64,000 nt of DNA from Okeania sp. SIO1I7 (GTDB lineage: Bacteria > Cyanobacteriota > Cyanobacteriia > Cyanobacteriales > Microcoleaceae), in contig JAAHGF010000024.1 of assembly GCA_010672585.1 (NCBI GenBank), positions 1-64,000 of the forward strand, read 5' to 3'. Positions 1-64,000 of this stretch are shown here, piece after piece. The notes beneath the pieces were generated by a model that worked only from the letters and a program-made list of their open reading frames with translations, searched no databases and had not been told where the DNA came from. Positions within the stretch are counted from its first letter, which is position 1. Each line of letters opens with the position of its first letter. Position numbers and translations under genes: made by a program.

Positions 1-316
1 ATGGCACGGATACACGGATAGGTCAGGGAGTAGGGGAGTGGCTCACACTGATTATGGCACGGATACACGGATAGGTCAGGGAGTAGGGGAGTGGCTCACA
101 CTGATTATGGCACGGATACACGGATAGGTCAGGGAGTAGGGGAGTGGCTCACACTGATTATGGCACGGATACACGGATAGCTCAGGGAGTAGGGGAGTGG
201 CTCACACTGATTATGGCACGGATACGCGGATAGGTCAGGGAGTAGGGGAGTGGCTCACACTGATTATGGCACGGATACACGGATAGCTCAGGGAGTTGGG
301 GAGTTGGGAAGTGGGG
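1..316. repeat. 53-bp tandem repeat, five full copies plus a partial one
   Basis: Copies begin at 1, 54, 107, 160, 213 and 266, each starting ATGGCACGGATACACGG and containing the GGGAGTAGGGGAG core that is also scattered elsewhere in the window. Copies differ at a few positions (GGTCAGG or GCTCAGG; one ACGCGG). The array probably continues past the left edge of the window. No long open frame uses it, and there are no unique spacers, so it is not a CRISPR array. Confidence 0.9.
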
Positions 317-868
317 GAGAAGTAAAAATAAGAATAATTAACATTAAACTGAAGTGACACATTTTATAACTGATAACTGAAATGACAGCTTATACTTTAG
401 TCGTAATTGCGCTGAAGTGCTCAAACTTAAAACCTACCATCTACCACTTACCGAAAAATTGTGGTTTCAAGCCTCCCCCTTTAAGGGGATAATAAAGAAA
501 AATTGTCCTTGGAGTAATCCTATTCTTTAAAAGGAGAGGTAATACCAATTTGAAAAAAGAATGTTACGAATAGTAAGAGGGATAAAAAAACTTTACAGGA
601 GATGTCCCTTTGACAAAAAAGATAATTTACGCCCTAAAAAATGGTATGAAAGCCATTCCCATACGACTCCTGACTCCTGACTTCCCCTCCTGGGAGGGGC
701 TAGGGGTGGGTTGACTCCTAAGAAATACCCTAGCTATTTGTAGCAAATATTTATCAATTTGGTATAATTATTAATTATTAATTATTAATTATTAATTGTT
801 GAAGACCTACCACCTAAAACCTTCTTCAAATAAATTTTCAGGATTGAAACCGATAAAGTGTATAATCG
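317..868. other. Non-coding stretch with dispersed repeats upstream of crtE
   Basis: No convincing gene. It holds a copy (about 449-545) of a dispersed element that begins CCGAAAAATTGTGG, has a CCCCCTTTAAGGGG hairpin and ends in GGAGAGGTAAT; related copies lie near 3000-3118, 36150-36246, 56746-56860 and 63520-63620. A CTGACTCC repeat lies near 665-690 and an ATTAATT tandem near 765-800. The crtE promoter should be in the last 100 bases, but I see no clear -35/-10 pair. Confidence 0.6.
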
Positions 869-1819
869 ATGGTGCTAATGCCAAATAGTGGCCATAATAT
901 TAATCCCATGCTCCCTCAATCTCAAATAGATACAACTTTTGACCTATCTACCTATCTAGCAAAGCGAAAAGCTCTGGTTGAAAAAGCTCTGGACAATTCT
1001 ATTACCGTACTCTATCCAGAAAAAATTTATGAGGCGATGCGCTATTCCCTATTAGCAGGTGGTAAGCGGTTACGTCCAATTCTTTGTTTAGCTACTTGTG
1101 AATTATCAGGCGGAAATATAGAAATGGCAATGCCCACTGCCTGTGCATTAGAGATGATCCATACTATGTCATTGATCCACGATGATTTGCCCGCAATGGA
1201 TAACGATGACTATCGCCGAGGTAAATTAACAAATCATAAAGTTTATGGTGAGGATATTGCTATCCTCGCAGGGGATGGTCTATTAAGTTACGCTTTTGAG
1301 TTTGTAGCTACTCAAACTAAGAACGTCCTACCACAGCAAGTGGTACAAGTGATAGCTCGTCTCGGAAAAGCTGTGGGAGCAGCAGGGTTAGTCGGAGGCC
1401 AAGTAGTAGATTTAGCTTCAGAGGGACTTTCAGAGGTATCTGAAGAAACACTGCATTTTATCCACACTCACAAAACAGGCGCTCTTTTAGAAGCTTGCGT
1501 AGTCTGTGGAGCTATGCTTGCCAATGCTTCCCTTGCTAATATACAAAGACTTTCCCGTTATGCTCAAAATATTGGTCTAGCTTTTCAAATAGTTGATGAT
1601 ATTCTCGATATTACTGCTACTACAGAAGAGTTAGGGAAAACAGCTAAAAAAGATCTAGAGGCTCAAAAAGCCACCTATCCTGCTATTTGGGGATTAGAAG
1701 AATCTCGGCGTCAAGCTCAAAAACTAATTGAGAATGCCAAGGCAGAGTTAGAAGTTTTTGGAGAAAAGGCCATGCCATTAATAGCCTTAGCAGATTTTAT
1801 TGTTAGTCGCAGTAACTAG
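869..1819 (+). CDS. crtE: Geranylgeranyl diphosphate synthase (polyprenyl synthetase)
   Basis: Makes geranylgeranyl (or farnesyl) diphosphate by condensing IPP with allylic diphosphates, feeding carotenoid, chlorophyll phytyl and quinone side-chain synthesis in the cytosol. The 316-residue protein has the usual length. Seen: the first Asp-rich motif [10 protein letters not shown] with the following YRRG, the second Asp-rich motif FQIVDDILD, and the GGKRLRP substrate motif near residue 65. The next gene starts 9 bases after its stop, so the two are probably co-transcribed. The start could be 869 or 878, since two ATGs lie close together. Exact chain length cannot be proven from sequence, but the cyanobacterial crtE type is the best match. 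Confidence 0.93.
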
Positions 1820-1828
1820 GGGTACAAT

Positions 1829-2284
1829 ATGCAAAATATTGGCGAAATCATGGATAACCATGTTCTATGGGTTGCTCTCCTAGCTTGTGCAATAGCTCAA
1901 GTTCTCAAGGTAGTGGTGGAGTTAGTTCAAAATGGTAAGATTAATTTACAGGTTTTAGTCACAGCAGGAGGAATGCCCAGCTCTCATTCTGCATTTGTAG
2001 CTGCACTGGCAGTAGGAGTTGGTCAAGCAAAAGGTTGGGGGAGTCCAGAATTTGCACTAGCTTTAGTTTTTGCCATCATAGTAATGTATGATGCAGCGGG
2101 AGTTCGTCAAGCTGCCGGACTACAAGCAAAAATTCTCAATCAAATTATAGATGAATTTTTCCAAGAAGACCACCATCTCAGTCAAGAACGTCTTAAAGAG
2201 TTATTAGGCCATACTCCTGTACAGGTAATAGTAGGTTTTGCTTTAGGAGTCGCTGTATCTTGGGTTGCTAGTTTTAGTTATTGA
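1829..2284 (+). CDS. Divergent PAP2 family membrane protein (DUF212)
   Basis: A 151-residue, mostly hydrophobic protein with GGMPSSHSAFVAALAVG (a diverged PAP2-phosphatase signature) near residues 48-64 and MYDAAGVRQAAG near 87-98, the hallmark of the DUF212 / divergent PAP2 family. Three to four membrane segments are visible. In cyanobacteria this family commonly follows crtE, as here; its biochemical role is unsettled and phosphatase activity should not be assumed. An AGGGG ribosome-binding site lies just before the ATG at 1829; a second ATG at 1850 is possible. Its 3' end overlaps the convergent gene at 2274 by 11 bases. Confidence 0.88.
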   Translation: MQNIGEIMDNHVLWVALLACAIAQVLKVVVELVQNGKINLQVLVTAGGMPSSHSAFVAALAVGVGQAKGWGSPEFALALVFAIIVMYDAAGVRQAAGLQAKILNQIIDEFFQEDHHLSQERLKELLGHTPVQVIVGFALGVAVSWVASFSY

Positions 2285-2954
2285 TTGATTTAATTCTAGG
2301 ACTAATTAATGTTACCCGACTACTATCCACAACAAAAGCTAAAAATCCACGGTTGCTTAATTTAAACAAACTATTTGTAGCAGCTTTCCTATTTTCAGTA
2401 TATGTCACCAACAAGAAAGGTTTTTGTCCATAGGCAACTAAGCCTACATTACGCCCCAAACTTCTTTCCAACTGTAGAGCAATTTCTGGTTGATTATTAT
2501 AATCTACTAAAACGGCATAACCTGTACCCAGAGGTTGAGGATTAAATCCTATTTCTGGAGGCGCTGGTAATGGAGTATCTGATGGAGTTGTTTCTTCACT
2601 AGGTCTAACTACATAAGCAGATAACCCCACAATGTCCTGAATATAACGCGCCCAATCACTAGCCACATCTTGGTCATCAAAACCTCGGATACTACTAACA
2701 GTCTGGTCAATATAGCGACATACTTCGATGATAATATCTGGCGGTAGACTCCGCCTAACTATATCTTGAGCTGCTGATGTCTCTGTAATTATTACCAGTA
2801 AGTATTCGTTATTAGCAGGGGATTGACAATTTTCTAGACTAATAGCATAGTTAGTATCAATAGTCAAGGATGACAAATATAAGAAAGCTGAAGCCATAAA
2901 AGTTTTCAGGCCCCCCAAGCAGAATTTATTGAGTTGCAGTTGAGTATCATTCAT
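2274..2954 (-). CDS. Conserved cyanobacterial hypothetical protein
   Basis: About 226 residues from the ATG at 2954 (a TTG four codons upstream is less likely). A hydrophobic segment near residues 15-40 looks like a signal peptide or membrane anchor. The rest is a soluble domain ending in a conserved-looking block (GTGYAVLVDYNNQPE ... LLVTYTENRKAA ... GFLAFVVDSSRVTLIS). A Pro-rich linker sits near the middle (TPLPAPPEIG). I recognise the style of an exported cyanobacterial protein but cannot assign a function. It is convergent with the PAP2-like gene and overlaps its last codons. Confidence 0.8.
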   Translation of the reverse strand: MNDTQLQLNKFCLGGLKTFMASAFLYLSSLTIDTNYAISLENCQSPANNEYLLVIITETSAAQDIVRRSLPPDIIIEVCRYIDQTVSSIRGFDDQDVASDWARYIQDIVGLSAYVVRPSEETTPSDTPLPAPPEIGFNPQPLGTGYAVLVDYNNQPEIALQLERSLGRNVGLVAYGQKPFLLVTYTENRKAATNSLFKLSNRGFLAFVVDSSRVTLISPRIKSINN

Positions 2955-3417
2955 GGCTAAAAACAAAGCAGGGGTTCAACAATTAATTATTAATTATTAA
3001 TTATTAATTATTAATTATTAATTATTACCTCTCCTTGAAAACGGATAGGATTGACGGAAAAGGGAAATTAATTCATTGTTTCTCCTTTCAAGGGGAGGCT
3101 TTAAACCTTAATTATTCGGCAAGAGACCCATCCCTAACTCCTCCTGGAACGTCACGCTTAGAAAAATTGTATCCTTTGATTTTTTGAAATTTCGTACATC
3201 TTGGTAGAGTTAGTTAACCAAAAATATAGAGTTGTCAATATTCTCTGGTGACAATGAATTAGCTTTGGTACAGAGGAGGAGGAAATCTGATATCTTCTCA
3301 AGATACAAGATAGATGAAGATAATTCTTATATAATCCGGTTATATAGTATATGTTGATCATTCTATAATTACTTCAATATTCAACCTCCCCCACTCCCCT
3401 ACTCCCCTACTCCTATC
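2955..3417. other. Repeat-filled intergenic region
   Basis: An ATTAATT tandem (about 2980-3026) is joined to an inverted copy of the dispersed CCTCTCC...GGGGAGGC element (about 3027-3118). A CCCCTACTCC tract lies near 3390-3410. The one open frame here (3158-3361) has no homology I recognise and low-complexity composition, so I do not call it. Confidence 0.55.
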
Positions 3418-3759
3418 TCATGACTCTTTCACAGAAGCATCCTCAAGAGAAGCTAAAGGTTCTGGGATAGAATCTGAAGGTGCTTGAAATTCACCTGTAA
3501 TTACAGACTCCAAACGTAACTTTAACCAAGTAATAAATTTAGGGTTAGTAGAAATAATCGCTGCAGCAGGTTGAGGACATTTTGTCTTGATACTAGCCAT
3601 TTCAGAAGCTTCTAAAAAAGCAGGCTGAGGAACCAGCCAAAAATCTATTTCTTTTTCCTTTTCGTGATAATCTCTGGTGCGTTCCCTAAAAACTTCTTCC
3701 AGGGGTTCTTCCTCTAGTAAAAACTTTTTACTAGCTAAAACGTAATAGTAAGTTTGCAT
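3418..3759 (-). CDS. ycf54: Ycf54, subunit of the Mg-protoporphyrin IX monomethylester cyclase
   Basis: A 113-residue protein from the ATG at 3759. The N-terminal TYYYVLASKKFLLEEEPLEE, the central EKEIDFWLVPQPAFLEA and the ITWLKLRLE block match the Ycf54 / DUF2488 family known from Synechocystis Slr1780. Ycf54 is needed for assembly or stability of the oxygen-dependent cyclase (with AcsF) that forms the fifth ring of chlorophyll. The length matches the family. It appears monocistronic, between repeat-rich spacers, and lies near crtE, whose product supplies the phytyl chain of chlorophyll, though I infer no shared operon. Confidence 0.93.
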   Translation of the reverse strand: MQTYYYVLASKKFLLEEEPLEEVFRERTRDYHEKEKEIDFWLVPQPAFLEASEMASIKTKCPQPAAAIISTNPKFITWLKLRLESVITGEFQAPSDSIPEPLASLEDASVKES

Positions 3760-4219
3760 TTCAATCAATCAACAGAAATTAAAATTAGTAATTACCGAAT
3801 AATTAATAATTAAATAATGAAACAATTCAGGTTAAAACCCTCCCCATGAAAGGGAAAAAAATAATTTTTTTCCTTATCGATCAATACTATTCCTTTTAAA
3901 GCTATCCCTTATAAGGAACTCCTGAAAACCTTGTGGGAAGTAGGGGAGTAGGGGAGTAGGGAGCAGGGGAGAAAGGATAAAGAATCATAGTAGATCAGAA
4001 AAACTACTTAAGTTATCAAAAAAAACGTACTTTTAAATACACTTTTTCTCTGACAAAAACTTGTTAAAAGCTTCTACATAACTTGTCTACTTTGTCAAGT
4101 TTTATGTTAAGAAAAATGTTGATAAAGCATAGCTTTTAAAGAGAGGTAATTATCAATTATCCATTATTCATTATCCATTATCCATTATCCATTATCAATT
4201 ATCCATTATCAATTATCCA
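3760..4219. other. Repeat-rich intergenic region between ycf54 and pdxJ
   Basis: Contains a partial CCCTCCCC...GGG dispersed element (about 3835-3905), a GGGGAGTAGGGGAG tract (3935-3970), and a long ATTATCCATT tandem (about 4148-4230) that runs into the stop codon of pdxJ. No gene is visible. Confidence 0.55.
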
Positions 4220-4939
4220 TTATCCATTAATAATGGCTTGTTTCATCTCGCGGACAGCTCGCTCCATACCCACGAGTACCGCCCTAGAAATAATTGTATG
4301 ACCAATGTTGAGTTCTTCCATACCTTCTAGACAAGCAACTGGATAAACATTCCAGTAAGTGAGGCCATGTCCAGCATTAACTCGAAGTCCAGCAGCGGTC
4401 GCCATTTTGCAGCCATCTGCCAAAATCGTCAATTCTTGATGGCGAGTGGCCTCATCAGTAGCTTCTGCATAACATCCTGTGTGAAGTTCAATAAACTTAG
4501 CCTGAATTTCTGCGGAAGCCTCAATCTGGGCTTTTTCTGCATCAATAAACATACTGACAGGAATATCCGCTCCTTGCAACTGGGCTACAACTTCTCTCAT
4601 ACGAGGAATATTACTAGCAACATCTAAACCACCTTCAGTCGTTACTTCTTCCCGACGTTCTGGTACAAGAGTAATATAATCAGGCTTAATATCCAGAGCG
4701 ATCGCCACCATTTCTGTAGTAGGTGCCATCTCCAGATTCAAATGAGTCCGCACCGTTTGTCGCAGAATATGGACATCTCGTTCCTGAATATGGCGACGGT
4801 CTTCCCGCAGATGAACAGTAATACCATCAGCTCCAGACAGTTCAGCTAAAACTGCTGCTGCTACTGGATCTGGTTCTACAGTTTGTCGCGCTTGTCTAAT
4901 TGTGGCAACGTGGTCAATGTTGACACCTAGAGTGGGCAA
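4220..4939 (-). CDS. pdxJ: Pyridoxine 5'-phosphate synthase
   Basis: Condenses 1-deoxyxylulose 5-phosphate with 3-amino-2-oxopropyl phosphate in the DXP-dependent vitamin B6 pathway. The 239-residue length fits. Motifs seen: N-terminal [15 protein letters not shown] (residues 4-18), HLREDRRHI near 44, the ITLVPERR block near 92, and [12 protein letters not shown] near 190. The only start that keeps the conserved N-terminus is TTG (4937-4939), with a GGGAG ribosome-binding site 9 bases upstream and no in-frame ATG nearby. The last codons (IING, then TAA) are written by the ATTATCCATT repeat downstream, so the extreme C-terminus is repeat-derived. Confidence 0.93.
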
Positions 4940-5485
4940 TTTTTGATTCTCCCGGTCGTGTTAATCAATTTGCCATATTAGTTTAGTTGGAAATGTTCAC
5001 TTGAGCAACTATTTCTTAGGAATCTTATTGTCCAGGCACTTAAAAATTTTACTTAGGTAGGTCAAACTAATATATAAATAGATATAGTTGTGATGAGAAT
5101 TAAAATTTTTCTCTCACCTATACTCTTAGTTTGATATTGATTTCTGACTACTTATTAGAATCCCTGTAAATTTAATTCACAGAGCAGTCAATGATTAGTC
5201 TTTAAATCAATTATATACTAAGAAAAAATACGTTATTGCTGTTTGCATCTCTGTTAATTTATGGCTTTCCAAATCAATTTTTAACCTTGATGAAGATTTA
5301 GAGTTTTTGATAATCATATAAAGATTAAACAAGTGTCGATTAAACGCTTATTCCACTCGAAACTAATACATTGGTTTTGAATCAATACTCTATGTTCTAA
5401 ATTCAGGAATTTGGTACTTAATTAAAATTGCAAATAGCTATAACTAAAAAAATATAACTGTTTAGTTCTACATTGGAGCTGTAGC
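4940..5485. other. Intergenic region upstream of the split lysozyme gene
   Basis: AT-rich, without a gene or repeat I can name. It must hold the promoters of pdxJ (minus strand) and the lysozyme gene (plus strand). A TTGGAGCT sequence a few bases before the ATG at 5486 may act as a weak ribosome-binding site. Confidence 0.4.
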
Positions 5486-5587
5486 ATGGAAATATCACAA
5501 AATTGTCTAGACTTAGTCAAAAAATGGGAAGGACTTTTTCTGGATGCTTATCTAGACCCAGTAGGAATACCAACCATTGGGTATGGA
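5486..5587 (+). CDS. Lysozyme exon 1
   Basis: Codes residues 1-34 and holds all three lysozyme catalytic positions (E15, D24, T30). It ends ...GGGTATGGA, directly before intron 1, which opens GTGCGACTCG at 5588. Frame phase at the junction is 0. Confidence 0.88.
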
Positions 5588-8500
5588 GTGCGACTCGTTG
5601 GCCACTAAACTTACAAAGTAAGGTATAAATGGCCGTTCCGAGTCAACACATGAGGAAAACCTCGACTCGCGAATAACTCTTATAACCTTGGTGGTGAAAT
5701 TCCATCCGCCTTGTTGTTGGGTTGACAGCATAGGCCACAGGGTAGCGACTGAACATCAATCCCTGAAGCTGGCCTAAATGGAATCAAAGCTTTAACTACC
5801 AAATAAGTGAGATTTCTAGCAAAGATTGACAAGTGGACGAACAGGAAAGTAATGAAACTCTCGTGACAATTTACCACTCCAAAGGTAGCTATGGAGTGTA
5901 GGGCAAAATAATAGCCAGAAGGTCAATGGGTATAAATATTCCATAGTTTATACCAACAACCATACTGAATCTTCCGGGAGATTTTACTCCACTAAATCAA
6001 TCGCAATAAAGGTATAAGGGAACGAGGAAACCTCTCTTTGACACCTAAGAACACAGGTCGAAAATTTAGGAAGCCATTCAAGGTCAATCTGCACGAAACG
6101 GTTGCAGGTCAAAGAGAGAGTAGGATTGGGTAAGAAGCTAAATAATTGATAATTGATAATGAAAGAGTTTTTTTTAATCTCTAATTTTCTAGAGAACTTT
6201 CTAATACTCTAATTATCCATTATTCATTATCCATTAAATGCAGACGTACCCACTGTTAGACGGCGCGACCTGAAAGGTCACTTGAACTGGAACACCATGT
6301 TCCCTAGGGATTTCCACCCCTAGCCCTCACAGAAAAGACTCTACGAGTCCGGTCATGTCAAAAGTAAGTAATGAAATTGGCAGAATGCAGACCCTGAAAG
6401 TAACCGAAGCTACAAGGGATTATGTGGCCAGGAGCAAGAGGGAAAAGAGTAGTAAGGATGAACAAAGCTAAGTTGTTGACTAAACTGCGTGATAGTGGAA
6501 ACAGCCAAATTATCCCTGAAAGGCTGTAACCAAAAAGGTAAGGGAGTAGGTTTAGATGTTCGTTTATCATCTAAACGTGGAAACAAAACTCTCCCCGCAG
6601 AAGAGACAACCATCCTCAACTATCTCAAAAGAAACTTCAAGTGATACAACAGGGTAAACCCTACAGAGTCTCGTGAGGAAGGTCGAACCGATGAGTAAGT
6701 CCGAGGTAACAAAGACAGAACTCTCTGGAGGGTAGAAGATGAGAGAAAAAGCGAATGTCACCTTGTAATGGGGTGAATAGGGGTACCCAACAGGGAAGCC
6801 TAACGGCTACAAAATTTGCCCTTGACCGAAAGGAATAGCAGACTTCTCTTGGGTCTTATACGAAAAGATTTCAGTACAAGTAGAAACCAAACGAGGATAT
6901 AAGTTAGGTGTCAAGCACAAGTTTGATAAATGGAGTCAACGGACAATTAACGGACTGGTCACAGGTCAACTGGAAAAAAGCCCGGCAAATTGTTAGGAAT
7001 TTACGTCACAGAATCTTTCGTGCCCGAAAACTTGGTCAATGGAAGCAACTCAGAAGGTTGCAGAAATTGTTAATCAAAAGCCGAGCCAACCTATTGCTTA
7101 GTGTAAGACAAATCACTCAGGTTAATACCGGAAAGAAAACCGTAGGAATTGATAAGGAGGTAATTAATACCCCTGCACAGCGAGTGAAACTTGTCAAGGA
7201 ATGGGAAATGCCAAAAGCATCACCGACAAAACGGGTGTATATTCCTAAGTCCAATAGCAAGAAACGACCCCTCGGAATCCCAACCGTCAGGGATAGAGTC
7301 GCACAAGCAATAGTCAAAAACGCACTAGAACCCGAATGGGAATCCCAATTTGAGGCCAATTCCTATGGCTTCCGACCGGGAAGAAGTTGCCATGATGCCA
7401 TCGAAAGATGTTTCAATCGACTAAATAATGGCATCACGGGAAAACATAAGTGGGTTCTAGACGCTGATATCAAAGGCTTCTTTAACAACATCGCCCATGA
7501 ATCCATTCAAGAAGTGATTGGCTCGTTCCCGCGCGGAGAGCTAATTAGAGGATGGTTAAAATCAGGGTTTATTGATGAGGGAAAATTCAACCAAACTCAA
7601 ACAGGCACTCCTCAAGGTGGTGTGATCAGTCCATTACTTGCAAATATTGGACTGCACGGGTTAGAAGAATATATAAAAACAGTCTACCCAAAGCTAGGCA
7701 TCATCAGGTATGCGGATGACTTTATAGTTACCGCTAAAGACAAAGAATCTTTGGAACAAGTGCTTATTCTGATCAAGCAATGGTTGTTAAATAGAGGTCT
7801 GGAAATCAGCTCGGAGAAGACAAGGATAGTACACATAAAAGACGGGTTCGACTTCCTGGGGTTCAACTTACGCCAATACAAAGGCAAACTACTCATAAAA
7901 CCCCAAAAAGAAAAAGTACTAGCCTTCTGTAAAAAGATAGGAAATATCCTATCTCAAATGAAGGCCAGTACTCAAGAAGAAGTTATTAAAACCCTCAATC
8001 CACTTCTTTTGGGTTTTGCTAATTATTACAGAGGAGTAGTTAGCAAAGAAACCTTCTCATACATAGAAAATCGTGTATGGCATGACCTCTACCGTTGGGG
8101 ATTACGTCGGCACCCCAACAAAAGTAAAAATTGGGTATTTGAGCGCTACTTCGGTAGTTTTAAGAGGAGAAATGGTACTTTTATGTGCAAAGGGACTGAT
8201 AGAAAAGGAAAAGAGCATTTATATGTTCTTTACGATATCAGTAGTACACCCATAGTTAGGCACATAAAAGTCAAAGGAAAATAAGAGTCCTGATGACCCC
8301 TCACTCCAAGAATATTGGGAGAAACGAAGCATTAAAACTGGAAAGAATTATTGGGCAAGAGGTTCTAAATATGAACAAATAGCCAAATTCCAGGCGTTGG
8401 ATCGAGTCCGGTGTGTGGAGATCACCTATTTAATGGAGAGCTAATAGAAACCCATCATATAGTACCTGTGGCGAAAGGTGGTTCTGATGACCCAGAAAAC

Positions 8501-11500
8501 CTAATGCACTTACACAAGGTGTGTCATAAGCAGGTACATTCTAAAACCCAAGTTAAAAGGCTTGAAGTAAGGCTTGAGCCGTGTGATAGGTAACTGTCAC
8601 GCACGGTTCTTAGGGGAGGGGAGAGCGGCGACGCTCGAACCTTACCCGATTAATGTAAGGCAATGAATAGTAATGAATCAAGCCAAAATACTAAAGAAAA
8701 GTTAGGAAACTCCAAACCATTCTTAAGTGTGGCATGGGATACATACCATATACCCTCTAAAACATCCATTAACCCGACACTTAAATAAATGGAAGGATAT
8801 AAATTGGAAACAAGTAGAGAAGTATGTATTCAAATTGCAAAAATTGATTTACAAAGCATCCAGTTGTGGCGAATTCCGCAAGATGCACAAATACCAAAAA
8901 CTTCTAAACAAAAGTTACAACGCTGTTAAAACAGCAAAAGAATAAAAGTGCATTTTGTGGACTACACTTTAGACCATCAACCTATCCCACTATTCTAAAA
9001 ATGCTTATTTATTTAAGTAAAATTTTCCTGAAAAGCTAGATTTTTCGTTTTTATCTTTAAAAATATTTTCAGCAAAAATATTATTAGTGGGATAGGTTCA
9101 TAGGATTTAATTGAAGTTGACCAAATTATCTCTAGGTCTAAAGGCGGTAAAAATAGCTTTAAAAACAAACAGGTATTACACCGACATTGCCACGACGTGA
9201 AGACTGCCGAGGATTTAAAAGCAGTAAACTCTTAGGACTCATTAAGTCCAAAAGTGTAATTTTAAGGATGTACCCATGACAAGGGGCGTTTAAGAGAGGA
9301 GCCAGATGAGGTGAAAATCTCACGTCCGGTTCTGAAGACGAGCAGACCTTATAAAGGATTAACCGGAAATGGGTTTGCTTAGTTTAACACCATTCGTTAT
9401 CCCAACGGAAAAAAAGTTCAGCTAGGAGACAGAATTACAGAAAGAAATGCAGAATTATATTTAAAGTATGAATGCGACAAAGCAGCAGAAGTAGTTTTGA
9501 GACTGGTTCAAGTTCCTCTGAATCAAAATCAGTTTGATGCTCTTGTATCCTTCTGTTATGTGCGACTCGTTGGCCACCAAACCAAAAGAAATTGGGTATA
9601 AATGGCCGTTCCAAGTCAATACATGAGGAGAACCTCGACTTGTGAATAACTCTTATGTCCTTGGTGGTGAAATTCCATCCGCCTTGTTGTTGGGTTGACA
9701 GCATAGACCACGGGGTAGCGAATGAACATCAATCCCCGAAGCTGGTCTAAATGAGGCCAAAGCTTTAACTACCAAATAAGTGAGGCTGCTAGCAGAGACT
9801 GACAAGTGGACGAATAGAAAGGTAATTAAACTCTCGTAAACGATATCCATTTCAAAGGTAGCTATGGAATGTAGGACGAAAGTCAGAGGGTAAATGGATA
9901 TGGATCTATAACAGTTCATATCAACAACCATAACGAACCCTCCGGGAGATTTTGCCCCACTAAATCAGTCGCAATAAAGGCATAAGGGAACGAGGAAACC
10001 TCTTTAAGACACCTAAGAACACAGGTCGATAACTTAGGAAGCCATTCAAGGTCAATCTACGCAAAACGGTCGTAGGTCTTAAGGAGAGTAGGATTGGGTA
10101 AAAAGCTTATCTAAGCAGACGTACCCACTTTTGAGTGTAATGTAAGGCAGTGATAAGTAATGAATAAAGCTAAAACACTAAAAAGAAAACTAGGAAATCC
10201 TAGACCATTTTTAAGCGTGGCATGGGACACAGACGATATACCGTCTCAAACTTCTATTAATCCAACCCTTAAGTGGAAGGATATCAACTGGAAGCAGGTG
10301 GAGAAAAACCTGTACAAGTTACAAAAGCTGATTTACAGAGCATCCAGACGTGGCAAACTCCGCAAGATGCGTAAATACCAAAAACTTCTGACCAACAGTT
10401 ACTACCCTATGTTACTAGCCATTAGACGTGTTACGCAGGACAATCAAGGGAAGAAAACCGCGGGAATAGATGGTATCAAGAATCTACTTCCTATGCAAAG
10501 ACTTAACCTAGTAGAACTGCTCAAAACACAATACCTTAAGGCGAGTCCAACTCGCAGAGTCTGGATACCAAAACCAGGCAAAAATGAAAAACGTCCGCTA
10601 GGCATCCCTACGATGTACGACCAAGGGTTACAAGCTTTGATTAAGCTAGGGATAGAACCAGAATGGGAGGCACGTTTTGAACTTAATAGTTATGGATTCA
10701 GACCCGGACTGTCAGCACATGATGCTATACAAGCCATCTATAAAAGCATAAGACAAAAGTTCAAGTATGTCTTAGACACCGATATATCCAAATGTTTTGA
10801 CCGAATTAACCATGATGTAATGCTAAGAAAAATTGGAAAATCTGCCTACAGACGATTAATCAAACAATGGTTAAAGTCAAGTGAAGTTCCTATTATTAGG
10901 TACATCAAAGTGAAAGGTGAAAAATCACCATACGATGGTGAGTGGACATATTGGAGTAACAGAAACGGCAAACATCCCGGCATAAGAAAAGAAGTAACAA
11001 AACTACTAAAAAGTCAGAAGAATAAATGCGCATATTGTGGATTAACCTTTAGACCAATGGTATAAATCGAAGTTGACTACATTGTCTCTAGGTCTGAAGG
11101 TGCTGATAACACATACAAAAATAAACAAGTGTTACATCGATATTGCCACTACTCAAAAACTGCCAGCGACTTAAAAGCAGTTAACCATTAAGGACTCATT
11201 AAGTCCAAAGGTGGAATTTTAAGGATGTACCCATGACAAGGGACGCTTAAGAGAGGAGCCAGATGAGGTGAAAGTCTCACGTCCGGTTCTGAAGACGAGC
11301 AGACCCTATAAAGGATTACCCGGAAATGGGTTTGCTTAGTTTAACAACGTTGGAACTGGTGCTTTTCAAAGTAGTACCATGTTAAGAAAACTCAATCAAG
11401 GAGACTATCAAGGAGCAGCAAATGAATTTCCACGCTGGGTAAACGGAATAGTAAATGGTGTGAAGAAACCACTGCCAGGTTTGGTATCCCGTCGTGCTGA

Positions 11501-13805
11501 CGAACAAAAGCTATTCAACACTGGTAGCAATGAAGGAAAACCCTTAGTTCAAGAAGAATCATTGCAAGATCAAGTAACTTGGCTAGAAGGATACAGAGAT
11601 GAAAATAAAAAAACTGTAGTTGTAGCTTGGCAGGGAGGTAAAGTAGGAGAAATATTAACTTTAGAAAAATTTGACAAAGAGTATTTAGCTAATGTTTTTC
11701 CTCTATACAAAAATGCCAGAAATTTTGTCATTGCTCCGGCGAATAAACCAATTCCAGCAGGTGAAAGAGTATCAATTTTTGGCATCTCTGATATATTCAA
11801 GAGAGGTCAAACTCCTAGCCTTAATCGTGTCTTAGTGCGGGGTAGTCAAGGGGAAGATGTGAGGATTTTACAGGTTAGATTGAAAGATTTAGGGTACTAT
11901 ACCGGAAAAATTGATGCTTTTTTTGGTAATAAAACTGAATTAGCAGTTATAGACTTTAAGCAAGATTATTTTTTCAATACCAATGCTGACGGTACAGTAA
12001 ACTTAACAACCTGGCAAAAATTGTGGGGAGAAAAGCCTGCTCCAGTTCCTCCTACACCCCCTGGGACTACAGGCAAAAATTATTTGCTGCTAACAAAAAC
12101 AGATCGTAAAGATATCTATGGATGTTATGTGCTGAACTTAGACGTGCGACTCGTTGGCCACTAAACTGGGAAACTAAGTATAAATGGTCGTTCCAAGTCA
12201 ATACATGAGGAGAACCTCGACTTGTGAATAGCTCTTATGTCCTTAGTGGTGAAATTCCACCGCCTTGTTGTTGGGTAGAAAGCATAGGCCACGGAGTAGC
12301 GACTGAACATCAATCTCCGAAGCTGGCCTAAATGGGGTCAAAGCTTTAACTATCAAATAAGTGAGACTTCTAGCAGAGACTGACAAGTGGACGAACAGGA
12401 AGGTAATCAAACTCTCGTAAGCAGTAGCCATGCCAAAGATAGTTACGGTATGTAGGACCAAAGTCAGTGGGTCAATGGATAATCCTATGTCTAAGGGAAT
12501 TATCAACAACCATATCGAACCTACCGGGAGAATTTACCCCACTAAATCAGTCGTAATAAAGGAATAAGGGAACGAGGAAACCTCTCTTTGACACCTAAGA
12601 ATATAGGTCGAGAACTTAGGAAGCCATTCAAGGTCAATCTGCACAAAGGATGCAGGTCAAAGAGAGAGTAGGATTGGATAATAAGCATAATTATGCAGAC
12701 GTATCCACTGTTAGACGTAATGTAAGGCAATGATTAGTAATGAATAAAGCTCAGACACTAAAAAGAAAGTTAGGCAATCCTAAGCCCTTTCTTGAGTGCG
12801 TCTTACATTCTGAGGAGACCTCAGAATTACGCACTCGCTTTTTAAGCGTAGCATGGGATACAGATGATATACCTTCACAAGTTTCAATCAATCCTAACCT
12901 TCGATGGAAGGATATTAATTGGAAGAAGGTAGAGAAATCTGTGTTTAAATTACAAAAATTGATTTACAGAGCATCCATGAGTGGCGAAATCCGCAAGATG
13001 CACAGTCGGTAAATACCCAGGCGTAAGGAAAGAAGTTACAACGCTGTTCAAACAGCAAAAAGGTAAATGTACATCTTGTGGATTACATTTCAGACCAACG
13101 GATTTAATCGAGGTTGACCACATCGTTCCTCGGTCTGAAGGTGGTGATAACACATACAAAAATAAACAAGTGTTACACCGACATTGCCACGACGTTAAGA
13201 CTGCCAAAGACTTAAAAGCAGTTAACCATTAAGGACTCATTGGGTCTAAGGTGGAATTTTAAGGATGTGCCCATGAAAAGGGACGTTTAAGAGAGGAGCC
13301 GTGATGAGGTGAAAGTCTCACGTCCGGTTCTGAAGACAAGCAGACCCTATAAAGGGCAACCGGAAATGGGTTTGCTTAGTTTAACTATTTTAAAAATGGG
13401 AAACTACAGGACAGATTAGAAGTATGTTGTGGCGCTCCGGGAAGACAATATTTCCGTACCGCTGCTCAAAGTAGGGCAATGACTGGAGAACCATTGCCAG
13501 AGGGAAAATGGTACGTTAACGATATTATCTGGGCTGATGGGAGAGATAATTATTACGGTAATATTTTTCAGAGTGGTATCGGTCCAGTAACTGTTCCATT
13601 AGATTATTTAGAACCTGGTACTACAGAAAGAAGTGCGATCGAAATTCATATTGACTGGAATCGCAATTATGGCTCCCCTGGCACTGTGGGTTGTATAGCG
13701 ACCTACAATATAGATGAGTATAAAACCTTAGTTACTTGGCTCAGGGACACAGACCCTCGCGACCTCTATGTTGACTGGAAACTAGGAACTTGTCCTAAAC
13801 CTTAG
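5486..13805 (+). CDS. Split GH24 lysozyme with peptidoglycan-binding and transpeptidase-like C-terminal domains (four exons, three group II introns)
   Basis: Exons 5486-5587, 9389-9559, 11346-12143 and 13386-13805 join in frame into 496 residues plus a TAG stop. Residues 1-150 are a T4-type lysozyme: E15, D24 and T30 line up with the catalytic Glu-Asp-Thr (WEGL...YLDPVG..PTIGYG), followed by TIRYPNG, ALVSFCYNVGTGAFQ (crossing an intron junction) and LPGLVSRRADE. Residues about 252-320 are a peptidoglycan-binding-1 domain (RGSQGEDVRILQVRLKDLGY). A Pro-rich linker follows, then a C-terminal domain with IHIDWN...PGTVGC, reminiscent of the His/Cys motif of L,D-transpeptidases. It presumably acts on the cell wall. 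No signal peptide is visible. Without splicing, the product would stop soon after residue 34. Confidence 0.88.
6908..8284 (+). CDS. ltrA: Group II intron reverse transcriptase / maturase (nested intron)
   Basis: A 458-residue protein starting at GTG 6908. Motifs: KRPLGIPTVRDRVAQ (RT2), NSYGFRPGRSCHDAI (RT3), LDADIKGFFNNI (RT4/A), TGTPQGGVISPLLANI (RT5), IIRYADDFIVTA (catalytic YADD), FDFLGFNLR (RT7), then the maturase domain X with LLLGFANYYRGV, and the VRHIKVKGK end that normally leads into an HNH endonuclease. The RT and maturase parts look intact. The HNH domain is in other frames after the TAA at 8282. It would promote splicing of its own intron; retro-mobility by target cleavage is likely lost. 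Confidence 0.92.
   Translation: MSSTSLINGVNGQLTDWSQVNWKKARQIVRNLRHRIFRARKLGQWKQLRRLQKLLIKSRANLLLSVRQITQVNTGKKTVGIDKEVINTPAQRVKLVKEWEMPKASPTKRVYIPKSNSKKRPLGIPTVRDRVAQAIVKNALEPEWESQFEANSYGFRPGRSCHDAIERCFNRLNNGITGKHKWVLDADIKGFFNNIAHESIQEVIGSFPRGELIRGWLKSGFIDEGKFNQTQTGTPQGGVISPLLANIGLHGLEEYIKTVYPKLGIIRYADDFIVTAKDKESLEQVLILIKQWLLNRGLEISSEKTRIVHIKDGFDFLGFNLRQYKGKLLIKPQKEKVLAFCKKIGNILSQMKASTQEEVIKTLNPLLLGFANYYRGVVSKETFSYIENRVWHDLYRWGLRRHPNKSKNWVFERYFGSFKRRNGTFMCKGTDRKGKEHLYVLYDISSTPIVRHIKVKGK
8285..8592 (+). pseudogene. Frame-shifted HNH endonuclease tail of the nested-intron maturase
   Basis: Reading from 8287 gives SPDDPSLQEYWEKR...NYWARGSKYEQ, the usual continuation after HIKVKGK. Near 8412 a further one-base change moves the frame again, giving VCGDHLFNGELIETHHIVPV and ENLMHLHKVCHKQVH, the Cys/His-rich HNH core. 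Two shifts separate this domain from the RT, so it is not made as a fusion. The frame ends just inside domain V (8576), as expected for an ORF in intron domain IV. Confidence 0.8.
8673..9235 (+). pseudogene. Degraded maturase of outer intron 1
   Basis: The 5' part aligns with the maturase start in introns 2 and 3 (WKDINWKQVEKYVFKLQK). The whole RT is deleted, leaving a junction near KSYNAVKTAK to the C-terminal HNH end (CAF/CGLHFRP-type block, then LHRHCHDVKTAEDLKAVN). A MITE interrupts the HNH part at 8979-9098. There are several stops and frame changes. It cannot make a functional maturase. Confidence 0.8.
8979..9098. mobile_element. 120-bp MITE inside the intron-1 maturase remnant
   Basis: Perfect 13-bp terminal inverted repeats, AACCTATCCCACT at 8979-8991 and AGTGGGATAGGTT at 9086-9098, around an AT-rich core. 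The same position in intron 3 has no insert. A possible TCA target duplication flanks it. A related half-end (AGTGGAATAGGTTCATA) lies at about 34563-34580, next to the P450 gene. Confidence 0.8.
9389..9559 (+). CDS. Lysozyme exon 2
   Basis: Codes residues 35-91 (TIRYPNGKKVQLGDRIT ... QNQFDALVSFCY). It continues exon 1 in phase 0 and ends ...TTCTGTTAT before intron 2 opens at 9560. It is only 171 bases long and invisible to a simple gene caller because it has no start of its own. Confidence 0.87.
9560..11345 (+). mobile_element. Group II intron 2 in the lysozyme gene
   Basis: Begins GTGCGACTCGTTGGCCAC, ends GCTTAGTTTAAC. Domain V is at 11256-11290 (GAGCCAGATGAGGTG ... GTCCGGTTCT). It separates TTCTGTTAT from AACGTTGGA, which together encode FCYNVG of the lysozyme fold. 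It holds an internally deleted maturase gene in domain IV (10160-11065). Its sequence closely matches introns 1 and 3 at both ends. Confidence 0.87.
10160..11065 (+). pseudogene. Maturase of intron 2 with the catalytic RT part deleted
   Basis: An open frame of 301 residues, so it looks like a gene, but the RT core is missing. It runs from the N-terminus through PLGIPTMYDQGLQ, NSYGFRPGLSAHDAI and LDTDISKCFDRINHD (motif A), then jumps through KSAYRRLIKQWLKSS straight to PIIRYIKVKGE, skipping the YADD motif, RT7 and domain X. The HNH domain starts (KCAYCGLTFRP) but ends at a TAA at 11063-11065, where introns 1 and 3 read on; HNH codons continue after the stop to about 11190. Annotated pipelines may call it an intact RT; it cannot be catalytic. 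Confidence 0.88.
11346..12143 (+). CDS. Lysozyme exon 3 (end of GH24 domain and peptidoglycan-binding domain)
   Basis: Codes residues 92-357, beginning NVGTGAFQSSTMLRKL, the continuation of the lysozyme fold. The peptidoglycan-binding domain sits at about 11826-12030, followed by PAPVPPTPPG, a linker. It ends ...CTGAACTTAGAC before intron 3 at 12144. Automated callers will likely start it at the internal ATG 11379 and read through into the intron to 12164. Confidence 0.88.
12144..13385 (+). mobile_element. Group II intron 3 in the lysozyme gene
   Basis: The shortest of the three at 1242 bases. Same ends (GTGCGACTCGTTGGCCAC ... GCTTAGTTTAAC). Domain V is at 13296-13331 and carries one extra base next to GAGCC compared with introns 1 and 2. 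It lies between TTAGAC and TATTTT, preserving the frame. The maturase gene is almost entirely deleted. It preserves the uninterrupted target site that reveals the nested insertion in intron 1. Confidence 0.86.
12740..13232 (+). pseudogene. Maturase remnant of intron 3
   Basis: The N-terminal region (MNKAQTLKRKLGNPKPFL ... WKDINWKKVEKSVFKLQK) is followed directly, in another frame, by the HNH end (GKCTSCGLHFRPTDLIEVDH, SEGGDN, LHRHCHDVKTAKDLKAVNH). All of the RT is gone. A 48-base palindromic insert near 12793-12840 (GAGTGCGT ... ACGCACTC) adds residues after PFL that the intron-2 copy lacks. Confidence 0.85.
13386..13805 (+). CDS. Lysozyme exon 4 (transpeptidase-like C-terminal domain)
   Basis: Codes residues 358-496 from YFKNGKLQDRLEVCCGAPG to the stop. 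It contains EPLPEGKWYVNDIIWADG and AIEIHIDWNRNYGSPGTVGC, where His and Cys are spaced as in YkuD-like L,D-transpeptidase folds, without the usual HGC tripeptide. Activity is therefore uncertain. Callers will likely start it at 13479. Confidence 0.87.
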   Translation, partial: YFKNGKLQDRLEVCCGAPGRQYFRTAAQSRAMTGEPLPEGKWYVNDIIWADGRDNYYGNIFQSGIGPVTVPLDYLEPGTTERSAIEIHIDWNRNYGSPGTVGCIATYNIDEYKTLVTWLRDTDPRDLYVDWKLGTCPKP

Positions 13806-14090
13806 ATTAAATAAGCAATCAGCAGTCAGCAGTCAGCAGTCAGCAGTAAATGTTTAGAAGGAGGTTTCAACCCCTCCTCAACCTTCCGGTTGATAGCAAC
13901 CGGGGATTTAAACCCATTGCTGCTAAAAACTGAAGCGCTCAATGCTAATAGCTAATAGCTAGTTAATTTTGCTTTTCTCAATTTTCTGTATTTTCAACAG
14001 GCATCATCTACCTACACTTTTAGCGTAGTTCTTTCTATGGAAAACAGCTAATCTATGAGTGTAGGTGGTTCATTTTACTCAAGAATAAAT
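13806..14090. other. Intergenic region upstream of ureC
   Basis: Begins with an AGTCAGC tandem repeat (13822-13848), then a short GGTTTCAACCCC / GGGGATTTAAACC inverted repeat (13863-13915). No gene. The ureC promoter is expected here. Confidence 0.45.
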
Positions 14091-15800
14091 ATGGCTTATA
14101 GAATAAACCGTCGCGCCTATGCTGAAACTTATGGACCAACAATAGGCGATCGCCTCCGTCTAGCTGACACAGAATTATTTATAGAAGTCGAGCAAGACTA
14201 TACCACTTATGGGGATGAAGTAAAATTTGGTGGAGGCAAAGTCATCCGCGATGGTATGGGGCAATCTCCCATTGCTAATGCTGATGGCGCAGTGGATCTA
14301 GTCATTACCAACGCTCTCATCCTGGACTGGTGGGGTATTGTCAAAGCAGATATCGGTATTAAAGATGGTAAAATCTGCAAAATTGGCAAAGCAGGCAACC
14401 CCTACATCCAAGATAATGTAGATATTATCATCGGTCCGGGAACTGAAGCTGTAGCAGGTGAGGGCATGATTTTAACGGCAGGGGGGATTGATGCCCATAT
14501 TCATTTTATTTGTCCCCAACAAATCGAAACAGCGATCGCTTCTGGTATCACAACTATGTTAGGGGGAGGAACAGGTCCTGCCACAGGTACTAATGCAACT
14601 ACCTGTACTCCTGGTCCTTGGAATATTCACCGAATGTTGCAAGCTGCTGAAGCTTTTCCGGTAAATCTGGGTTTTATGGGCAAGGGTAACAGCAGTCAAC
14701 CCCAAGCTTTGGTCGAACAAGTATTAGCAGGGGCGATGGGATTGAAATTACATGAAGATTGGGGAACCACTCCAGTGGCGATCGACACCTGCTTAAATGT
14801 TGCGGACGAATACGATGTGCAAGTTGCTATCCACACCGATACTCTCAATGAAGCAGGGTTTGTAGAAACCACCATAGAAGCTTTTAAAAACCGGACAATT
14901 CATACCTATCACACTGAAGGTGCGGGAGGCGGTCACGCTCCAGATATTATCAAAGTCTGCGGTCAAGCAAATGTTTTACCTTCTTCTACTAACCCCACTC
15001 GTCCTTATACTCTCAATACTTTGGAAGAACATTTGGATATGTTGATGGTCTGTCATCATTTAGATCGAAATATTCCAGAGGATGTGGCTTTTGCAGAGTC
15101 TCGCATTCGCCGAGAAACTATTGCTGCTGAGGATATACTGCACGATTTGGGAGCGTTTAGTATGATTGCTTCTGATTCTCAGGCCATGGGACGTGTGGGA
15201 GAGGTGATTATTAGGACTTGGCAAACTGCTCACAAAATGAAGATTCAGCGCGGACATTTGAGTGGAGAGTCTGGGGAAAATGATAATTTGCGTGCTAAAC
15301 GTTATGTGGCAAAATACACGATTAATCCGGCGATCGCTCATGGTATTGCTGAGTATGTGGGTTCGGTGGAAGTGGGAAAGTTGGCAGATTTATGTTTGTG
15401 GCGACCTGCCATGTTTGGGGTGAAACCGGAAATTGTGATTAAGGGAGGAGCTATTGCTTATGCTCAGATGGGAGATGCGAATGCAAGTATTCCTACTCCA
15501 CAACCAGTGGTTATGCAGCCAATGTTCGGTAGTTTTGGGGGAGCGATCGCTGCTACTTCCCTAACTTTTGTTTCTCAAGCTTCCCTGGAAAGTGGTATTG
15601 ATGCTCGACTACAGTTGAGAAAGTCAGCAGTCGCAGTGGCAAATACTCGGCAAATTAGCAAACAAGATATGAAGTTAAATGATGCTTTGCCAGAAATAGA
15701 AGTTGACCCGGAAACTTATGAGGTTAGAGCTGATGGGGAGTTATTGACTTGTGAACCTGCAACAGTTTTACCTATGGCACAGCGATATTTTCTGTTTTAG
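14091..15800 (+). CDS. ureC: Urease subunit alpha
   Basis: Catalytic subunit hydrolysing urea to ammonia and carbamate. The start at 14091 ([20 protein letters not shown]) gives 569 residues, the normal length; an ATG 12 codons earlier gives an unusual extension. Seen: [14 protein letters not shown] (nickel ligands), GLKLHEDWG containing the Lys that is carbamylated, [10 protein letters not shown], the flap [15 protein letters not shown]-type segment with the catalytic His, ASDSQAMGR, and the conserved C-terminal PMAQRYFLF. No ureA, ureB or accessory gene lies next to it here, unlike the usual ureABC order. A tail fragment of a second copy lies at 30467. Confidence 0.96.
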
Positions 15801-15923
15801 GAGGTTCGCTCAAAGGAGATGGGGAGATGGGGAGATGGGGAGATGGGGAAATATTTGGTAATGGTTGAAGATGGAACATTTTTTTTATGTGGTCTGTGGA
15901 AGCAACTGCAATGATGTTATCTA

Positions 15924-16066
15924 ATATCATGTCCGTTGGTATCGTTTGTGTAAAAGTTGGCGTGGATATTTGCAGGAAATTTAAGTTTTTTTCTTGCCAG
16001 ATGAGCTGTTGCCAGATGAGCTGTTGCCTATTTACTATACAAGACCGATGCTACCGGACATGATAT
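15924..16066. mobile_element. MITE-like element with ATATCATGTCCG ends
   Basis: The left end ATATCATGTCCG (15924) is inverted to CGGACATGATAT (ending 16066). Related elements lie at 30934-31055 and about 34295-34468, with decayed relatives near 32370-32518. No coding capacity. A neighbouring tract (15820-15893, GGGGAGATGGGGAGATGG and a GATGGAACATT block) recurs inside the element at 58983-59162. Confidence 0.65.
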
Positions 16067-16137
16067 GAATCCTGACTCCTGACTCCTATCTCCTCCCCTA
16101 GAAATCATAGGGGACTACAGGTCATTATTAGCCAAGG

Positions 16138-19100
16138 TTAGAAGAGAATACCATCTCCACGACCAAGACTAACAAGGGTTTCATCCACCCTCAGGAGTTC
16201 ATCCTCCTCGATATTTTGGGAGAAACCAATCTCACCATCATCACTTAGGTCTACATTGAACTCTGATTCTAAAGGTAAAAGGTCGTTGCCAGATAACCAA
16301 CCGGAATTGTCGTTGATTACACCTTGGTCATTAGTGCTCCAGACATAAGCTTCACCCTCTCGGTTGTTTTCGCCGTCGAGGAGGAAGCGATAACCACCCT
16401 CCTCATCTACCTCAACGGCAACACCATCCCAGTTAGCATTGGTAATGTCTGTGTAGGTTGTGCCTCGATTGTTTTGCAGTTGTAACTGTTCTTTTGTGTC
16501 ATTGTTGACGATCCAATAAGTGCCGTCCTCGTCTTTGGCGAAAGCTGCTGTACCGTCGTCTTCAATGATAGTTAGAGGAGGTTCAATTTCTGATTGAACT
16601 TCTAGAGAGAAATTGCCGAAGTTAATATCTTCTACGTTTTCGCCACTGCCTACCTCTACGGTGTGGTAAAGATTAGTTTCTGAAGCTGTTACTGTTACAT
16701 CATCAATGTACCAGCCTTCAAAGTTATTAAATGCTCTGTCCTCAGTAGCAAACTCGAAACTGACCTGAATTTCTTGACCTGCATAGGGACTGAGGTCAAA
16801 TGTTACATTAGTCCAGTCTGTAGCAGGGTCTTCTAATTCCACAGCATTGGAAGCAATGGGAATAAATTCACCACCATCTGCCGAAACCAATACTGTAGCC
16901 ACATCATAGTCAGGGGCTAAACCTTCAGTCTCCAAGAAGTAGTTAAAGGAAAGTTGGGCACTGTCTAATCCATTTAAGTCAATAATTGGAGAGGTTATTC
17001 GGCCTGCGGTATCTCCGGCATCATAATTGCCATCTTCTTCGATACCATAGTACATACTGTCTACACCACTGTGACCGGGTTCATTTCCACGTCGGGTGGA
17101 TAAATGCCACAAGCCGTCATCTGGTGCTCCAGTATTATCAACAGTAAAGCCATCCAAATCTGGATTATCATCATCATCACTGAAGTCTGCCTCAAAGATT
17201 ATTTCAGCCTGAGAAGGATAAGTTTGCTCCCATTCATCTTGGAGTTCTTCCGCTACAATATAAGTTCCGGTGTCTACATCGAAGCTATAGTAGCCTTCTT
17301 CATCAGTGACAGTGGAAATTTCTCCATCGTCGAGTTCGCCGTTTTCGTTGTCGTCGATGAATATAGTCCAACCCTCTAATCCCTCTTCATTATCGTCCCA
17401 TTCGCCGTTACCATTGGTATCATTCCACTTGTAACCAGAGATGGAGCCAGGGAGAATTTCCTGGTTACCGAAGTTGATGTCAGTAACTTCTTCGCCACTG
17501 CCCACTGAGACGATGTGAGGCTGAGATTCTTCTGATGCCAGATCGATCTTAACTGCTAAACCTGACTCAGCATAACCGTCGTTATAGGATATTTCAAGAC
17601 CTTCAGAGCCGTCTGCATTTTCAATACCAATAGTGTTACTGTCTAAAATCCCATTGAGGGTTTCGTACTGGTAAACAATGCTGCCATCTGGTTTGAGAAT
17701 TGCCTCGAAGGTATAATCTCCCGACTGATCGATATTATAAATATTCTGATATTGGACGATGAATTGCTCCTCATCCGCATCGTAGTAGTAATAAACCTCA
17801 CCACCATCAGGAGGAAACAAGTCATCCCAGAATGGAGCAATCAGATCGTTCGGTTCATTAGGATTAGGAATTGGTTCGTTAATAAAATTGAAACCATCAG
17901 AGCCAAAGGTCAGATAGCCATTGGAGGAAATCTTGATTGTTGACTTGTCTTCACCGTAGAACGGAAAATCAAAGGGTAGAGCCACCTCTGCATAATCGTC
18001 ATCAAAGAAACCAAGTGGAGTTCCTACATCAGAAATATCAATCCAGTCGAACTCGGTTTCCATCCACTGGTATTCTCCTGGAGCAAGGGGATAAGTCTGC
18101 TTCCAATTCGGTTGCTGCTCTTCAGCTACAATATAAGTTCCGGTGTCTACATCGAAGCTATAGTAGCCTTCTTCATCAGTGACAGTGGAAATTTCCCCTT
18201 CGTCGAGTTCGCCGTTTTCGTTATCGTCGATGAATATAGTCCAACCTTCTAATGCTGGTTCTTCTTCCTCGTCCCAGATGCCATCGCCATCAATATCGTG
18301 CCATTTGTAACCTGATATGGAACCAAGTTCTTGGTTGAGGTTGCGGTTACCAAAGTCAATATCTTCAACGTCTTCGCCATTACCGACCTCTACAGTATGG
18401 TAAGGATCGCCTGCTATAGTTTGTACCACAACATCATCAACTAACCAACCTTCAAATTCGTTAGCTATTCCATCATTAGTCTCAAAATCAAAGCTAATTT
18501 CGATTTGTTGACCGACATAGGAACTGAGGTCTAATGTTGCATTCGTCCAGCCTGTAGTTGGGTCTTGTAATTGCACAGGATTAGATCCAATAGGAACAAA
18601 AGCACCGCCATTTTCCGAAACCAATACTGTGGCTGCATCATAGATAGGGGCGCCACCTTCCGTCTCTAGGAAGTAGTTAAAGGAAAGTTCTGCACTATCT
18701 AATCCAGTTAAATCAATCACTGGAGAAATTATTCGACCAGCAGTATCTCCGGCATCATAGTTGCCAGTATCTTCGATGCCATAATACATACTATCTTCAG
18801 CACTGTGACCAGGTTCATTGCCACGTCGGGTAGATAGATGCCATAAGCCTTCATCTGGTGCCCCAGTATTGTCAATAGTAAAGCCATCTAAATCTGGATT
18901 GCCCTGATCGTCACTGAAGTCAGCTTCAAAGACTATTTCGGCTCCACTTCCAGGATAGGTTTGCTCCCATCCATCTTCAATGACTTCTGCAACTTTGTAA
19001 GTTTCAGGGTCTAACTCCTCGAAGGTATAGAAACCATCTTCATCGGTGACAGTGGAGATTTCGCCATCATCGAGTTCCCCGTTTCCGTTCTCGTCGATGT

Positions 19101-22100
19101 ATATAGTCCAACCTTCTAGCCCATCTTCATCATTGTCCCAAATACCATTACCATCGACATCATTCCACTTGTAACCAGATATGGAACCAGGGAGAATTTC
19201 CCGGTTACCAAAGTTGACGTCAGTAACATTTTCACCCCAGTCTAATTCTACGCGATGAGTTCCGGGAACTCCTACTTCAGATATGGCATTGAATGCATTC
19301 AAGCGAGCCCCTGTGACAGTGATACCATCCAGTGCCGGAATTGGGTCAGCACTCTCTAGAATGATTTCTTTGACCTCTTCGTAGCTCAAGTCTGGGTTTT
19401 CTGCCAAAATCAAGGCTGCCACCCCTGACACATGAGGGGCCGCCATGGAAGTACCACTGAGGAAGCCATAACCACCTCCTGGTATAGTGCTATAAATGTT
19501 TGAACCAGGCGCTCCTAAATCTACCGACGTAGCTCCGTAGTTAGAGAAACCAGATAAATTATCGTTGTGGTCTGTGGAAGCAACTGAAATGATGTTTTCT
19601 AAGTCGTAGCTATCTGGGTAAGATGGAAATATATCGTTGTTGTTGGCGCTGTTACCTGCTGCTGCCACAAACAAAGAATCTGCTGCACCTGCTGCTGCGA
19701 TCGCATCATACAATCCTTGAGAAAAGCCTCCACCTCCCCAACTGTTGTTGGTTAGGTCTGCTCCCATCATCGTCGCGTATTCTATCGCCAAAATTGCGTT
19801 GAAGGTCGAACCAGAGCCAAAGTCATCCAGGAACTTGAGTGCCATCAAGTCAGCGTCCCAATTAACCCCTACTACTCCTAGTGAGTTATTACCCTCTGCT
19901 GCAATGGTGCCGGAGACATGAGTTCCGTGAGAATCACCATCGAATGGGTCGTTGTCACCGTAGGCAAAATCGTAACCATTAACATCATCTACATAACCGT
20001 TGTTGTCATCGTCGATACCATTGCCGGCAATTTCACCAGGATTGACCCAGATATTATTGGCCAGGTCTGGATGAGTGTAGTCGATACCACTGTCGATGAC
20101 TCCCACAACTACATTGTTATTACCTGTTTGAATATCCCACGCTTCTGGTGCATCAATATCGGCGTCGGGGGTGCCTCCAGTTTGCCCGGTGTTGTGCAGT
20201 CCCCACAATTGGTCAAAACTGGGGTCGTTGGGAAATGTCGCATTGTTACTAACGATGAAGTTGGGTTCGATGAAGTCCAGTAAGGGGTTATTCCTGTTCC
20301 TGGCAATGACATCTTCCACATTCCCTTCAATAGACCACAGTTGGAGGCCACTAAGAGCCAGTGTTTTTGTTGTATTGATTGTAGTCGCCCCTAGGCTGGC
20401 TTTCAGGCTATTGAGAGAGCTAGCATCAGCATCTTCACTGGCCTTGACAATCACTTGTCCTGACTCAAAAGCTGCTTCCAAGGGAATTTCTGAGTCTCGG
20501 TTTGACTCAGTACGGTCGTTCTCGGACTCAATTGCAGATGGTTCAGATGCTGCATCTTTAGTATCGTTACTAACAGATACTTTCCGAGTGTTGGTTTCAG
20601 AGCTGCTTAAAGATGATTGAGACCGAGCTGCAGTTTCTCCTTCTTCTGGCACTATTGAATCTGGATAGGTTTGCTCCCATCCTGGTTCGATGACTTCTCC
20701 AATGGTGTAACTTCCAGCGTCAAGTTCGTCGAACTCATAGTAACCTTCTTCATCGGTGACAGTAGAGAGTTCTCCTTCATCTAGTTCACCATTTTCGTTC
20801 TCGTCGATGTATATAGTCCAGCCTTCTAGTCCTGATTCATTATCGTCCCAAACACCATCGCCATCAATGTCGTCCCACTTGTAACCGGAAATTAAACCAG
20901 GTTCTTGGTTGAGGTTGCGGTTACCGAAGTTAATATCTTCAACGTTTTCGCCCTCTTCTAACTCGACAGTGTGGTAGGGATTATCCTCTGAAGTCCTCAC
21001 GATCACATCATCAACTAACCAACCTTCAAATTCGTTGACTGCTCCATCTCCAGTCTCAAAGTCAAAGCTGATTTCTATTTCTTGACCTGCATAGGAACTG
21101 AGGTCAAATGTGGCATTAGTCCAACCTGTAGTCGGGTCTTCCAATTCCACAGCATTAGATGCAATGGGAACAAAATTACCACCATTTTCCGAAATCAGTA
21201 CTGTGGCTACATCATAAGTAGGGGCGAAACCTTCAGTCTCTAGGAAGTAGTTAAAAGAAAGTTCTGCACTATCTAATCCAGTTAAGTCAATTACTGGAGA
21301 AATTATTCGACCTGCAGTATCTCCCGCATCATAGTTGCCTGTTTCTTCAAGGCCATAGTACATACTATCTTCGGCACTGTGACCAGGTTCATTGCCACGT
21401 CGGGTAGATAGATGCCATAAGCCTTCATCTTGTGCTCCAGTATTATCAACAGTAAAGCCGTCTAAATCTGGATTTCCATCATCATCACTGAAGTCAGCTT
21501 CAAAGACTATTCCTGCTCCAGTTCCTGGATAGGTTTGCTCCCATCCATCTTCAATTACTTCAGCAATGGTATAAGTTCCGGCATCAAGATCGTCGAACTC
21601 ATAGTAACCTTCTTCATCGGTGACAGTAGAGAGTTCTCCTTCATCAAGTTCACCGTTTCCGTTGTCGTCGATGAATATTGTCCACCCTTCTAATACTGGT
21701 TCATCATCGTCCCACTCGCCATCTCCATCAAGGTCGTGCCACTTGTAACCAGATATGGAACCTAATTCTTCAAGATTGCGGTTACCAAAGTTAATCTCTT
21801 CTATGTTTTCACCACTACTGAGTGAGACGATGTGAGGCTGAGGCTCTTCTGATGCCAGGTCGATCTTAACTGCTAAACCTGACTCAGCATAACCGTCGTT
21901 ATAGGATATTTCAAGACCTTCAGAGCCATCTGCATTTTCAATACCAATAGTGTTACTGTCTAAAATCCCATTGAGGGTTTCGTACTGGTAAACAATGCTG
22001 CCATCTGGTTTGAGAATTGCCTCGAAGGTATAATCTCCCGACTGATCGATATGATAAATATTCTGATATTGGACGATGAATTGCTCCTCATCCGCATCAT

Positions 22101-25100
22101 AGTAGTAATAAACCTCACCACCATCAGGAGGAAATAAGTCATCCCAGAATGGAGCAATCAGATCGTTCGGTTCATTAGGATTAGGAATTGGTTCGTTAAT
22201 AAAATTGAAACCATCAGAGCCAAAGGTCAGATAGCCATTGGAGGAAATCTTGACTGTTGACTTGTCTTCACCGTAGAACGGAAAATCAAAGGGTAAAGCA
22301 ACCTCTGCATAATCGTCATCAAAGAAACCGAGTGGAGTTCCTACATCAGAAATATCAATCCAGTCGAACTCGGTTTCCATCCACTGGTATTCTCCAGGAG
22401 CAAGGGGATATGTCTGCTCCCATCCTGATTGGATCTCTTCAGCAATGGTATAAGTTCCGGCATCAAGACCATCGAATTCATAGTAACCTTCTTCATCGGT
22501 GACAGTGGAGATTTCATCTTCGTCGAGTTCCCCGTTTCCGTTCTCGTCGATGAATATTGTCCACCCTTCTAATACTGGTTCATCATCGTCCCACTCGCCA
22601 TCACCATCGATATCATTCCACTTGTAACCAGATATGGAACCAGGGATAATTTCCCGGTTACCGAAGTTGATATCAGTAACATTTTCACCAGAATCCAATT
22701 CTACAGTATGAGTTCCGGGAACTCCTAGTTCAGATAGAGCATTGAATGCATTCAAGCGAGCGCCTGTGACAGTAATACCATCCAGTGCCGGAATTGGGTC
22801 AGCACTCTCTAGAATGATTTCTTTGACCTCTTCGTAGCTCAAGTCTGGGTTTTCTGCCAACACTAAAGCTGCCACTCCTGACACATGGGGAGCTGCCATG
22901 GAAGTACCACTCTTGTAACCGTAACCACCTCCAGGTATAGTGCTGTAAATTTCAGAAGTACCATTGCTGTCACCACCAGGCGCACCTAAATCTACTGATG
23001 TAGCTCCGTAGTTAGAGAACCAGGATAAATCATCGTTGTGGTCTGTGGCAGCAACTGCAATGATATTGTCTAAGTCGTAAGTAGCTGGATAAAATGGGTT
23101 GAACTCGTTGTTGCTGCTGTTATTACCTGCTGCTGCCACAAATAGAGAATCTGCTGTACCTGCTGCTGAGATCGCATCATACAATCCTTGAGAAAAGCCT
23201 CCACCTCCCCAACTGTTATTAGTTAGGTTGGCTCCCATTATTGTTGCATATTCTACTGATAATATGGCGTCGAATGTACCTGCAAAACTGCCATCATCGC
23301 TGAAAATCTTGAGCGCCATCAAATCAGCGTTCCAATTCACCCCTACTACTCCTGTTCCATTGTCACCATCTGCTCCAATAGTTCCAGCAACGTGAGTCCC
23401 ATGAGAATGACCGTCTAAGGGGTCGCCATCGTCATTAAAAAAGTCATAACCATGAACATCGTCTACATAGCCGTTGTCGTCGTCATCGATGCCGTTATCT
23501 GGAATTTCACCAGGATTAGTCCACATATTGCCAACTAAGTCTGGGTGAGTGTAGTCAATTCCTGTATCAATCACTCCCACCACTACATTGTTACTGCCTG
23601 TTTGAATATCCCAAGCTTCTGGCGCGTCAATATCTGCATCAAAGGTTCCTCCAGTTTGTCCGGTGTTGTCTAGTCCCCACAATTGGTCGAAACTGGGGTC
23701 ATTGGGAACTGTGGAATCAAGAGTAATAATGTAGTTGGGTTCTACGTATTCTAGTAGAGGGTTGTCTATATTACGACTAATGAAATCTTCTACATTCCCT
23801 GGAATAGACCACAGTTCTAAGCCACTAAGAGCCACTGTTTTTGTTGCCTTGATTGTGGTTGCTCCAAGGCTTGCTTTGAGGCTATTGAGAGAGCTAGCAT
23901 CAGCATCTTCACTGGCCTTGACAATCACTTGTCCTGACTCAAAAGCTGCTTCCAAGGGGATTCCTGAGTCTCGGTTTGACTCAGTACGGTCGTTCTCGGA
24001 CTCAATTGCAGATGCAGCATCTGAAGCATCTTTATCGTTACTAACAGAGACGTTCCGAGTGTTGGTTTCAGAGCTGCTCAAAGATGATTGAGACCGAGCT
24101 GCAGTTTCTCCTTCTTCTGGCACTATTGAATCTGGATAGGTTTGCTCCCATCCTGGTTCAATGACTTCTCCAATGGTGTAACTTCCTACGTCAAGCTCGT
24201 CGAACTCATAATAACCTTCTTCATCGGTGACAGTAGAGATTTCTCCTTCATCTAGTTCACCATTTTCGTTCTCGTCGATGTATATCGTCCAGCCTTCTAA
24301 TCCCTCTTCATTATCGTCCCAAACACCATCGCCATCAATGTCGTCCCACTTATAACCAGAAATTGAACCATTTTGGTTGAGGTTGCGGTTACCGAAGTTA
24401 ATATCTTCTACGTCTTCGCCCTCTTCTAACTCCACAGTGTGGTAGGAATTGTCCTCTGAAGTACTCACTATTACATCATCAACTAACCAACCTTCATATT
24501 GGTTGATTCCTGCATCATTAGTCTCAAAGTCAAAGCTGATTTCTATTTCTTGGCCTGCATAAGAACTGAGGTCAAATGTGGCATTAGTCCAGCCTGTTGT
24601 GGGGTCTTCTAATTCTACTGCATTGGACGCAATACGAATAAATTCACCACCATCTGCCGAAACTAATACTGTGGCTACATCATAGGTGGGGGCTAAACCT
24701 TCAGTCTCTAGGAAGTAGTTAAAGGAAAGTTCTGCACTATCTAATCCAGTTAAATCAATTACTGGAGAAATAATTCGACCAGCAGTATTTCCGGCATCAT
24801 AGTTGCCAGTATCTTCGACTCCATAATACATACTATCTTCGGCACTGTGACCAGGTTCATTGCCACGTCGAGTGGATAGATGCCACAAGCCTTCATCTGG
24901 TGCTCCAGTATTGTCAACAGTAAAGCCGTCTAAATCTGGATTACCTTCATCATCACTGAAGTCAGCTTCAAAGACTATTCCTGCTCCAATTCCTGGATAG
25001 GTTTGCTCCCATCCATCTTCAATTACTTCAGCAATGGTATAAGTTCCGGCATCAAGACCGTCGAACTCATAGTAACCTTCTTCATCGGTGACAGTAGAGA

Positions 25101-28100
25101 TTTCTCCTTCATCGAGTTCCCCGTTGCCGTTGTCATCTATGTATATCGTCCAGCCTTCTAGTCCCTCTTCATCATCGTCCCACTCGCCATCTCCATCAAG
25201 ATCGTGCCACTTGTAACCAGATATGGAACCATCTTGGTCAAGTTGCCGGTTACCAAAGTTGATGTCGATAACATTTTCACCTGTATCGAGTTCGATGGTA
25301 TGGTAACTATTGCTATCTCCATTTGTAAGTAGAAACTCGATTTGATTTTCTGCTAGCGTTATACCCTCGGCGGGGTCTACAGCATTATCCAACATGAAGC
25401 CGTTGAGTACAGTTCTGTCTTGATTGCCAATAATCAGACCCCCTTCTAGATCGTTTGGAATTTCGACGAAACCACCAACAACCGTACCATCGCTGAGTGG
25501 TTGCAATTTATCTCCATCATCAAACCAGAATGTCTCTACCAAATCAAATGGAACGCTCATACCTTCAAATAAAGAGGAGCCTCCCCAATCATAAAGGGGT
25601 AAGGGGTCAAAGTAGTCAGAGACAACTTGTGCATCAAAAGCAGTAGCAAGTGAAGGTGTTTGATCTAGATCCCAATATTCTAGAATTGCCCGTCCGCCAT
25701 CAGCAACATAATTCTCTAATATTGAGGTATCCTGTATAAACTCAGCAGGCTGATCTACTATGACTAAAGTAGTTTGAGGATCTGCTCCTGCTAAGACCGC
25801 ATTGAAGCTTACCGAATCGTTATATTCTTCGTAACTCAAGCCCAGGTTATCTAAAGCAGTGGTAAAATATCCTTGCTCGCTCTGATTAAGTACAATAACG
25901 GACTCAACAGGGACCTCACCTTCAGAACCAGGGAATGTTTGCTCCCACCCTGATTGGAGTTCTTCAGCAATGGTATAAGTTCCGGCATCAAGACCATCGA
26001 ACTCATAATAACCATCTTCATCGGTGACAGTGGAGGTTTCGCCATCATCGAATTCCCCGTTTCCGTTGTCATCGATGTATATAGTCCACCCTTCTAATAC
26101 TGGTTCATCATCGTCCCACTCGCCATCACCATCAAGGTCGTGCCACTTGTAACCAGATATGGAACCATCTTGGTCAAGTTGCCGGTTACCAAAGTTGATG
26201 TCGATAACATTTTCACCAGAATCCAATTCTACAGTATGAGTTCCTGGAAGTTCTACTAATGGAGAGAGGGCGTTGAACGCATTCAAGCGAGCGCCTGTAA
26301 CGGTGATGCCATTAAGTGCGGGAATTGGGTCAGCGCTATCAAGAATGATTTCTTTGACCTCTTCGTGGCTCAAGTCTGGATTTTCTGCCAACGCTAAAGC
26401 TGCCACTCCTGATACATGAGGAGCTGCCATGGAAGTACCGCTCTTGTAACCGTAACCTCCTGGTACAGTGCTATAAATACTTGAACCAGGCGCACCTAAA
26501 TCTACAGACGAGGCTCCGTAGTTAGAGAAAAAGGAGAGATTATCATTGTGGTCTGTAGAAGCAACTGTGATGATGTTATCTAAGTCGTAAGTAGCTGGAT
26601 AAAATGGGTTAATATCGTTGTTACTGCTGTTATTACCTGCTGCAGCAATAAACAAAGAATCTGCTGCTGCGATCGCATTATACAAACCCTGAGAAAAGCC
26701 TCCTCCTCCCCAACTGTTATTAGTTAGGTCTGCTCCCATCATCGTTGCGTATTCTACGGCCAAAATTGCGTCGAAGGTAAAACCGCTGTTATTTGCGTTC
26801 AGAAACTTGAGTGCCATTAAGTCAGCATCCCAATTGACCCCTACTACCCCTATTCCATTATCTCCCTCTGCTGCGATAGTACCCGCAACGTGAGTACCGT
26901 GAGAATTATCGTCGAAGGGATCGCCATCGTTGTTCACAAAGTCATAACCATGAACATCATCTATATAACCGTTGTTGTCATCATCGATGCCATTGCCTGC
27001 TATTTCCCCTGTATTGACCCACATATTGTCATCCAGGTCTGGGTGATTGTGGTCAATGCCACTATCGATCACTCCTACAACTACATCATTGTCCCCTGTT
27101 TGAATACCCCAAGCTTCTGGTGCATCAATATCTGCGTCGGGGGTGCCTCCAGTTTGCCCGGTGTTGTCAAGTCCCCACAATTCGTCAAAACTGGGGTCGT
27201 TGGGAAATGTAGCATTACCACTAACAACGAAGTTAGGTTCGATGAAGTCAATTCGAGGGTCGTCTTCGTAGCGACTAATGGTATCTTGCACATCCCCATC
27301 AATAGACCACAATTCCATGTTCAGGGTTTGGGTTGCTTTAATTGTGGTAGCTCCTAACTCTGCCTTGAGAGCTTCAAGAGCACTAGCTTCAGTACCCTCT
27401 GCTATCTGAACAATTACCTGATTTTCCACAAAGGCAGTTTCTGAGTTTCGGTTTTCCTGAGTACGGTCGTTATCGGACTCACTCTCAGATGCTTCAGACC
27501 CATCTGCTGCTACATTTTCTGTATCGCTACGACCAGAAATTTCTGAAGTAGTGTTAATATCAGACTCACTGGCAGATGCTTCAGACCCATCTGCTGCCAC
27601 ATTTTCTTCTGTATCACTACGACCAGATACTTCTCGACTATTTGCTTGAGAGCTGCTCAAAGATGAACTCGATCGAACTAAAGCTGCCTCTTCTTCTGAG
27701 GAAGAACCACTATTACCAATATCAATAGTAATGTTATCAAACTGATGGAATGGAGATTCCTGTTCCCACTCTACAGCTACAACTTCGTTAAAGTCATTGT
27801 TGAATACGAAAGTTTCCGGGTCAAAAGCATTACCGTCTAAGGTAAAGGTCTGACTTACTGTACCACCGCCTTCAAGTTCTCCAACAAAAGTTACATCAGC
27901 CACATTTGAACCATTGAGTTCGGTCAGGTCAATGGAAACCAGATCGAATGGTTGATTGTCTATAGCACTCAAACGGGTGACACCATTAATTGTATTGTTA
28001 AATAGTGCCGTAGACCCAGAAAAGCGTGACTCAAGAGTCCCAAAGGTGCTAAAATAATTTGCACCGATATGTTCCAGAGCAAAACCGTCTTCTTCATAGT

Positions 28101-29064
28101 TAGAGCCATGGTTTTCTGTATTTGCATCCTCATGTTTGAGGGATTCAAAATCAATGATGACCGTTTCCCCATCTCCAGAACCAGGGTATGTTTGCTCCCA
28201 TCCTGGTTGAAGCACTTCACCAATGGTGTAAGTTCCAGGACTTAGATCGGTAAAACTGTAGGAACCATCTTCATTAGTGACAGTAGATGTTTCTCCTTCG
28301 TCCAGTTCACCATTATTGTTCTCGTCTATGTATATAGTCCACCCTTCGAGTCCCTCTTCATTGTCGTCCCAGATGCCATCGCCATCTAGGTCATTCCACT
28401 TGTAACCTGATATGGAACCCGGTTCTTGGTCTTCAGGTGTATAGACCAAGTCATCAATGACAAACTGTGGAGAAGATGAAAACTGGATTTCATCAACATT
28501 AATAAAATTGAAATCAAACAGAGTTGGACCGGAGGTACTGACAGTAACAGTCTCGGAATACAACTGGACTCCATCGTTCAAACCTATTACCTCAATATTC
28601 ATGCCATCTGTCCACGCTGAAGTCAAATAGGCACTGTTGAATGTAAAGTCTTCCTCTGAAGTAATGCTTACTGGCAGCGCACTCCAATTAAACCCAGTGT
28701 ACGGTGGAGAAACGGTCCCATTCTCATATCCAGTACCTGGGAGATGATCTCTATGGATAACTCCCCACGACTCACTCCAGAAAAAATCTCCAATTTGTTG
28801 GCCTCCAAATTGTTCTAGATCAAAAGTATCTGAGATTTCATCAAAATCAAATACCTGCTGTCCCTCAGCAAGTACAAGTGGCTCTACGGCGATCGGGGTA
28901 TTATCGGCGGCGGGAAATTCATTTTCAATTTCCCCATTTACACCAATACCAGAAGGGTCTTGTATCGTTAACCCTGACACTTCTTCTATGTTGTTGTCCT
29001 CCAAGTCCATATCTAAAAGACTATCTGAGGTAATTACATCTGCTGCTGCTTCTATTTTGTCCAT
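16138..29064 (-). CDS. Giant modular protein with three subtilisin (S8) domains and ten SdrD-B-like repeats
   Basis: 4308 residues. Each S8 module has a propeptide-like segment and an intact triad: Asp in VIDSGIDHNHPDL-type motifs near 666, 1833 and 2990; His in SHGTHVAGTI near 721, 1888 and 3047; Ser in SGTSMAAPHVSG near 875, 2055 and 3205; the oxyanion AAAGN is also present. Ten SdrD-B-like repeats begin near 216, 967, 1280, 1565, 2142, 2435, 2722, 3292, 3581 and 3872 (SISGYKW, then DLDGDGIWDD and DENGNGELDEGE, calcium-loop-like). Four MAM-like domains (near 1360, 2505, 3365, 3950) and two NIDO-like domains (near 2215, 3655) sit between them. Residues 4165-4308 resemble the Trp-rich Synechocystis C-terminal domain. 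There is no N-terminal signal peptide; type I-like export is plausible but unproven. AGGGGA precedes the ATG. Confidence 0.93.
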   Translation of the reverse strand: MDKIEAAADVITSDSLLDMDLEDNNIEEVSGLTIQDPSGIGVNGEIENEFPAADNTPIAVEPLVLAEGQQVFDFDEISDTFDLEQFGGQQIGDFFWSESWGVIHRDHLPGTGYENGTVSPPYTGFNWSALPVSITSEEDFTFNSAYLTSAWTDGMNIEVIGLNDGVQLYSETVTVSTSGPTLFDFNFINVDEIQFSSSPQFVIDDLVYTPEDQEPGSISGYKWNDLDGDGIWDDNEEGLEGWTIYIDENNNGELDEGETSTVTNEDGSYSFTDLSPGTYTIGEVLQPGWEQTYPGSGDGETVIIDFESLKHEDANTENHGSNYEEDGFALEHIGANYFSTFGTLESRFSGSTALFNNTINGVTRLSAIDNQPFDLVSIDLTELNGSNVADVTFVGELEGGGTVSQTFTLDGNAFDPETFVFNNDFNEVVAVEWEQESPFHQFDNITIDIGNSGSSSEEEAALVRSSSSLSSSQANSREVSGRSDTEENVAADGSEASASESDINTTSEISGRSDTENVAADGSEASESESDNDRTQENRNSETAFVENQVIVQIAEGTEASALEALKAELGATTIKATQTLNMELWSIDGDVQDTISRYEDDPRIDFIEPNFVVSGNATFPNDPSFDELWGLDNTGQTGGTPDADIDAPEAWGIQTGDNDVVVGVIDSGIDHNHPDLDDNMWVNTGEIAGNGIDDDNNGYIDDVHGYDFVNNDGDPFDDNSHGTHVAGTIAAEGDNGIGVVGVNWDADLMALKFLNANNSGFTFDAILAVEYATMMGADLTNNSWGGGGFSQGLYNAIAAADSLFIAAAGNNSSNNDINPFYPATYDLDNIITVASTDHNDNLSFFSNYGASSVDLGAPGSSIYSTVPGGYGYKSGTSMAAPHVSGVAALALAENPDLSHEEVKEIILDSADPIPALNGITVTGARLNAFNALSPLVELPGTHTVELDSGENVIDINFGNRQLDQDGSISGYKWHDLDGDGEWDDDEPVLEGWTIYIDDNGNGEFDDGETSTVTDEDGYYEFDGLDAGTYTIAEELQSGWEQTFPGSEGEVPVESVIVLNQSEQGYFTTALDNLGLSYEEYNDSVSFNAVLAGADPQTTLVIVDQPAEFIQDTSILENYVADGGRAILEYWDLDQTPSLATAFDAQVVSDYFDPLPLYDWGGSSLFEGMSVPFDLVETFWFDDGDKLQPLSDGTVVGGFVEIPNDLEGGLIIGNQDRTVLNGFMLDNAVDPAEGITLAENQIEFLLTNGDSNSYHTIELDTGENVIDINFGNRQLDQDGSISGYKWHDLDGDGEWDDDEEGLEGWTIYIDDNGNGELDEGEISTVTDEEGYYEFDGLDAGTYTIAEVIEDGWEQTYPGIGAGIVFEADFSDDEGNPDLDGFTVDNTGAPDEGLWHLSTRRGNEPGHSAEDSMYYGVEDTGNYDAGNTAGRIISPVIDLTGLDSAELSFNYFLETEGLAPTYDVATVLVSADGGEFIRIASNAVELEDPTTGWTNATFDLSSYAGQEIEISFDFETNDAGINQYEGWLVDDVIVSTSEDNSYHTVELEEGEDVEDINFGNRNLNQNGSISGYKWDDIDGDGVWDDNEEGLEGWTIYIDENENGELDEGEISTVTDEEGYYEFDELDVGSYTIGEVIEPGWEQTYPDSIVPEEGETAARSQSSLSSSETNTRNVSVSNDKDASDAASAIESENDRTESNRDSGIPLEAAFESGQVIVKASEDADASSLNSLKASLGATTIKATKTVALSGLELWSIPGNVEDFISRNIDNPLLEYVEPNYIITLDSTVPNDPSFDQLWGLDNTGQTGGTFDADIDAPEAWDIQTGSNNVVVGVIDTGIDYTHPDLVGNMWTNPGEIPDNGIDDDDNGYVDDVHGYDFFNDDGDPLDGHSHGTHVAGTIGADGDNGTGVVGVNWNADLMALKIFSDDGSFAGTFDAILSVEYATIMGANLTNNSWGGGGFSQGLYDAISAAGTADSLFVAAAGNNSSNNEFNPFYPATYDLDNIIAVAATDHNDDLSWFSNYGATSVDLGAPGGDSNGTSEIYSTIPGGGYGYKSGTSMAAPHVSGVAALVLAENPDLSYEEVKEIILESADPIPALDGITVTGARLNAFNALSELGVPGTHTVELDSGENVTDINFGNREIIPGSISGYKWNDIDGDGEWDDDEPVLEGWTIFIDENGNGELDEDEISTVTDEEGYYEFDGLDAGTYTIAEEIQSGWEQTYPLAPGEYQWMETEFDWIDISDVGTPLGFFDDDYAEVALPFDFPFYGEDKSTVKISSNGYLTFGSDGFNFINEPIPNPNEPNDLIAPFWDDLFPPDGGEVYYYYDADEEQFIVQYQNIYHIDQSGDYTFEAILKPDGSIVYQYETLNGILDSNTIGIENADGSEGLEISYNDGYAESGLAVKIDLASEEPQPHIVSLSSGENIEEINFGNRNLEELGSISGYKWHDLDGDGEWDDDEPVLEGWTIFIDDNGNGELDEGELSTVTDEEGYYEFDDLDAGTYTIAEVIEDGWEQTYPGTGAGIVFEADFSDDDGNPDLDGFTVDNTGAQDEGLWHLSTRRGNEPGHSAEDSMYYGLEETGNYDAGDTAGRIISPVIDLTGLDSAELSFNYFLETEGFAPTYDVATVLISENGGNFVPIASNAVELEDPTTGWTNATFDLSSYAGQEIEISFDFETGDGAVNEFEGWLVDDVIVRTSEDNPYHTVELEEGENVEDINFGNRNLNQEPGLISGYKWDDIDGDGVWDDNESGLEGWTIYIDENENGELDEGELSTVTDEEGYYEFDELDAGSYTIGEVIEPGWEQTYPDSIVPEEGETAARSQSSLSSSETNTRKVSVSNDTKDAASEPSAIESENDRTESNRDSEIPLEAAFESGQVIVKASEDADASSLNSLKASLGATTINTTKTLALSGLQLWSIEGNVEDVIARNRNNPLLDFIEPNFIVSNNATFPNDPSFDQLWGLHNTGQTGGTPDADIDAPEAWDIQTGNNNVVVGVIDSGIDYTHPDLANNIWVNPGEIAGNGIDDDNNGYVDDVNGYDFAYGDNDPFDGDSHGTHVSGTIAAEGNNSLGVVGVNWDADLMALKFLDDFGSGSTFNAILAIEYATMMGADLTNNSWGGGGFSQGLYDAIAAAGAADSLFVAAAGNSANNNDIFPSYPDSYDLENIISVASTDHNDNLSGFSNYGATSVDLGAPGSNIYSTIPGGGYGFLSGTSMAAPHVSGVAALILAENPDLSYEEVKEIILESADPIPALDGITVTGARLNAFNAISEVGVPGTHRVELDWGENVTDVNFGNREILPGSISGYKWNDVDGNGIWDNDEDGLEGWTIYIDENGNGELDDGEISTVTDEDGFYTFEELDPETYKVAEVIEDGWEQTYPGSGAEIVFEADFSDDQGNPDLDGFTIDNTGAPDEGLWHLSTRRGNEPGHSAEDSMYYGIEDTGNYDAGDTAGRIISPVIDLTGLDSAELSFNYFLETEGGAPIYDAATVLVSENGGAFVPIGSNPVQLQDPTTGWTNATLDLSSYVGQQIEISFDFETNDGIANEFEGWLVDDVVVQTIAGDPYHTVEVGNGEDVEDIDFGNRNLNQELGSISGYKWHDIDGDGIWDEEEEPALEGWTIFIDDNENGELDEGEISTVTDEEGYYSFDVDTGTYIVAEEQQPNWKQTYPLAPGEYQWMETEFDWIDISDVGTPLGFFDDDYAEVALPFDFPFYGEDKSTIKISSNGYLTFGSDGFNFINEPIPNPNEPNDLIAPFWDDLFPPDGGEVYYYYDADEEQFIVQYQNIYNIDQSGDYTFEAILKPDGSIVYQYETLNGILDSNTIGIENADGSEGLEISYNDGYAESGLAVKIDLASEESQPHIVSVGSGEEVTDINFGNQEILPGSISGYKWNDTNGNGEWDDNEEGLEGWTIFIDDNENGELDDGEISTVTDEEGYYSFDVDTGTYIVAEELQDEWEQTYPSQAEIIFEADFSDDDDNPDLDGFTVDNTGAPDDGLWHLSTRRGNEPGHSGVDSMYYGIEEDGNYDAGDTAGRITSPIIDLNGLDSAQLSFNYFLETEGLAPDYDVATVLVSADGGEFIPIASNAVELEDPATDWTNVTFDLSPYAGQEIQVSFEFATEDRAFNNFEGWYIDDVTVTASETNLYHTVEVGSGENVEDINFGNFSLEVQSEIEPPLTIIEDDGTAAFAKDEDGTYWIVNNDTKEQLQLQNNRGTTYTDITNANWDGVAVEVDEEGGYRFLLDGENNREGEAYVWSTNDQGVINDNSGWLSGNDLLPLESEFNVDLSDDGEIGFSQNIEEDELLRVDETLVSLGRGDGILF

Positions 29065-29790
29065 AACAATATTCCCCTGATTATGATTATTGCTATTTTT
29101 ATGAATACCTAATGCAAGCTCTCGCTTTATAGCGTCGGTGATTAATTCTATTTTTACGAAGAACCTCGGTTATGCAGTTTTGAATTTAGATACTTACTAA
29201 ATTTCTAAAATTTTTAAAGCAACGATGGACGTCTAAAGTAGAGGGTACTGTTAACGATGTACCATACGATATTGCAATGGGCGCTGGCATATTTTAGATA
29301 CTACATTATTGTAATTTATGTAGTATGAAGGCTGCTACATGAGGTACTTTTTTCACAAATTATCCGATCGCCAAACCTCAAAATTTTACAGCAATTCGCG
29401 ATGTTATGAGGTACACATTTAGTGGTGCACGAATCTAGGCCACAAGAGTTTTACTATTCGCTCCTTGTGGCTCATTTCTCCGAAATATGCTGTATTTACT
29501 TTAAGTTTAGCTTTGAATATTTCAGGCAACTCAAAACTTATAGTTTCTTAATTTGGCGTTGCTGAAGAGCGTGTATAATATTAACTTTAATTAGGGTTTG
29601 TGCTCAAAAGTCTTTTTTAAGGAGTATGGGAGTAGGGGAGTAGGGGAGTAATTTTTGGGCTACTCTCCTGCCTTTTATGCACTCCATGCATGAGCATAAA
29701 GCAGCTCAAAACTAGGTACTTTTTCCAGAAGCTCAAAAGGCACTTACCTTTATCTATAAAATGCTTTGAGATTAGATCGGTAAGGCCTAA
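29065..29790. other. Upstream region of the giant protease gene
   Basis: About 700 bases without a gene. It must hold the promoter of the giant gene (minus strand). A GGGAGTAGGGGAGTAGGGGAG tract lies at 29626-29650. No clear operator or riboswitch is visible. Confidence 0.45.
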
Positions 29791-29939
29791 TTACTTAGGA
29801 ATAAACCCTCCCGCGCGCCCAACCCACCCCCGTCCCTCCCAGGAGGGGAAGTCAGGAGTCAGGAGGGAAGAAAGAAGAAGAAAGAGGAATAGAAGGAGAG
29901 GCGTTGCATATTTGTGAGATGAATTGTATGCTTGGACAA

Positions 29940-30245
29940 TTGACATCCTCCCGACGTTGCGCTTACGCGACATGACGAACGCGGGATTCCTAAACCTCGC
30001 GGCTCAGGACTTTCTGCTTCCTCTTGACAGAGGAGCTGCGCTAACGTAGCACCTGCCTCCGAGGCCCTTCCCTCTTTCTGGTCTTACGGTCGCTCCACAG
30101 ACTGAAACTGCTAGCCCAGCAGCCTAATCCTATTTAGGATAGCATACCCTTGTAAGAACCGCAAGATTGATTGGTTTTTCCTCCGGAATGCTGCGCAAAC
30201 ATCCCGACGCTCCCCTTCGGGAGAGCGCGGGTCTTCAACCAACGT
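29940..30245 (-). mobile_element. IS200/IS605-type right-end remnant (orphan omega-RNA-like region)
   Basis: Read on the minus strand, the region is GC-rich and structured and ends GGAATCCCGCG ... CAACGTCGGGAGGATGTCAA, the hairpin-plus-tail typical of the 3' end of tnpB-bearing IS605-family elements, where the guide (omega) RNA is made. A second hairpin (CCCGACGCTCCCCTTCGGG) sits at about 30202-30225. No tnpA or tnpB frame remains nearby. It resembles the plus-strand remnant at 39780-39942. The assignment rests on end similarity recalled from the family and is inference. Confidence 0.5.
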
Positions 30246-30466
30246 TGAGATAAAGAAGTATGAAGTATTAAGGATGAGATTTACCTGTTCAAAAAAGATT
30301 CATCCCGCCCCTCAGCAACGCCCTTAATTTTAAGCCCTCGTATCAAATCCGGCCAGTGTTTAATTTTAGATGTCTGAGGGGGAGGTACACTGATTAGCAG
30401 CCTTTATATCACATTATTGTAAAGTCTATACTTGCCTCAGTCTTTAGATATAAGGCTAGACGCGCT

Positions 30467-30627
30467 AGTACTAACAAATCCGCAAATCAGGATATGAAGT
30501 TAAATGATGCTTTACCAAAAAAATATAGATTGACCCTGAAAGCTATGAAGTGAAAGCGGATGAAAAGTTATTGAGTTGTGCATCTGCTACAACTTTACCG
30601 ATGGCGCAGCGATATTTTCAACTCTAG
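30467..30627 (+). pseudogene. Fragment of the 3' end of a second ureC copy
   Basis: The DNA matches the last about 160 bases of ure[11 protein letters not shown], then after a frame change [15 protein letters not shown], and finally [11 protein letters not shown] followed by TAG at 30625-30627. A stop (TAG) and a one-base shift lie near 30521-30530. The rest of the gene is absent. The intact ureC is 15 kb upstream in the same orientation, with the giant protease between them. Confidence 0.85.
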
Positions 30628-30631
30628 TAAC

Positions 30632-30913
30632 ATGAGAATGTTCTTGATACTAGGTAAGTATAGAGAATTCTATAATCAGACGCTACTTGGATTCTTACCT
30701 ATAGGTGATTCACTATTTACCGCACTCATCATTTTCTTGAACGCAATGAGTAACATCGGGATGACCGTTAGCGCCACCATTGGACAAACAATACATGAAC
30801 AGGATTCACAAGCACAATTCATTGCCATCATGTGTGTCATTTTGTTATTGTTTCTAAGTAATAGATTAGTGTATAATTATATAGTATTAAAAATATTGCA
30901 GTTATATTTTTAA
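30632..30913 (+). CDS. Possible small membrane protein, unassigned
   Basis: A 93-residue frame beginning MRMFLILGKYREFYNQ five bases after the ureC-fragment stop. Two hydrophobic stretches (about residues 22-50 and 66-91) suggest two membrane helices; the segment ALIIFLNAMSNIGMTVSATIG looks like a transporter helix, so this may be the tail of a decayed larger membrane protein. I do not recognise the family. No ribosome-binding site is clear. Confidence 0.35.
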   Translation: MRMFLILGKYREFYNQTLLGFLPIGDSLFTALIIFLNAMSNIGMTVSATIGQTIHEQDSQAQFIAIMCVILLLFLSNRLVYNYIVLKILQLYF

Positions 30914-30933
30914 TAATTTCTTAATATATATTA

Positions 30934-31055
30934 ATATCATGTCCGGATAATTAGTGATAAAAAAAACTTTCTCTTTCTTCTTCTTTCTTCCCTCCTGACT
31001 CCTGACTCCTGACTCCTTCATCGTTTATTTATAACTGTTCAACCGGACATGATAT
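30934..31055. mobile_element. MITE-like element with ATATCATGTCCGG ends
   Basis: ATATCATGTCCGG at 30934 is inverted to CCGGACATGATAT ending at 31055. The interior contains CTTCTTTCTTCC and CTGACTCC simple repeats. Same family as 15924-16066. Confidence 0.7.
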
Positions 31056-31088
31056 AACTTATTCTATGTCCATGCTTGTTGTACTCTT

Positions 31089-31244
31089 AGAGGTTGTCTG
31101 AGAAGTCTCATTTGCTACATCACGCGCCCCCTAAATCCCCCAAGATTGGGGGACTTTTAGAAGCAAATTGACTCTTGTTCCCCCCAGAATTGGGGGGGCT
31201 AGGGGGGCAAAATTCAGTATTAAACAACTTTTCAAACATCCTCT
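31089..31244. mobile_element. MITE with AGAGGTTGTCTGAGAAGT ends
   Basis: The left end AGAGGTTGTCTGAGAAGT and the inverted right end (AGAGGATGTTTGAAAAGT on the other strand) match at most positions. Inside are two GC-rich hairpins (CCCCCAAGATTGGGGG and CCCCCCAGAATTGGGGGG). A second, longer copy with an internal duplication is at 55746-56002. Confidence 0.75.
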
Positions 31245-31550
31245 TATGCTTCTTGATATTGAATACTAATTATTAACTAGAGATGATATAGTAACATTTA
31301 GAGAAGTTTTTGCTACAAATATCTATTCTTTACAAGCAGAATTTTGTCACATTATTTGAGTAAATTAGTATAACTTAATCAGAACAATAATATTAGAACT
31401 TACACAGTACAACGTATTTTCGTCCAAAGCGACCGACAGGGTTTGCGGAGCAGTCCGGAACGGAAAGCAATCTCAAATCCTAGTTTTTCGTACCTCATGC
31501 GTAAGTCCTGAACATCTGAAACTATATTCAATTAACAACCTCAATTACCA

Positions 31551-32012
31551 ATGAAAAATATAGTTGTTGCCCTCGACTTTTCTCAAATAACTCCTGCCAT
31601 TATTACTCAAGCTGAAGCTTTAGTCCAGGCTTTTAATAGCAAATTATGGTTAATTCACATTGCTGAACCAGATCCTGATTTTGTTGGTTTTAAGACAGGA
31701 CCTCAGCCTAAGCGCGACCACTGGGCAAAAGAATTTCGTAGAGAACATCAACAGATTCAAGATTTGGCAGAACAGCTACGCCAAAAAGGTCTTGATACAG
31801 TGGCTTTGTTAACTCAAGGTTCTACAGTAGAGACTATTTTGGCAGAGGCAAAAAAATTAGCTGCCGATTTAATTATAGTAGGGTCTCATGGACGCAGTGG
31901 TATTGAGAAATTTTTTGCAGGTAGTGTTAGTGAGGGGATTTTGCATGGTGCTCATTGTCCAGTTTTAGTAATTCCTGCTAGTTGGCGATCGCCAGAAACA
32001 TTAGAAAATTGA
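31551..32012 (+). CDS. Universal stress protein, UspA family
   Basis: 153 residues, a single Usp domain. It starts KNIVVALDFSQITPA (first strand) and has the ATP-binding motif GSHGRSGIEKFFAGSVSEG followed by CPVLVIP at the end, so it is probably of the nucleotide-binding class. Cytosolic; its exact role is unknown, as for most of the family. It stands alone between repeat regions, without visible operon partners. Confidence 0.92.
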   Translation: MKNIVVALDFSQITPAIITQAEALVQAFNSKLWLIHIAEPDPDFVGFKTGPQPKRDHWAKEFRREHQQIQDLAEQLRQKGLDTVALLTQGSTVETILAEAKKLAADLIIVGSHGRSGIEKFFAGSVSEGILHGAHCPVLVIPASWRSPETLEN

Positions 32013-32517
32013 AGAAGAAGGAGTCAGGAGTCAGGAGACAGGAGACAGGAGGTAACCCACCCCTCGCCCCTCCCCCTCCCAGGAGGGGAAGAGGGAAGAT
32101 GTGGGGAGAAATAATACAAAAAATTCAACACTCCTTCAGATGATTTTTCCTCAAAATTGATGCACGAAAAGACTTGACTACCATAATTATATAGATCTCA
32201 AATGGGTTCTATAAATACTTAATGTGGGATCATAAAGATACAGCAAATTAGGTCGCATAAGAAGTACAGATATTAACAATTAAATGTTCCCAATGCGGGC
32301 ATCTTGCCCGCCACGGGTGTACCTCACGGCTGCTGGAACCCCCTGTATTACATAACCGGATTCTATTCAAATCCCGTAGCAACCGTATAGTTTGTGTCAA
32401 CCCAAGAGTGAATATCTACAGAAAATTTAAGTTTTTTCCAGCTTTAAACCTTCTTCATTCTTCCCTCTTCCCTCTTCATTCTTCCCTCTTCCTTTTTCCT
32501 TACTACCGGACTTGATA
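32013..32517. other. Repeat-rich intergenic region
   Basis: Holds GGAGTCAGGAG and CCTCCCAGGAGGGG tracts (32015-32095), a GCGGGCATCTTGCCCGC hairpin near 32293-32313 (also at 40290 and 62163), and a decayed ATATCAAGTCCGG-family element (about 32370-32518). No gene visible. Confidence 0.5.
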
Positions 32518-34254
32518 TTAATTACCAAAATATTTTTGATATAAATCTGGAACTAATTGTAATCCTCCTGAAGTAATAGTATCCGATTCAATTATGCCTT
32601 TATTCTTGACATATTCAGCAATTAATTCACGAATTTCTGTAGAAGATTGCCAAATTATTTTTCCTTCTTTAAACATCAAATAACCACCACCACCATTAGC
32701 ACGATAACTATTCATAGCGACTCGTAAAACTTGATTTGGTTTAATATTTTTTCCATCTAACTGTAACTTAGTAATTCGTTTTCCCACTGGTTGAGTAATA
32801 TCAACTATGTAATCAATTCCACTATATAAATCCCAGTTATAACCAAGAGAATTTTCAGCTAAAACTTCTTCAGTAAGACCGGGTAAATCATCAATCTTAA
32901 CTTGTTTAAAATAAGCAGAATTTTTTTCTAATGCACAACGCAAAATATCCACATTAATTTCTAGGACTAACAAATAATTATCGTAATTATAGACACTGTA
33001 AATATCTCTCCTAGTAATTTTTCCTGGAGTAATTTTACCAGTGTTATTAAAAATAGAAGTCAGAGAAATATTTACAGGATAACCTGCTGCTTCTGCGGCT
33101 TGTATTTGTACTTGATTGATTAAATTTGACAGCTTACTCTGATGAAAGCGTGCTTTCATACCACCATAAAATTCAGCTTTTGCCACACCAATAGGTTGAT
33201 TGATATAACGTAAAGTTTGCTGATGATATGGTAAAGAAAGTTGTAAAATTTTCTGTTCCGGTTCAATATCAGTAACATATAAATTAGTAGAATCTTTAGT
33301 AATAACTTCCCACTTTTTACCCCGACGCTCTAATACTAAAGTATACTTACTTAAAGCTTTTCCCCAAAAAGAAGGTTCTGCAATTAAAACATTATTAACT
33401 ATAGCTTTAGGAACATCGTGATGTGAATGTCCTGCCATAATTAGATCAATATCTTTTACCTGTTGTGCTAATTCTAGGGTGAGATTTGAACCAAGAATAG
33501 AGCTTGTTTCTTTCCACTCTTGAATATCGGTTAACCAAGCAGAAGCCAGCCTTTTATCTTTTGGTACTTTAGAAAAACCAGTATGTTGAACAATAGTAAT
33601 TACATCTGCACCATCATTTCGCATTTGAGGAATATATTTTTGAGCAGTATTTATGAGATTCTCAAAAGTTAATCCAGCTATATTTTCAGATGGCACCCAG
33701 TTAGAAGTTGCAGGAGTAATTAAACCAAGAATACCAATTTTTACACCATCAACATTTTTAATGATATAAGGCTGAAAAGCAGGAGTGCCATCATTTTTGT
33801 GGATATTAGCACAAACTATGGGGAAATTAAGCTGACTTATCCAACGGGAAAGCACATTAGTACCATAATCAAACTCATGATTTCCTAAAGTAGCAGCATC
33901 AAATTTGAGAGCATTCATTGTTACTGCCATCGGATTTACTGCTTCTGTGTCAATTCGATTATAGTAATAAGTTAGTGGTGTTCCTTGAATTGTATCGCCA
34001 GCATCAATAAGCAGTAAATTAGGATTTTTAGCTCGTTCCTGTGCAATTAAATTAGCGACTTTTGCTAATCCCCATTCTGCGGGTTGGTTAGTATAGTAAT
34101 CATAAGGCATAAGGTTGCCATGAAGATCGCTAGTTTCCAGAATGGTGATGGTTTTGGTTGGAGGTTTTGATGTTATCAAGGGAATAAATGCTAATACGAG
34201 TGTAAATAACAGTAGATAGTATAGAATACGCTTTCTGTGCGGACTGCTACGCAA
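32518..34254 (-). CDS. Bifunctional 2',3'-cyclic nucleotide phosphodiesterase / 5'-nucleotidase family protein
   Basis: 578 residues. A basic N-terminus followed by a hydrophobic stretch (ILYYLLLFTLVLAFIPLI) marks export or membrane anchoring. Metallophosphatase motifs: ETSDLHGNLMPYDYY, IDAGDTIQGTPL, LGNHEFDYG, and AGHSHHDVP, as in CpdB/YfkN proteins. The C-terminal nucleotidase domain contains YNYDNYLLVLEI and RVAMNSYRANGGGG, the substrate-binding end. It would scavenge phosphate and nucleosides from extracytoplasmic nucleotides. The assigned start is TTG, and the first codons overlap a GCGGACTGCTACGC sequence that recurs in the window, so the natural start may differ. Confidence 0.9.
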   Translation of the reverse strand: MRSSPHRKRILYYLLLFTLVLAFIPLITSKPPTKTITILETSDLHGNLMPYDYYTNQPAEWGLAKVANLIAQERAKNPNLLLIDAGDTIQGTPLTYYYNRIDTEAVNPMAVTMNALKFDAATLGNHEFDYGTNVLSRWISQLNFPIVCANIHKNDGTPAFQPYIIKNVDGVKIGILGLITPATSNWVPSENIAGLTFENLINTAQKYIPQMRNDGADVITIVQHTGFSKVPKDKRLASAWLTDIQEWKETSSILGSNLTLELAQQVKDIDLIMAGHSHHDVPKAIVNNVLIAEPSFWGKALSKYTLVLERRGKKWEVITKDSTNLYVTDIEPEQKILQLSLPYHQQTLRYINQPIGVAKAEFYGGMKARFHQSKLSNLINQVQIQAAEAAGYPVNISLTSIFNNTGKITPGKITRRDIYSVYNYDNYLLVLEINVDILRCALEKNSAYFKQVKIDDLPGLTEEVLAENSLGYNWDLYSGIDYIVDITQPVGKRITKLQLDGKNIKPNQVLRVAMNSYRANGGGGYLMFKEGKIIWQSSTEIRELIAEYVKNKGIIESDTITSGGLQLVPDLYQKYFGN

Positions 34255-34294
34255 AGGCGCTGGGAAAACCGGAACTGGGTAATAAAAATACTAT

Positions 34295-34580
34295 TAATAT
34301 AATGTCCGGTTGAACAGTTATAGACGAAGGAGTCAGGAGTCATATCATGTCCGGCTGAATACTTACACTTTGGAGGAGGTAAGGCAGGAGGCAGGAGGCA
34401 GGAGGCAGAAGGGTTTCCCGCAATTTCAACCTAATTCTATACACAAACGATGCTACCGGACATGATATCAGGAGGGAAGAAAGAAAAAGAAAGAGAAAGT
34501 TTTAACGAAAAATTAAGCTTTTAAAACACATTTAACTTCAAAAAATAAGCCTGTTAAAAATAGTGGAATAGGTTCATACA
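34295..34580. repeat. Compound inverted-repeat region beside the P450 gene
   Basis: A half element (AATGTCCGGTTGAACAG at 34301) is followed by a full ATATCATGTCCGG ... CCGGACATGATAT element ending at about 34467. GGAGGCAGGAGGCAGGAGG repeats lie between. At 34563-34580 there is a half-end of the MITE found in intron 1 (AGTGGAATAGGTTCATA). No gene. Confidence 0.6.
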
Positions 34581-34581
34581 T

Positions 34582-35940
34582 TTATTCAGCAACGCCAAAT
34601 TTATGTTTAACAACCATTCGCATATTTCCTGGTGGTGCCATAGTTAACCCTCTACGGACAGGTTGGATAGATTTATCGGAAACTAATTTGAGTTCGCATT
34701 TTGATAAAATAGTTGCTAAAACTAATTTCATTTCAAATAAAGCAAAAGCTGAACCGATACAACGACGACTCCCTCCTCCAAAAGGTAAATATTCATAAGG
34801 TGAAAATTGTCTTTCTAAAAAACGTTCCGGTTTAAATTTTTTAGGTTCTGGATAAATATCCTCTCTTTGATGAGTTAGATAAATAGAAGGAAGTACTACC
34901 ATTCCTGGTTCAAGTTGATAACCCATAATTTCTATAGGTTTCTGGACAATTCTAGGAAAAGCAGTTATGACAATAGGATAGAGACGCAAAGTTTCCTGAC
35001 AAATAGCGCTGAGGTAGGGAAGTTTAGTAATGGCAACTTTGTCTGGGTTTGTGGGAAGAGTTGCTAATTCTGCTAATAGTTTTTCCCGCACCACCGGAAT
35101 TTTATCGATCCAATATAATGCCCAAGCTAAAGCTGAAGCAGTAGTTTCGTGACCTGCAAAAAGTAAAGTCAGCAGTTGATCCCTAATTTCTTCGTCACTG
35201 ATACGATCGCCTGCTTCGTCACGCGCTTCTAGGAGTAAACTGAGGATATCATCACGATGATTTACTTCTTCCCTGGCAGTTTCAATTTCTGCGAATATTA
35301 GCTCATCAACTTTTTGCCTTTTTCTTAAAAATTTACCCCAGGGACTCCAAGGACCCCAGTCTTTTTGCAAGAAACTGAAGAACAGAAAAGTGGAGGTGAG
35401 GGGAGAGCTAATGGAGTCGAGGACATCAGACAGAAGTATTCTCAGTTGTTCGTAACGTTCTCCTCGGTCCAAACCAAATACCGTGCCAAGGATAACTTTT
35501 AGGGATATTTCTTGAGTAGACCTACGGATGGGGAAAGGTTTGTCTACTTGCCACTGACCAATAACATTAGAAGTAATATTATATATTAAGTCCCCATAAG
35601 TACGCATTCGATCGCCATGAAAAGGTGGCATTAATAGTTTTCTTTGACGTTGATGGCGATCGCCATTTTGGATAAGTAGAGAATTTCTGCCCACAAGGTA
35701 TTGTAAAGCACCATTACCACCACCAGAGCTAAAGGTATCAGGGTCAGCAGTAAAAATTTGTTGAATAGCTTTAGGGTTACAGAAATAGATAAAAGGAGTC
35801 TTGGAGTTAGTATTAGTCCTGAAGATATCTCCGTATTGAGAATATCGCTCCTCTATTGTTTGTAAGGGACGAAAAATAAATTTCCAAGTCCGGAGTCTTC
35901 GTTGTAGAGGGGACAATGCTGGGCCATCAGGTAATACCAT
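34582..35940 (-). CDS. Cytochrome P450 (CYP110-like)
   Basis: 452 residues. Heme-binding loop FGGGSRRCIGSAFA with Cys near residue 395, I-helix AGHETTAS near 265, K-helix ETLRLYP near 310, PERF near 380. The N-terminus has no membrane anchor but starts LPDGPALSPLQRR, typical of the cyanobacterial CYP110 type, which oxidises fatty acids, alkanes or terpenoids. Substrate cannot be told from sequence. It needs a redox partner such as ferredoxin and its reductase, not encoded here. Isolated on the minus strand with no operon. Confidence 0.94.
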   Translation of the reverse strand: MVLPDGPALSPLQRRLRTWKFIFRPLQTIEERYSQYGDIFRTNTNSKTPFIYFCNPKAIQQIFTADPDTFSSGGGNGALQYLVGRNSLLIQNGDRHQRQRKLLMPPFHGDRMRTYGDLIYNITSNVIGQWQVDKPFPIRRSTQEISLKVILGTVFGLDRGERYEQLRILLSDVLDSISSPLTSTFLFFSFLQKDWGPWSPWGKFLRKRQKVDELIFAEIETAREEVNHRDDILSLLLEARDEAGDRISDEEIRDQLLTLLFAGHETTASALAWALYWIDKIPVVREKLLAELATLPTNPDKVAITKLPYLSAICQETLRLYPIVITAFPRIVQKPIEIMGYQLEPGMVVLPSIYLTHQREDIYPEPKKFKPERFLERQFSPYEYLPFGGGSRRCIGSAFALFEMKLVLATILSKCELKLVSDKSIQPVRRGLTMAPPGNMRMVVKHKFGVAE

Positions 35941-37129
35941 TTTTGCTTTGTTGATTATCTCAAAGTTACCTCATCTATTTTGATTCATTTGTAAGTGAGA
36001 TGGGAGGGTTTATATAGCAGGGAACAGGGAACAGGGAACGGGTAACAATGGGAAAAGTATTTCTCCGTCTAATACCAATTTGATAAATGTTTGTTACAAA
36101 TGGTAGAATTCAACAATTAATAATTAATAATTAATAATTAATAATTAATAATTACCTCTCCTTGAAAAGAAGAGGATTGAATAAAAGGAAAATTTTTCTT
36201 TATTATCCCCTTAAAAGGGGAGGCTTTAAACCAAATTTTTTCGGTAATAAAGAAGGAATAGGGAAGAAGGAAGAAGGGGAAAATTTTGAAAAAAAGGGAA
36301 AAAGGATAGAAATAACTATCTAAAATGAACTGGAGTAGCTATTTTTAAGCATATTCGATAAATCTCTACCTTTTTGTAGCATTCTTTTTTTTAATTGGTC
36401 TAAGGTTCATCATCAATGCCAACTCGTTTCTTGCTATAGAACCCATTTGGGAGCTATTTAAAATATAGGTGGAGGGTGGGGAGATGGGGAGATGGGGAGA
36501 TGGGAACCCACCCCTAGCCCCTCCCAGGAGGGGAATGTGGGGAGATGGGAACCCACCCCTAGCCCCTCCCAGGAGGGGAATGTGGGGAGATGGGGAGATG
36601 GGGAGATGGGGATATTCTTAATATTTGCACAATTAAATGTATTTCATAATATTCAATTCCATATAAATATTCTCTGACGACAAAGAATTAGCTCTGCTCC
36701 CAGGAGGGGAATCCCTATTCTATTTCTCTAGCTTCTGTACGTTGCCAATCCGACGGCTCCCCTTCCTGACTCCTGACTCCTGAGGACTGACTCCTGACTC
36801 CTGATTCTGTCATTGAGAAACAGTAGAAATTTTATCTATATGGTAAAGCTTGAATAAGTATAAAAGCAGACACTAGGCAAATATTATAGGAATCTAAAAT
36901 TCCATTAGCTAGTCTAACTGGATGAAGAAGTTTCCTATAGAATATAGCAGTCGAAGCAAAGGGTGCGGACATTCCTAAATGCTCAAACCCAGTCATAGAT
37001 TACTTCTGACTTCTGACTTTTGACTTCTGACTTGCGCGTAGCGCTATAACTCCTATGTGGCAAAGCTAATTACCACCTTTGTCTTTCTACTACAGAAAAA
37101 TTAATAACGGTTAAATTTATGGAGGAGTA
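35941..37129. other. Long repeat-rich intergenic region
   Basis: No gene. It contains an AATTAATAATT tandem plus inverted CCTCTCC...GGGGAGGC element (36110-36246), a tandem block GGGAACCCACCCCTAGCCCC (36503-36590) between GGGGAGATGG repeats, CTGACTCC repeats (36768-36800), and an AGCAGTCGAAG motif (36948) that recurs at 60958 and 62284. The 250 bases before glgP hold its promoter; GGAGGAG at 37121-37127 is a strong ribosome-binding site. Confidence 0.5.
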
Positions 37130-39670
37130 ATGAATCAATATATCAACCCTACTACTGAAAATCAAATTCAGGTAGAAGACGATCGCACCGGAATGAGTGT
37201 TACTACTCTCAGACGTGCCCTAGCAGATAACCTGTTTTATTTGCAGGGGACTTATGAGTCCATGGCAAAACAAGATGATTTTTATCGTGCTTTAGCTTAT
37301 ACTATACGCGATCGCTTACTCCAACGCTTTCTTTCTACAATTCGTACTTATAATGAGAAAGATGTGAAGGTCGTATATTATCTCTCTGCCGAATTTCTCA
37401 TGGGTCGTCACCTGGGTAATAGTTTGATTAACCTGGGAATTTATGAAAAAATTCGTCAAGCTATCACCGAATCTGGGTTAGATTTAGATGAACTATTGGA
37501 ACAAGAAGACGACCCTGGTTTAGGAAATGGTGGTTTGGGTAGATTAGCAGCTTGTTTTCTGGACTCTTTAGCTACTTTAGAAATTCCGGCAGTGGGTCAT
37601 GGTATTCGTTATGAATTTGGCATTTTTACCCAAACTGTACAAGATGGTTGGCAAGCAGAAATCCCTGATAAGTGGTTACGTTTCGGCAACCCTTGGGAAA
37701 TAGCTCGTCCTGCTGAAAAGGTAGAAATAAAGTTTGGAGGCCACACAGAAGGATACCATGATGATAAAGGGAACTATCGAGTAACTTGGGTTCCGGATGA
37801 AACTGTAATTGGTATTCCTTATGATACCCCTGTTCCTGGCTATAAAGTAAATACTGTGAACCCTCTACGTTTGTGGCGAGCAGAAGCTAGTGTAGACTTT
37901 AAATTTGAAGAGTTCAACGCTGGAAACTATGACGGTGCAGTAGCAGATAAAATGAGTTCGGAGACTATCTCCAAAGTTCTCTATCCAAATGATAATACTC
38001 CTCAAGGTAAGGAACTCCGTCTGAAGCAACAATATTTCTTCGTTTCCTGTGCTTTACAGGACATCATCCGTAGGCATTTATTTCACAATAAAAATCTAGA
38101 CAACTTATACGAGAAAGCAGCAATTCAACTTAATGATACTCACCCTGCTGTGGCGATCGCGGAAATGATGCGCTTGTTAATTGATGAGTATGATATGGAC
38201 TGGGAGCGTGCTTGGCATATTACCCAACATACTTTTGCCTACACTAACCATACTTTGCTGCCAGAAGCATTAGAGCGTTGGGCAATTAGTTTGTTTGGTC
38301 GCCTTCTCCCTCGCCACCTAGAAATTATCTATGAAATTAATCGGCGCTTTTTAACTCAAGTGCATACTTGGTTTCCTAAAGACGCGAAGTTACTCGCCCG
38401 TGTTTCTCTAATTGAAGAGGGAGCAGAAAAATCTGTACGGATGGCTAATTTGGCTACTGTTGGTAGTCATGCTGTCAATGGAGTAGCAGCACTACACACA
38501 GAATTGTTGAAAAAAGGTGTGCTTAAAGATTTTTACCAACTTTTCCCAGACAAGTTCTTCAATAAGACTAACGGAGTAACACCCCGTCGTTGGATTTTAC
38601 TGAGTAACCCCAAACTTTCTGCTTTATTCTCTGAGAAACTAGGAGGAGATGGTTGGTTGCGAGATTTAGGGCAACTACGGCAACTAGAAAAATATGCGAA
38701 CGACCCAGACTTTCAAAAGCGTTGGCGAGCAATAAAGCAAGAGAATAAGGCTAAGTTGGCAGAGCGCATTCTCAAGCATAATCGGATTGAGGTGGATATT
38801 AACTCTCTATTTGATATTCAAGTCAAACGTATTCATGAGTACAAACGTCAACATTTGGATGTATTCAACATCATTACTCTTTACAACCGCATTAAGCAAA
38901 ATCCAAACATTGATATTCCACCCCGCACGTTTATTTTTGGTGGCAAAGCTGCTCCTGGTTACTATATGGCTAAGTTGATTATTAAATTGACTAATGCCGT
39001 TGCTGATGTAGTTAATGACGATCCTGATGTGCACGGTCGCTTGAAAGTTGTATTCTTGGCAAACTTTAATGCTTCCCTTGGTCAGATTATTTATCCTGCT
39101 GCTGACTTATCCGAGCAAATTTCTACTGCTGGAAAAGAAGCATCCGGAACTGGTAATATGAAGTTTGCCATGAATGGAGCGATGACTATTGGTACTCTTG
39201 ATGGAGCTAATATTGAGATTCGCGAAGAAGTCGGAGCAGAAAACTTTTTCTTATTTGGAATGACTGCTCAAGAAGTTTTCGATCTGAAAGCTAAGGGTTA
39301 TAAACCTCTGGAATACTACAATACTAATGCTGAACTCAAAGCAGTAATTGACCGAATTGCTAGCGGTCACTTTAGTGAAGGTAATCCTAATTTGTTCAAA
39401 CCTTTGATTGATTCTCTATTGTACAATGACCAATATATGCTACTAGCTGATTATCAAAGCTATATTGAATGTCAGGAGCGAGTTGGTCGGGTTTTCCAAG
39501 ACCAAGAAAAATGGACGAAAATGTCTATCTATAATTCTGTTCGCATGGGTAAATTCTCTTCTGACCGAACAATTATGGAGTATGCAAAGGAGATTTGGGG
39601 GGCAAAACCAGTCAAAATCGACCAAGAAAATTATACTCAAGATAATGCTGGTTTGAAGGTAGATTCTTAA
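37130..39670 (+). CDS. glgP: Glycogen phosphorylase
   Basis: Phosphorolyses alpha-1,4-glucan to glucose 1-phosphate during dark glycogen use. 846 residues, full length for the family. Seen: VVYYLSAEFLMGRHLGN near 80, DDPGLGNGGLGRLAACF near 125, NDTHPAVAIAEMMR near 335, KRIHEYKRQHLDV near 565, and EASGTGNMKFAMNGA with the PLP-binding Lys near 680, followed by TIGTLDGANIEI. A GGAGG ribosome-binding site precedes the ATG. It stands alone, with repeat-rich spacers on both sides. Confidence 0.97.
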   Translation: MNQYINPTTENQIQVEDDRTGMSVTTLRRALADNLFYLQGTYESMAKQDDFYRALAYTIRDRLLQRFLSTIRTYNEKDVKVVYYLSAEFLMGRHLGNSLINLGIYEKIRQAITESGLDLDELLEQEDDPGLGNGGLGRLAACFLDSLATLEIPAVGHGIRYEFGIFTQTVQDGWQAEIPDKWLRFGNPWEIARPAEKVEIKFGGHTEGYHDDKGNYRVTWVPDETVIGIPYDTPVPGYKVNTVNPLRLWRAEASVDFKFEEFNAGNYDGAVADKMSSETISKVLYPNDNTPQGKELRLKQQYFFVSCALQDIIRRHLFHNKNLDNLYEKAAIQLNDTHPAVAIAEMMRLLIDEYDMDWERAWHITQHTFAYTNHTLLPEALERWAISLFGRLLPRHLEIIYEINRRFLTQVHTWFPKDAKLLARVSLIEEGAEKSVRMANLATVGSHAVNGVAALHTELLKKGVLKDFYQLFPDKFFNKTNGVTPRRWILLSNPKLSALFSEKLGGDGWLRDLGQLRQLEKYANDPDFQKRWRAIKQENKAKLAERILKHNRIEVDINSLFDIQVKRIHEYKRQHLDVFNIITLYNRIKQNPNIDIPPRTFIFGGKAAPGYYMAKLIIKLTNAVADVVNDDPDVHGRLKVVFLANFNASLGQIIYPAADLSEQISTAGKEASGTGNMKFAMNGAMTIGTLDGANIEIREEVGAENFFLFGMTAQEVFDLKAKGYKPLEYYNTNAELKAVIDRIASGHFSEGNPNLFKPLIDSLLYNDQYMLLADYQSYIECQERVGRVFQDQEKWTKMSIYNSVRMGKFSSDRTIMEYAKEIWGAKPVKIDQENYTQDNAGLKVDS

Positions 39671-39779
39671 AAAAGCATCTCAGCGGTCAGCACTCAGCAA
39701 TCAGTAGGATAATTTTTTAACCTTAAAAAAGGGATTTCAACCCAGAGCTGTTAAAAGCTGATAGCTAGTTAACTTTCCT

Positions 39780-39942
39780 GGGGGGAAGTCCCGCGCTGTA
39801 ATATTTGATTCAGCGCCATAAGGGAGAGCTAGAACATGGTATACTGAGGGAAACAGGGGGAGAACATCACCTCTGTATAAACTGCAACTCCGCGTGCGGG
39901 TTGAAGAATCCCGCGTTGTCGCTCAAGCGCAACGTCGGGAGT
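39780..39942 (+). mobile_element. IS200/IS605-type right-end remnant (orphan omega-RNA-like region)
   Basis: A structured GC-rich stretch starting GGGGGGAAGTCCCGCGC, passing through GGAGAACATCACCTCTGTA and ending GAATCCCGCGTTG ... CAACGTCGGGAGTAT, the hairpin and tail characteristic of the 3' end of IS605/tnpB elements. No transposase or tnpB frame is left. The terminal hairpin uses the same CAACGTCGGGAG sequence as the minus-strand remnant at 29940. Family assignment is inference from end similarity. Confidence 0.5.
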
Positions 39943-40011
39943 ATAAAGAGCGAGGGATGCGGTCGGGCAAGACCCGTGAATGCCTGTGGATGAGTAGTCG
40001 CCGACGGTCTC

Positions 40012-40040
40012 GTAGGGACGTTGCATAAGGGCGTCCCTAC
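40012..40040. repeat. GTAGGGACG hairpin repeat
   Basis: GTAGGGACGTTGCATAAGG is followed by GCGTCCCTAC, forming a 9-10 bp stem. This short palindrome is a common cyanobacterial interspersed repeat. It lies 70 bases after the IS605-like end. Confidence 0.7.
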
Positions 40041-40217
40041 AGCAGGAGGTAAACATTAAAATATCACGCTATGTGACGTTTTATGTCAGTTTTATGAAGC
40101 AGTATGTCAAATGACTCTAGATTTTTAATCTTGAAAGGTCTGCTCAAATCAAATTAATTTTGAGCTAGAGACGTTCTATAGAGCGTCTCTTCTTAATCAG
40201 TTATATCAAGCACTGTA

Positions 40218-40425
40218 GGTTGGGTTAAGCGACAGCGCAACCCAACAAGAATACAGCAGATTCCACCAAGCGTGAGATACACCCAGAAGCGGGCATCTTG
40301 CCCGCACTTGCATTCATTTAATTGTTAATCTTTGTACTTCATATACTTGGAATCTGCTGTATGTGTCTGTTGGGTTAAACCCGCAGATAAGCTGCGCTAA
40401 CTTTCCTTAACCCAACCAACAAAAC
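40218..40425. repeat. Nested inverted repeats, including a 112-bp MITE (40251-40362)
   Basis: The inner element has 14-bp ends ATACAGCAGATTCC (40251) and GGAATCTGCTGTAT (40362) and an internal GCGGGCATCTTGCCCGC hairpin. It sits within an outer pair of GTTGGGTTAAG / CTTAACCCAAC repeats (40219 and about 40410-40423), suggesting one element inserted into another. A related sequence with the same hairpin occurs at about 62107-62215. Confidence 0.65.
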
Positions 40426-40606
40426 TATAGAGCGTTTTTCATTCTCAGAACTTTCGCAGGGACTCTACTTATGGCTAGTGGGAATGCCATTTGCGCTCCG
40501 CAAAGCTCCGAATGGCACCCCTACAGATGGTGCTTTAAAGGTCAATTTGCGTAAGTCCTGATTCTATAATATTCCCTATTTTTTTTATTCTGAATTCCTG
40601 AAAAAA

Positions 40607-41407
40607 ATGCAAGACAAAATATTAGCTAAAGAAAGACAATTCCACGATATATGGGCATCAACTATTGATATAGAAGGTATTCGAGTAGTTGATTATTTTG
40701 AAAGTTGTACGGCTCCAGAAAATAGATTTATTCTCCAACAAATGGGAGATTTAACTGATGAATATTTGTTGGATTTAGGTTGTGGTGCTGGGGAAAATAG
40801 TGTTTATTTTGCTAAGAAAGGAGCGCGGTGTGTGGCGACAGATTATTCTCCTGGAATGGTGGATGTTGCTGTTAAGTTGGCTGAAACAAATGGGGTACAA
40901 ATTGAGGGTAAAGTTATGGATGCCATGGCTTTAGAATTTCCCGATAATACTTTTGATTTTGTTTATGCTTCTAATTTACTTCATCACTTACCAAATCCAA
41001 AATTAGCAATTAGAGAAATGCACCGAGTTCTCAAACCTGGTGGTAAAGCTTGTTTTTGGGACCCGTTGAAACATAATCCTGTGATTAATGTTTATCGACG
41101 CATTGCTACAAAAGTTAGAACTGAGGATGAAATGCCTTTGGATATTAATCTTGTGAATTTTATTAAATCTCTCTATTCAGAAACAGCTTACGATACATTT
41201 TGGTTAGCAACTTTGTGGATTTTTTTAAAGTTTTATTTGATTGAAAAAGTTGACCCAAATAAAGAACGTTATTGGAAAAAAATTATTATTGAACATCAAA
41301 GATTAGAACCAATGTATCGGAAATTAGAAAGAGTAGATGGGGTATTAAAAAAATTGCCTTTGATGAAAAGATTTGCTTGGAATTTAGCAGTAGTTGCAAC
41401 TAAATAG
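40607..41407 (+). CDS. Class I SAM-dependent methyltransferase
   Basis: 266 residues. Motif I LLDLGCGAGENSVYFAKKG near residue 52, a CVATDYSPGMVD acidic loop near 78, FDFVYASNLLHHLPNPK near 120, and HRVLKPGGKACFWDP near 145, the standard Methyltransf_11 layout. After residue 165 there is a roughly 100-residue, hydrophobic-aromatic C-terminal region containing FWLATLWIFLKFYLI, perhaps membrane-associated, as in lipid or quinone methyltransferases. The substrate is unknown. No operon partner. Confidence 0.9.
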   Translation: MQDKILAKERQFHDIWASTIDIEGIRVVDYFESCTAPENRFILQQMGDLTDEYLLDLGCGAGENSVYFAKKGARCVATDYSPGMVDVAVKLAETNGVQIEGKVMDAMALEFPDNTFDFVYASNLLHHLPNPKLAIREMHRVLKPGGKACFWDPLKHNPVINVYRRIATKVRTEDEMPLDINLVNFIKSLYSETAYDTFWLATLWIFLKFYLIEKVDPNKERYWKKIIIEHQRLEPMYRKLERVDGVLKKLPLMKRFAWNLAVVATK

Positions 41408-41525
41408 TAAATATCAGGCAACGGGCAACGGGCAACAGGCAACAGGCAACAGGCAACAGGCAACGGGCAACGGGCAACGGGCAACAGGCAACAGGCAACA
41501 GAAAATTTTCATATAGGAATAAATA
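41408..41525 (+). repeat. CAACAGG / CAACGGG heptamer tandem
   Basis: About twelve copies of a 7-base unit alternate between CAACGGG and CAACAGG (41417-41500). The inverted unit CCTGTTG recurs at 41917-41985, on the other side of the four-helix gene, so the two tracts flank it as inverted repeats. Confidence 0.85.
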
Positions 41526-41886
41526 ATGTCTGACATCAAAGACTTTAAAGATTTAAAAATTTGGGAAAAAGGAATGATAATTGCGGAAAAATATTATTTA
41601 CTAACAAAAAAATTTCCTAAAGAAGAGACTTATGGTATGATTCAACAAATAAGAAGAGCTTCTGTTTCTAGACCTGCAAATATTGCAGAGGGTTATGGAA
41701 GAAGATCGTCAGGAGATTATGCTCGATTTTTAAATATTGCTCAGGGTTCTATAAATGAATTAGAGACACATCTTCATTTTATCCGTAAGGATACAATTAT
41801 GTACGTTTAATGACGTTGAACTTATCATAAATCAACTAAAAGAAGAAAGCAGAATGATTATTTCCCTTATTAATAAATTGAAATAA
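41526..41886 (+). pseudogene. Four helix bundle protein (S23-type), frame-shifted
   Basis: The first 86 or so residues are typical of the family: DLKIWEKGMIIAEKYY, FPKEETYGMIQQIRRASVS, and NIAEGYGRRSSGDYARFLN, LETHLHF. The frame ends at a stop at 41808-41810, but the expected last helix continues in another frame (NDVELIINQLKEESRM ... INKLK) to a TAA at 41884-41886. A short indel near 41785-41810 explains this. Homologs occur in 23S rRNA intervening sequences and as chromosomal genes near repeats in cyanobacteria; function unknown. A sequencing error would restore the full gene. Confidence 0.8.
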
Positions 41887-41964
41887 TCAACAACTGTTGT
41901 TTTTTTGCCTTATCTTCCCTGTTGCCTGTTGCCTGTTGCCTGTTGCCTTATCTTCCCTGTTGCC

Positions 41965-43724
41965 TTATCTTCCCTGTTGGCTCCACAATTTTCCTGTTTT
42001 ATCAGCACTGACAGTGGCAATAGTCTTTCCATCGGGACTAAATGCTATACCATTGACCCAATTCTGATGCCCGGTGAGAGTCTGCAATAATTTCCCCTGT
42101 TGGTTCCACAATTTTCCTGTCTTGTCAGCACTGGCAGTGGCAATAGTTTTTCCATCGGGGCTAAATGCTACACCCCAGACCCAATTTTGATGCCCGGAAA
42201 GAGTTTGCAATAATTTTCCTTTTTGGTTCCATAATTTGACTGTGTTATCACTACTGGCAGTGGCAATAGTTTCTCCATCAGGGCTAAAGACTACACCATT
42301 GACCGTATCCTCATGGTCGGTGAGAGTCTGCAATAATTTTCCCTTTTGGTTCCATAATTTGACTGTATTATCACTACTGGCAGTGGCAATAGTCTCTCCA
42401 TCCGGACTAAAGACTACACCATTGACCGTATCCTCATGGTCGGAAAGAGTCTGCAATAATTTTCCTTTTTGGTTCCATAATTTGACTGTGTTATCACTAC
42501 TGGCAGTAGCAATAGTCTCTCCATCAGGACTAAATGCTACAGCTCTGACCGTATCCTCATGGTCGGAAAGAGTCTGCAATAATTTTCCCTGACGGCTCCA
42601 CAATTTGACTGTATTGTCAGCACTGGCAGTAGCAATAGTCTCTCCATCAGGACTAAATGCTACGTCAAAGACCCTATCCTCATGGCTGGTGAGAGTCTGC
42701 AACAGGTTTCCCTGACGGCTCCACAATTTGACTGTATTGTCAGCACTGGCAGTAGCAATAGTCTCTCCATCAGGACTAAATGCTACGTCAAAGACCCTAT
42801 CCTCATGCCCCTGAAGGTAGTTAAGTTCTTGATACTTTCCATCATCTGTATACATAGCTTGACTCAGAGCATCTGTAATTTGCATTTTGCTATCAACCTG
42901 GGGTTGGAATATTAAATTAGACTTTGGTAGTTGTTTTACTGCTCTTAAAGCTTGCAGCGTTGCTTCCCAATGTTTATTTGACTCAGATAATAATTTAGCA
43001 GTAATACTGTTTCGCACTGCTTTTGCTTCTGCTACCTTGAGACTTGCTCGCCAGACTGTCACTGCAGTAATAGTTGCTGCTATAAACGATATTACTAATA
43101 CTGCAAAACTTATCCGCAGTCGCTTTTCTGCTTTCCGTTTCGCCTCATCCAATATTTGATTTGCTTTTGCCTGAGCATCCAATTTTATCTGCGTTTCTAA
43201 CTTTTCCAGCTCGATCGCCTGTTTCTCTACCTCCTGAGCAGCAGCTAAAAATTGATAGTCGCGATCGCTCAGACTTTTATCAACCGACCATGCTAAAGCA
43301 TCTGCCAATGCCTGACCCCGCAGCAGTCGTGACTTATCTTGACATTCCGACTCCACCCAAGCGGTAAATGCCTCTGAGTAGGGGCGCAATTTTGCTAACT
43401 CCCGCTCTACCCACTGGAGGTTAAATACTTCTTGATAAATACGGTTAGCAACTTGTAACAGTCCTTCCTGTTTTACTACTAAACCTGTGAGGCGGAGTTC
43501 CATTTGTTCAGGGTTGTCATCAGCTACGATCCCCCCCAACCCCCCCTTAATAAGGGGGGGCTTTTTGTCTTCTGCTTCTAGTCTCCCCCTTTCGAAGGGG
43601 GACGGAAGGGGGATCAAGACCTGCTGATACAGACCCAATAACCGACTTGCCCGTTTTTCATTGAATAAAAGGCGATCGCGAATTGTCTTTAAATGTTCTG
43701 GATCGTCATGTACTTGCCAATTGT
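41965..43724 (-). pseudogene. Truncated AAA-like/WD40 protein (both ends missing)
   Basis: Sequence matches the linker and C-terminal half of the two large AAA-like/WD40 proteins at 47578 and 51609, starting at WQVHDDPEHLKTIRDRL (near 43722) with the whole N-terminal ATPase missing. The frame has no ATG near that point; TTG at 43638 gives 557 residues. Present: the repeat-derived PPLIKGGLGG linker, a membrane segment (SFAVLVISFIAATITAVTV), and seven WD40 repeats (enough for one propeller). It stops (TAA 41965) inside a CAGGGAAGATAAGGCAACAGG repeat, losing the normal C-terminal tail. The 5' break coincides with an ATTAATT repeat. It could still be expressed as a membrane-bound propeller. Confidence 0.75.
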
Positions 43725-43786
43725 TAATTATTAATTGTTGAAGCTACGCTTCACTGGCAATGACAACTTTAGTCGGGTGTTCTGTA

Positions 43787-44404
43787 ATGAAACATAATAT
43801 CTGGACAATAGGATTTTTAACTGGACTAATATTAAGTTTAAGTAACATTGATAAAGCTGTGACAGTTCGAGCTGAATCAGTTGATAATTTGGCACAATTT
43901 CAAGATATTGCTAGGTCAGCTAAACTTAAAGCTAGTCAACTAAAACGGTTGGTTTCTATAGATAAAAAAAAGATAGAACTAGGAGAAAAAAGTAAGAAAA
44001 GCATAGATTAATTTAAAATCATTTTACCAACTTTTATTCCCCCTGTTTTTAATGTAGATGAACTAGAAATTATAGATAATAACTCGGAATTAAGTTACCG
44101 TATTGTGTACCGAAATAGTAATAATTCCTGTTTTTATCTGATTAAAACAACGAATTTAAAACCTCGTCATCCTCCTGATTATGGTGTCAAAGTTTGGGAA
44201 GTTGTTGAAGTTGATTCACCTATTTTGGGAAAGTTTTATCTTGATTACTATCAATCTGGTGTGATATATCATCAACCTTGTATTAGATTAAGAACGTCTG
44301 AAAATATCCAATTTGAATCTCCAGTATGGGCAAAAAAATGCAGAGTTATTAGTATGCAAGAAGCTGTTAAAATTATAGAATCTTTGCAATACTTAAGTCC
44401 TTAA
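43787..44404 (+). pseudogene. Tandem secreted paralog, copy 1 (internal stop)
   Basis: First of six related genes. It starts MKHNIWTIGFLTGLILSLS (signal or anchor) and continues LKASQLKRLVSIDKKKIE, then a TAA at 44009-44011 where copy 3 has GAA. The same frame then reads on: FKIILPTFIPPVFNVDELE, YRNSNNSCFYL, and EAVKIIESLQYLSP to the end at 44404. One nonsense change therefore explains the break. The second conserved Cys is displaced (WAKKCRVIS). Downstream codons from ATG 44105 may be called as a separate gene. Confidence 0.8.
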
Positions 44405-44420
44405 AGTAGAAGGTGAAAAA

Positions 44421-44990
44421 ATGAAACTTAATATCTGGACAATAACATTTTTGACAGGACTAATCTTTAGTTTTAGTAGCCTTAATAAGGCTGTTACAGT
44501 TGCAGATAATCCTTTTAATTCTGTCGATTTTCCCTTGGAATCTTGCGGAGATTTATTACCAAAAGATAAAAGTGCTTACCCAGTTGTTGTACCAACTTAC
44601 ATTCCTCCTGGATTTAAAGTGGATAAACTAGAAGTAATAGACAATGATTCTGAAAAGATTTACAAAATTATTTACCGAAATTCTAATAATTTATGTTTTT
44701 ATATTGCAGATGGTATAGATTCAATTTTAAGCAGAAAGTTTAGCGGCTTATCTAGAGGGGAAACAGCAAGGAGGGCTTCTAGAGTAGAAACTGTTAAAGT
44801 TAATTTACCAGTTATAGATACTAATTCTTATCTATCTATCAATAAATATGACAGAGCATCTACTAGCTCATCTATCTCACTAGAGTCATCAAAGGTTGAA
44901 TTTGAATCTCCTTGCACCGAAAAAGATAGGGCTATTACCACTCCAGAAGCTGTGAAAATTGTAGAATCTTTACAATACCTGAATCCTTAA
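44421..44990 (+). CDS. Tandem secreted paralog, copy 2
   Basis: 189 residues, intact. The N-terminal hydrophobic segment (IWTITFLTGLIFSFSSLN) is a signal peptide or anchor. The core is VVVPTYIPPGFKVDKLEVID, then KIIYRNSNNLCFYIADG, a variable middle, and FESPCTEKDRAITTPEAVKI ending ESLQYLNP. Two Cys (in NNLCFY and SPCTEKD) recur through the family and may pair outside the cytoplasm. This copy lacks the LTASQLKRLVSVD block of its sisters and has a different leader region (DFPLESCGDLLPKDK). It starts 16 bases after copy 1. The family is not one I can name. Confidence 0.8.
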   Translation: MKLNIWTITFLTGLIFSFSSLNKAVTVADNPFNSVDFPLESCGDLLPKDKSAYPVVVPTYIPPGFKVDKLEVIDNDSEKIYKIIYRNSNNLCFYIADGIDSILSRKFSGLSRGETARRASRVETVKVNLPVIDTNSYLSINKYDRASTSSSISLESSKVEFESPCTEKDRAITTPEAVKIVESLQYLNP

Positions 44991-45009
44991 ATAATAGAGG
45001 AAAATAATA

Positions 45010-45719
45010 ATGAAAAATAATGTCTGGAAAATAGGGTTTTTTACAGGATTAATATTGGCCTTGGGCAGTATTAATAAAGCTGTGATAGTTCGTTCTGAAT
45101 TAGTTGATACTTTAGCGCAATCTCAGGGTATTGCTAAGTCAGCTAAACTTACAGCCAGTCAACTAAAACGGTTAGTTTCTGTAGATAAAAAAAGATAGAA
45201 ATAGTAAGGGGAAGAGGTGAAATAACTACAGATGAATTTAAAGTAATTTTACCAACTTTTATTCCCCCTGGTTTCAAGGTAGATCAACTAGAAGTTATAG
45301 ATAATAAATCGGAATTAAGTTACTATATTGTGTACCGAAATTCTAATAATTATTGTTTCCTAATTCACAGGAGTGAAAATCTATACCACCCTTCTACTCA
45401 AATACCTTATAACTACTATCAAGTGAATCAACTATTGGCACAATTACCACCTCCACCAGTGAGAGGTATAGATGGCTCGGAAAGTATTGAAGTTAATCCC
45501 GATTTTAGAATTCCAGTTGATTCACTTATTGGTGGTGATGGTTATCTATATATCAATAAATATGACAGAGTATCTACTAACTCATCTATCTTATGGTTAT
45601 TCCAGGGTTTTAAATTTAAATCTCCTTGTTACATTGCCCAAATTGCAGATGGAGGAAGGGTTATTACATCTTCTGAAGCTGTTAAAATCGTGGAATCTCT
45701 ACAATATCTAAGTCCTTAG
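45010..45719 (+). pseudogene. Tandem secreted paralog, copy 3 (frameshift in an A tract)
   Basis: Starts MKNNVWKIGFFTGLILALG and runs to SVDKKR, stopping at 45198. The downstream part (TDEFKVILPTFIPPGFKVDQ, YRNSNNYCFL, FKSPCYIAQ, EAVKIVESLQYLSP) is in the next frame, to 45719. Copy 1 has eight A's (GATAAAAAAAAG) where copy 3 has seven, so a single-base loss in the homopolymer accounts for the shift. The middle is longer and Pro-rich here (QLLAQLPPPPVRG). Slippage or a sequencing error could restore the frame. Ribosome-binding site AGAGGA before the ATG. Confidence 0.8.
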
Positions 45720-45740
45720 AATTTATAGAGGAAAATAATC

Positions 45741-46331
45741 ATGAAAAATCATGTCTGGAAAATAGGATTTTTAACAGGACTAATCTTGGGCTTGAGTAAC
45801 ATTAATAAAGCGGTGATAGTTCGTTCTGAATCAATTGATACTTTAGCGCAATCTCCAGATATTGCTAAGTCAGCTCAACTTACATCTAGTCAACTAAAAC
45901 AGTTAGTTTCTGTAGATAGAAAAACCCTGGAAAAAGAAATACTGAAAGTTATTGTACCAACTTATATTCCTCCTGGGTTTAAGGTGGATAAACTAGAAAT
46001 AATAGACAATGATTCTGTAAAGAGTTACAAGATTATTTACCGAAATTCTAATAATTTATGTTTTTACATTGCAGATCGTATTTTACGACGATTTATTCCA
46101 CCACCCCCTAGTCTCCCATTGAGTCAGGAAACTGTTAAAGTTAATTCACCGTTTATTAATGAAACAGCTAATCTAGCTATTACTAAATATGACAGATCGT
46201 CTACTAACTCATCTATCTCATTAGAGTTCTCGAAAGTTGACTTTGAATCTCCTTGCACTGAAAAAGATAGGGCTATTACTACTTCTGAAGCTGTTAAAAT
46301 TGTGGAATCTCTACAATATCTAAATCCTTAA
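45741..46331 (+). CDS. Tandem secreted paralog, copy 4
   Basis: 196 residues, intact. Leader MKNHVWKIGFLTGLILGLS, then TSSQLKQLVSVDRK, IVPTYIPPGFKVDKLEIID, IIYRNSNNLCFYIADRI, a short Pro-rich variable loop (PPPPSLPLS), and DFESPCTEKDRAITTSEAV ending ESLQYLNP. Both conserved Cys are present. AGAGGA lies about 9 bases before the ATG; the gap to copy 3 is 21 bases, so the array is probably one transcript. Confidence 0.8.
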   Translation: MKNHVWKIGFLTGLILGLSNINKAVIVRSESIDTLAQSPDIAKSAQLTSSQLKQLVSVDRKTLEKEILKVIVPTYIPPGFKVDKLEIIDNDSVKSYKIIYRNSNNLCFYIADRILRRFIPPPPSLPLSQETVKVNSPFINETANLAITKYDRSSTNSSISLEFSKVDFESPCTEKDRAITTSEAVKIVESLQYLNP

Positions 46332-46351
46332 ATAAATAGAGGAAAATAATA

Positions 46352-46963
46352 ATGAAAAATCATGTCTGGAAAATAGGATTTTTGACAGGATTAATATTGA
46401 CCTTGGGCAGCATTAATAAAGCTGTAATAGTTCGTTCTGAATCAGTTGATACTTTAGCGCAATCTCAAGATATTGCCAGGTCAGCTCAACTTACAGCTAG
46501 TCAACTAAAACGGTTAGTTTCTGTAGATAGAAAAAAAATCAGAGTAGAATTATATAATGGTGAATTTGAAGATAGAGAACTAAGAGTTATTTTACCAACT
46601 TATATTCCTCCTGGATTTAAGGTGGATAAACTAGAAGTAAAAGACAATGATTCTGAAAAGACTTACAAGATTATTTACCGAAATTCTAATAATTCGTGTT
46701 TTTATATTGCAGATAGTACGACATATTCAGGCGGAAACTACAGCAGGTTATTTAGTACGGAAACTGTTCAAGTTAATTCACCATTTATTAACGAAACGGC
46801 TAATCTGGCTATCAATAAATATTACAGATCATCTATTAACTCATCTATCTCATTAAAGTTCTCGAAAGTTGAATTTGAATCTCCTTGCACCGAAAAAGAT
46901 AGAGCTATTACTACTTCTGAAGCTGTGAAAATTGTAGAATCTCTGAAATATCTAAATCCTTGA
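46352..46963 (+). CDS. Tandem secreted paralog, copy 5
   Basis: 203 residues, intact, closest to copy 4. Leader MKNHVWKIGFLTGLILTLG, LTASQLKRLVSVDRKKIR, a charged insert (VELYNGEFEDRELR), VILPTYIPPGFKVDKLEVKD, YRNSNNSCFYIADST, then EFESPCTEKDRAITTSEAV and ESLKYLNP. It contains an eight-A run at the point where copy 3 is frame-shifted. AGAGGA ribosome-binding site. Confidence 0.8.
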   Translation: MKNHVWKIGFLTGLILTLGSINKAVIVRSESVDTLAQSQDIARSAQLTASQLKRLVSVDRKKIRVELYNGEFEDRELRVILPTYIPPGFKVDKLEVKDNDSEKTYKIIYRNSNNSCFYIADSTTYSGGNYSRLFSTETVQVNSPFINETANLAINKYYRSSINSSISLKFSKVEFESPCTEKDRAITTSEAVKIVESLKYLNP

Positions 46964-46981
46964 ATAAATAGAGAATAAAAA

Positions 46982-47560
46982 ATGAAATTCAATGTTTTAA
47001 CAACAGGATTTTTTGCAGGACTAATATTTAGCTTGAATAGCATTGATAAAGCAGTAACGTTTCCCTCTAAATCAGTTGATAGTTTGGCGCAATCTCAAGA
47101 TATTGCTATGTTAGCTAAACTGACTCCTACTCAAGTAGAAAAGTTAGTGAATTTGGAAAAAAACAATCAAGTAGACAAAGTGATTGTACCCACCTATATT
47201 CCTCCTGGATTTCAGGTAGATAAACTAGAAGTAGGAGGCAGATACTACTATATTATTTACCGAAATTCTAATAATTTATGTTTCTATTTTTCTTATAGCA
47301 ATCATTTGATTTTTAACTCACAAGATGCTGAAGTAGTAGGGATTGAAATTAATTTGCCAGTTATAGGTACAGCTTATCTACACACCAAAAAATCTCACAG
47401 AGCATCTATTCCCTCATCTATTGTGGTACAATCATCAGACTATGGACGAGAACAATTTGGATTTGCATCTCCTTGTACTTTTACCAAAAATCACGGAAAG
47501 ACTATTACCACTCAAGAAGTAGTAAAAATTGTAGAATCTCTGCAATATCTAAATCCCTAA
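46982..47560 (+). CDS. Tandem secreted paralog, copy 6
   Basis: 192 residues, the most diverged intact copy. Leader MKFNVLTTGFFAGLIFSLN, LTPTQVEKLVNLEKNNQ, VIVPTYIPPGFQVDKLEVGG, IIYRNSNNLCFYFSYSN, FASPCTFTKNHGKTITTQEV, ESLQYLNP. Both family Cys are kept. It ends 17 bases before the convergent stop of the 1259-residue WD40 protein. Confidence 0.8.
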   Translation: MKFNVLTTGFFAGLIFSLNSIDKAVTFPSKSVDSLAQSQDIAMLAKLTPTQVEKLVNLEKNNQVDKVIVPTYIPPGFQVDKLEVGGRYYYIIYRNSNNLCFYFSYSNHLIFNSQDAEVVGIEINLPVIGTAYLHTKKSHRASIPSSIVVQSSDYGREQFGFASPCTFTKNHGKTITTQEVVKIVESLQYLNP

Positions 47561-47577
47561 TCAAAAAAATTACCTCT

Positions 47578-50500
47578 TTATTTATCCTGACAAACTTCTC
47601 TAATTTCCACATCATTTGAATGACTTTTAATATAACCTTGAAGCCATTCACAACCATCATTTAAAAGTTCATCTAATTCTCTAAATTCCCATAATTGAGC
47701 TAAACCTTCATGCCCACCTATAGCAACTCGCCCATCCTTACCAAAACTAATACCCCAAATCTCACCTTTCTCATCATTAAACTCAGCTATTTGTCGCCCT
47801 TGTAAATCCCAAACTTTTACCGAACCATCCATACCACCAGTAACTAAATATTCACCATCCGGACTAAAACTTAGAGCATAAATTCCATTTTGATAACTAG
47901 AAAATTCCTGCTTTTTATCCCCATAAATATCCCAAATTATCACCAGACTTTCATCATCTGCTGTAGCTAAATATTTGCCATCATTAGTCATATCTAAAAT
48001 ACGAATTTTATCCCGATGCGCCTGCCATTTATTAATAAGATTACCAGAAAAATTCCACAGTCGAATTGTGCCATCCCAACCAGCAGTAATTACCTGTTTT
48101 TCATCAGCACTAAACCTAACAGTTGATACCACATCTTGATGACCTTCCAATATTGCCTGCTCCTCTCCTGAAAAATTCCAAATGCGAGCAGTTTTATCCG
48201 CTCCTGCTGTAGCAATAAATTTGCCATCCCGACTAAAAGAAATACTGTTAACCCAACCTTTATGACCTTTGAATATAGTAATTTGCTTTCCTGATATATC
48301 CCAGAGACGAACGATATCTTCATTTCCTACCGTTCCAATTAACTTTCCGTTCGGACTAAAACTCACACTCAAAACCTTTTCACGAGGGTTTGCTTTCCAT
48401 TTAACAATTTCCTTTCCCGACACATCCCAAATGCTGACAATTCCTTCATCTCCAGCACCGACAACATATTGCCCGTCCGCACTAATATCAATAGTATTGA
48501 TATCCCTTTGATGACCGGGAAGGTTAACTACTCCCTTGACAGACACATCCCACAAACGAGTTTTACCATCTCGCCCTGCTGTGACCAGATATCGTCCATT
48601 GGGGCTAAAAGTTGCATCCCAAACCGTACCCAAGTGACCAGAAAACTGAGCTATTTCCTGACCAGATAAATTCCACAAGCGAACCGTGCCATCATCTGAT
48701 GCTGTAACGAGACGCTGACTATTGGGGCTAAAATTGACAGACATTACCCAACTTTGATGCTCTTTCAATATTGCTTGCTCTTCCCCTGACAAATTCCAAA
48801 TTCTGGCTTTGTTGTCACCTGCTGCTGTGGCTAAATATTTGCCGTCGGGACTGAAACTGACATCAAAAATTTCTTGCCCTTGATGCCCAGTAATTTTCAG
48901 AAGTTCCTTTCCTGAATTATTCCAGAGTCGAATTATTCCATCCTTACCAGCAGTGGCAATTTTTTCACCGTCGGAGCTAAAGGTAACACTGTTTACTCCT
49001 CCATCGTATCCCTCTAACTTACCTATTTCCTTACCGGATAAATTCCACAGTTTAACTTCACCATAGTCTGCTGCTGTAGCAATAGTTTTACCGTCGGGAC
49101 TGAAGCTCACACTATTGAAAACAGTTTGCCCGTCAATTTGAGTTAGTTGTTTGCCCGATATATCCCAAATACGAACTGTTTCATCTCCTCCTGCGGAAGC
49201 AATTATTTTACCATCAGGACTAAAGCTAATACTGTTGACTCCTCCTAATGCTCCTCCTTTGTGACCTTCTAGTTTCCCAAGTTCCTCTCCAGATAAACTG
49301 AAAACACGAATGATGCCATCATAACCTGCTGCAGCAAATTTCTTCCCATCTGGACTAAAACTGACGCTTTTAATTTCACCTTTTTCATTATCCCACCAAT
49401 TTTTTTCTTCAATAGTATCAAGAATATTCTGCAATGCTAGTAGAGGAGTGGTTACGGGATATTCAGCTATTGTAGTTGAGTTTTCCACAAGTGCTTGTAA
49501 TTTTTGCCCTGCCAACATTGCTTCTCGTAAACCTTTTATTTGATCGGACTTAAATTGCCGTAATGCTCCCACCCCTGCTTGCTCTAATTTTGTAGCTTCT
49601 TGAGCTATTTTGAGTCTTAATAGAAATGCTGGCGTTACTAAGGATAAACTAACAGTTAACCCGATAACAATAATTTTCTTCGCCTTTTGTTTCGCTTTGA
49701 TCAATGCCTCATCTAATATCTTATTTGCCTTTAACTGAGCATCCAACTCTACCTGTGCTTCTAACTTTTCTAGTTCAACTGCCTGCTTTTCTAATTTAAG
49801 TAACTGTTTCTCTACCTCCTGAGCAGCAGTTAAAAATTGATAGTCGCGATCGCTCAGACTTTTATCTACAGACCACGCTAAAGCATCTGCCAATGCTTGA
49901 CCCCGCAACAGTCGCGACTCATCCTGACATCCGGACTCTTGCCAAGCATTAAACGCTTCAGAGTAGGGGCGCAATTTTCCCAACTCCTTTTCTACCCACG
50001 GCAAATTAAACACTTCTTGATAAATGCGGTTAGCAACTTGTAACTGACCTTCCTGTTTTATTACTAAACCTGTGAGACGGAGTTCCATTTGGTCGGGACT
50101 GTCATCTGTTGTTATCCCCCCCAACCCCCCCTTTGAAAGGGAGGGCTTTTTTTCCTCTGGTTTCCCCCTTTCTAAGGGGGACGGAAGGGGGATTTCTTCT
50201 GCCCTTTCTAAGGGGGACGGAAGGGAGATCGAACTGGATGGAGGTTGTGCATCTGATACTTCTTTTTGTTCGGGGTTGTCATCTGTTGTTATCCCCCCCA
50301 ACCCCCCCTTTGAAAGGGGGGGCTTTTTTTCTTCTGCTTCTAGTCTCCCCCTTTCTAAGGGGGACGGAAGGGGGATTTCTTCCCTTTCCAAGGGGGATCG
50401 AAAGGAGAGCAAGACTTGCTGATACAAACCCAATAACCGACTCGCACGTTTTTCATGGAATAAAAGGCGATCGCGTATCGTCTTTAAATGTTGTTGGTCA

Positions 50501-51357
50501 TCATGCACTTGCCAATTGTCTATGATTCTCTGTCTCACCAAATTGGCCACCCATTCGGCCTCCTGGCCATCAGGTACAATTTCTGGACTATCCTGAATTA
50601 ATTTACAAACCTTCTGAGTCAAAAACGGTTGTCCCCCAGTCCAATCTAAAATTACCTCCATCAACTTATTAATATTGGTAGTTTTTTCTACTAAACCTTG
50701 TGCTAAGGGTTCCACTTCAGCTAACCGAAAACCTATTAATTTTATCGGTCTACTATCAATATTAAAAGGAGTACGTTTTTTATCTTTAATTAAATCTGCC
50801 GGAGTTGCGACTCCTATCATAGCAAAAGTCAACCTTTGATAATCAGAATTATTATCTCGTTTGTTATAAAAACTTCGGATAACTGCAAAAAAATCATCAA
50901 TATTAAAAGGTAGGCTGAGGGTACTATCTATTTCATCAATAAAAATTACAATATTTTGATAAATAGATGGCAATAAAATTTCACTAATAAACTTACTAAA
51001 TCGTTTCACATTAGAAAGTTTACTATCAGCATCCCACAGTTCGTCAATATCAAAATCATCATCTAAATTTAAGCCTGTCAAAATAGTATCAATAATACTG
51101 GCATACCACTCTGAAGAGGTAATATCATCGGTGCCAATTTCTGTCATATCAATAGTGACACAGGCAATATTATCTTGTTGTAAACGTTGTATTGTTTTGA
51201 TTCGCAAACTAGATTTTCCCATTTGTCGGGAGTTTAAAACATAACAAAAATATCCATTTTTTAAACCTTGATATAAGTCTTCATCAGCTTGTCTTTTGAC
51301 ATAAGTTGTGGCGTGAAGTGGAAGACTACCACCAAGATAATATTCGTAATTATTCAT
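47578..51357 (-). CDS. AAA-like ATPase / WD40 double-propeller membrane protein
   Basis: 1259 residues. Residues about 5-330 are an AAA_35 (AAA-like) module: Walker A-like SRQMGKSSL at 43-51 and Walker B IVIFIDEIDS near 138. A linker at about 325-425 contains translated hairpin repeats (LPSPLERG, KKPPLSKGGLGG). ALADALAWSVDKSLSDRDYQ and a coiled coil follow, then one membrane helix (IIVIGLTVSLSLVTPAFLL, near 563). From about 662 there are 14 WD40 repeats, fitting two seven-blade propellers. The C-terminal tail is LDELLNDGCEWLQGYIKSH. Similar cyanobacterial proteins are thought to be signalling NTPases; ligand and output are unknown. It converges on the six-paralog array. Confidence 0.9.
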   Translation of the reverse strand: MNNYEYYLGGSLPLHATTYVKRQADEDLYQGLKNGYFCYVLNSRQMGKSSLRIKTIQRLQQDNIACVTIDMTEIGTDDITSSEWYASIIDTILTGLNLDDDFDIDELWDADSKLSNVKRFSKFISEILLPSIYQNIVIFIDEIDSTLSLPFNIDDFFAVIRSFYNKRDNNSDYQRLTFAMIGVATPADLIKDKKRTPFNIDSRPIKLIGFRLAEVEPLAQGLVEKTTNINKLMEVILDWTGGQPFLTQKVCKLIQDSPEIVPDGQEAEWVANLVRQRIIDNWQVHDDQQHLKTIRDRLLFHEKRASRLLGLYQQVLLSFRSPLEREEIPLPSPLERGRLEAEEKKPPLSKGGLGGITTDDNPEQKEVSDAQPPSSSISLPSPLERAEEIPLPSPLERGKPEEKKPSLSKGGLGGITTDDSPDQMELRLTGLVIKQEGQLQVANRIYQEVFNLPWVEKELGKLRPYSEAFNAWQESGCQDESRLLRGQALADALAWSVDKSLSDRDYQFLTAAQEVEKQLLKLEKQAVELEKLEAQVELDAQLKANKILDEALIKAKQKAKKIIVIGLTVSLSLVTPAFLLRLKIAQEATKLEQAGVGALRQFKSDQIKGLREAMLAGQKLQALVENSTTIAEYPVTTPLLALQNILDTIEEKNWWDNEKGEIKSVSFSPDGKKFAAAGYDGIIRVFSLSGEELGKLEGHKGGALGGVNSISFSPDGKIIASAGGDETVRIWDISGKQLTQIDGQTVFNSVSFSPDGKTIATAADYGEVKLWNLSGKEIGKLEGYDGGVNSVTFSSDGEKIATAGKDGIIRLWNNSGKELLKITGHQGQEIFDVSFSPDGKYLATAAGDNKARIWNLSGEEQAILKEHQSWVMSVNFSPNSQRLVTASDDGTVRLWNLSGQEIAQFSGHLGTVWDATFSPNGRYLVTAGRDGKTRLWDVSVKGVVNLPGHQRDINTIDISADGQYVVGAGDEGIVSIWDVSGKEIVKWKANPREKVLSVSFSPNGKLIGTVGNEDIVRLWDISGKQITIFKGHKGWVNSISFSRDGKFIATAGADKTARIWNFSGEEQAILEGHQDVVSTVRFSADEKQVITAGWDGTIRLWNFSGNLINKWQAHRDKIRILDMTNDGKYLATADDESLVIIWDIYGDKKQEFSSYQNGIYALSFSPDGEYLVTGGMDGSVKVWDLQGRQIAEFNDEKGEIWGISFGKDGRVAIGGHEGLAQLWEFRELDELLNDGCEWLQGYIKSHSNDVEIREVCQDK
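50112..50412. repeat. GC-rich hairpin repeats translated inside the WD40 gene
   Basis: Alternating CCCCCCCAACCCCCC / AAAGGGGGGGC and CCCCCTTTCTAAGGGGGAC hairpin units, two near-duplicate blocks about 180 bases apart (50112-50230, 50288-50400). Such units are usually intergenic in cyanobacteria; here they keep the frame and encode PLERG and KPPLSKGGLGG peptides. Matching blocks are at 54170-54480 and 43523-43615. Confidence 0.85.
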
Positions 51358-51608
51358 AGTTAATATAATTAATATGTAAGCATTTCCTGCGGACTGCTGC
51401 GCAAACAGCCGTCAGCTATCAGCACTTCAGCTATTTCTTTTAGTTTAGGATAAAAGCAATATTTAATTGTCTTACTAGAAAAGTTGATTCCCTTGCCCTT
51501 AAAGTCAGTTGTTAATTTAAACACTGTCCTATATGAGATAGTCTTTTTGCTGAAGTCCGCAGCGAGTGGAACCGACCTGATAATTGATAACTGTTCACTG
51601 AAATGACC

Positions 51609-54600
51609 TCACTCCCCAATACCGTCACATAAATGGCGATCGCTTTCACTAACATTGGGGTTATTTTCTAGGTAGTCGCGCATCCAGTTGCAACCCCATT
51701 CATGGAGGCGATCGAACTTCCAACCATGCCAAAGTTTTACAGTTTTGTCACCACTAGCGGTTGCAATAGTTTCTCCATCTGGGCTAAATGTCACACTGTT
51801 AACCCAACCGTCGTGCCCAGTTAGAGTCTGCAATAATTTGCCATCGCGAGACCACAGTTTTATAGTCTTATCATCACTAGCAGTTGCAATAGTCTCCCCA
51901 TCCGGGCTGAATGTCACACCGTTAACCCAACTCTCATGCCCAGTTAGAGTCTGCAATAATTTGCCATCGCGAGACCACAGTTTTACAGTGTTGTCATAAC
52001 TAGCAGTTGCAATGATCTCTCCATCCGGACTGAATGCTACACCTTCAACCCAACCCTTGTGTCCAGTAAGAGTTTGTAATAATTTGCCATTGCTGGACCA
52101 CAATTTCACCGTTTTGTCACGACTCGCCGAAGCAATAGTTTCCCCGTCTGGGCTAAATGCCACACCGATAACCACACCGTTGTGCCCAATCAAAGTCTGT
52201 AGTAACTTACCATTAGGAGACCAGAGTTTTACCGTCTTGTCAACACTTGCAGAAGCAATAATTTCTCCACTTGGGTTGAATGCTACACTGATAACCATAT
52301 CTTCATGCCCAGTCAAAGTCTGTAGCAACTTACCACTAGGAGACCAGAGTTTTACTGTATTGTCAATACTTGCAGAAGCAATAGTCTCCCCATCAGGACT
52401 GAATGTCACAACAATGACCGTATTCTCATGCCCAGTCAGAGTTTGCAATAATTTGCCATGACAGTTCCATAATTTCATCGTTTTGTCATCACTGGCAGAA
52501 GCAATAGTTTCCCCATCAGGACTGAATGCCACGCCATAAACCTTACTCTCATGCCCAGCGAGAGTTTGCAGTAACTTCCTATGGCAGTTCCACAATTTCA
52601 CCGTTTTGTCACGACTTGCAGAAGCAATAATTTTTCCATTTGGGCTGAATGCCACATCGTTGACCCAACCCTCGTGCCCAGTTAGAGTTTGCAATAATTT
52701 CCCATAGTAGTTCCATAATTTTACCGTTTTGTCACGGCTAGTAGAAGCAATAGTTTTTCCATCCGGGCTGAATGCCACACCACACACTGAATTATCGTGC
52801 CCAGTTAGAGTTTGCAATAACTTCCCATGGTAGTTCCATAATTTCACTGTTTTGTCACGGCTAGTAGAAGCAATAGTTTTTCCATCCGGGCTGAATGCCA
52901 CACCACACACTGAATTATCGTGCCCAATTAGAGTATGCAGCAACTTGCCATTGCTAGACCATAATTTCACCGTCTTGTCATCACTGGCAGAAGCAATAGT
53001 CTCCCCATCCGGGCTGAATGCCACATCGATAACCCAACTCTCGTGCCCAATTAGAGTATGCAGCAACTTGCCATTGCTAGACCATAATTTCACCGTCTTG
53101 TCATCACTGGCAGAAGCAATAGTCTCCTCATCCGGGCTGAATACCACACCAGTAACCCAACTCTCATGCCCAATTAGAGTATGCAGCAACTTGCCATTGC
53201 TAGACCACAATTTCACCGTCTTGTCACGACTTGCAGAAGCAACAGTCTCTCCATCCGGGCTGAATGCTACACCGTTAACCCAATTCTCGTGCCCAATTAG
53301 AGTATATAGCAACTTGCCATGGCAAGACCACAATTTCACTGTCTTGTCACGACTTGCAGAAGCAACAGTCTCTCCATCCGGGCTAAATGCTACACCGATG
53401 ACCATCTTTTCATGCCCAATTAGAGTATGCAGCAACTTGCCATGGCAAGACCAAAGTTTCACCGTCTTGTCAAAACTTGCAGTTACAATAATTTCTCCAT
53501 CTGGGCTAAATGCGACACTGTTAACTGTATCCTTGTGCCCCTCCAAACGGTTGCGCTCTCGGTACGGTTGAGCATCTATATATATAGCTTGGCTCAGAGC
53601 ATCTGTTATCTGCATCTTACTCTCAGCCTGGGGCTCGAATATTTGGTTACAAGGCGGTAGTTGTTTAACTGCTCTCAAAGCTTGCAATAACCCCTCAAAA
53701 TATTTACCAGAGTTAGACAATAATTTAGAGATAATACTTTTACCCACTGCTTCCGCTTCTGCCAACTTCAGGTCTGCTTTCTGGTTTGCCTCTTCTAATA
53801 TCTGGTTTGCTTTTAACTGAGCATCTAATTTGATCTGCGCTTCCAACTTTTCCAGCTCGATCGCCTGTTTCTCCACCTCTTGAGAAGCAGTTAAGAATTG
53901 ATAGTCGCGATCGCTCAGACTTTTATCTACAGACCACGCTAAAGCATCTGCCAATGCTTGACCCCGCAACAGTCGCGACTCATCCTTGCATCCTGACTCT
54001 TCCCAAGCAGTAAATGCTTCTGAGTAGGGACGCAACTTTTCCAACTCTTTTTCTACCCACTGGAAGTTAAACACTTGTTGATAAATGCGGTTAGCAACTT
54101 GCAACTTCCCTTCCTGTTTCACTACTAAACCTGTCAGACGTAACTCCATTTGTTCGGGGTTGTCATCTGCTACGATCCCCCCCAACCCCCCCTTATCAAG
54201 GGGGGGCTTTTTTTCTTGTGCTTCTAGTCTCCCCCTTTCCCAGGGGGACGGAAGGGGGATCTCTTCTGCCCTTTCCCAGGGGGACGGAAGGGGGATCGAA
54301 CTAGATGGAGGTGGTGCATCTGATACTTCTTTTTGTTCGGGGTTGTCATCTGCTACGATCCCCCCCAACCCCCCCTTATCAAGGGGGGGCTTTTTTTCTT
54401 GTGCTTCTGGTCTCCCCCTTTCTAAGGGGGACGGAAGGGGGATTTCTTTCCTTTCTAAGGGGGACTGAAAGGGGATTAAAACCTGCTGATACAAACCCAA
54501 TAACCTACTTGCCCGTTTTTCATTGAATAAAAGGCGATCGCGAATGGTCTTTAAATGTTCTGGGTCATCATGTACTTGCCAATTGTCTATGATTCTCTGT

Positions 54601-55421
54601 CTGAGCAAATCGGCCACCCATTCGGCTTCCTGGCCATCTGGTACAATTTCTGGACTATCATGAATTAATTTACAAACCTTCTGGGTCAAAAATGGTTGGC
54701 CTCCGGTCCAATCTAACACTACCTCCATCAACTTATTAATATTGGTAGTTTTTTCTACTAAACCTTTTGCTAATGGTGCCACTTCAGCTAACCGAAAACC
54801 TGTTAATTTTATCGGTCTACCTATATTAAAAGGAGTGCGTTTTTTTTCTTTAATTAAATCTGCTGGAGTTGCGACTCCTATCATGGCAAAAGTCAACCTT
54901 TGATAATCATAATTATCAGACCGTTTGTTATAGCAATCTCGGATAACTGCAAAAAAATCATCTATATTAAAAGGTAGTTCGATGATACTGTCTATTTCAT
55001 CAATAAAAATCACAATATTTTGATAAATAGATGGCAATAAAATTTCACTAATAAACTTACTAAATCGCCTGACATTAGAAAGTTTACTATTAGCTTCCCA
55101 CAGTTCGTCAATATCAAAATCATCATCTAAATTTAAGCTAGTTAAAATAGTATCAATAATACTGGCGTACCATTCTGAGGCGGTAATATCAGAAGTGCCG
55201 ATTTCTGTCATATCAATACTGACACAGGCAATATTTTCCTGTTGTAAGCGTTGCATGGTTTTGACCCGCAAACTAGATTTTCCCATTTGTCGGGAGTTTA
55301 AAACATAACAAAAATATCCATTTTTTAAGCCTTGATATAAGTCTTCATCAGCTTGTCTTTTGACATAAGTTGTGGCGTTAAGTGGGAGACTGCCACCGAC
55401 ATAATATTCATAGTTATTCAT
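51609..55421 (-). CDS. AAA-like ATPase / WD40 protein with 15 near-identical repeats
   Basis: 1270 residues from ATG 55421 (an upstream TTG adds 11). The N-terminal AAA_35 module is strongly similar to that at 47578 (SRQMGKSSL, IVIFIDEIDS). The linker carries the same translated hairpin repeats in two copies. Unlike its sisters, it lacks the membrane helix: QILEEANQKADLKLAEAEAV joins the coiled coil directly to the AVGKSIISKLLSNS region. From about 625 there are 15 WD40 units of 41 residues (123 bases), many nearly identical (units 6 and 7 differ at one residue). The tail is LHEWGCNWMRDYLENN. It is probably a soluble paralog. Confidence 0.9.
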   Translation of the reverse strand: MNNYEYYVGGSLPLNATTYVKRQADEDLYQGLKNGYFCYVLNSRQMGKSSLRVKTMQRLQQENIACVSIDMTEIGTSDITASEWYASIIDTILTSLNLDDDFDIDELWEANSKLSNVRRFSKFISEILLPSIYQNIVIFIDEIDSIIELPFNIDDFFAVIRDCYNKRSDNYDYQRLTFAMIGVATPADLIKEKKRTPFNIGRPIKLTGFRLAEVAPLAKGLVEKTTNINKLMEVVLDWTGGQPFLTQKVCKLIHDSPEIVPDGQEAEWVADLLRQRIIDNWQVHDDPEHLKTIRDRLLFNEKRASRLLGLYQQVLIPFQSPLERKEIPLPSPLERGRPEAQEKKPPLDKGGLGGIVADDNPEQKEVSDAPPPSSSIPLPSPWERAEEIPLPSPWERGRLEAQEKKPPLDKGGLGGIVADDNPEQMELRLTGLVVKQEGKLQVANRIYQQVFNFQWVEKELEKLRPYSEAFTAWEESGCKDESRLLRGQALADALAWSVDKSLSDRDYQFLTASQEVEKQAIELEKLEAQIKLDAQLKANQILEEANQKADLKLAEAEAVGKSIISKLLSNSGKYFEGLLQALRAVKQLPPCNQIFEPQAESKMQITDALSQAIYIDAQPYRERNRLEGHKDTVNSVAFSPDGEIIVTASFDKTVKLWSCHGKLLHTLIGHEKMVIGVAFSPDGETVASASRDKTVKLWSCHGKLLYTLIGHENWVNGVAFSPDGETVASASRDKTVKLWSSNGKLLHTLIGHESWVTGVVFSPDEETIASASDDKTVKLWSSNGKLLHTLIGHESWVIDVAFSPDGETIASASDDKTVKLWSSNGKLLHTLIGHDNSVCGVAFSPDGKTIASTSRDKTVKLWNYHGKLLQTLTGHDNSVCGVAFSPDGKTIASTSRDKTVKLWNYYGKLLQTLTGHEGWVNDVAFSPNGKIIASASRDKTVKLWNCHRKLLQTLAGHESKVYGVAFSPDGETIASASDDKTMKLWNCHGKLLQTLTGHENTVIVVTFSPDGETIASASIDNTVKLWSPSGKLLQTLTGHEDMVISVAFNPSGEIIASASVDKTVKLWSPNGKLLQTLIGHNGVVIGVAFSPDGETIASASRDKTVKLWSSNGKLLQTLTGHKGWVEGVAFSPDGEIIATASYDNTVKLWSRDGKLLQTLTGHESWVNGVTFSPDGETIATASDDKTIKLWSRDGKLLQTLTGHDGWVNSVTFSPDGETIATASGDKTVKLWHGWKFDRLHEWGCNWMRDYLENNPNVSESDRHLCDGIGE
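54170..54480. repeat. GC-rich hairpin repeats translated inside the second WD40 gene
   Basis: Two blocks of CCCCCCAACCCCCCCTTATC ... AAGGGGGGG and CCCCCTTTCCCAGGGGGACG units, in frame, encoding KKPPLDKGGLGG and PLPSPWERG peptides. The two blocks flank a spacer encoding NPEQKEVSDAPPPSSS, which also occurs once in the sister gene, so the block duplicated before or with the gene. Confidence 0.85.
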
Positions 55422-55745
55422 AGTTAATTTGAAGAAGGAAAAGGGAAGAAGCAAGAAGATAAGAAGTGGATGGAAATTCTAACCCCAAGCTGATAGCTCA
55501 AAGCTTTTAGTTGACAATAAGTTAAAGTATTAATCTTTAGATTTCCACCAACAGACTAAAGCATCATAGCAATATTGTATGAAATTGGTATAAGTTAGCT
55601 TGTTGGGTTTGGCGATCGCTCTACTCAAGCTACTCAAAGGTTACCTCTGTCTCAATTTATTAGATATGATATTCATCAGTAAGATACATCTATTTTAATT
55701 CTTTCTATTTTTATTCTTTTCTGTTCCCTAAAATATTGGTAATTA
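55422..55745. other. Short intergenic region
   Basis: AT-rich with AAGAAGG repeats near 55433-55465. No gene visible; a GCGATCGC site at 55612. Confidence 0.4.
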
Positions 55746-56002
55746 AGAGGTTGTCTGAGAAGTCTTATTTGCTACATCAAAGCCCCCGCGCATCCCCCAA
55801 TTTTGGGGGACTTTTAGCAGCTAATGGATTCTTATTCCCCCCAGAATTGGGGGGCTAGGGGGGCAAAATTTTGCTACATCAAAGCCCCCGCGCATCCCCC
55901 AATTTTGGGGGACTTTTAGCAGCTAATGGATTCTTATTCCCCCCAGAATTGGGGGGACTAGGGGGGCAAAATTCAGTATTAAAAACTTTTCAGATATCCT
56001 CT
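55746..56002. mobile_element. MITE with AGAGGTTGTCTGAGAAGT ends and internal duplication
   Basis: The same family as 31089-31244: left end AGAGGTTGTCTGAGAAGT, right end CTTTTCAGATATCCTCT. The core (GCTACATCAAAGCCCCCGCG ... GGGGGGCAAAA) is present twice in tandem, about 104 bases apart and almost identical, making this copy 257 bases long. Confidence 0.8.
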
Positions 56003-56123
56003 AAATCTTGCCAAAAAATCATTATGTTACAATTATTAGAATAAAGAACAAAGAAAATATTAGAGTTAAGGCTCCATTTTTGATTATACGTCTACCTCTA
56101 ATCAACTTAACTTAATCTGACTC

Positions 56124-56723
56124 ATGTTAAAAAAAATATTGCTAATTAGTTTAACTTCATCATTGTTTTTCCTAAATTCTGAAGTTGCTAACTCTCAAAT
56201 TTTTCCTAATTATTCTGAATCTAATCAGAGAATATCCCAGAAAATTTCTACAAAAAAACAACAACTGATCGATCAATATCTGGAACTTACAGGAGGAGAA
56301 AAAACATTTCAAGAAGTAATTCGAGCTATGTTGTCTCAGATGGAACAACAATTCAGTTCTATTTTAACTTCTGAGTTGCTTGAAAATCAACAAATTTCTC
56401 CCGAAGAAAGGCAACAAGTTACAAATAAATTTAACCAAGAAATAACCAGTATTGTCCAGAAATCTAATCGGATGTTTCTCGAAAGTATTAGCTACGAACA
56501 AATTGTTGAAGAAGTTTACTATCCTATCTATGATAAGTATTTTACAGAAGAAGATTTGCAGGCATTAATTGAATTTTATCAAACTCCAACTGGCAGAAAA
56601 ACTATTGAATTTATGCCACAATTGTTTCAAGAATCTATGCAAAGAACAGCTCAGGTACTCAACCCAAAAATTAAGAGTGTTATGCAAGAGATTATCGCTG
56701 AAGAGTTACAACGTATCAACTAA
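56124..56723 (+). CDS. DUF2059 domain-containing exported protein
   Basis: 199 residues. N-terminal signal peptide (ILLISLTSSLFFLNSEVANS). Helical body with LIDQYLELTGGEKTFQEVI and the DUF2059 signature YYPIYDKYFTEEDLQALIEF followed by YQTPTGRKTIEFMPQLFQES. Function unknown; exported family members occur widely in Gram-negative bacteria. A single gene, transcribed away from the MITE upstream. Confidence 0.88.
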   Translation: MLKKILLISLTSSLFFLNSEVANSQIFPNYSESNQRISQKISTKKQQLIDQYLELTGGEKTFQEVIRAMLSQMEQQFSSILTSELLENQQISPEERQQVTNKFNQEITSIVQKSNRMFLESISYEQIVEEVYYPIYDKYFTEEDLQALIEFYQTPTGRKTIEFMPQLFQESMQRTAQVLNPKIKSVMQEIIAEELQRIN

Positions 56724-56745
56724 TAAATTGAAGTCCCATCATTAA

Positions 56746-56885
56746 GTTTTTACCGAAAAATTGTGGTTTAAAGCCTCCCCTTTTAAGGGGATAATAAATA
56801 AAAATTTTCTTTTGAGTCAATCCTCTTTTTTTCAAGGAGAGGTAATTATTAATTATTCATTATTAATTATTCATTATTGAACTCC
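56746..56885 (+). repeat. Dispersed hairpin element with AATTATT tail
   Basis: Begins ACCGAAAAATTGTGGTTTAA, has a CCTCCCCTTTTAAGGGGA hairpin, then TCCTCTTTTTTTCAAGGAGAGG and an ATTATTAATTATTCATT tail. Same family as 449-545 and, inverted, 36110-36246 and 2980-3118. It lies just 3' of the DUF2059 gene and may act as a terminator, though this is inference. Confidence 0.75.
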
Positions 56886-56953
56886 TATTCACTTTGAAGT
56901 TTATAAAATATTACTTTTTCCCTCTTCCTTCTTCCTTCTTCCCTCTTCCTTCT

Positions 56954-58903
56954 TCAAACATGAACTCGAAAATATTCTCGATATAAACCACACAAAGGCA
57001 GCACAGCATTTCCCCGAAATTTAACTAATCCCATACTGCGTAATTTAAACCCTTCAATTGTACCAACTTCCACAGGAGTTTCTGCATTAACAACTTTTGT
57101 AATTGCTGTCTGCAAATTTTCATCTTTTTGCAAGTTCAACAAATGTCGATGCAAGTGATTATAGTAAGGTCCCTCATCAGTTGCTGCCAGTTCTAACAGT
57201 CGTTCTAAAGTCATTTTTCCGCTAGCAATTTCATAGAGTGCTAGACGTACTAAATAGGGATGTCCTCCTAAGGTTTCCATTAGTCTTTCTATTTGTTCGT
57301 CAGACCAGGTTAAGCCATGTCTTTGTACTAAATCTTTTACCTGTTCTAAGTTAAATTCTGGTAACTCAATTCCTAATCCTACATTGAAGGGAGATTGATT
57401 AATATTCATAGGAATATAAACCTCCTTAGAGTGAACAATTATTAATCGTAATCTTTGCCAATCAGGATTATTTTTTCCTTGTTCATGCCAAGCTCTTAAT
57501 AAGGCAAAAAATTGTGTTGCTAAATCGGGATTTTGGAAAACTTGATCGACTTCATCTAATCCCAAAACTATCTGTGTATTAATTTCACTTAACAGATATT
57601 TCTCAAAATATTTAGTGCATCGCTTTTTCACTCCTAAAACTTTTTTCCAATATTTATCTAACTGTTCCTCTAAATTCAATTCATCACTAACATTCGCACA
57701 AAACCACTGCAAAAATTGGTCTAAATTTTCTATAAATTCTGGATCTATAGTTTGAAAATCTAAATAAACTGTCCGATAATCTTGTTGACTAGCATAATCT
57801 AAAATTCGGGATAATAAAGAACTTTTTCCCATTTGTCGAGGAGCTTTAATTCTAATTAAAGCATCTGGCTTCAGAATAGCTTGAAAACATTCCGATTCAA
57901 TAGGCGATCGCTCGATATAAAAATGAGAATTTAGAGGAACTTGACCTGAAGGTGTTTCTAATTGTGATTCGGGAGGCTGAGTAATATTATTACTGCTAAT
58001 ATTGCTAATAATTGGAGGGTCTATTTTAATAGTTTCTGCCTGTTCTTGCTGATGTATTAATGATTCTAAGTTTGGTTTGATATTCAATAATTCTGCCAAA
58101 GCAACTTTAGCATTTGGGTAACGCTGATGCCAGTTAACTTTTACCATTTTTATTAATATATTGCCTAGGTCATTATTAATACCAGAAAGCAGAGTTTCAC
58201 ATTCTATTTCTCCAGAAATATTTTGGGGAAATTTTTGAGGTGATTTTCCTACTAAAGCTTGAATAGCAGTTACTCCAACTGCATAAATATCGCTAGCAAA
58301 TTTAGGTCTACCTTGTAGTTGTTCCACAGGTATATAACCAGGAGTTCCAATAGTAATAGTGCTAGTAGGTTGCCCATCATCACCAACTACTATTGTCCTG
58401 ACTTCTTTCACAGCTCCAAAGTCAATTAATACTAATTTTCCATCACTTTTGCGCCTCATAATATTGCCAGGCTTAATATCGCGATGAATCACATTATTCT
58501 CGTGAACAAAAATTAGTAACTCCAGAATTTCTGCTAAAAATTCTACGACCTTAGATTCACTCCAACCACGATTTATTTCTTTAGTTAAATCCTCACCTTC
58601 TATAAGTTCTTGAACTAGGTAAAATTCATGGTTATCTTCAAAATAAGCAAATAAAGTTGGGATTTGAGGATGGCTACCTAATTTATTTAAAGTCCGACCT
58701 TCTTGCTCAAATAACCTCTGAACTTCTAAACTTTTTTGTGTCGGTTTTAGCCTCTTAACAACACATTTTGGTTTAGGAGTTTCCGGTATATCTAAATCTT
58801 CTGCAAGATAAGTTTCACCAAATCCACCACCTTTGCCTAATTTGTCGATAATTTGATAACGTTGACGTAGAATTTTTCCTATAAGAAAATTATTTTCAGA
58901 CAT
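56954..58903 (-). CDS. Serine/threonine protein kinase fused to an AAA-like ATPase module
   Basis: 649 residues from the ATG at 58903 (MSENNFLIGKILRQRYQI). Kinase domain at about 10-275: glycine loop LGKGGGFGETYLAED, VVKRLKP with the ATP-binding Lys, catalytic HRDIKPGNIMRR near 141, IDFGAVKEV near 158, GTPGYIPVEQLQG near 188. Residues about 325-645 are an AAA_35 module: APRQMGKSSLLSRIL and IVLGLDEVDQVF, then the winged-helix-like end (GGHPYLVRLALYEIASG). No membrane segment. It shares the AAA-like module with the WD40 proteins at 47578 and 51609. A cytosolic sensor or regulator is likely; its substrate is unknown. Confidence 0.93.
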   Translation of the reverse strand: MSENNFLIGKILRQRYQIIDKLGKGGGFGETYLAEDLDIPETPKPKCVVKRLKPTQKSLEVQRLFEQEGRTLNKLGSHPQIPTLFAYFEDNHEFYLVQELIEGEDLTKEINRGWSESKVVEFLAEILELLIFVHENNVIHRDIKPGNIMRRKSDGKLVLIDFGAVKEVRTIVVGDDGQPTSTITIGTPGYIPVEQLQGRPKFASDIYAVGVTAIQALVGKSPQKFPQNISGEIECETLLSGINNDLGNILIKMVKVNWHQRYPNAKVALAELLNIKPNLESLIHQQEQAETIKIDPPIISNISSNNITQPPESQLETPSGQVPLNSHFYIERSPIESECFQAILKPDALIRIKAPRQMGKSSLLSRILDYASQQDYRTVYLDFQTIDPEFIENLDQFLQWFCANVSDELNLEEQLDKYWKKVLGVKKRCTKYFEKYLLSEINTQIVLGLDEVDQVFQNPDLATQFFALLRAWHEQGKNNPDWQRLRLIIVHSKEVYIPMNINQSPFNVGLGIELPEFNLEQVKDLVQRHGLTWSDEQIERLMETLGGHPYLVRLALYEIASGKMTLERLLELAATDEGPYYNHLHRHLLNLQKDENLQTAITKVVNAETPVEVGTIEGFKLRSMGLVKFRGNAVLPLCGLYREYFRVHV

Positions 58904-59917
58904 GAGTAATATCAATTTGATAAATGTTTGCTACAAATAACTAGGGTATTTCTTAGAAGTCAGGAGTCAGGAGTCAGGAGTCATATCAAATCCAGTAGCA
59001 TCGGTGTAATTAGATGGTGAGTAGGGGAGTAGGGGAGTAGGGGAGTAGGGGAGTTAGGGAGATAGGGAGATGGGGAGATAGGGAGATGGGGAGATAGAGA
59101 AATATTTGGTAATGTTTGAAGATGGAACATTTTTTTTATACCGAATTAAACGGATTTGATATCAGAATGAATGACTTCAATGCCAGTTTTTAGGCCGGAA
59201 ATTCTCTTTTTTGTCAAAGGGACATCTTCTTTAAAGTCTTTTAATCATAGTTATTATTAGTAACATTCTTTTTTCAAAATGGTACAAAAATTTTATCAAA
59301 ATTTTAATTATTTCAAGAAGGAAGAAGGCGTTTAGTTATCTCGGAGATAAGGTGGATTATTAATATTTGATTATTTCTCCTGCGAAGTGCTAACTAAACA
59401 GCTATTCCATCATTCAAGAGTAGTAATAACCACTGCTATAGATAAATATTACTCTGAATTTTTTAGGTATGCTAGAAATTTGTTAATCAAGCGATCGCTT
59501 TCCTTTTCTTCCTTCTCTTCCTTTTTTCGGTTTCGGTCATTTTCCAGAAAATTTAGATGCCTTTTCTCTCTATTAATACCTCTTAATATCTCTATTCTAT
59601 TTTTTAGCTTGCTTGTTCATTCCATCGATACTTTAATTGTAGTGATTTTTGAATAGATAGACTACAGTGACCAAAGCATTTTCCTACTCCCTAACCTAGT
59701 AGTTTACTAAAATGAATTGTGCTGTAAAATAATCTTTTTATTTTGGGTTTAATACCCCAACCTCTACACGGTGTTGACAATTGCTTGGGGTTTGATTTCC
59801 CATCCATTTTTTCTTCCTTCTTCCTTTTCCTTCTTCCTTCTTCAAGGTGTATTTTGCACACGCCACATATTTTGCGGAGCAAAACACACCCTATTAAACT
59901 TCTATAAAATCAGCAAA
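58904..59917. other. Non-coding kilobase, repeat-rich
   Basis: Holds a CAGGAGT tandem (58955-58980), an inverted-repeat element (58983-59162), CTTCCTTCTTCC tracts (59500-59525, 59812-59845), and a small palindrome GGTGTATTTTGC ... GCAAAACACACC (59846-59891). The open frame at 59387-59656 is Phe/Ser-rich, starts with GTG and shows no family; I do not call it. Confidence 0.5.
58983..59162. mobile_element. MITE-like element with ATATCAAATCC ends
   Basis: 11-bp ends ATATCAAATCC (58983-58993) and GGATTTGATAT (59152-59162). The interior consists of AGGGGAGTAGGGGAG and GGGAGATGGGGAGATAGG repeats and a block (AAATATTTGGTAATG, GATGGAACATT) also found at 15848-15890. The AGTAGCATCGG next to the left end resembles the ATATCATGTCCGG family, so this may be a diverged member. 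Confidence 0.6.
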
Positions 59918-60445
59918 TTACTCTTGTACTCGTACATCAATCACACTAGCATTAAAATTATAATCCGCACCCTCCAACTCAATTGTCATACCAATTTTTA
60001 TTTTAATATTTCCTAATACAGGACCATCATCAGTCACTCTACCTTTACCTTCCAAAGTTAACAAAAGATTCCGACTAAAAAGTTCTTTCTCTCTAGGATC
60101 TGGCAAAGCTTTTACCGAGCCATCCGGCTGAGGAACTGCCACTTTTCGAGTCATAAATTCCACAGATTTTAGGTCAACTTTTCCATAAGGTTGATTTCTA
60201 ATAATTAATTGAGTTTTCTCTCCTTCCCTTAATAACTTTTCAGGGTTGCGCCCTTTTAAACCTAAAGCAATAGCATCTACTTCCATTGGTTTAGTAATAA
60301 TATTACCCACTTGAGCAACAGAAGTTTTATTAGTACCAGGAACGATAAATATTCCCAGTAATACCATTAAAATTATTAACACAGCGCCCACATCTAAAAC
60401 ACTGACTTTACCAAATAATCGTCCTTGAGAATCCAGAATTTTCAT
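59918..60445 (-). CDS. DUF4330 domain-containing protein
   Basis: 175 residues. It starts MKILDSQGRLFGKVSVLDVG followed by one membrane helix (AVLIILMVLLGIFIVPGT), the opening typical of DUF4330. The rest is a soluble extracytoplasmic domain (GNIITKPMEVDAIALGLKG, LLREGEKTQLIIRNQPYG, GDVKI-like strands) ending YNFNASVIDVRVQE. Function unknown; in other bacteria the family occurs near capsule and polysaccharide genes, but there is none here. Confidence 0.88.
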   Translation of the reverse strand: MKILDSQGRLFGKVSVLDVGAVLIILMVLLGIFIVPGTNKTSVAQVGNIITKPMEVDAIALGLKGRNPEKLLREGEKTQLIIRNQPYGKVDLKSVEFMTRKVAVPQPDGSVKALPDPREKELFSRNLLLTLEGKGRVTDDGPVLGNIKIKIGMTIELEGADYNFNASVIDVRVQE

Positions 60446-61096
60446 AATTTCATCAACTAATAATTACAAGTGATATTGGGTATCATTATATTGCCATTCT
60501 TTTGTCGCTAACCAGGATGGTTAGGTAATATAGATAATTTTCATTCAGAAAATCTCTTCTTACAGATATTACCACTTAATATCATGTTTAGCAAAGCACA
60601 AATAATAGAGTTTTATAATTGTACATTTAACACAATAAATATCATTAAAATTTGCTAGCTTAACTATAAATAAAGATTTGTCTATCGGTCATTAAATTGA
60701 CTTTATTCACGTGGTAAATTGTAGATTTTAGGTGATACTTATATATTTTTTTTCGACGATAATATTATTTTCAAAATAAGCTCAATGGATGAAGATAAGG
60801 AGGTTTTTGATTAACTAAACTCCCTTATCTTCGGTAGTAAAATAACATTTTAACTTTGCGGAAAACCTATCAATAACTTTTGTAGTGAATGACAACAACA
60901 AGCAAATATCATTCACTCATTTATTTGTAATAGCAGTTGAAGGAAAAATTAGGACATATAGCAGTCGAAGGAAAGGTTAGGACAAATCAAAAGCTTAAAA
61001 TTAAGACAAGGTAAGATTTTTCCTTCTTCCTTCTTCCTTCTTCCTTCTTCCTTCTGCAATAAATCTAAAATCTAGTACCTTTTAATCTAAAAGCTC
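60446..61096. other. Intergenic region between divergent genes
   Basis: AT-rich. Two AGCAGT(C/T)GAAGG motifs (60932, 60958), which recur at 36948 and 62284, and a CTTCCTT tandem (61020-61055) shortly before the M48 gene. Promoters for both flanking genes must lie here. No gene visible. Confidence 0.45.
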
Positions 61097-61951
61097 ATGT
61101 TGAAAAAACTATCTCTAATCACTCACTCTTCCTTTCGTAAAACATCATACCCATTAATATCTGTAATGGTCGCTGCTGGTTTATGTGCAGGTACAGCATC
61201 TCCCAGTCAAGCTATCCCCTGGAGAGAATTAATTTTCCAGGGTATTCAGATGATTCAAATTTCTAACCTGTCTGATCGCCAAGAAGTTGAACTTGGTAAA
61301 CAAATTAATCAACAATTATTGAAACAGAGAAATCTTAAAATTTATCGCGATCGCGCAGCTAACGAATATATTAATAGAATTGGCCAAAGATTGGCTGCTG
61401 CCAGTCCCCGTCCAGACATTCCCTATACTTTCCAAGTAGTAGAGGATGACAGTATAAATGCTTTTGCCACGATGGGAGGTTTTGTCTATATCAATACTGG
61501 TTTAATGAAAGCTGCAGAGAACGAAGCAGAATTAGCTAGTGTTGTTTCTCACGAAATTGCCCATATTGCTAGTCGTCATGCGGTCAAACAGTTACGTCAG
61601 ACATTATTGGCCCAGGGTTTAGCTACAGCAGCAGGTGTGGATGATAGTGTTGCCGTCCGAATGGGGGTAGAATTAGCATTACGTCGGCCTAAAAGTAGGG
61701 AGGCAGAATTTGAAGCTGATGCAATAGGTATTGAAACATTAGGTAGAGCGGGATATGCTCAATATGGTGCAATTACATTTATGGAAAAATTGTTAAAAAA
61801 AGGTTCTCCACCATCTTTTCTTAGCACTCATCCCGCAACATCAGCGAGAATTGAGCAAATGAAACAAATGATTGATCAGGAATTTGCTTATGATGGTGAT
61901 GGGTTGGATGATAGACGTTATCAAGTTATTGTAAGTCAATTAATTCCTTAG
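61097..61951 (+). CDS. M48 family zinc metalloprotease, exported
   Basis: 284 residues. N-terminal signal peptide ending near VAAGLCAGTASPSQA (about residue 37). Zinc site: SHEIAHIASRHAVKQL near residue 152, third ligand in EFEADAIGIETL near 203. Also NAFATMGGFVYINTGLM upstream of the active site and STHPATSARIEQM at the end, all typical of the BepA/LoiP-type periplasmic M48 proteases that handle misfolded outer-membrane proteins; that role here is inference. Monocistronic, with a clear terminator 30 bases downstream. Confidence 0.93.
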   Translation: MLKKLSLITHSSFRKTSYPLISVMVAAGLCAGTASPSQAIPWRELIFQGIQMIQISNLSDRQEVELGKQINQQLLKQRNLKIYRDRAANEYINRIGQRLAAASPRPDIPYTFQVVEDDSINAFATMGGFVYINTGLMKAAENEAELASVVSHEIAHIASRHAVKQLRQTLLAQGLATAAGVDDSVAVRMGVELALRRPKSREAEFEADAIGIETLGRAGYAQYGAITFMEKLLKKGSPPSFLSTHPATSARIEQMKQMIDQEFAYDGDGLDDRRYQVIVSQLIP

Positions 61952-61980
61952 TTAAAATTCACCGAAAAATTGGGTATGAA

Positions 61981-62006
61981 AATTCCCCTTTCTAGGGGAA
62001 TTTTTT
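61981..62006 (+). terminator. Rho-independent terminator after the M48 gene
   Basis: AATTCCCCTTTCTAGGGGAA forms an 8-bp stem (AATTCCCC / GGGGAATT), followed by TTTTTT. It is 30 bases after the stop codon. The stem shares the CCGAAAAATTG lead-in of the dispersed hairpin element, so the terminator may have come from a repeat. Confidence 0.8.
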
Positions 62007-62525
62007 CATTTTAGGGAATAGGGAATAGGGAATAGGGAATAGGGAACAAGGATAAATTTTGTGGCGCACTATTCTGCACGGAAAATATTCTCGCTTCAAC
62101 AGTTACATATAGCAGATTTCAGGTAAATTAGGTACACATAAGAATGGTAAAGTGAATGCAAGTGCGGGCATCTTGCCCGCGACTGATGTACCTTACTAAT
62201 ATGAAATACGCTCTAATTTTTATTATGGTTAATTAATGAGACTTGATATTAGATAATTATATCTATTATTTTGACTTTTTATAGTAGTCGAAGGAAAGGT
62301 TAGGACACCTCAAAAACTTAAAACTCTAGGGCGTGTCATCAATTAAATCTGAAAGAGATACACGGCAAGAATTTTGGGCTTTTGGTCTCGAAATACCCCA
62401 GACGCTCAAAATCTTGACTGACAAAGCTTTTAACCTCTAATTGATGACAGACCCTAACAACATAATATTTTTCCTTCTTCCTTCTTTCTTCTTCCTTCTT
62501 CCTTCTGCTATACCTATTTTTTTAT
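62007..62525. other. Intergenic region with small repeats
   Basis: Starts with a GGGAATA tandem (62013-62045), then a relative of the 40251 MITE with the GCGGGCATCTTGCCCGC hairpin (about 62107-62215), an AGTAGTCGAAGG motif (62285), the MITE at 62338-62455, and CTTCCTT repeats. No gene. Confidence 0.5.
62338..62455. mobile_element. 118-bp MITE with TGTCATCAATTA ends
   Basis: The left end AGGGCGTGTCATCAATTA and the inverted right end (AGGGTCTGTCATCAATTA on the other strand) match at 16 of 18 positions. The type resembles IS5/IS630-associated MITEs widespread in cyanobacteria. No coding capacity and no related transposase in the window. Confidence 0.8.
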
Positions 62526-63356
62526 TCAATATCTGTTTATTCTTCCTTCTTCCTTCTTCCCTCTTCCTTCTTCTTTCTGAAGACAAAAATCACTAATCCA
62601 ACCTCGCTGTACAAATAATGGAAGTAATGAACCCACATCAACTTGAGGTTTAATATCAGCAACTTTTTCGCATACAATTTCAAATGGATAATTCCCTTGA
62701 AAAATCTTTAGTAATTCCCATTCTTCATTGTTTGGTAAATCAATTCGCATATCATAACCCTGTCGCCACAAAAATATTTTTACTCCACCTTCATCTAGAC
62801 TTACCATTTTATCCTCTTGATAATCTGGTTGATTGACTTGCCAAATTCTATGAATAGGATAAATAGACTCTAATAAAACACTATTTTTCGGCAAATATAA
62901 AATCAACTCTCCCCATTTTTCTTGAGGAACTTCACCCAAAGCTTGAAAATCTAAACCCTTTGTATCTTCACCACAAAAAACTCGATGCCAATGCCATTCT
63001 AAACGTGCTATATCTGGCAAATATGGTAAGTGTTTTACTGGTTCAAAATCTGCCAGGAAATCTGCAAACTGTTCTCCATAATCTCCTAAATCAGGTGATA
63101 AACAAGGAAACTGATTAATAAATTTTAATGCCGTTGCTTCAAAAAATTTTTCTCCCACTAACTGACATAACACAGGATAAATTGACATTAATGTATTACT
63201 CAAATTCCCAACAACATTACCCCTGTAAATTGCCAAACCTTCCGCAGGTGTTAAATTATTTGGTGCTTTAATATGTTTGCTTAATTCTTCTATACTAATA
63301 CTGTCTTTTTTCCATACAGCTTGGAGAAATAAATTTTGTAGAGTAATATTTTCCAT
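62526..63356 (-). CDS. DUF2063 protein (HvfC/BufC, putative DNA-binding-like partner of DUF692)
   Basis: 276 residues from the ATG at 63356 (MENITLQNLFLQAVWKKDS); the longer frame upstream runs through AATTAATT repeat. DUF2063 features: GLAIYRGNVVGNLSNTLMSI, YPVLCQLVGEKFFEATALKF, FPCLSPDLGDYGEQFADFL, and LPYLPDIARLEWHWHR. The last 15 or so residues (KEEGRGKKEEGR) are coded by the CTTCTTCC simple repeat, so the native C-terminus has been replaced or extended. It lies 3' of the DUF692 gene on the same strand; the pair is the standard BufB-BufC arrangement for modifying small Cys-rich peptides. Confidence 0.88.
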   Translation of the reverse strand: MENITLQNLFLQAVWKKDSISIEELSKHIKAPNNLTPAEGLAIYRGNVVGNLSNTLMSIYPVLCQLVGEKFFEATALKFINQFPCLSPDLGDYGEQFADFLADFEPVKHLPYLPDIARLEWHWHRVFCGEDTKGLDFQALGEVPQEKWGELILYLPKNSVLLESIYPIHRIWQVNQPDYQEDKMVSLDEGGVKIFLWRQGYDMRIDLPNNEEWELLKIFQGNYPFEIVCEKVADIKPQVDVGSLLPLFVQRGWISDFCLQKEEGRGKKEEGRINRY

Positions 63357-63389
63357 TACAAAATAATTAATAATTAAATAATTCAGATT

Positions 63390-63635
63390 AAAAGTCTCCC
63401 CTTTCAAGGGGAAAAAATTAACGAAGTCAGAAGTCAGAAGTTAACCCCTCCCAACCCACCCCTCGCCCCTCCCCCTCCCAGGAGGGGAGGGGAAGTAGGG
63501 GATTTGAGCTTCCCTCCAAAAATATTTCGCCTTAAAAGGCGGAGTTTTAGACCCATATTATTTTGATAAATTTTTTCCTTAAGGGTTAATCCTCTCCCTT
63601 TTAGGGAGAGGTAATTATCCATTATCCATTATTCA
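63390..63635. repeat. Dispersed hairpin elements between the DUF692 and DUF2063 genes
   Basis: Two hairpin units (CTCCCCTTTCAAGGGGA at 63397, and CCTCTCCCTTTTAGGGAGAGG at 63590-63611), CCCTCCCAGGAGGGG (63471-63487), and an ATTATCCATT tail that reads into the end of the DUF692 gene. They separate two genes that are otherwise often adjacent. Confidence 0.7.
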
Positions 63636-64000
63636 TTATTCATTATTCATTAATAAACCGACCTTTTGTAATAATTTTTCAGCTTTATTTGCTTCTGCCA
63701 TTAACACTTCAAAACTCGGAATATCTGTATCCCATTCTATTAAAGTAGGTACAGTGCCAAACCTTACTAAAGCTTCTTCATACAACTCCCAAACTGGAGG
63801 ATGAACTGGATAACCGTGAGTATCTAATAGATAATTTTCCTTTTCTTCATAACCTGCTAAATGAATTTGTTTAACCCTTGTTGGTGGGATACCATCCAGA
63901 TATTTTAGAGGGTCAATTCCATTATTTATAGTATTAACGTAAAGATTATTTATATCCAGAAGTAAGTAACAGTCAGCTTTTTTTACTAATCCCTCAATAA
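63636..64000 (-). CDS. DUF692 / MNIO-family protein (HvfB/BufB), C-terminal part
   Basis: Only the last about 120 codons lie in the window; the gene continues past the right edge. The minus strand reads YLLLDINNLYVNTINNGIDP, YLDGIPPTRVKQIHLAGYEE, LLDTHGYPVHPPVWELYEEA and TVPTLIEWDTDIPSFEVLMA, which are conserved DUF692 blocks including metal-ligand Asp/His/Glu positions (DINN, HLAG, DTH, EWD). MNIO enzymes such as MbnB are multinuclear iron oxidases that convert Cys in precursor peptides. The final MNNE and stop come from the ATTATTCATT repeat. A precursor peptide gene, if any, would be upstream, outside the window. Confidence 0.92.
   Translation of the reverse strand, partial: IEGLVKKADCYLLLDINNLYVNTINNGIDPLKYLDGIPPTRVKQIHLAGYEEKENYLLDTHGYPVHPPVWELYEEALVRFGTVPTLIEWDTDIPSFEVLMAEANKAEKLLQKVGLLMNNE

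Follow-up and report, generated by a model that had tools for sequence, protein, structure and literature searches.

The locus lies in a stretch of 64,000 nucleotides (the window) from the cyanobacterium Okeania sp. SIO1I7, where the four exons of one lysozyme gene are separated by three long insertions (Table 1). Joined in frame, the exons encode 496 residues and a single stop; each exon length is a multiple of three, all three junctions are in phase 0, and the coordinates of the earlier note hold to the base. The introns take up 6829 of the 8320 nt of the locus; for a bacterial gene, an intron share of 82% together with a nested intron is exceptional. Promoter-like sites showed no excess, with 19 found against 20.3 in shuffled sequences.

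Table 1. Exons, introns and intron parts at the lysozyme locus (positions in the window).
Feature	Position	Strand	Remarks
Exon 1	5486..5587	+	residues 1-34, including E15, D24, T30 and TIGYG
Intron 1	5588..9388	+	3801 nt; outer group IIB intron with nested intron (twintron) and other insertions
EBS2, intron 1	5865..5871	+	4/7 pairing points
EBS1, intron 1	5940..5945	+	TCCATA with exon TATGGA, 6/6
EBS3 base, intron 1	5982..5982	+	T; first 3' exon base A
Repeat-rich insertion	6138..6240	+	inverted repeats; near the presumed border of domains III and IV in intron 1
Inner group II intron	6263..8650	+	2388 nt, within intron 1; site empty in introns 2 and 3
EBS2, inner intron	6494..6499	+	AGTGG (within AGTGGA) paired to outer-intron CCACT
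EBS1, inner intron	6561..6567	+	CGTTTA pairs with TAGACG, one G-U
Inner IEP	6908..8284	+	458 aa; RVT_N, RVT_1 (YADD), GIIM; HNH part out of frame
Domains V-VI, inner intron	8574..8650	+	own domain V (Rfam)
Outer intron 1 ORF remnant	8651..8945	+	broken; N-terminal part of RT
MITE-like element	8979..9100	+	terminal inverted repeats; 23 genome matches, including itself and partial ones
Domains V-VI, intron 1	9296..9388	+	unpaired A at 9381
Exon 2	9389..9559	+	residues 35-91
Intron 2	9560..11345	+	1786 nt; insertion site shared with T. erythraeum GBRTRLIN201 and with Trichodesmium MAG_R02
EBS2, intron 2	9838..9844	+	5/7 points
EBS1, intron 2	9908..9914	+	ATAACAG with exon CTGTTAT, 7/7
EBS3 base, intron 2	9950..9950	+	T; first 3' exon base A
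Intron 2 IEP, broken	10160..11065	+	301 aa; RVT_N plus half of RVT_1, fused to HNH-side remnant
Domains V-VI, intron 2	11253..11345	+	unpaired A at 11338
Exon 3	11346..12143	+	residues 92-357
Intron 3	12144..13385	+	1242 nt; IEP mostly deleted
EBS2, intron 3	12419..12425	+	weak, 3.5/7 points
EBS1, intron 3	12489..12495	+	GTCTAAG with exon CTTAGAC, 7/7
EBS3 base, intron 3	12532..12532	+	A, not T; matches unusual 3' exon base T
Domains V-VI, intron 3	13293..13385	+	unpaired A at 13378
Exon 4	13386..13805	+	residues 358-496 and stop; YkuD-like domain

A profile search of the joined protein identified Phage_lysozyme at residues 12-144 (E 3.5e-45), across the junctions at residues 34 and 91, with the PF00959 profile covered from 1 to 125 of 125, as in the GH24 family. 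PG_binding_1 was found at residues 259-317, entirely within exon 3, and the C-terminal piece searched by itself gave a YkuD match from about residue 357, that is, from junction 3 onward (26.2 bits against a cut-off of 23.4). The earlier claim that the domains cross the junctions is correct for the lysozyme domain, while the other two hardly cross them. The catalytic triad of GH24 lysozymes is Glu-8-Asp-5-Thr, which E15, D24 and T30 of the joined protein fit; these residues and TIGYG, all in exon 1, are presumably the catalytic motif. The joined product is predicted to be a three-domain lysozyme (GH24, PG_binding_1, YkuD), a cell-wall hydrolase with putative enzyme activity. All introns would need to be removed from the RNA before the enzyme could be synthesized, which is unusual for a bacterium.

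Searches of 98 relatives gave some match in 89, and in six the match covered residues 1-496 in a single open frame; the tblastn alignments contained no gaps in G004, G011, G016 and G028, one in G002 and ten in G031. Chance resemblance of the exons was rejected, since uninterrupted Okeania homologs align end to end over residues 1-496 with 93% and 91% identity (tblastn). The earlier note proposed to judge its exons by whether homologs lack or gain residues at the junctions; none of the eight uninterrupted full-length homologs aligned, which were picked from 37 loci, did so. The best-ranked phage matches to exon 3 were Nodularia phage lysozymes (42% over 72% of exon 3), and the PHROGs category of the protein is endolysin. 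A phage gene is nevertheless disfavoured and a cellular origin likelier, because pdxJ-like and ureC-like genes (named by eye) lie on either side and many cyanobacterial contigs contain full-length homologs.

The three insertions start with GTGCGACTCGTTGGCCAC and end with GGGTTTGCTTAGTTTAAC, as described before. Group II introns begin with GUGYG and end with AY, and all three outer introns have GTGCG...AAC ends in keeping with this. Each of the four introns of the locus has a group II domain V recognised by Rfam models, above the gathering score in the three outer ones. In minimum free energy folds of the three outer 3' ends, the A at position -8 was unpaired every time, as the bulged A of domain VI should be. 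Long insertions and ORF deletions fall in the region that follows the last conserved part of domains I-III and precedes domain V (borders set by eye); upstream of that region the largest difference between the introns is 5 extra nt in intron 1. These data suggest that the three outer introns look like working group IIB introns. The earlier note had counted three related group II introns, which holds for the outer ones; the locus has four, because intron 1 contains another. Ordinary transposons are contradicted by domain V and the exon-binding sites. Group I introns and inteins were rejected as well, with no group I family at the Rfam gathering score in the window and stops in all three frames of the insertions.

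The exon-binding sites were then compared across the intron family. Scored against their own IBS1, the EBS1 of 11 family introns reached 64 of 66 points (eight perfect, two at 5.5, one at 5.0), a total found in 0 of 100000 permutations; this set includes two orthologous introns, the truncated row C88b was dropped and the region was fixed by eye. With a 7-nt window the total was 69 of 77 points, again in 0 of 100000 permutations, and intron 1 paired best at another offset. EBS2-IBS2 covaries over 12 introns, but pairing reaches just 4, 5 and 3.5 of 7 points in introns 1, 2 and 3, compared with 7/7 in T. erythraeum; the covariation scan of 12 introns that found EBS2 did not find EBS1. For EBS3, a scan gave one column that complements the first base of the 3' exon in 14 of 14 introns (13 for the next best column), among them intron 3 with A (exon T) and the intron L159 with C (exon G). 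This single EBS3-IBS3 pair places the introns in group IIB. In the spliced gene, EBS1 and EBS3 of each window intron together fit one of 1477 positions, which is the real junction; once EBS2 is included, intron 3 fits 2 of 1477. Across 127972 window positions, introns 1, 2 and 3 gave 22, 3 and 3 fits, so the combination is not unique outside the gene.

Intron 1 is a twintron, in which an unrelated group II intron lies in domain IV of the outer one. The EBS motifs of the inner intron, compared with the fragment L163 left out, match the outer intron at 5.5/6 (EBS1) and 5/6 (EBS2). The insertion site is uninterrupted in 9 of 12 aligned introns, the others being intron 1 and two truncated rows. 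It is filled in intron 1, L158, L159 and L160; three outer introns from other Okeania, one of them within moaC, hold the same inner intron at this position. Spread of the twintron as a single unit was rejected, as a clade of the four twintron outer introns had a p-AU of 0.019 (full alignment).

No outer intron (0 of 3) has an intact intron-encoded protein (IEP) with reverse transcriptase (RT) and maturase domains; the ORFs are broken or deleted, and the intron 2 remnant contains neither YADD nor a maturase domain. Elsewhere the genome contains three open frames for related IEPs (629, 630 and 623 aa, with RVT_N, RVT_1, GIIM and HNH), which are 77, 76 and 74% identical to this remnant. Since no outer intron has kept a maturase of its own, trans-acting ones are the most likely source, probably the relatives on contig C45 (two) and perhaps that on C55 (one), whose sequence at a conserved RT motif, judged by eye, is unlike that of the C45 pair. 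The alternative that the nested intron's own maturase splices the outer introns would fit the fact that its IEP is the only ORF found in this transcript with both domains. IEPs mostly serve close relatives, however, and the inner IEP comes from another family: over 207 aa it is 46% identical to the intron 2 IEP, compared with 74-77% for the C45 and C55 copies, making this source unlikely.

Taken together, a 1.5-kb lysozyme gene has been invaded at three phase-0 sites by members of a single group IIB intron family, one at each, and intron 1 holds an unrelated group II intron that homes into a conserved domain IV site. The precursor RNA of about 8.3 kb would be matured by splicing, as judged from its sequence. 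The inner intron could be removed by its own maturase, while the outer introns would fold from the kept domains I-III and V-VI, hold the exons through EBS1, EBS2 and EBS3, and use the unpaired A at -8 as putative branch point before the exons are joined. The C45 maturases, perhaps with that of C55, would supply the outer introns in trans, and the product would be the 496-residue three-domain hydrolase. This explanation as a whole is very probably correct.

The same gene in two Trichodesmium genomes contains introns of the outer-intron family, three of them in one, at sites that are partly shared with Okeania; in Trichodesmium MAG_R02, the exons across three introns join into an open 495-residue product. 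In Okeania and Trichodesmium together, five different sites of the gene have been colonised. The interpretation in the earlier note is supported but incomplete, since this intron load, the nested intron and the loss of the outer maturases escaped it. Whether the outer introns arose from one founder within the gene was examined with trees (window duplicates dropped) and p-AU tests (two identical rows dropped). A clade of the three outer introns was not rejected (p-AU 0.524 and 0.345), but the tree is poorly resolved, and introns 2 and 3 have 88% identical relatives elsewhere in SIO2B3 (L110) and intron 1 an 84% relative (L115), so that a single founder, in place of three arrivals from elsewhere, is rather doubtful. 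The trees differ between the full and the trimmed alignments, which suggests that the introns are mosaic. Intron 2 and the Trichodesmium intron after Y91 might likewise be one old insertion lost in SIO2B3 and SIO2C9. Their position is identical, EBS1 tracks the exon difference as co-evolution would (Cys90, TGTTAT/ATAACA; Ser90, TCTTAT/ATAAGA), and one clade of Y91 introns was not rejected (p-AU 0.078 and 0.166). Against this, the Trichodesmium Y91 introns fall within a different starred group in the best trees, and the uninterrupted congeners SIO2B3 and SIO2C9 have no intron there; shared descent is quite conceivable, if somewhat short of an even chance. No usable clock was available for dating the insertions.

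Recent retrohoming insertions could also have left a dead gene that still looks open. All three outer IEPs are broken, the O. hirsuta copy has decayed through a large deletion and stops, and only parts of the gene were recovered from SIO3B5 and SIO2F4, so that the lysozyme gene seems dispensable. The exons have a dN/dS of 0.25 against SIO2C9 and SIO2B3, a low value that may predate the insertions, and nonsynonymous changes are more frequent on the window branch (18 of 34) than on those of SIO2C9 (11 of 28) and SIO2B3 (16 of 39). Its 18 nonsynonymous to 16 synonymous changes are nonetheless far from the neutral expectation of 3.6 to 1; polarised by outgroups, the counts are 7 and 10. All four exons are open, the catalytic intron domains were kept while the region between them took insertions and deletions, and the open Trichodesmium product spans three introns too. 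A pseudogene is thus very improbable, and the spliced gene remains the preferred reading.

The mechanisms are already known from Trichodesmium and Thermosynechococcus. According to the available parts of Pfreundt and Hess (2015, PMC4649490), several T. erythraeum genes contain one or multiple introns, and the twintron of Tery_4732 was called, as of 2015, the only such case in bacteria. It resembles the Okeania locus in having nested group II introns in a coding gene of a related cyanobacterium, with IEP ORFs in both introns and exons that rebuild a conserved protein. In Tery_4732, domain I holds the inner intron, which most probably has to leave first; the Okeania inner intron sits in domain IV, away from the catalytic core, so that the splicing order need not be fixed. 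The lysozyme gene also differs by two further introns. ORF-less introns in coding genes with a trans-encoded maturase are described there too, in host genes other than lysozyme (PMC4649490). In the TeI4/TeI3 introns of Thermosynechococcus elongatus, as far as the available text goes (Mohr et al., 2010, PMC2882425), inner introns likewise sit in domain IV, where they have inserted independently in several outer introns, after the first start codon of the outer ORF and before the second; ORF-less introns are served in trans by driver IEPs, and families differ by EBS. Those inner introns have no ORF and descend from one ancestor together with their outer introns, and genes harbour few of the introns. 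By contrast with what is described there, the Okeania inner intron comes from a different family than the outer ones, the transcript's only RT/maturase ORF lies within it, and the outer introns interrupt a gene.

The gene may be a recurrent, tolerated or favoured harbour, in which splicing by a trans maturase would brake a potentially lethal lysozyme until the maturase is available. This idea is a long shot; if true, it would explain the five colonised sites. The nested intron and the lack of a working maturase in any outer intron give a bacterial gene an organelle-like architecture. Dependence on trans-acting factors is an assumed step from bacterial to organellar and spliceosomal introns, according to the available parts of PMC4649490. 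The outer family also lies within other genes whose parts join in frame, namely moaC (SIO2C9) and carotenoid, CYTH, RRXRR and DUF2288 genes (Okeania), and broken-looking genes may be whole after splicing. Since related genomes carry the same lysozyme gene uninterrupted, with one intron and with three, the cost of introns would be directly comparable.

When the four exons of an earlier note, which had claimed that one lysozyme gene interrupted by three related group II introns encodes a 496-residue protein, were joined and translated, they gave a product of that length in frame. A profile search placed a GH24 lysozyme domain at residues 12-144, PG_binding_1 at 259-317 and a YkuD domain beginning at about residue 357. 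Read from the sequence without splicing, the frame of exon 1 stops six codons inside intron 1, and the portions in exons 3 and 4 appear in the ORF list as 261 aa and 108 aa. The window genome comprises 109 contigs and 9.48 Mb. Some match to the joined protein was found in 89 of 98 relatives and the whole gene in six of them (75-93% identity), with no alignment gap in G004 (SIO2C9), G011, G016 and G028, one in G002 and ten in G031. The note had held that residues missing or extra at the junctions would speak against its model; when eight uninterrupted loci of full length, picked from 37, were aligned with the joined protein, none of them showed such a residue at 34/35, 91/92 or 357/358. Elsewhere in the window, an Rfam 5_ureB_sRNA match lies antisense to a urease-like gene, and a 4308-aa ORF carries, by eye, repeated subtilisin-like and SdrD-like modules.

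Coordinates of the features discussed
Feature	Location	Positions	Strand
Exon 1	window	5486-5587	
Intron 1	window	5588-9388	
Repeat in intron 1	window	6138-6240	
Inner intron (2388 nt)	window	6263-8650	
MITE-like element	window	8979-9100	
Exon 2	window	9389-9559	
Intron 2	window	9560-11345	
Exon 3	window	11346-12143	
Intron 3	window	12144-13385	
Exon 4	window	13386-13805	
Urease-like gene	window	from 14055	
5_ureB_sRNA match	window	14246-14532	minus
4308-aa ORF	window	16138-29064	minus
L059, first intron	window genome, C55	2175-4717	reverse
L059, second intron	window genome, C55	from 4719	reverse
L059, inner-intron copy	window genome, C55	5381-7757	
L060, shortened intron	window genome, C88	3975-5117	
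L076, short exon	Trichodesmium MAG_R02	4451-4477	
L158, outer-family intron	SIO3B5, G001:C134	1176-2492	
L159, twintron	SIO2C9, G004:C57	2332-7337	reverse

The fit of each intron to its own junction was assessed through the exon-binding sites (EBS). In 11 introns of the family (two of the 11 orthologous, one truncated row left out), which come from two Trichodesmium and the genome of the window, EBS1 occupies one shared position and pairs with the final six bases of the exon preceding that intron. This pairing scored 64 of 66 points, a value equalled in 0 of 100000 reassignments, and was perfect in eight of the 11, including all three window introns; over seven bases the score was 69 of 77, again with 0 of 100000, and the best offset of intron 1 then differs. 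EBS2 tracks its own exon across 12 introns, but weakly so in introns 1, 2 and 3 of the window (4, 5 and 3.5 of 7 points, respectively). A scan of columns found one complementary to the first 3'-exon base in 14 of 14 introns, matching also the exceptions to the usual A, namely intron 3, where an exon T faces an A in the intron, and L159 in moaC, where an exon G faces a C. This column is read as a putative EBS3, and the window introns and their relatives are therefore assigned to group IIB. EBS1 and EBS3 of each window intron fit one of 1477 spliced-gene positions, the real junction; when EBS2 is included, two of the 1477 fit intron 3. All three domain V-VI folds have an unpaired A at -8. These pairings suggest that the introns recognise their own junctions.

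By its structure, intron 1 is a twintron. Relative to introns 2 and 3 it contains an extra stretch, the inner intron, which has its own domain V and encodes an RT/maturase ORF of 458 aa whose HNH portion is out of frame. No blastn similarity was found between the inner intron and the outer introns compared. It is inserted immediately 5' of the outer ORF start, a point placed in domain IV. Copies occupying this point in outer introns of SIO3B5 (L158) and SIO2C9 (L159) are 96% and 93% identical, and L160, another outer intron of SIO2C9, holds a partial copy. An 82% copy occurs in L059 of the window genome, in an apparently different outer intron with undelimited ends. Inner EBS1 and EBS2 track their targets in most of eight copies compared, with target-linked changes of EBS1 in L160 and of EBS2 in L159; as departures, L159 has a single mismatch in EBS1, and L169, another of the copies, fits poorly with its ends as cut here. 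Because a single clade of the four twintron outer introns was rejected (p-AU 0.019), the inner intron probably homed into the domain IV site on more than one occasion. The L159 twintron lies within moaC, and its flanks, once joined, match MoaC 1-136 of 136; no open frame was found around L160. The L158 outer-family intron splits a DUF2288 gene in frame. At L059 two group II introns lie apparently head to tail, one base (A) apart, the second holding the inner-intron copy.

Of the outer introns, intron 2 retains a 301-aa remnant of the intron-encoded protein that lacks YADD and the maturase domain, and introns 1 and 3 retain ORF remnants only. Three related introns in the window genome each encode RVT_N, RVT_1, GIIM and HNH in one open frame (623-630 aa); by eye, a conserved RT motif sets the maturase on contig C55 apart from the other two, and the two introns on C45 sit in frame, one in a carotenoid synthesis gene and one in a CYTH gene. 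The shortened outer-family intron L060 lies in frame inside an RRXRR/HNH gene, presumably IscB-like. Intron 1 also acquired a MITE-like element bounded by 17-nt terminal inverted repeats (23 genome matches, counting itself and partial ones) and a second repeat. Long insertions and ORF deletions of the outer introns fall between domains I-III and V, a placement that selection for splicing would leave. Trans-acting maturases have been reported in T. erythraeum (PMC4649490) and T. elongatus (PMC2882425), and we infer that related maturases act in trans on the window outer introns.

The same gene is interrupted in Trichodesmium. T. erythraeum GBRTRLIN201 has one outer-family intron after residue 91, the intron 2 site, and Trichodesmium MAG_R02 carries three such introns, one within codon 13 and two that follow residues 91 and 100, with a 27-nt exon between these two; joining its exons gives a product open across 495 residues. 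Five sites of one gene have therefore been used in two genera. The residue-91 introns may descend from one old insertion or from two: in the best trees those of Okeania and Trichodesmium fall apart, and the AU test allows a single clade (p-AU 0.078, or 0.166 once the first 95 positions and the EBS are removed). A single base separates their EBS1 sequences, and it matches the Cys90/Ser90 difference of the exons.

Compared with either SIO2C9 or SIO2B3, the exons have a dN/dS of 0.25, a low value that may predate the insertions. The window branch carries 18 nonsynonymous and 16 synonymous changes (neutral expectation 3.6 to 1), somewhat looser than the sister branches SIO2C9 (11 to 17) and SIO2B3 (16 to 23). 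Also counting against a living gene, the O. hirsuta copy is decayed, and only parts of the gene were recovered from SIO3B5 and SIO2F4.

Pfreundt and Hess (PMC4649490) described a twintron within a bacterial coding gene, which they called unique of its kind as of 2015; its inner intron lies in domain I, whereas that of intron 1 is placed in domain IV. The available part of a 2025 review (PMC12702839) names no further one. Mohr et al. (PMC2882425) reported outer introns whose domain IV had received inner introns close to the start of the ORF, and according to a 2022 survey (PMC8919778) the outer intron of a twintron is undetectable by its pipeline. In the partly accessible literature on Okeania group II introns, cyanobacterial lysozyme splicing and twintrons since 2016, with most subscription journals outside coverage, no report of this gene was found. 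Given these precedents and this literature, the locus consists of parts of known kinds in an exceptional combination.
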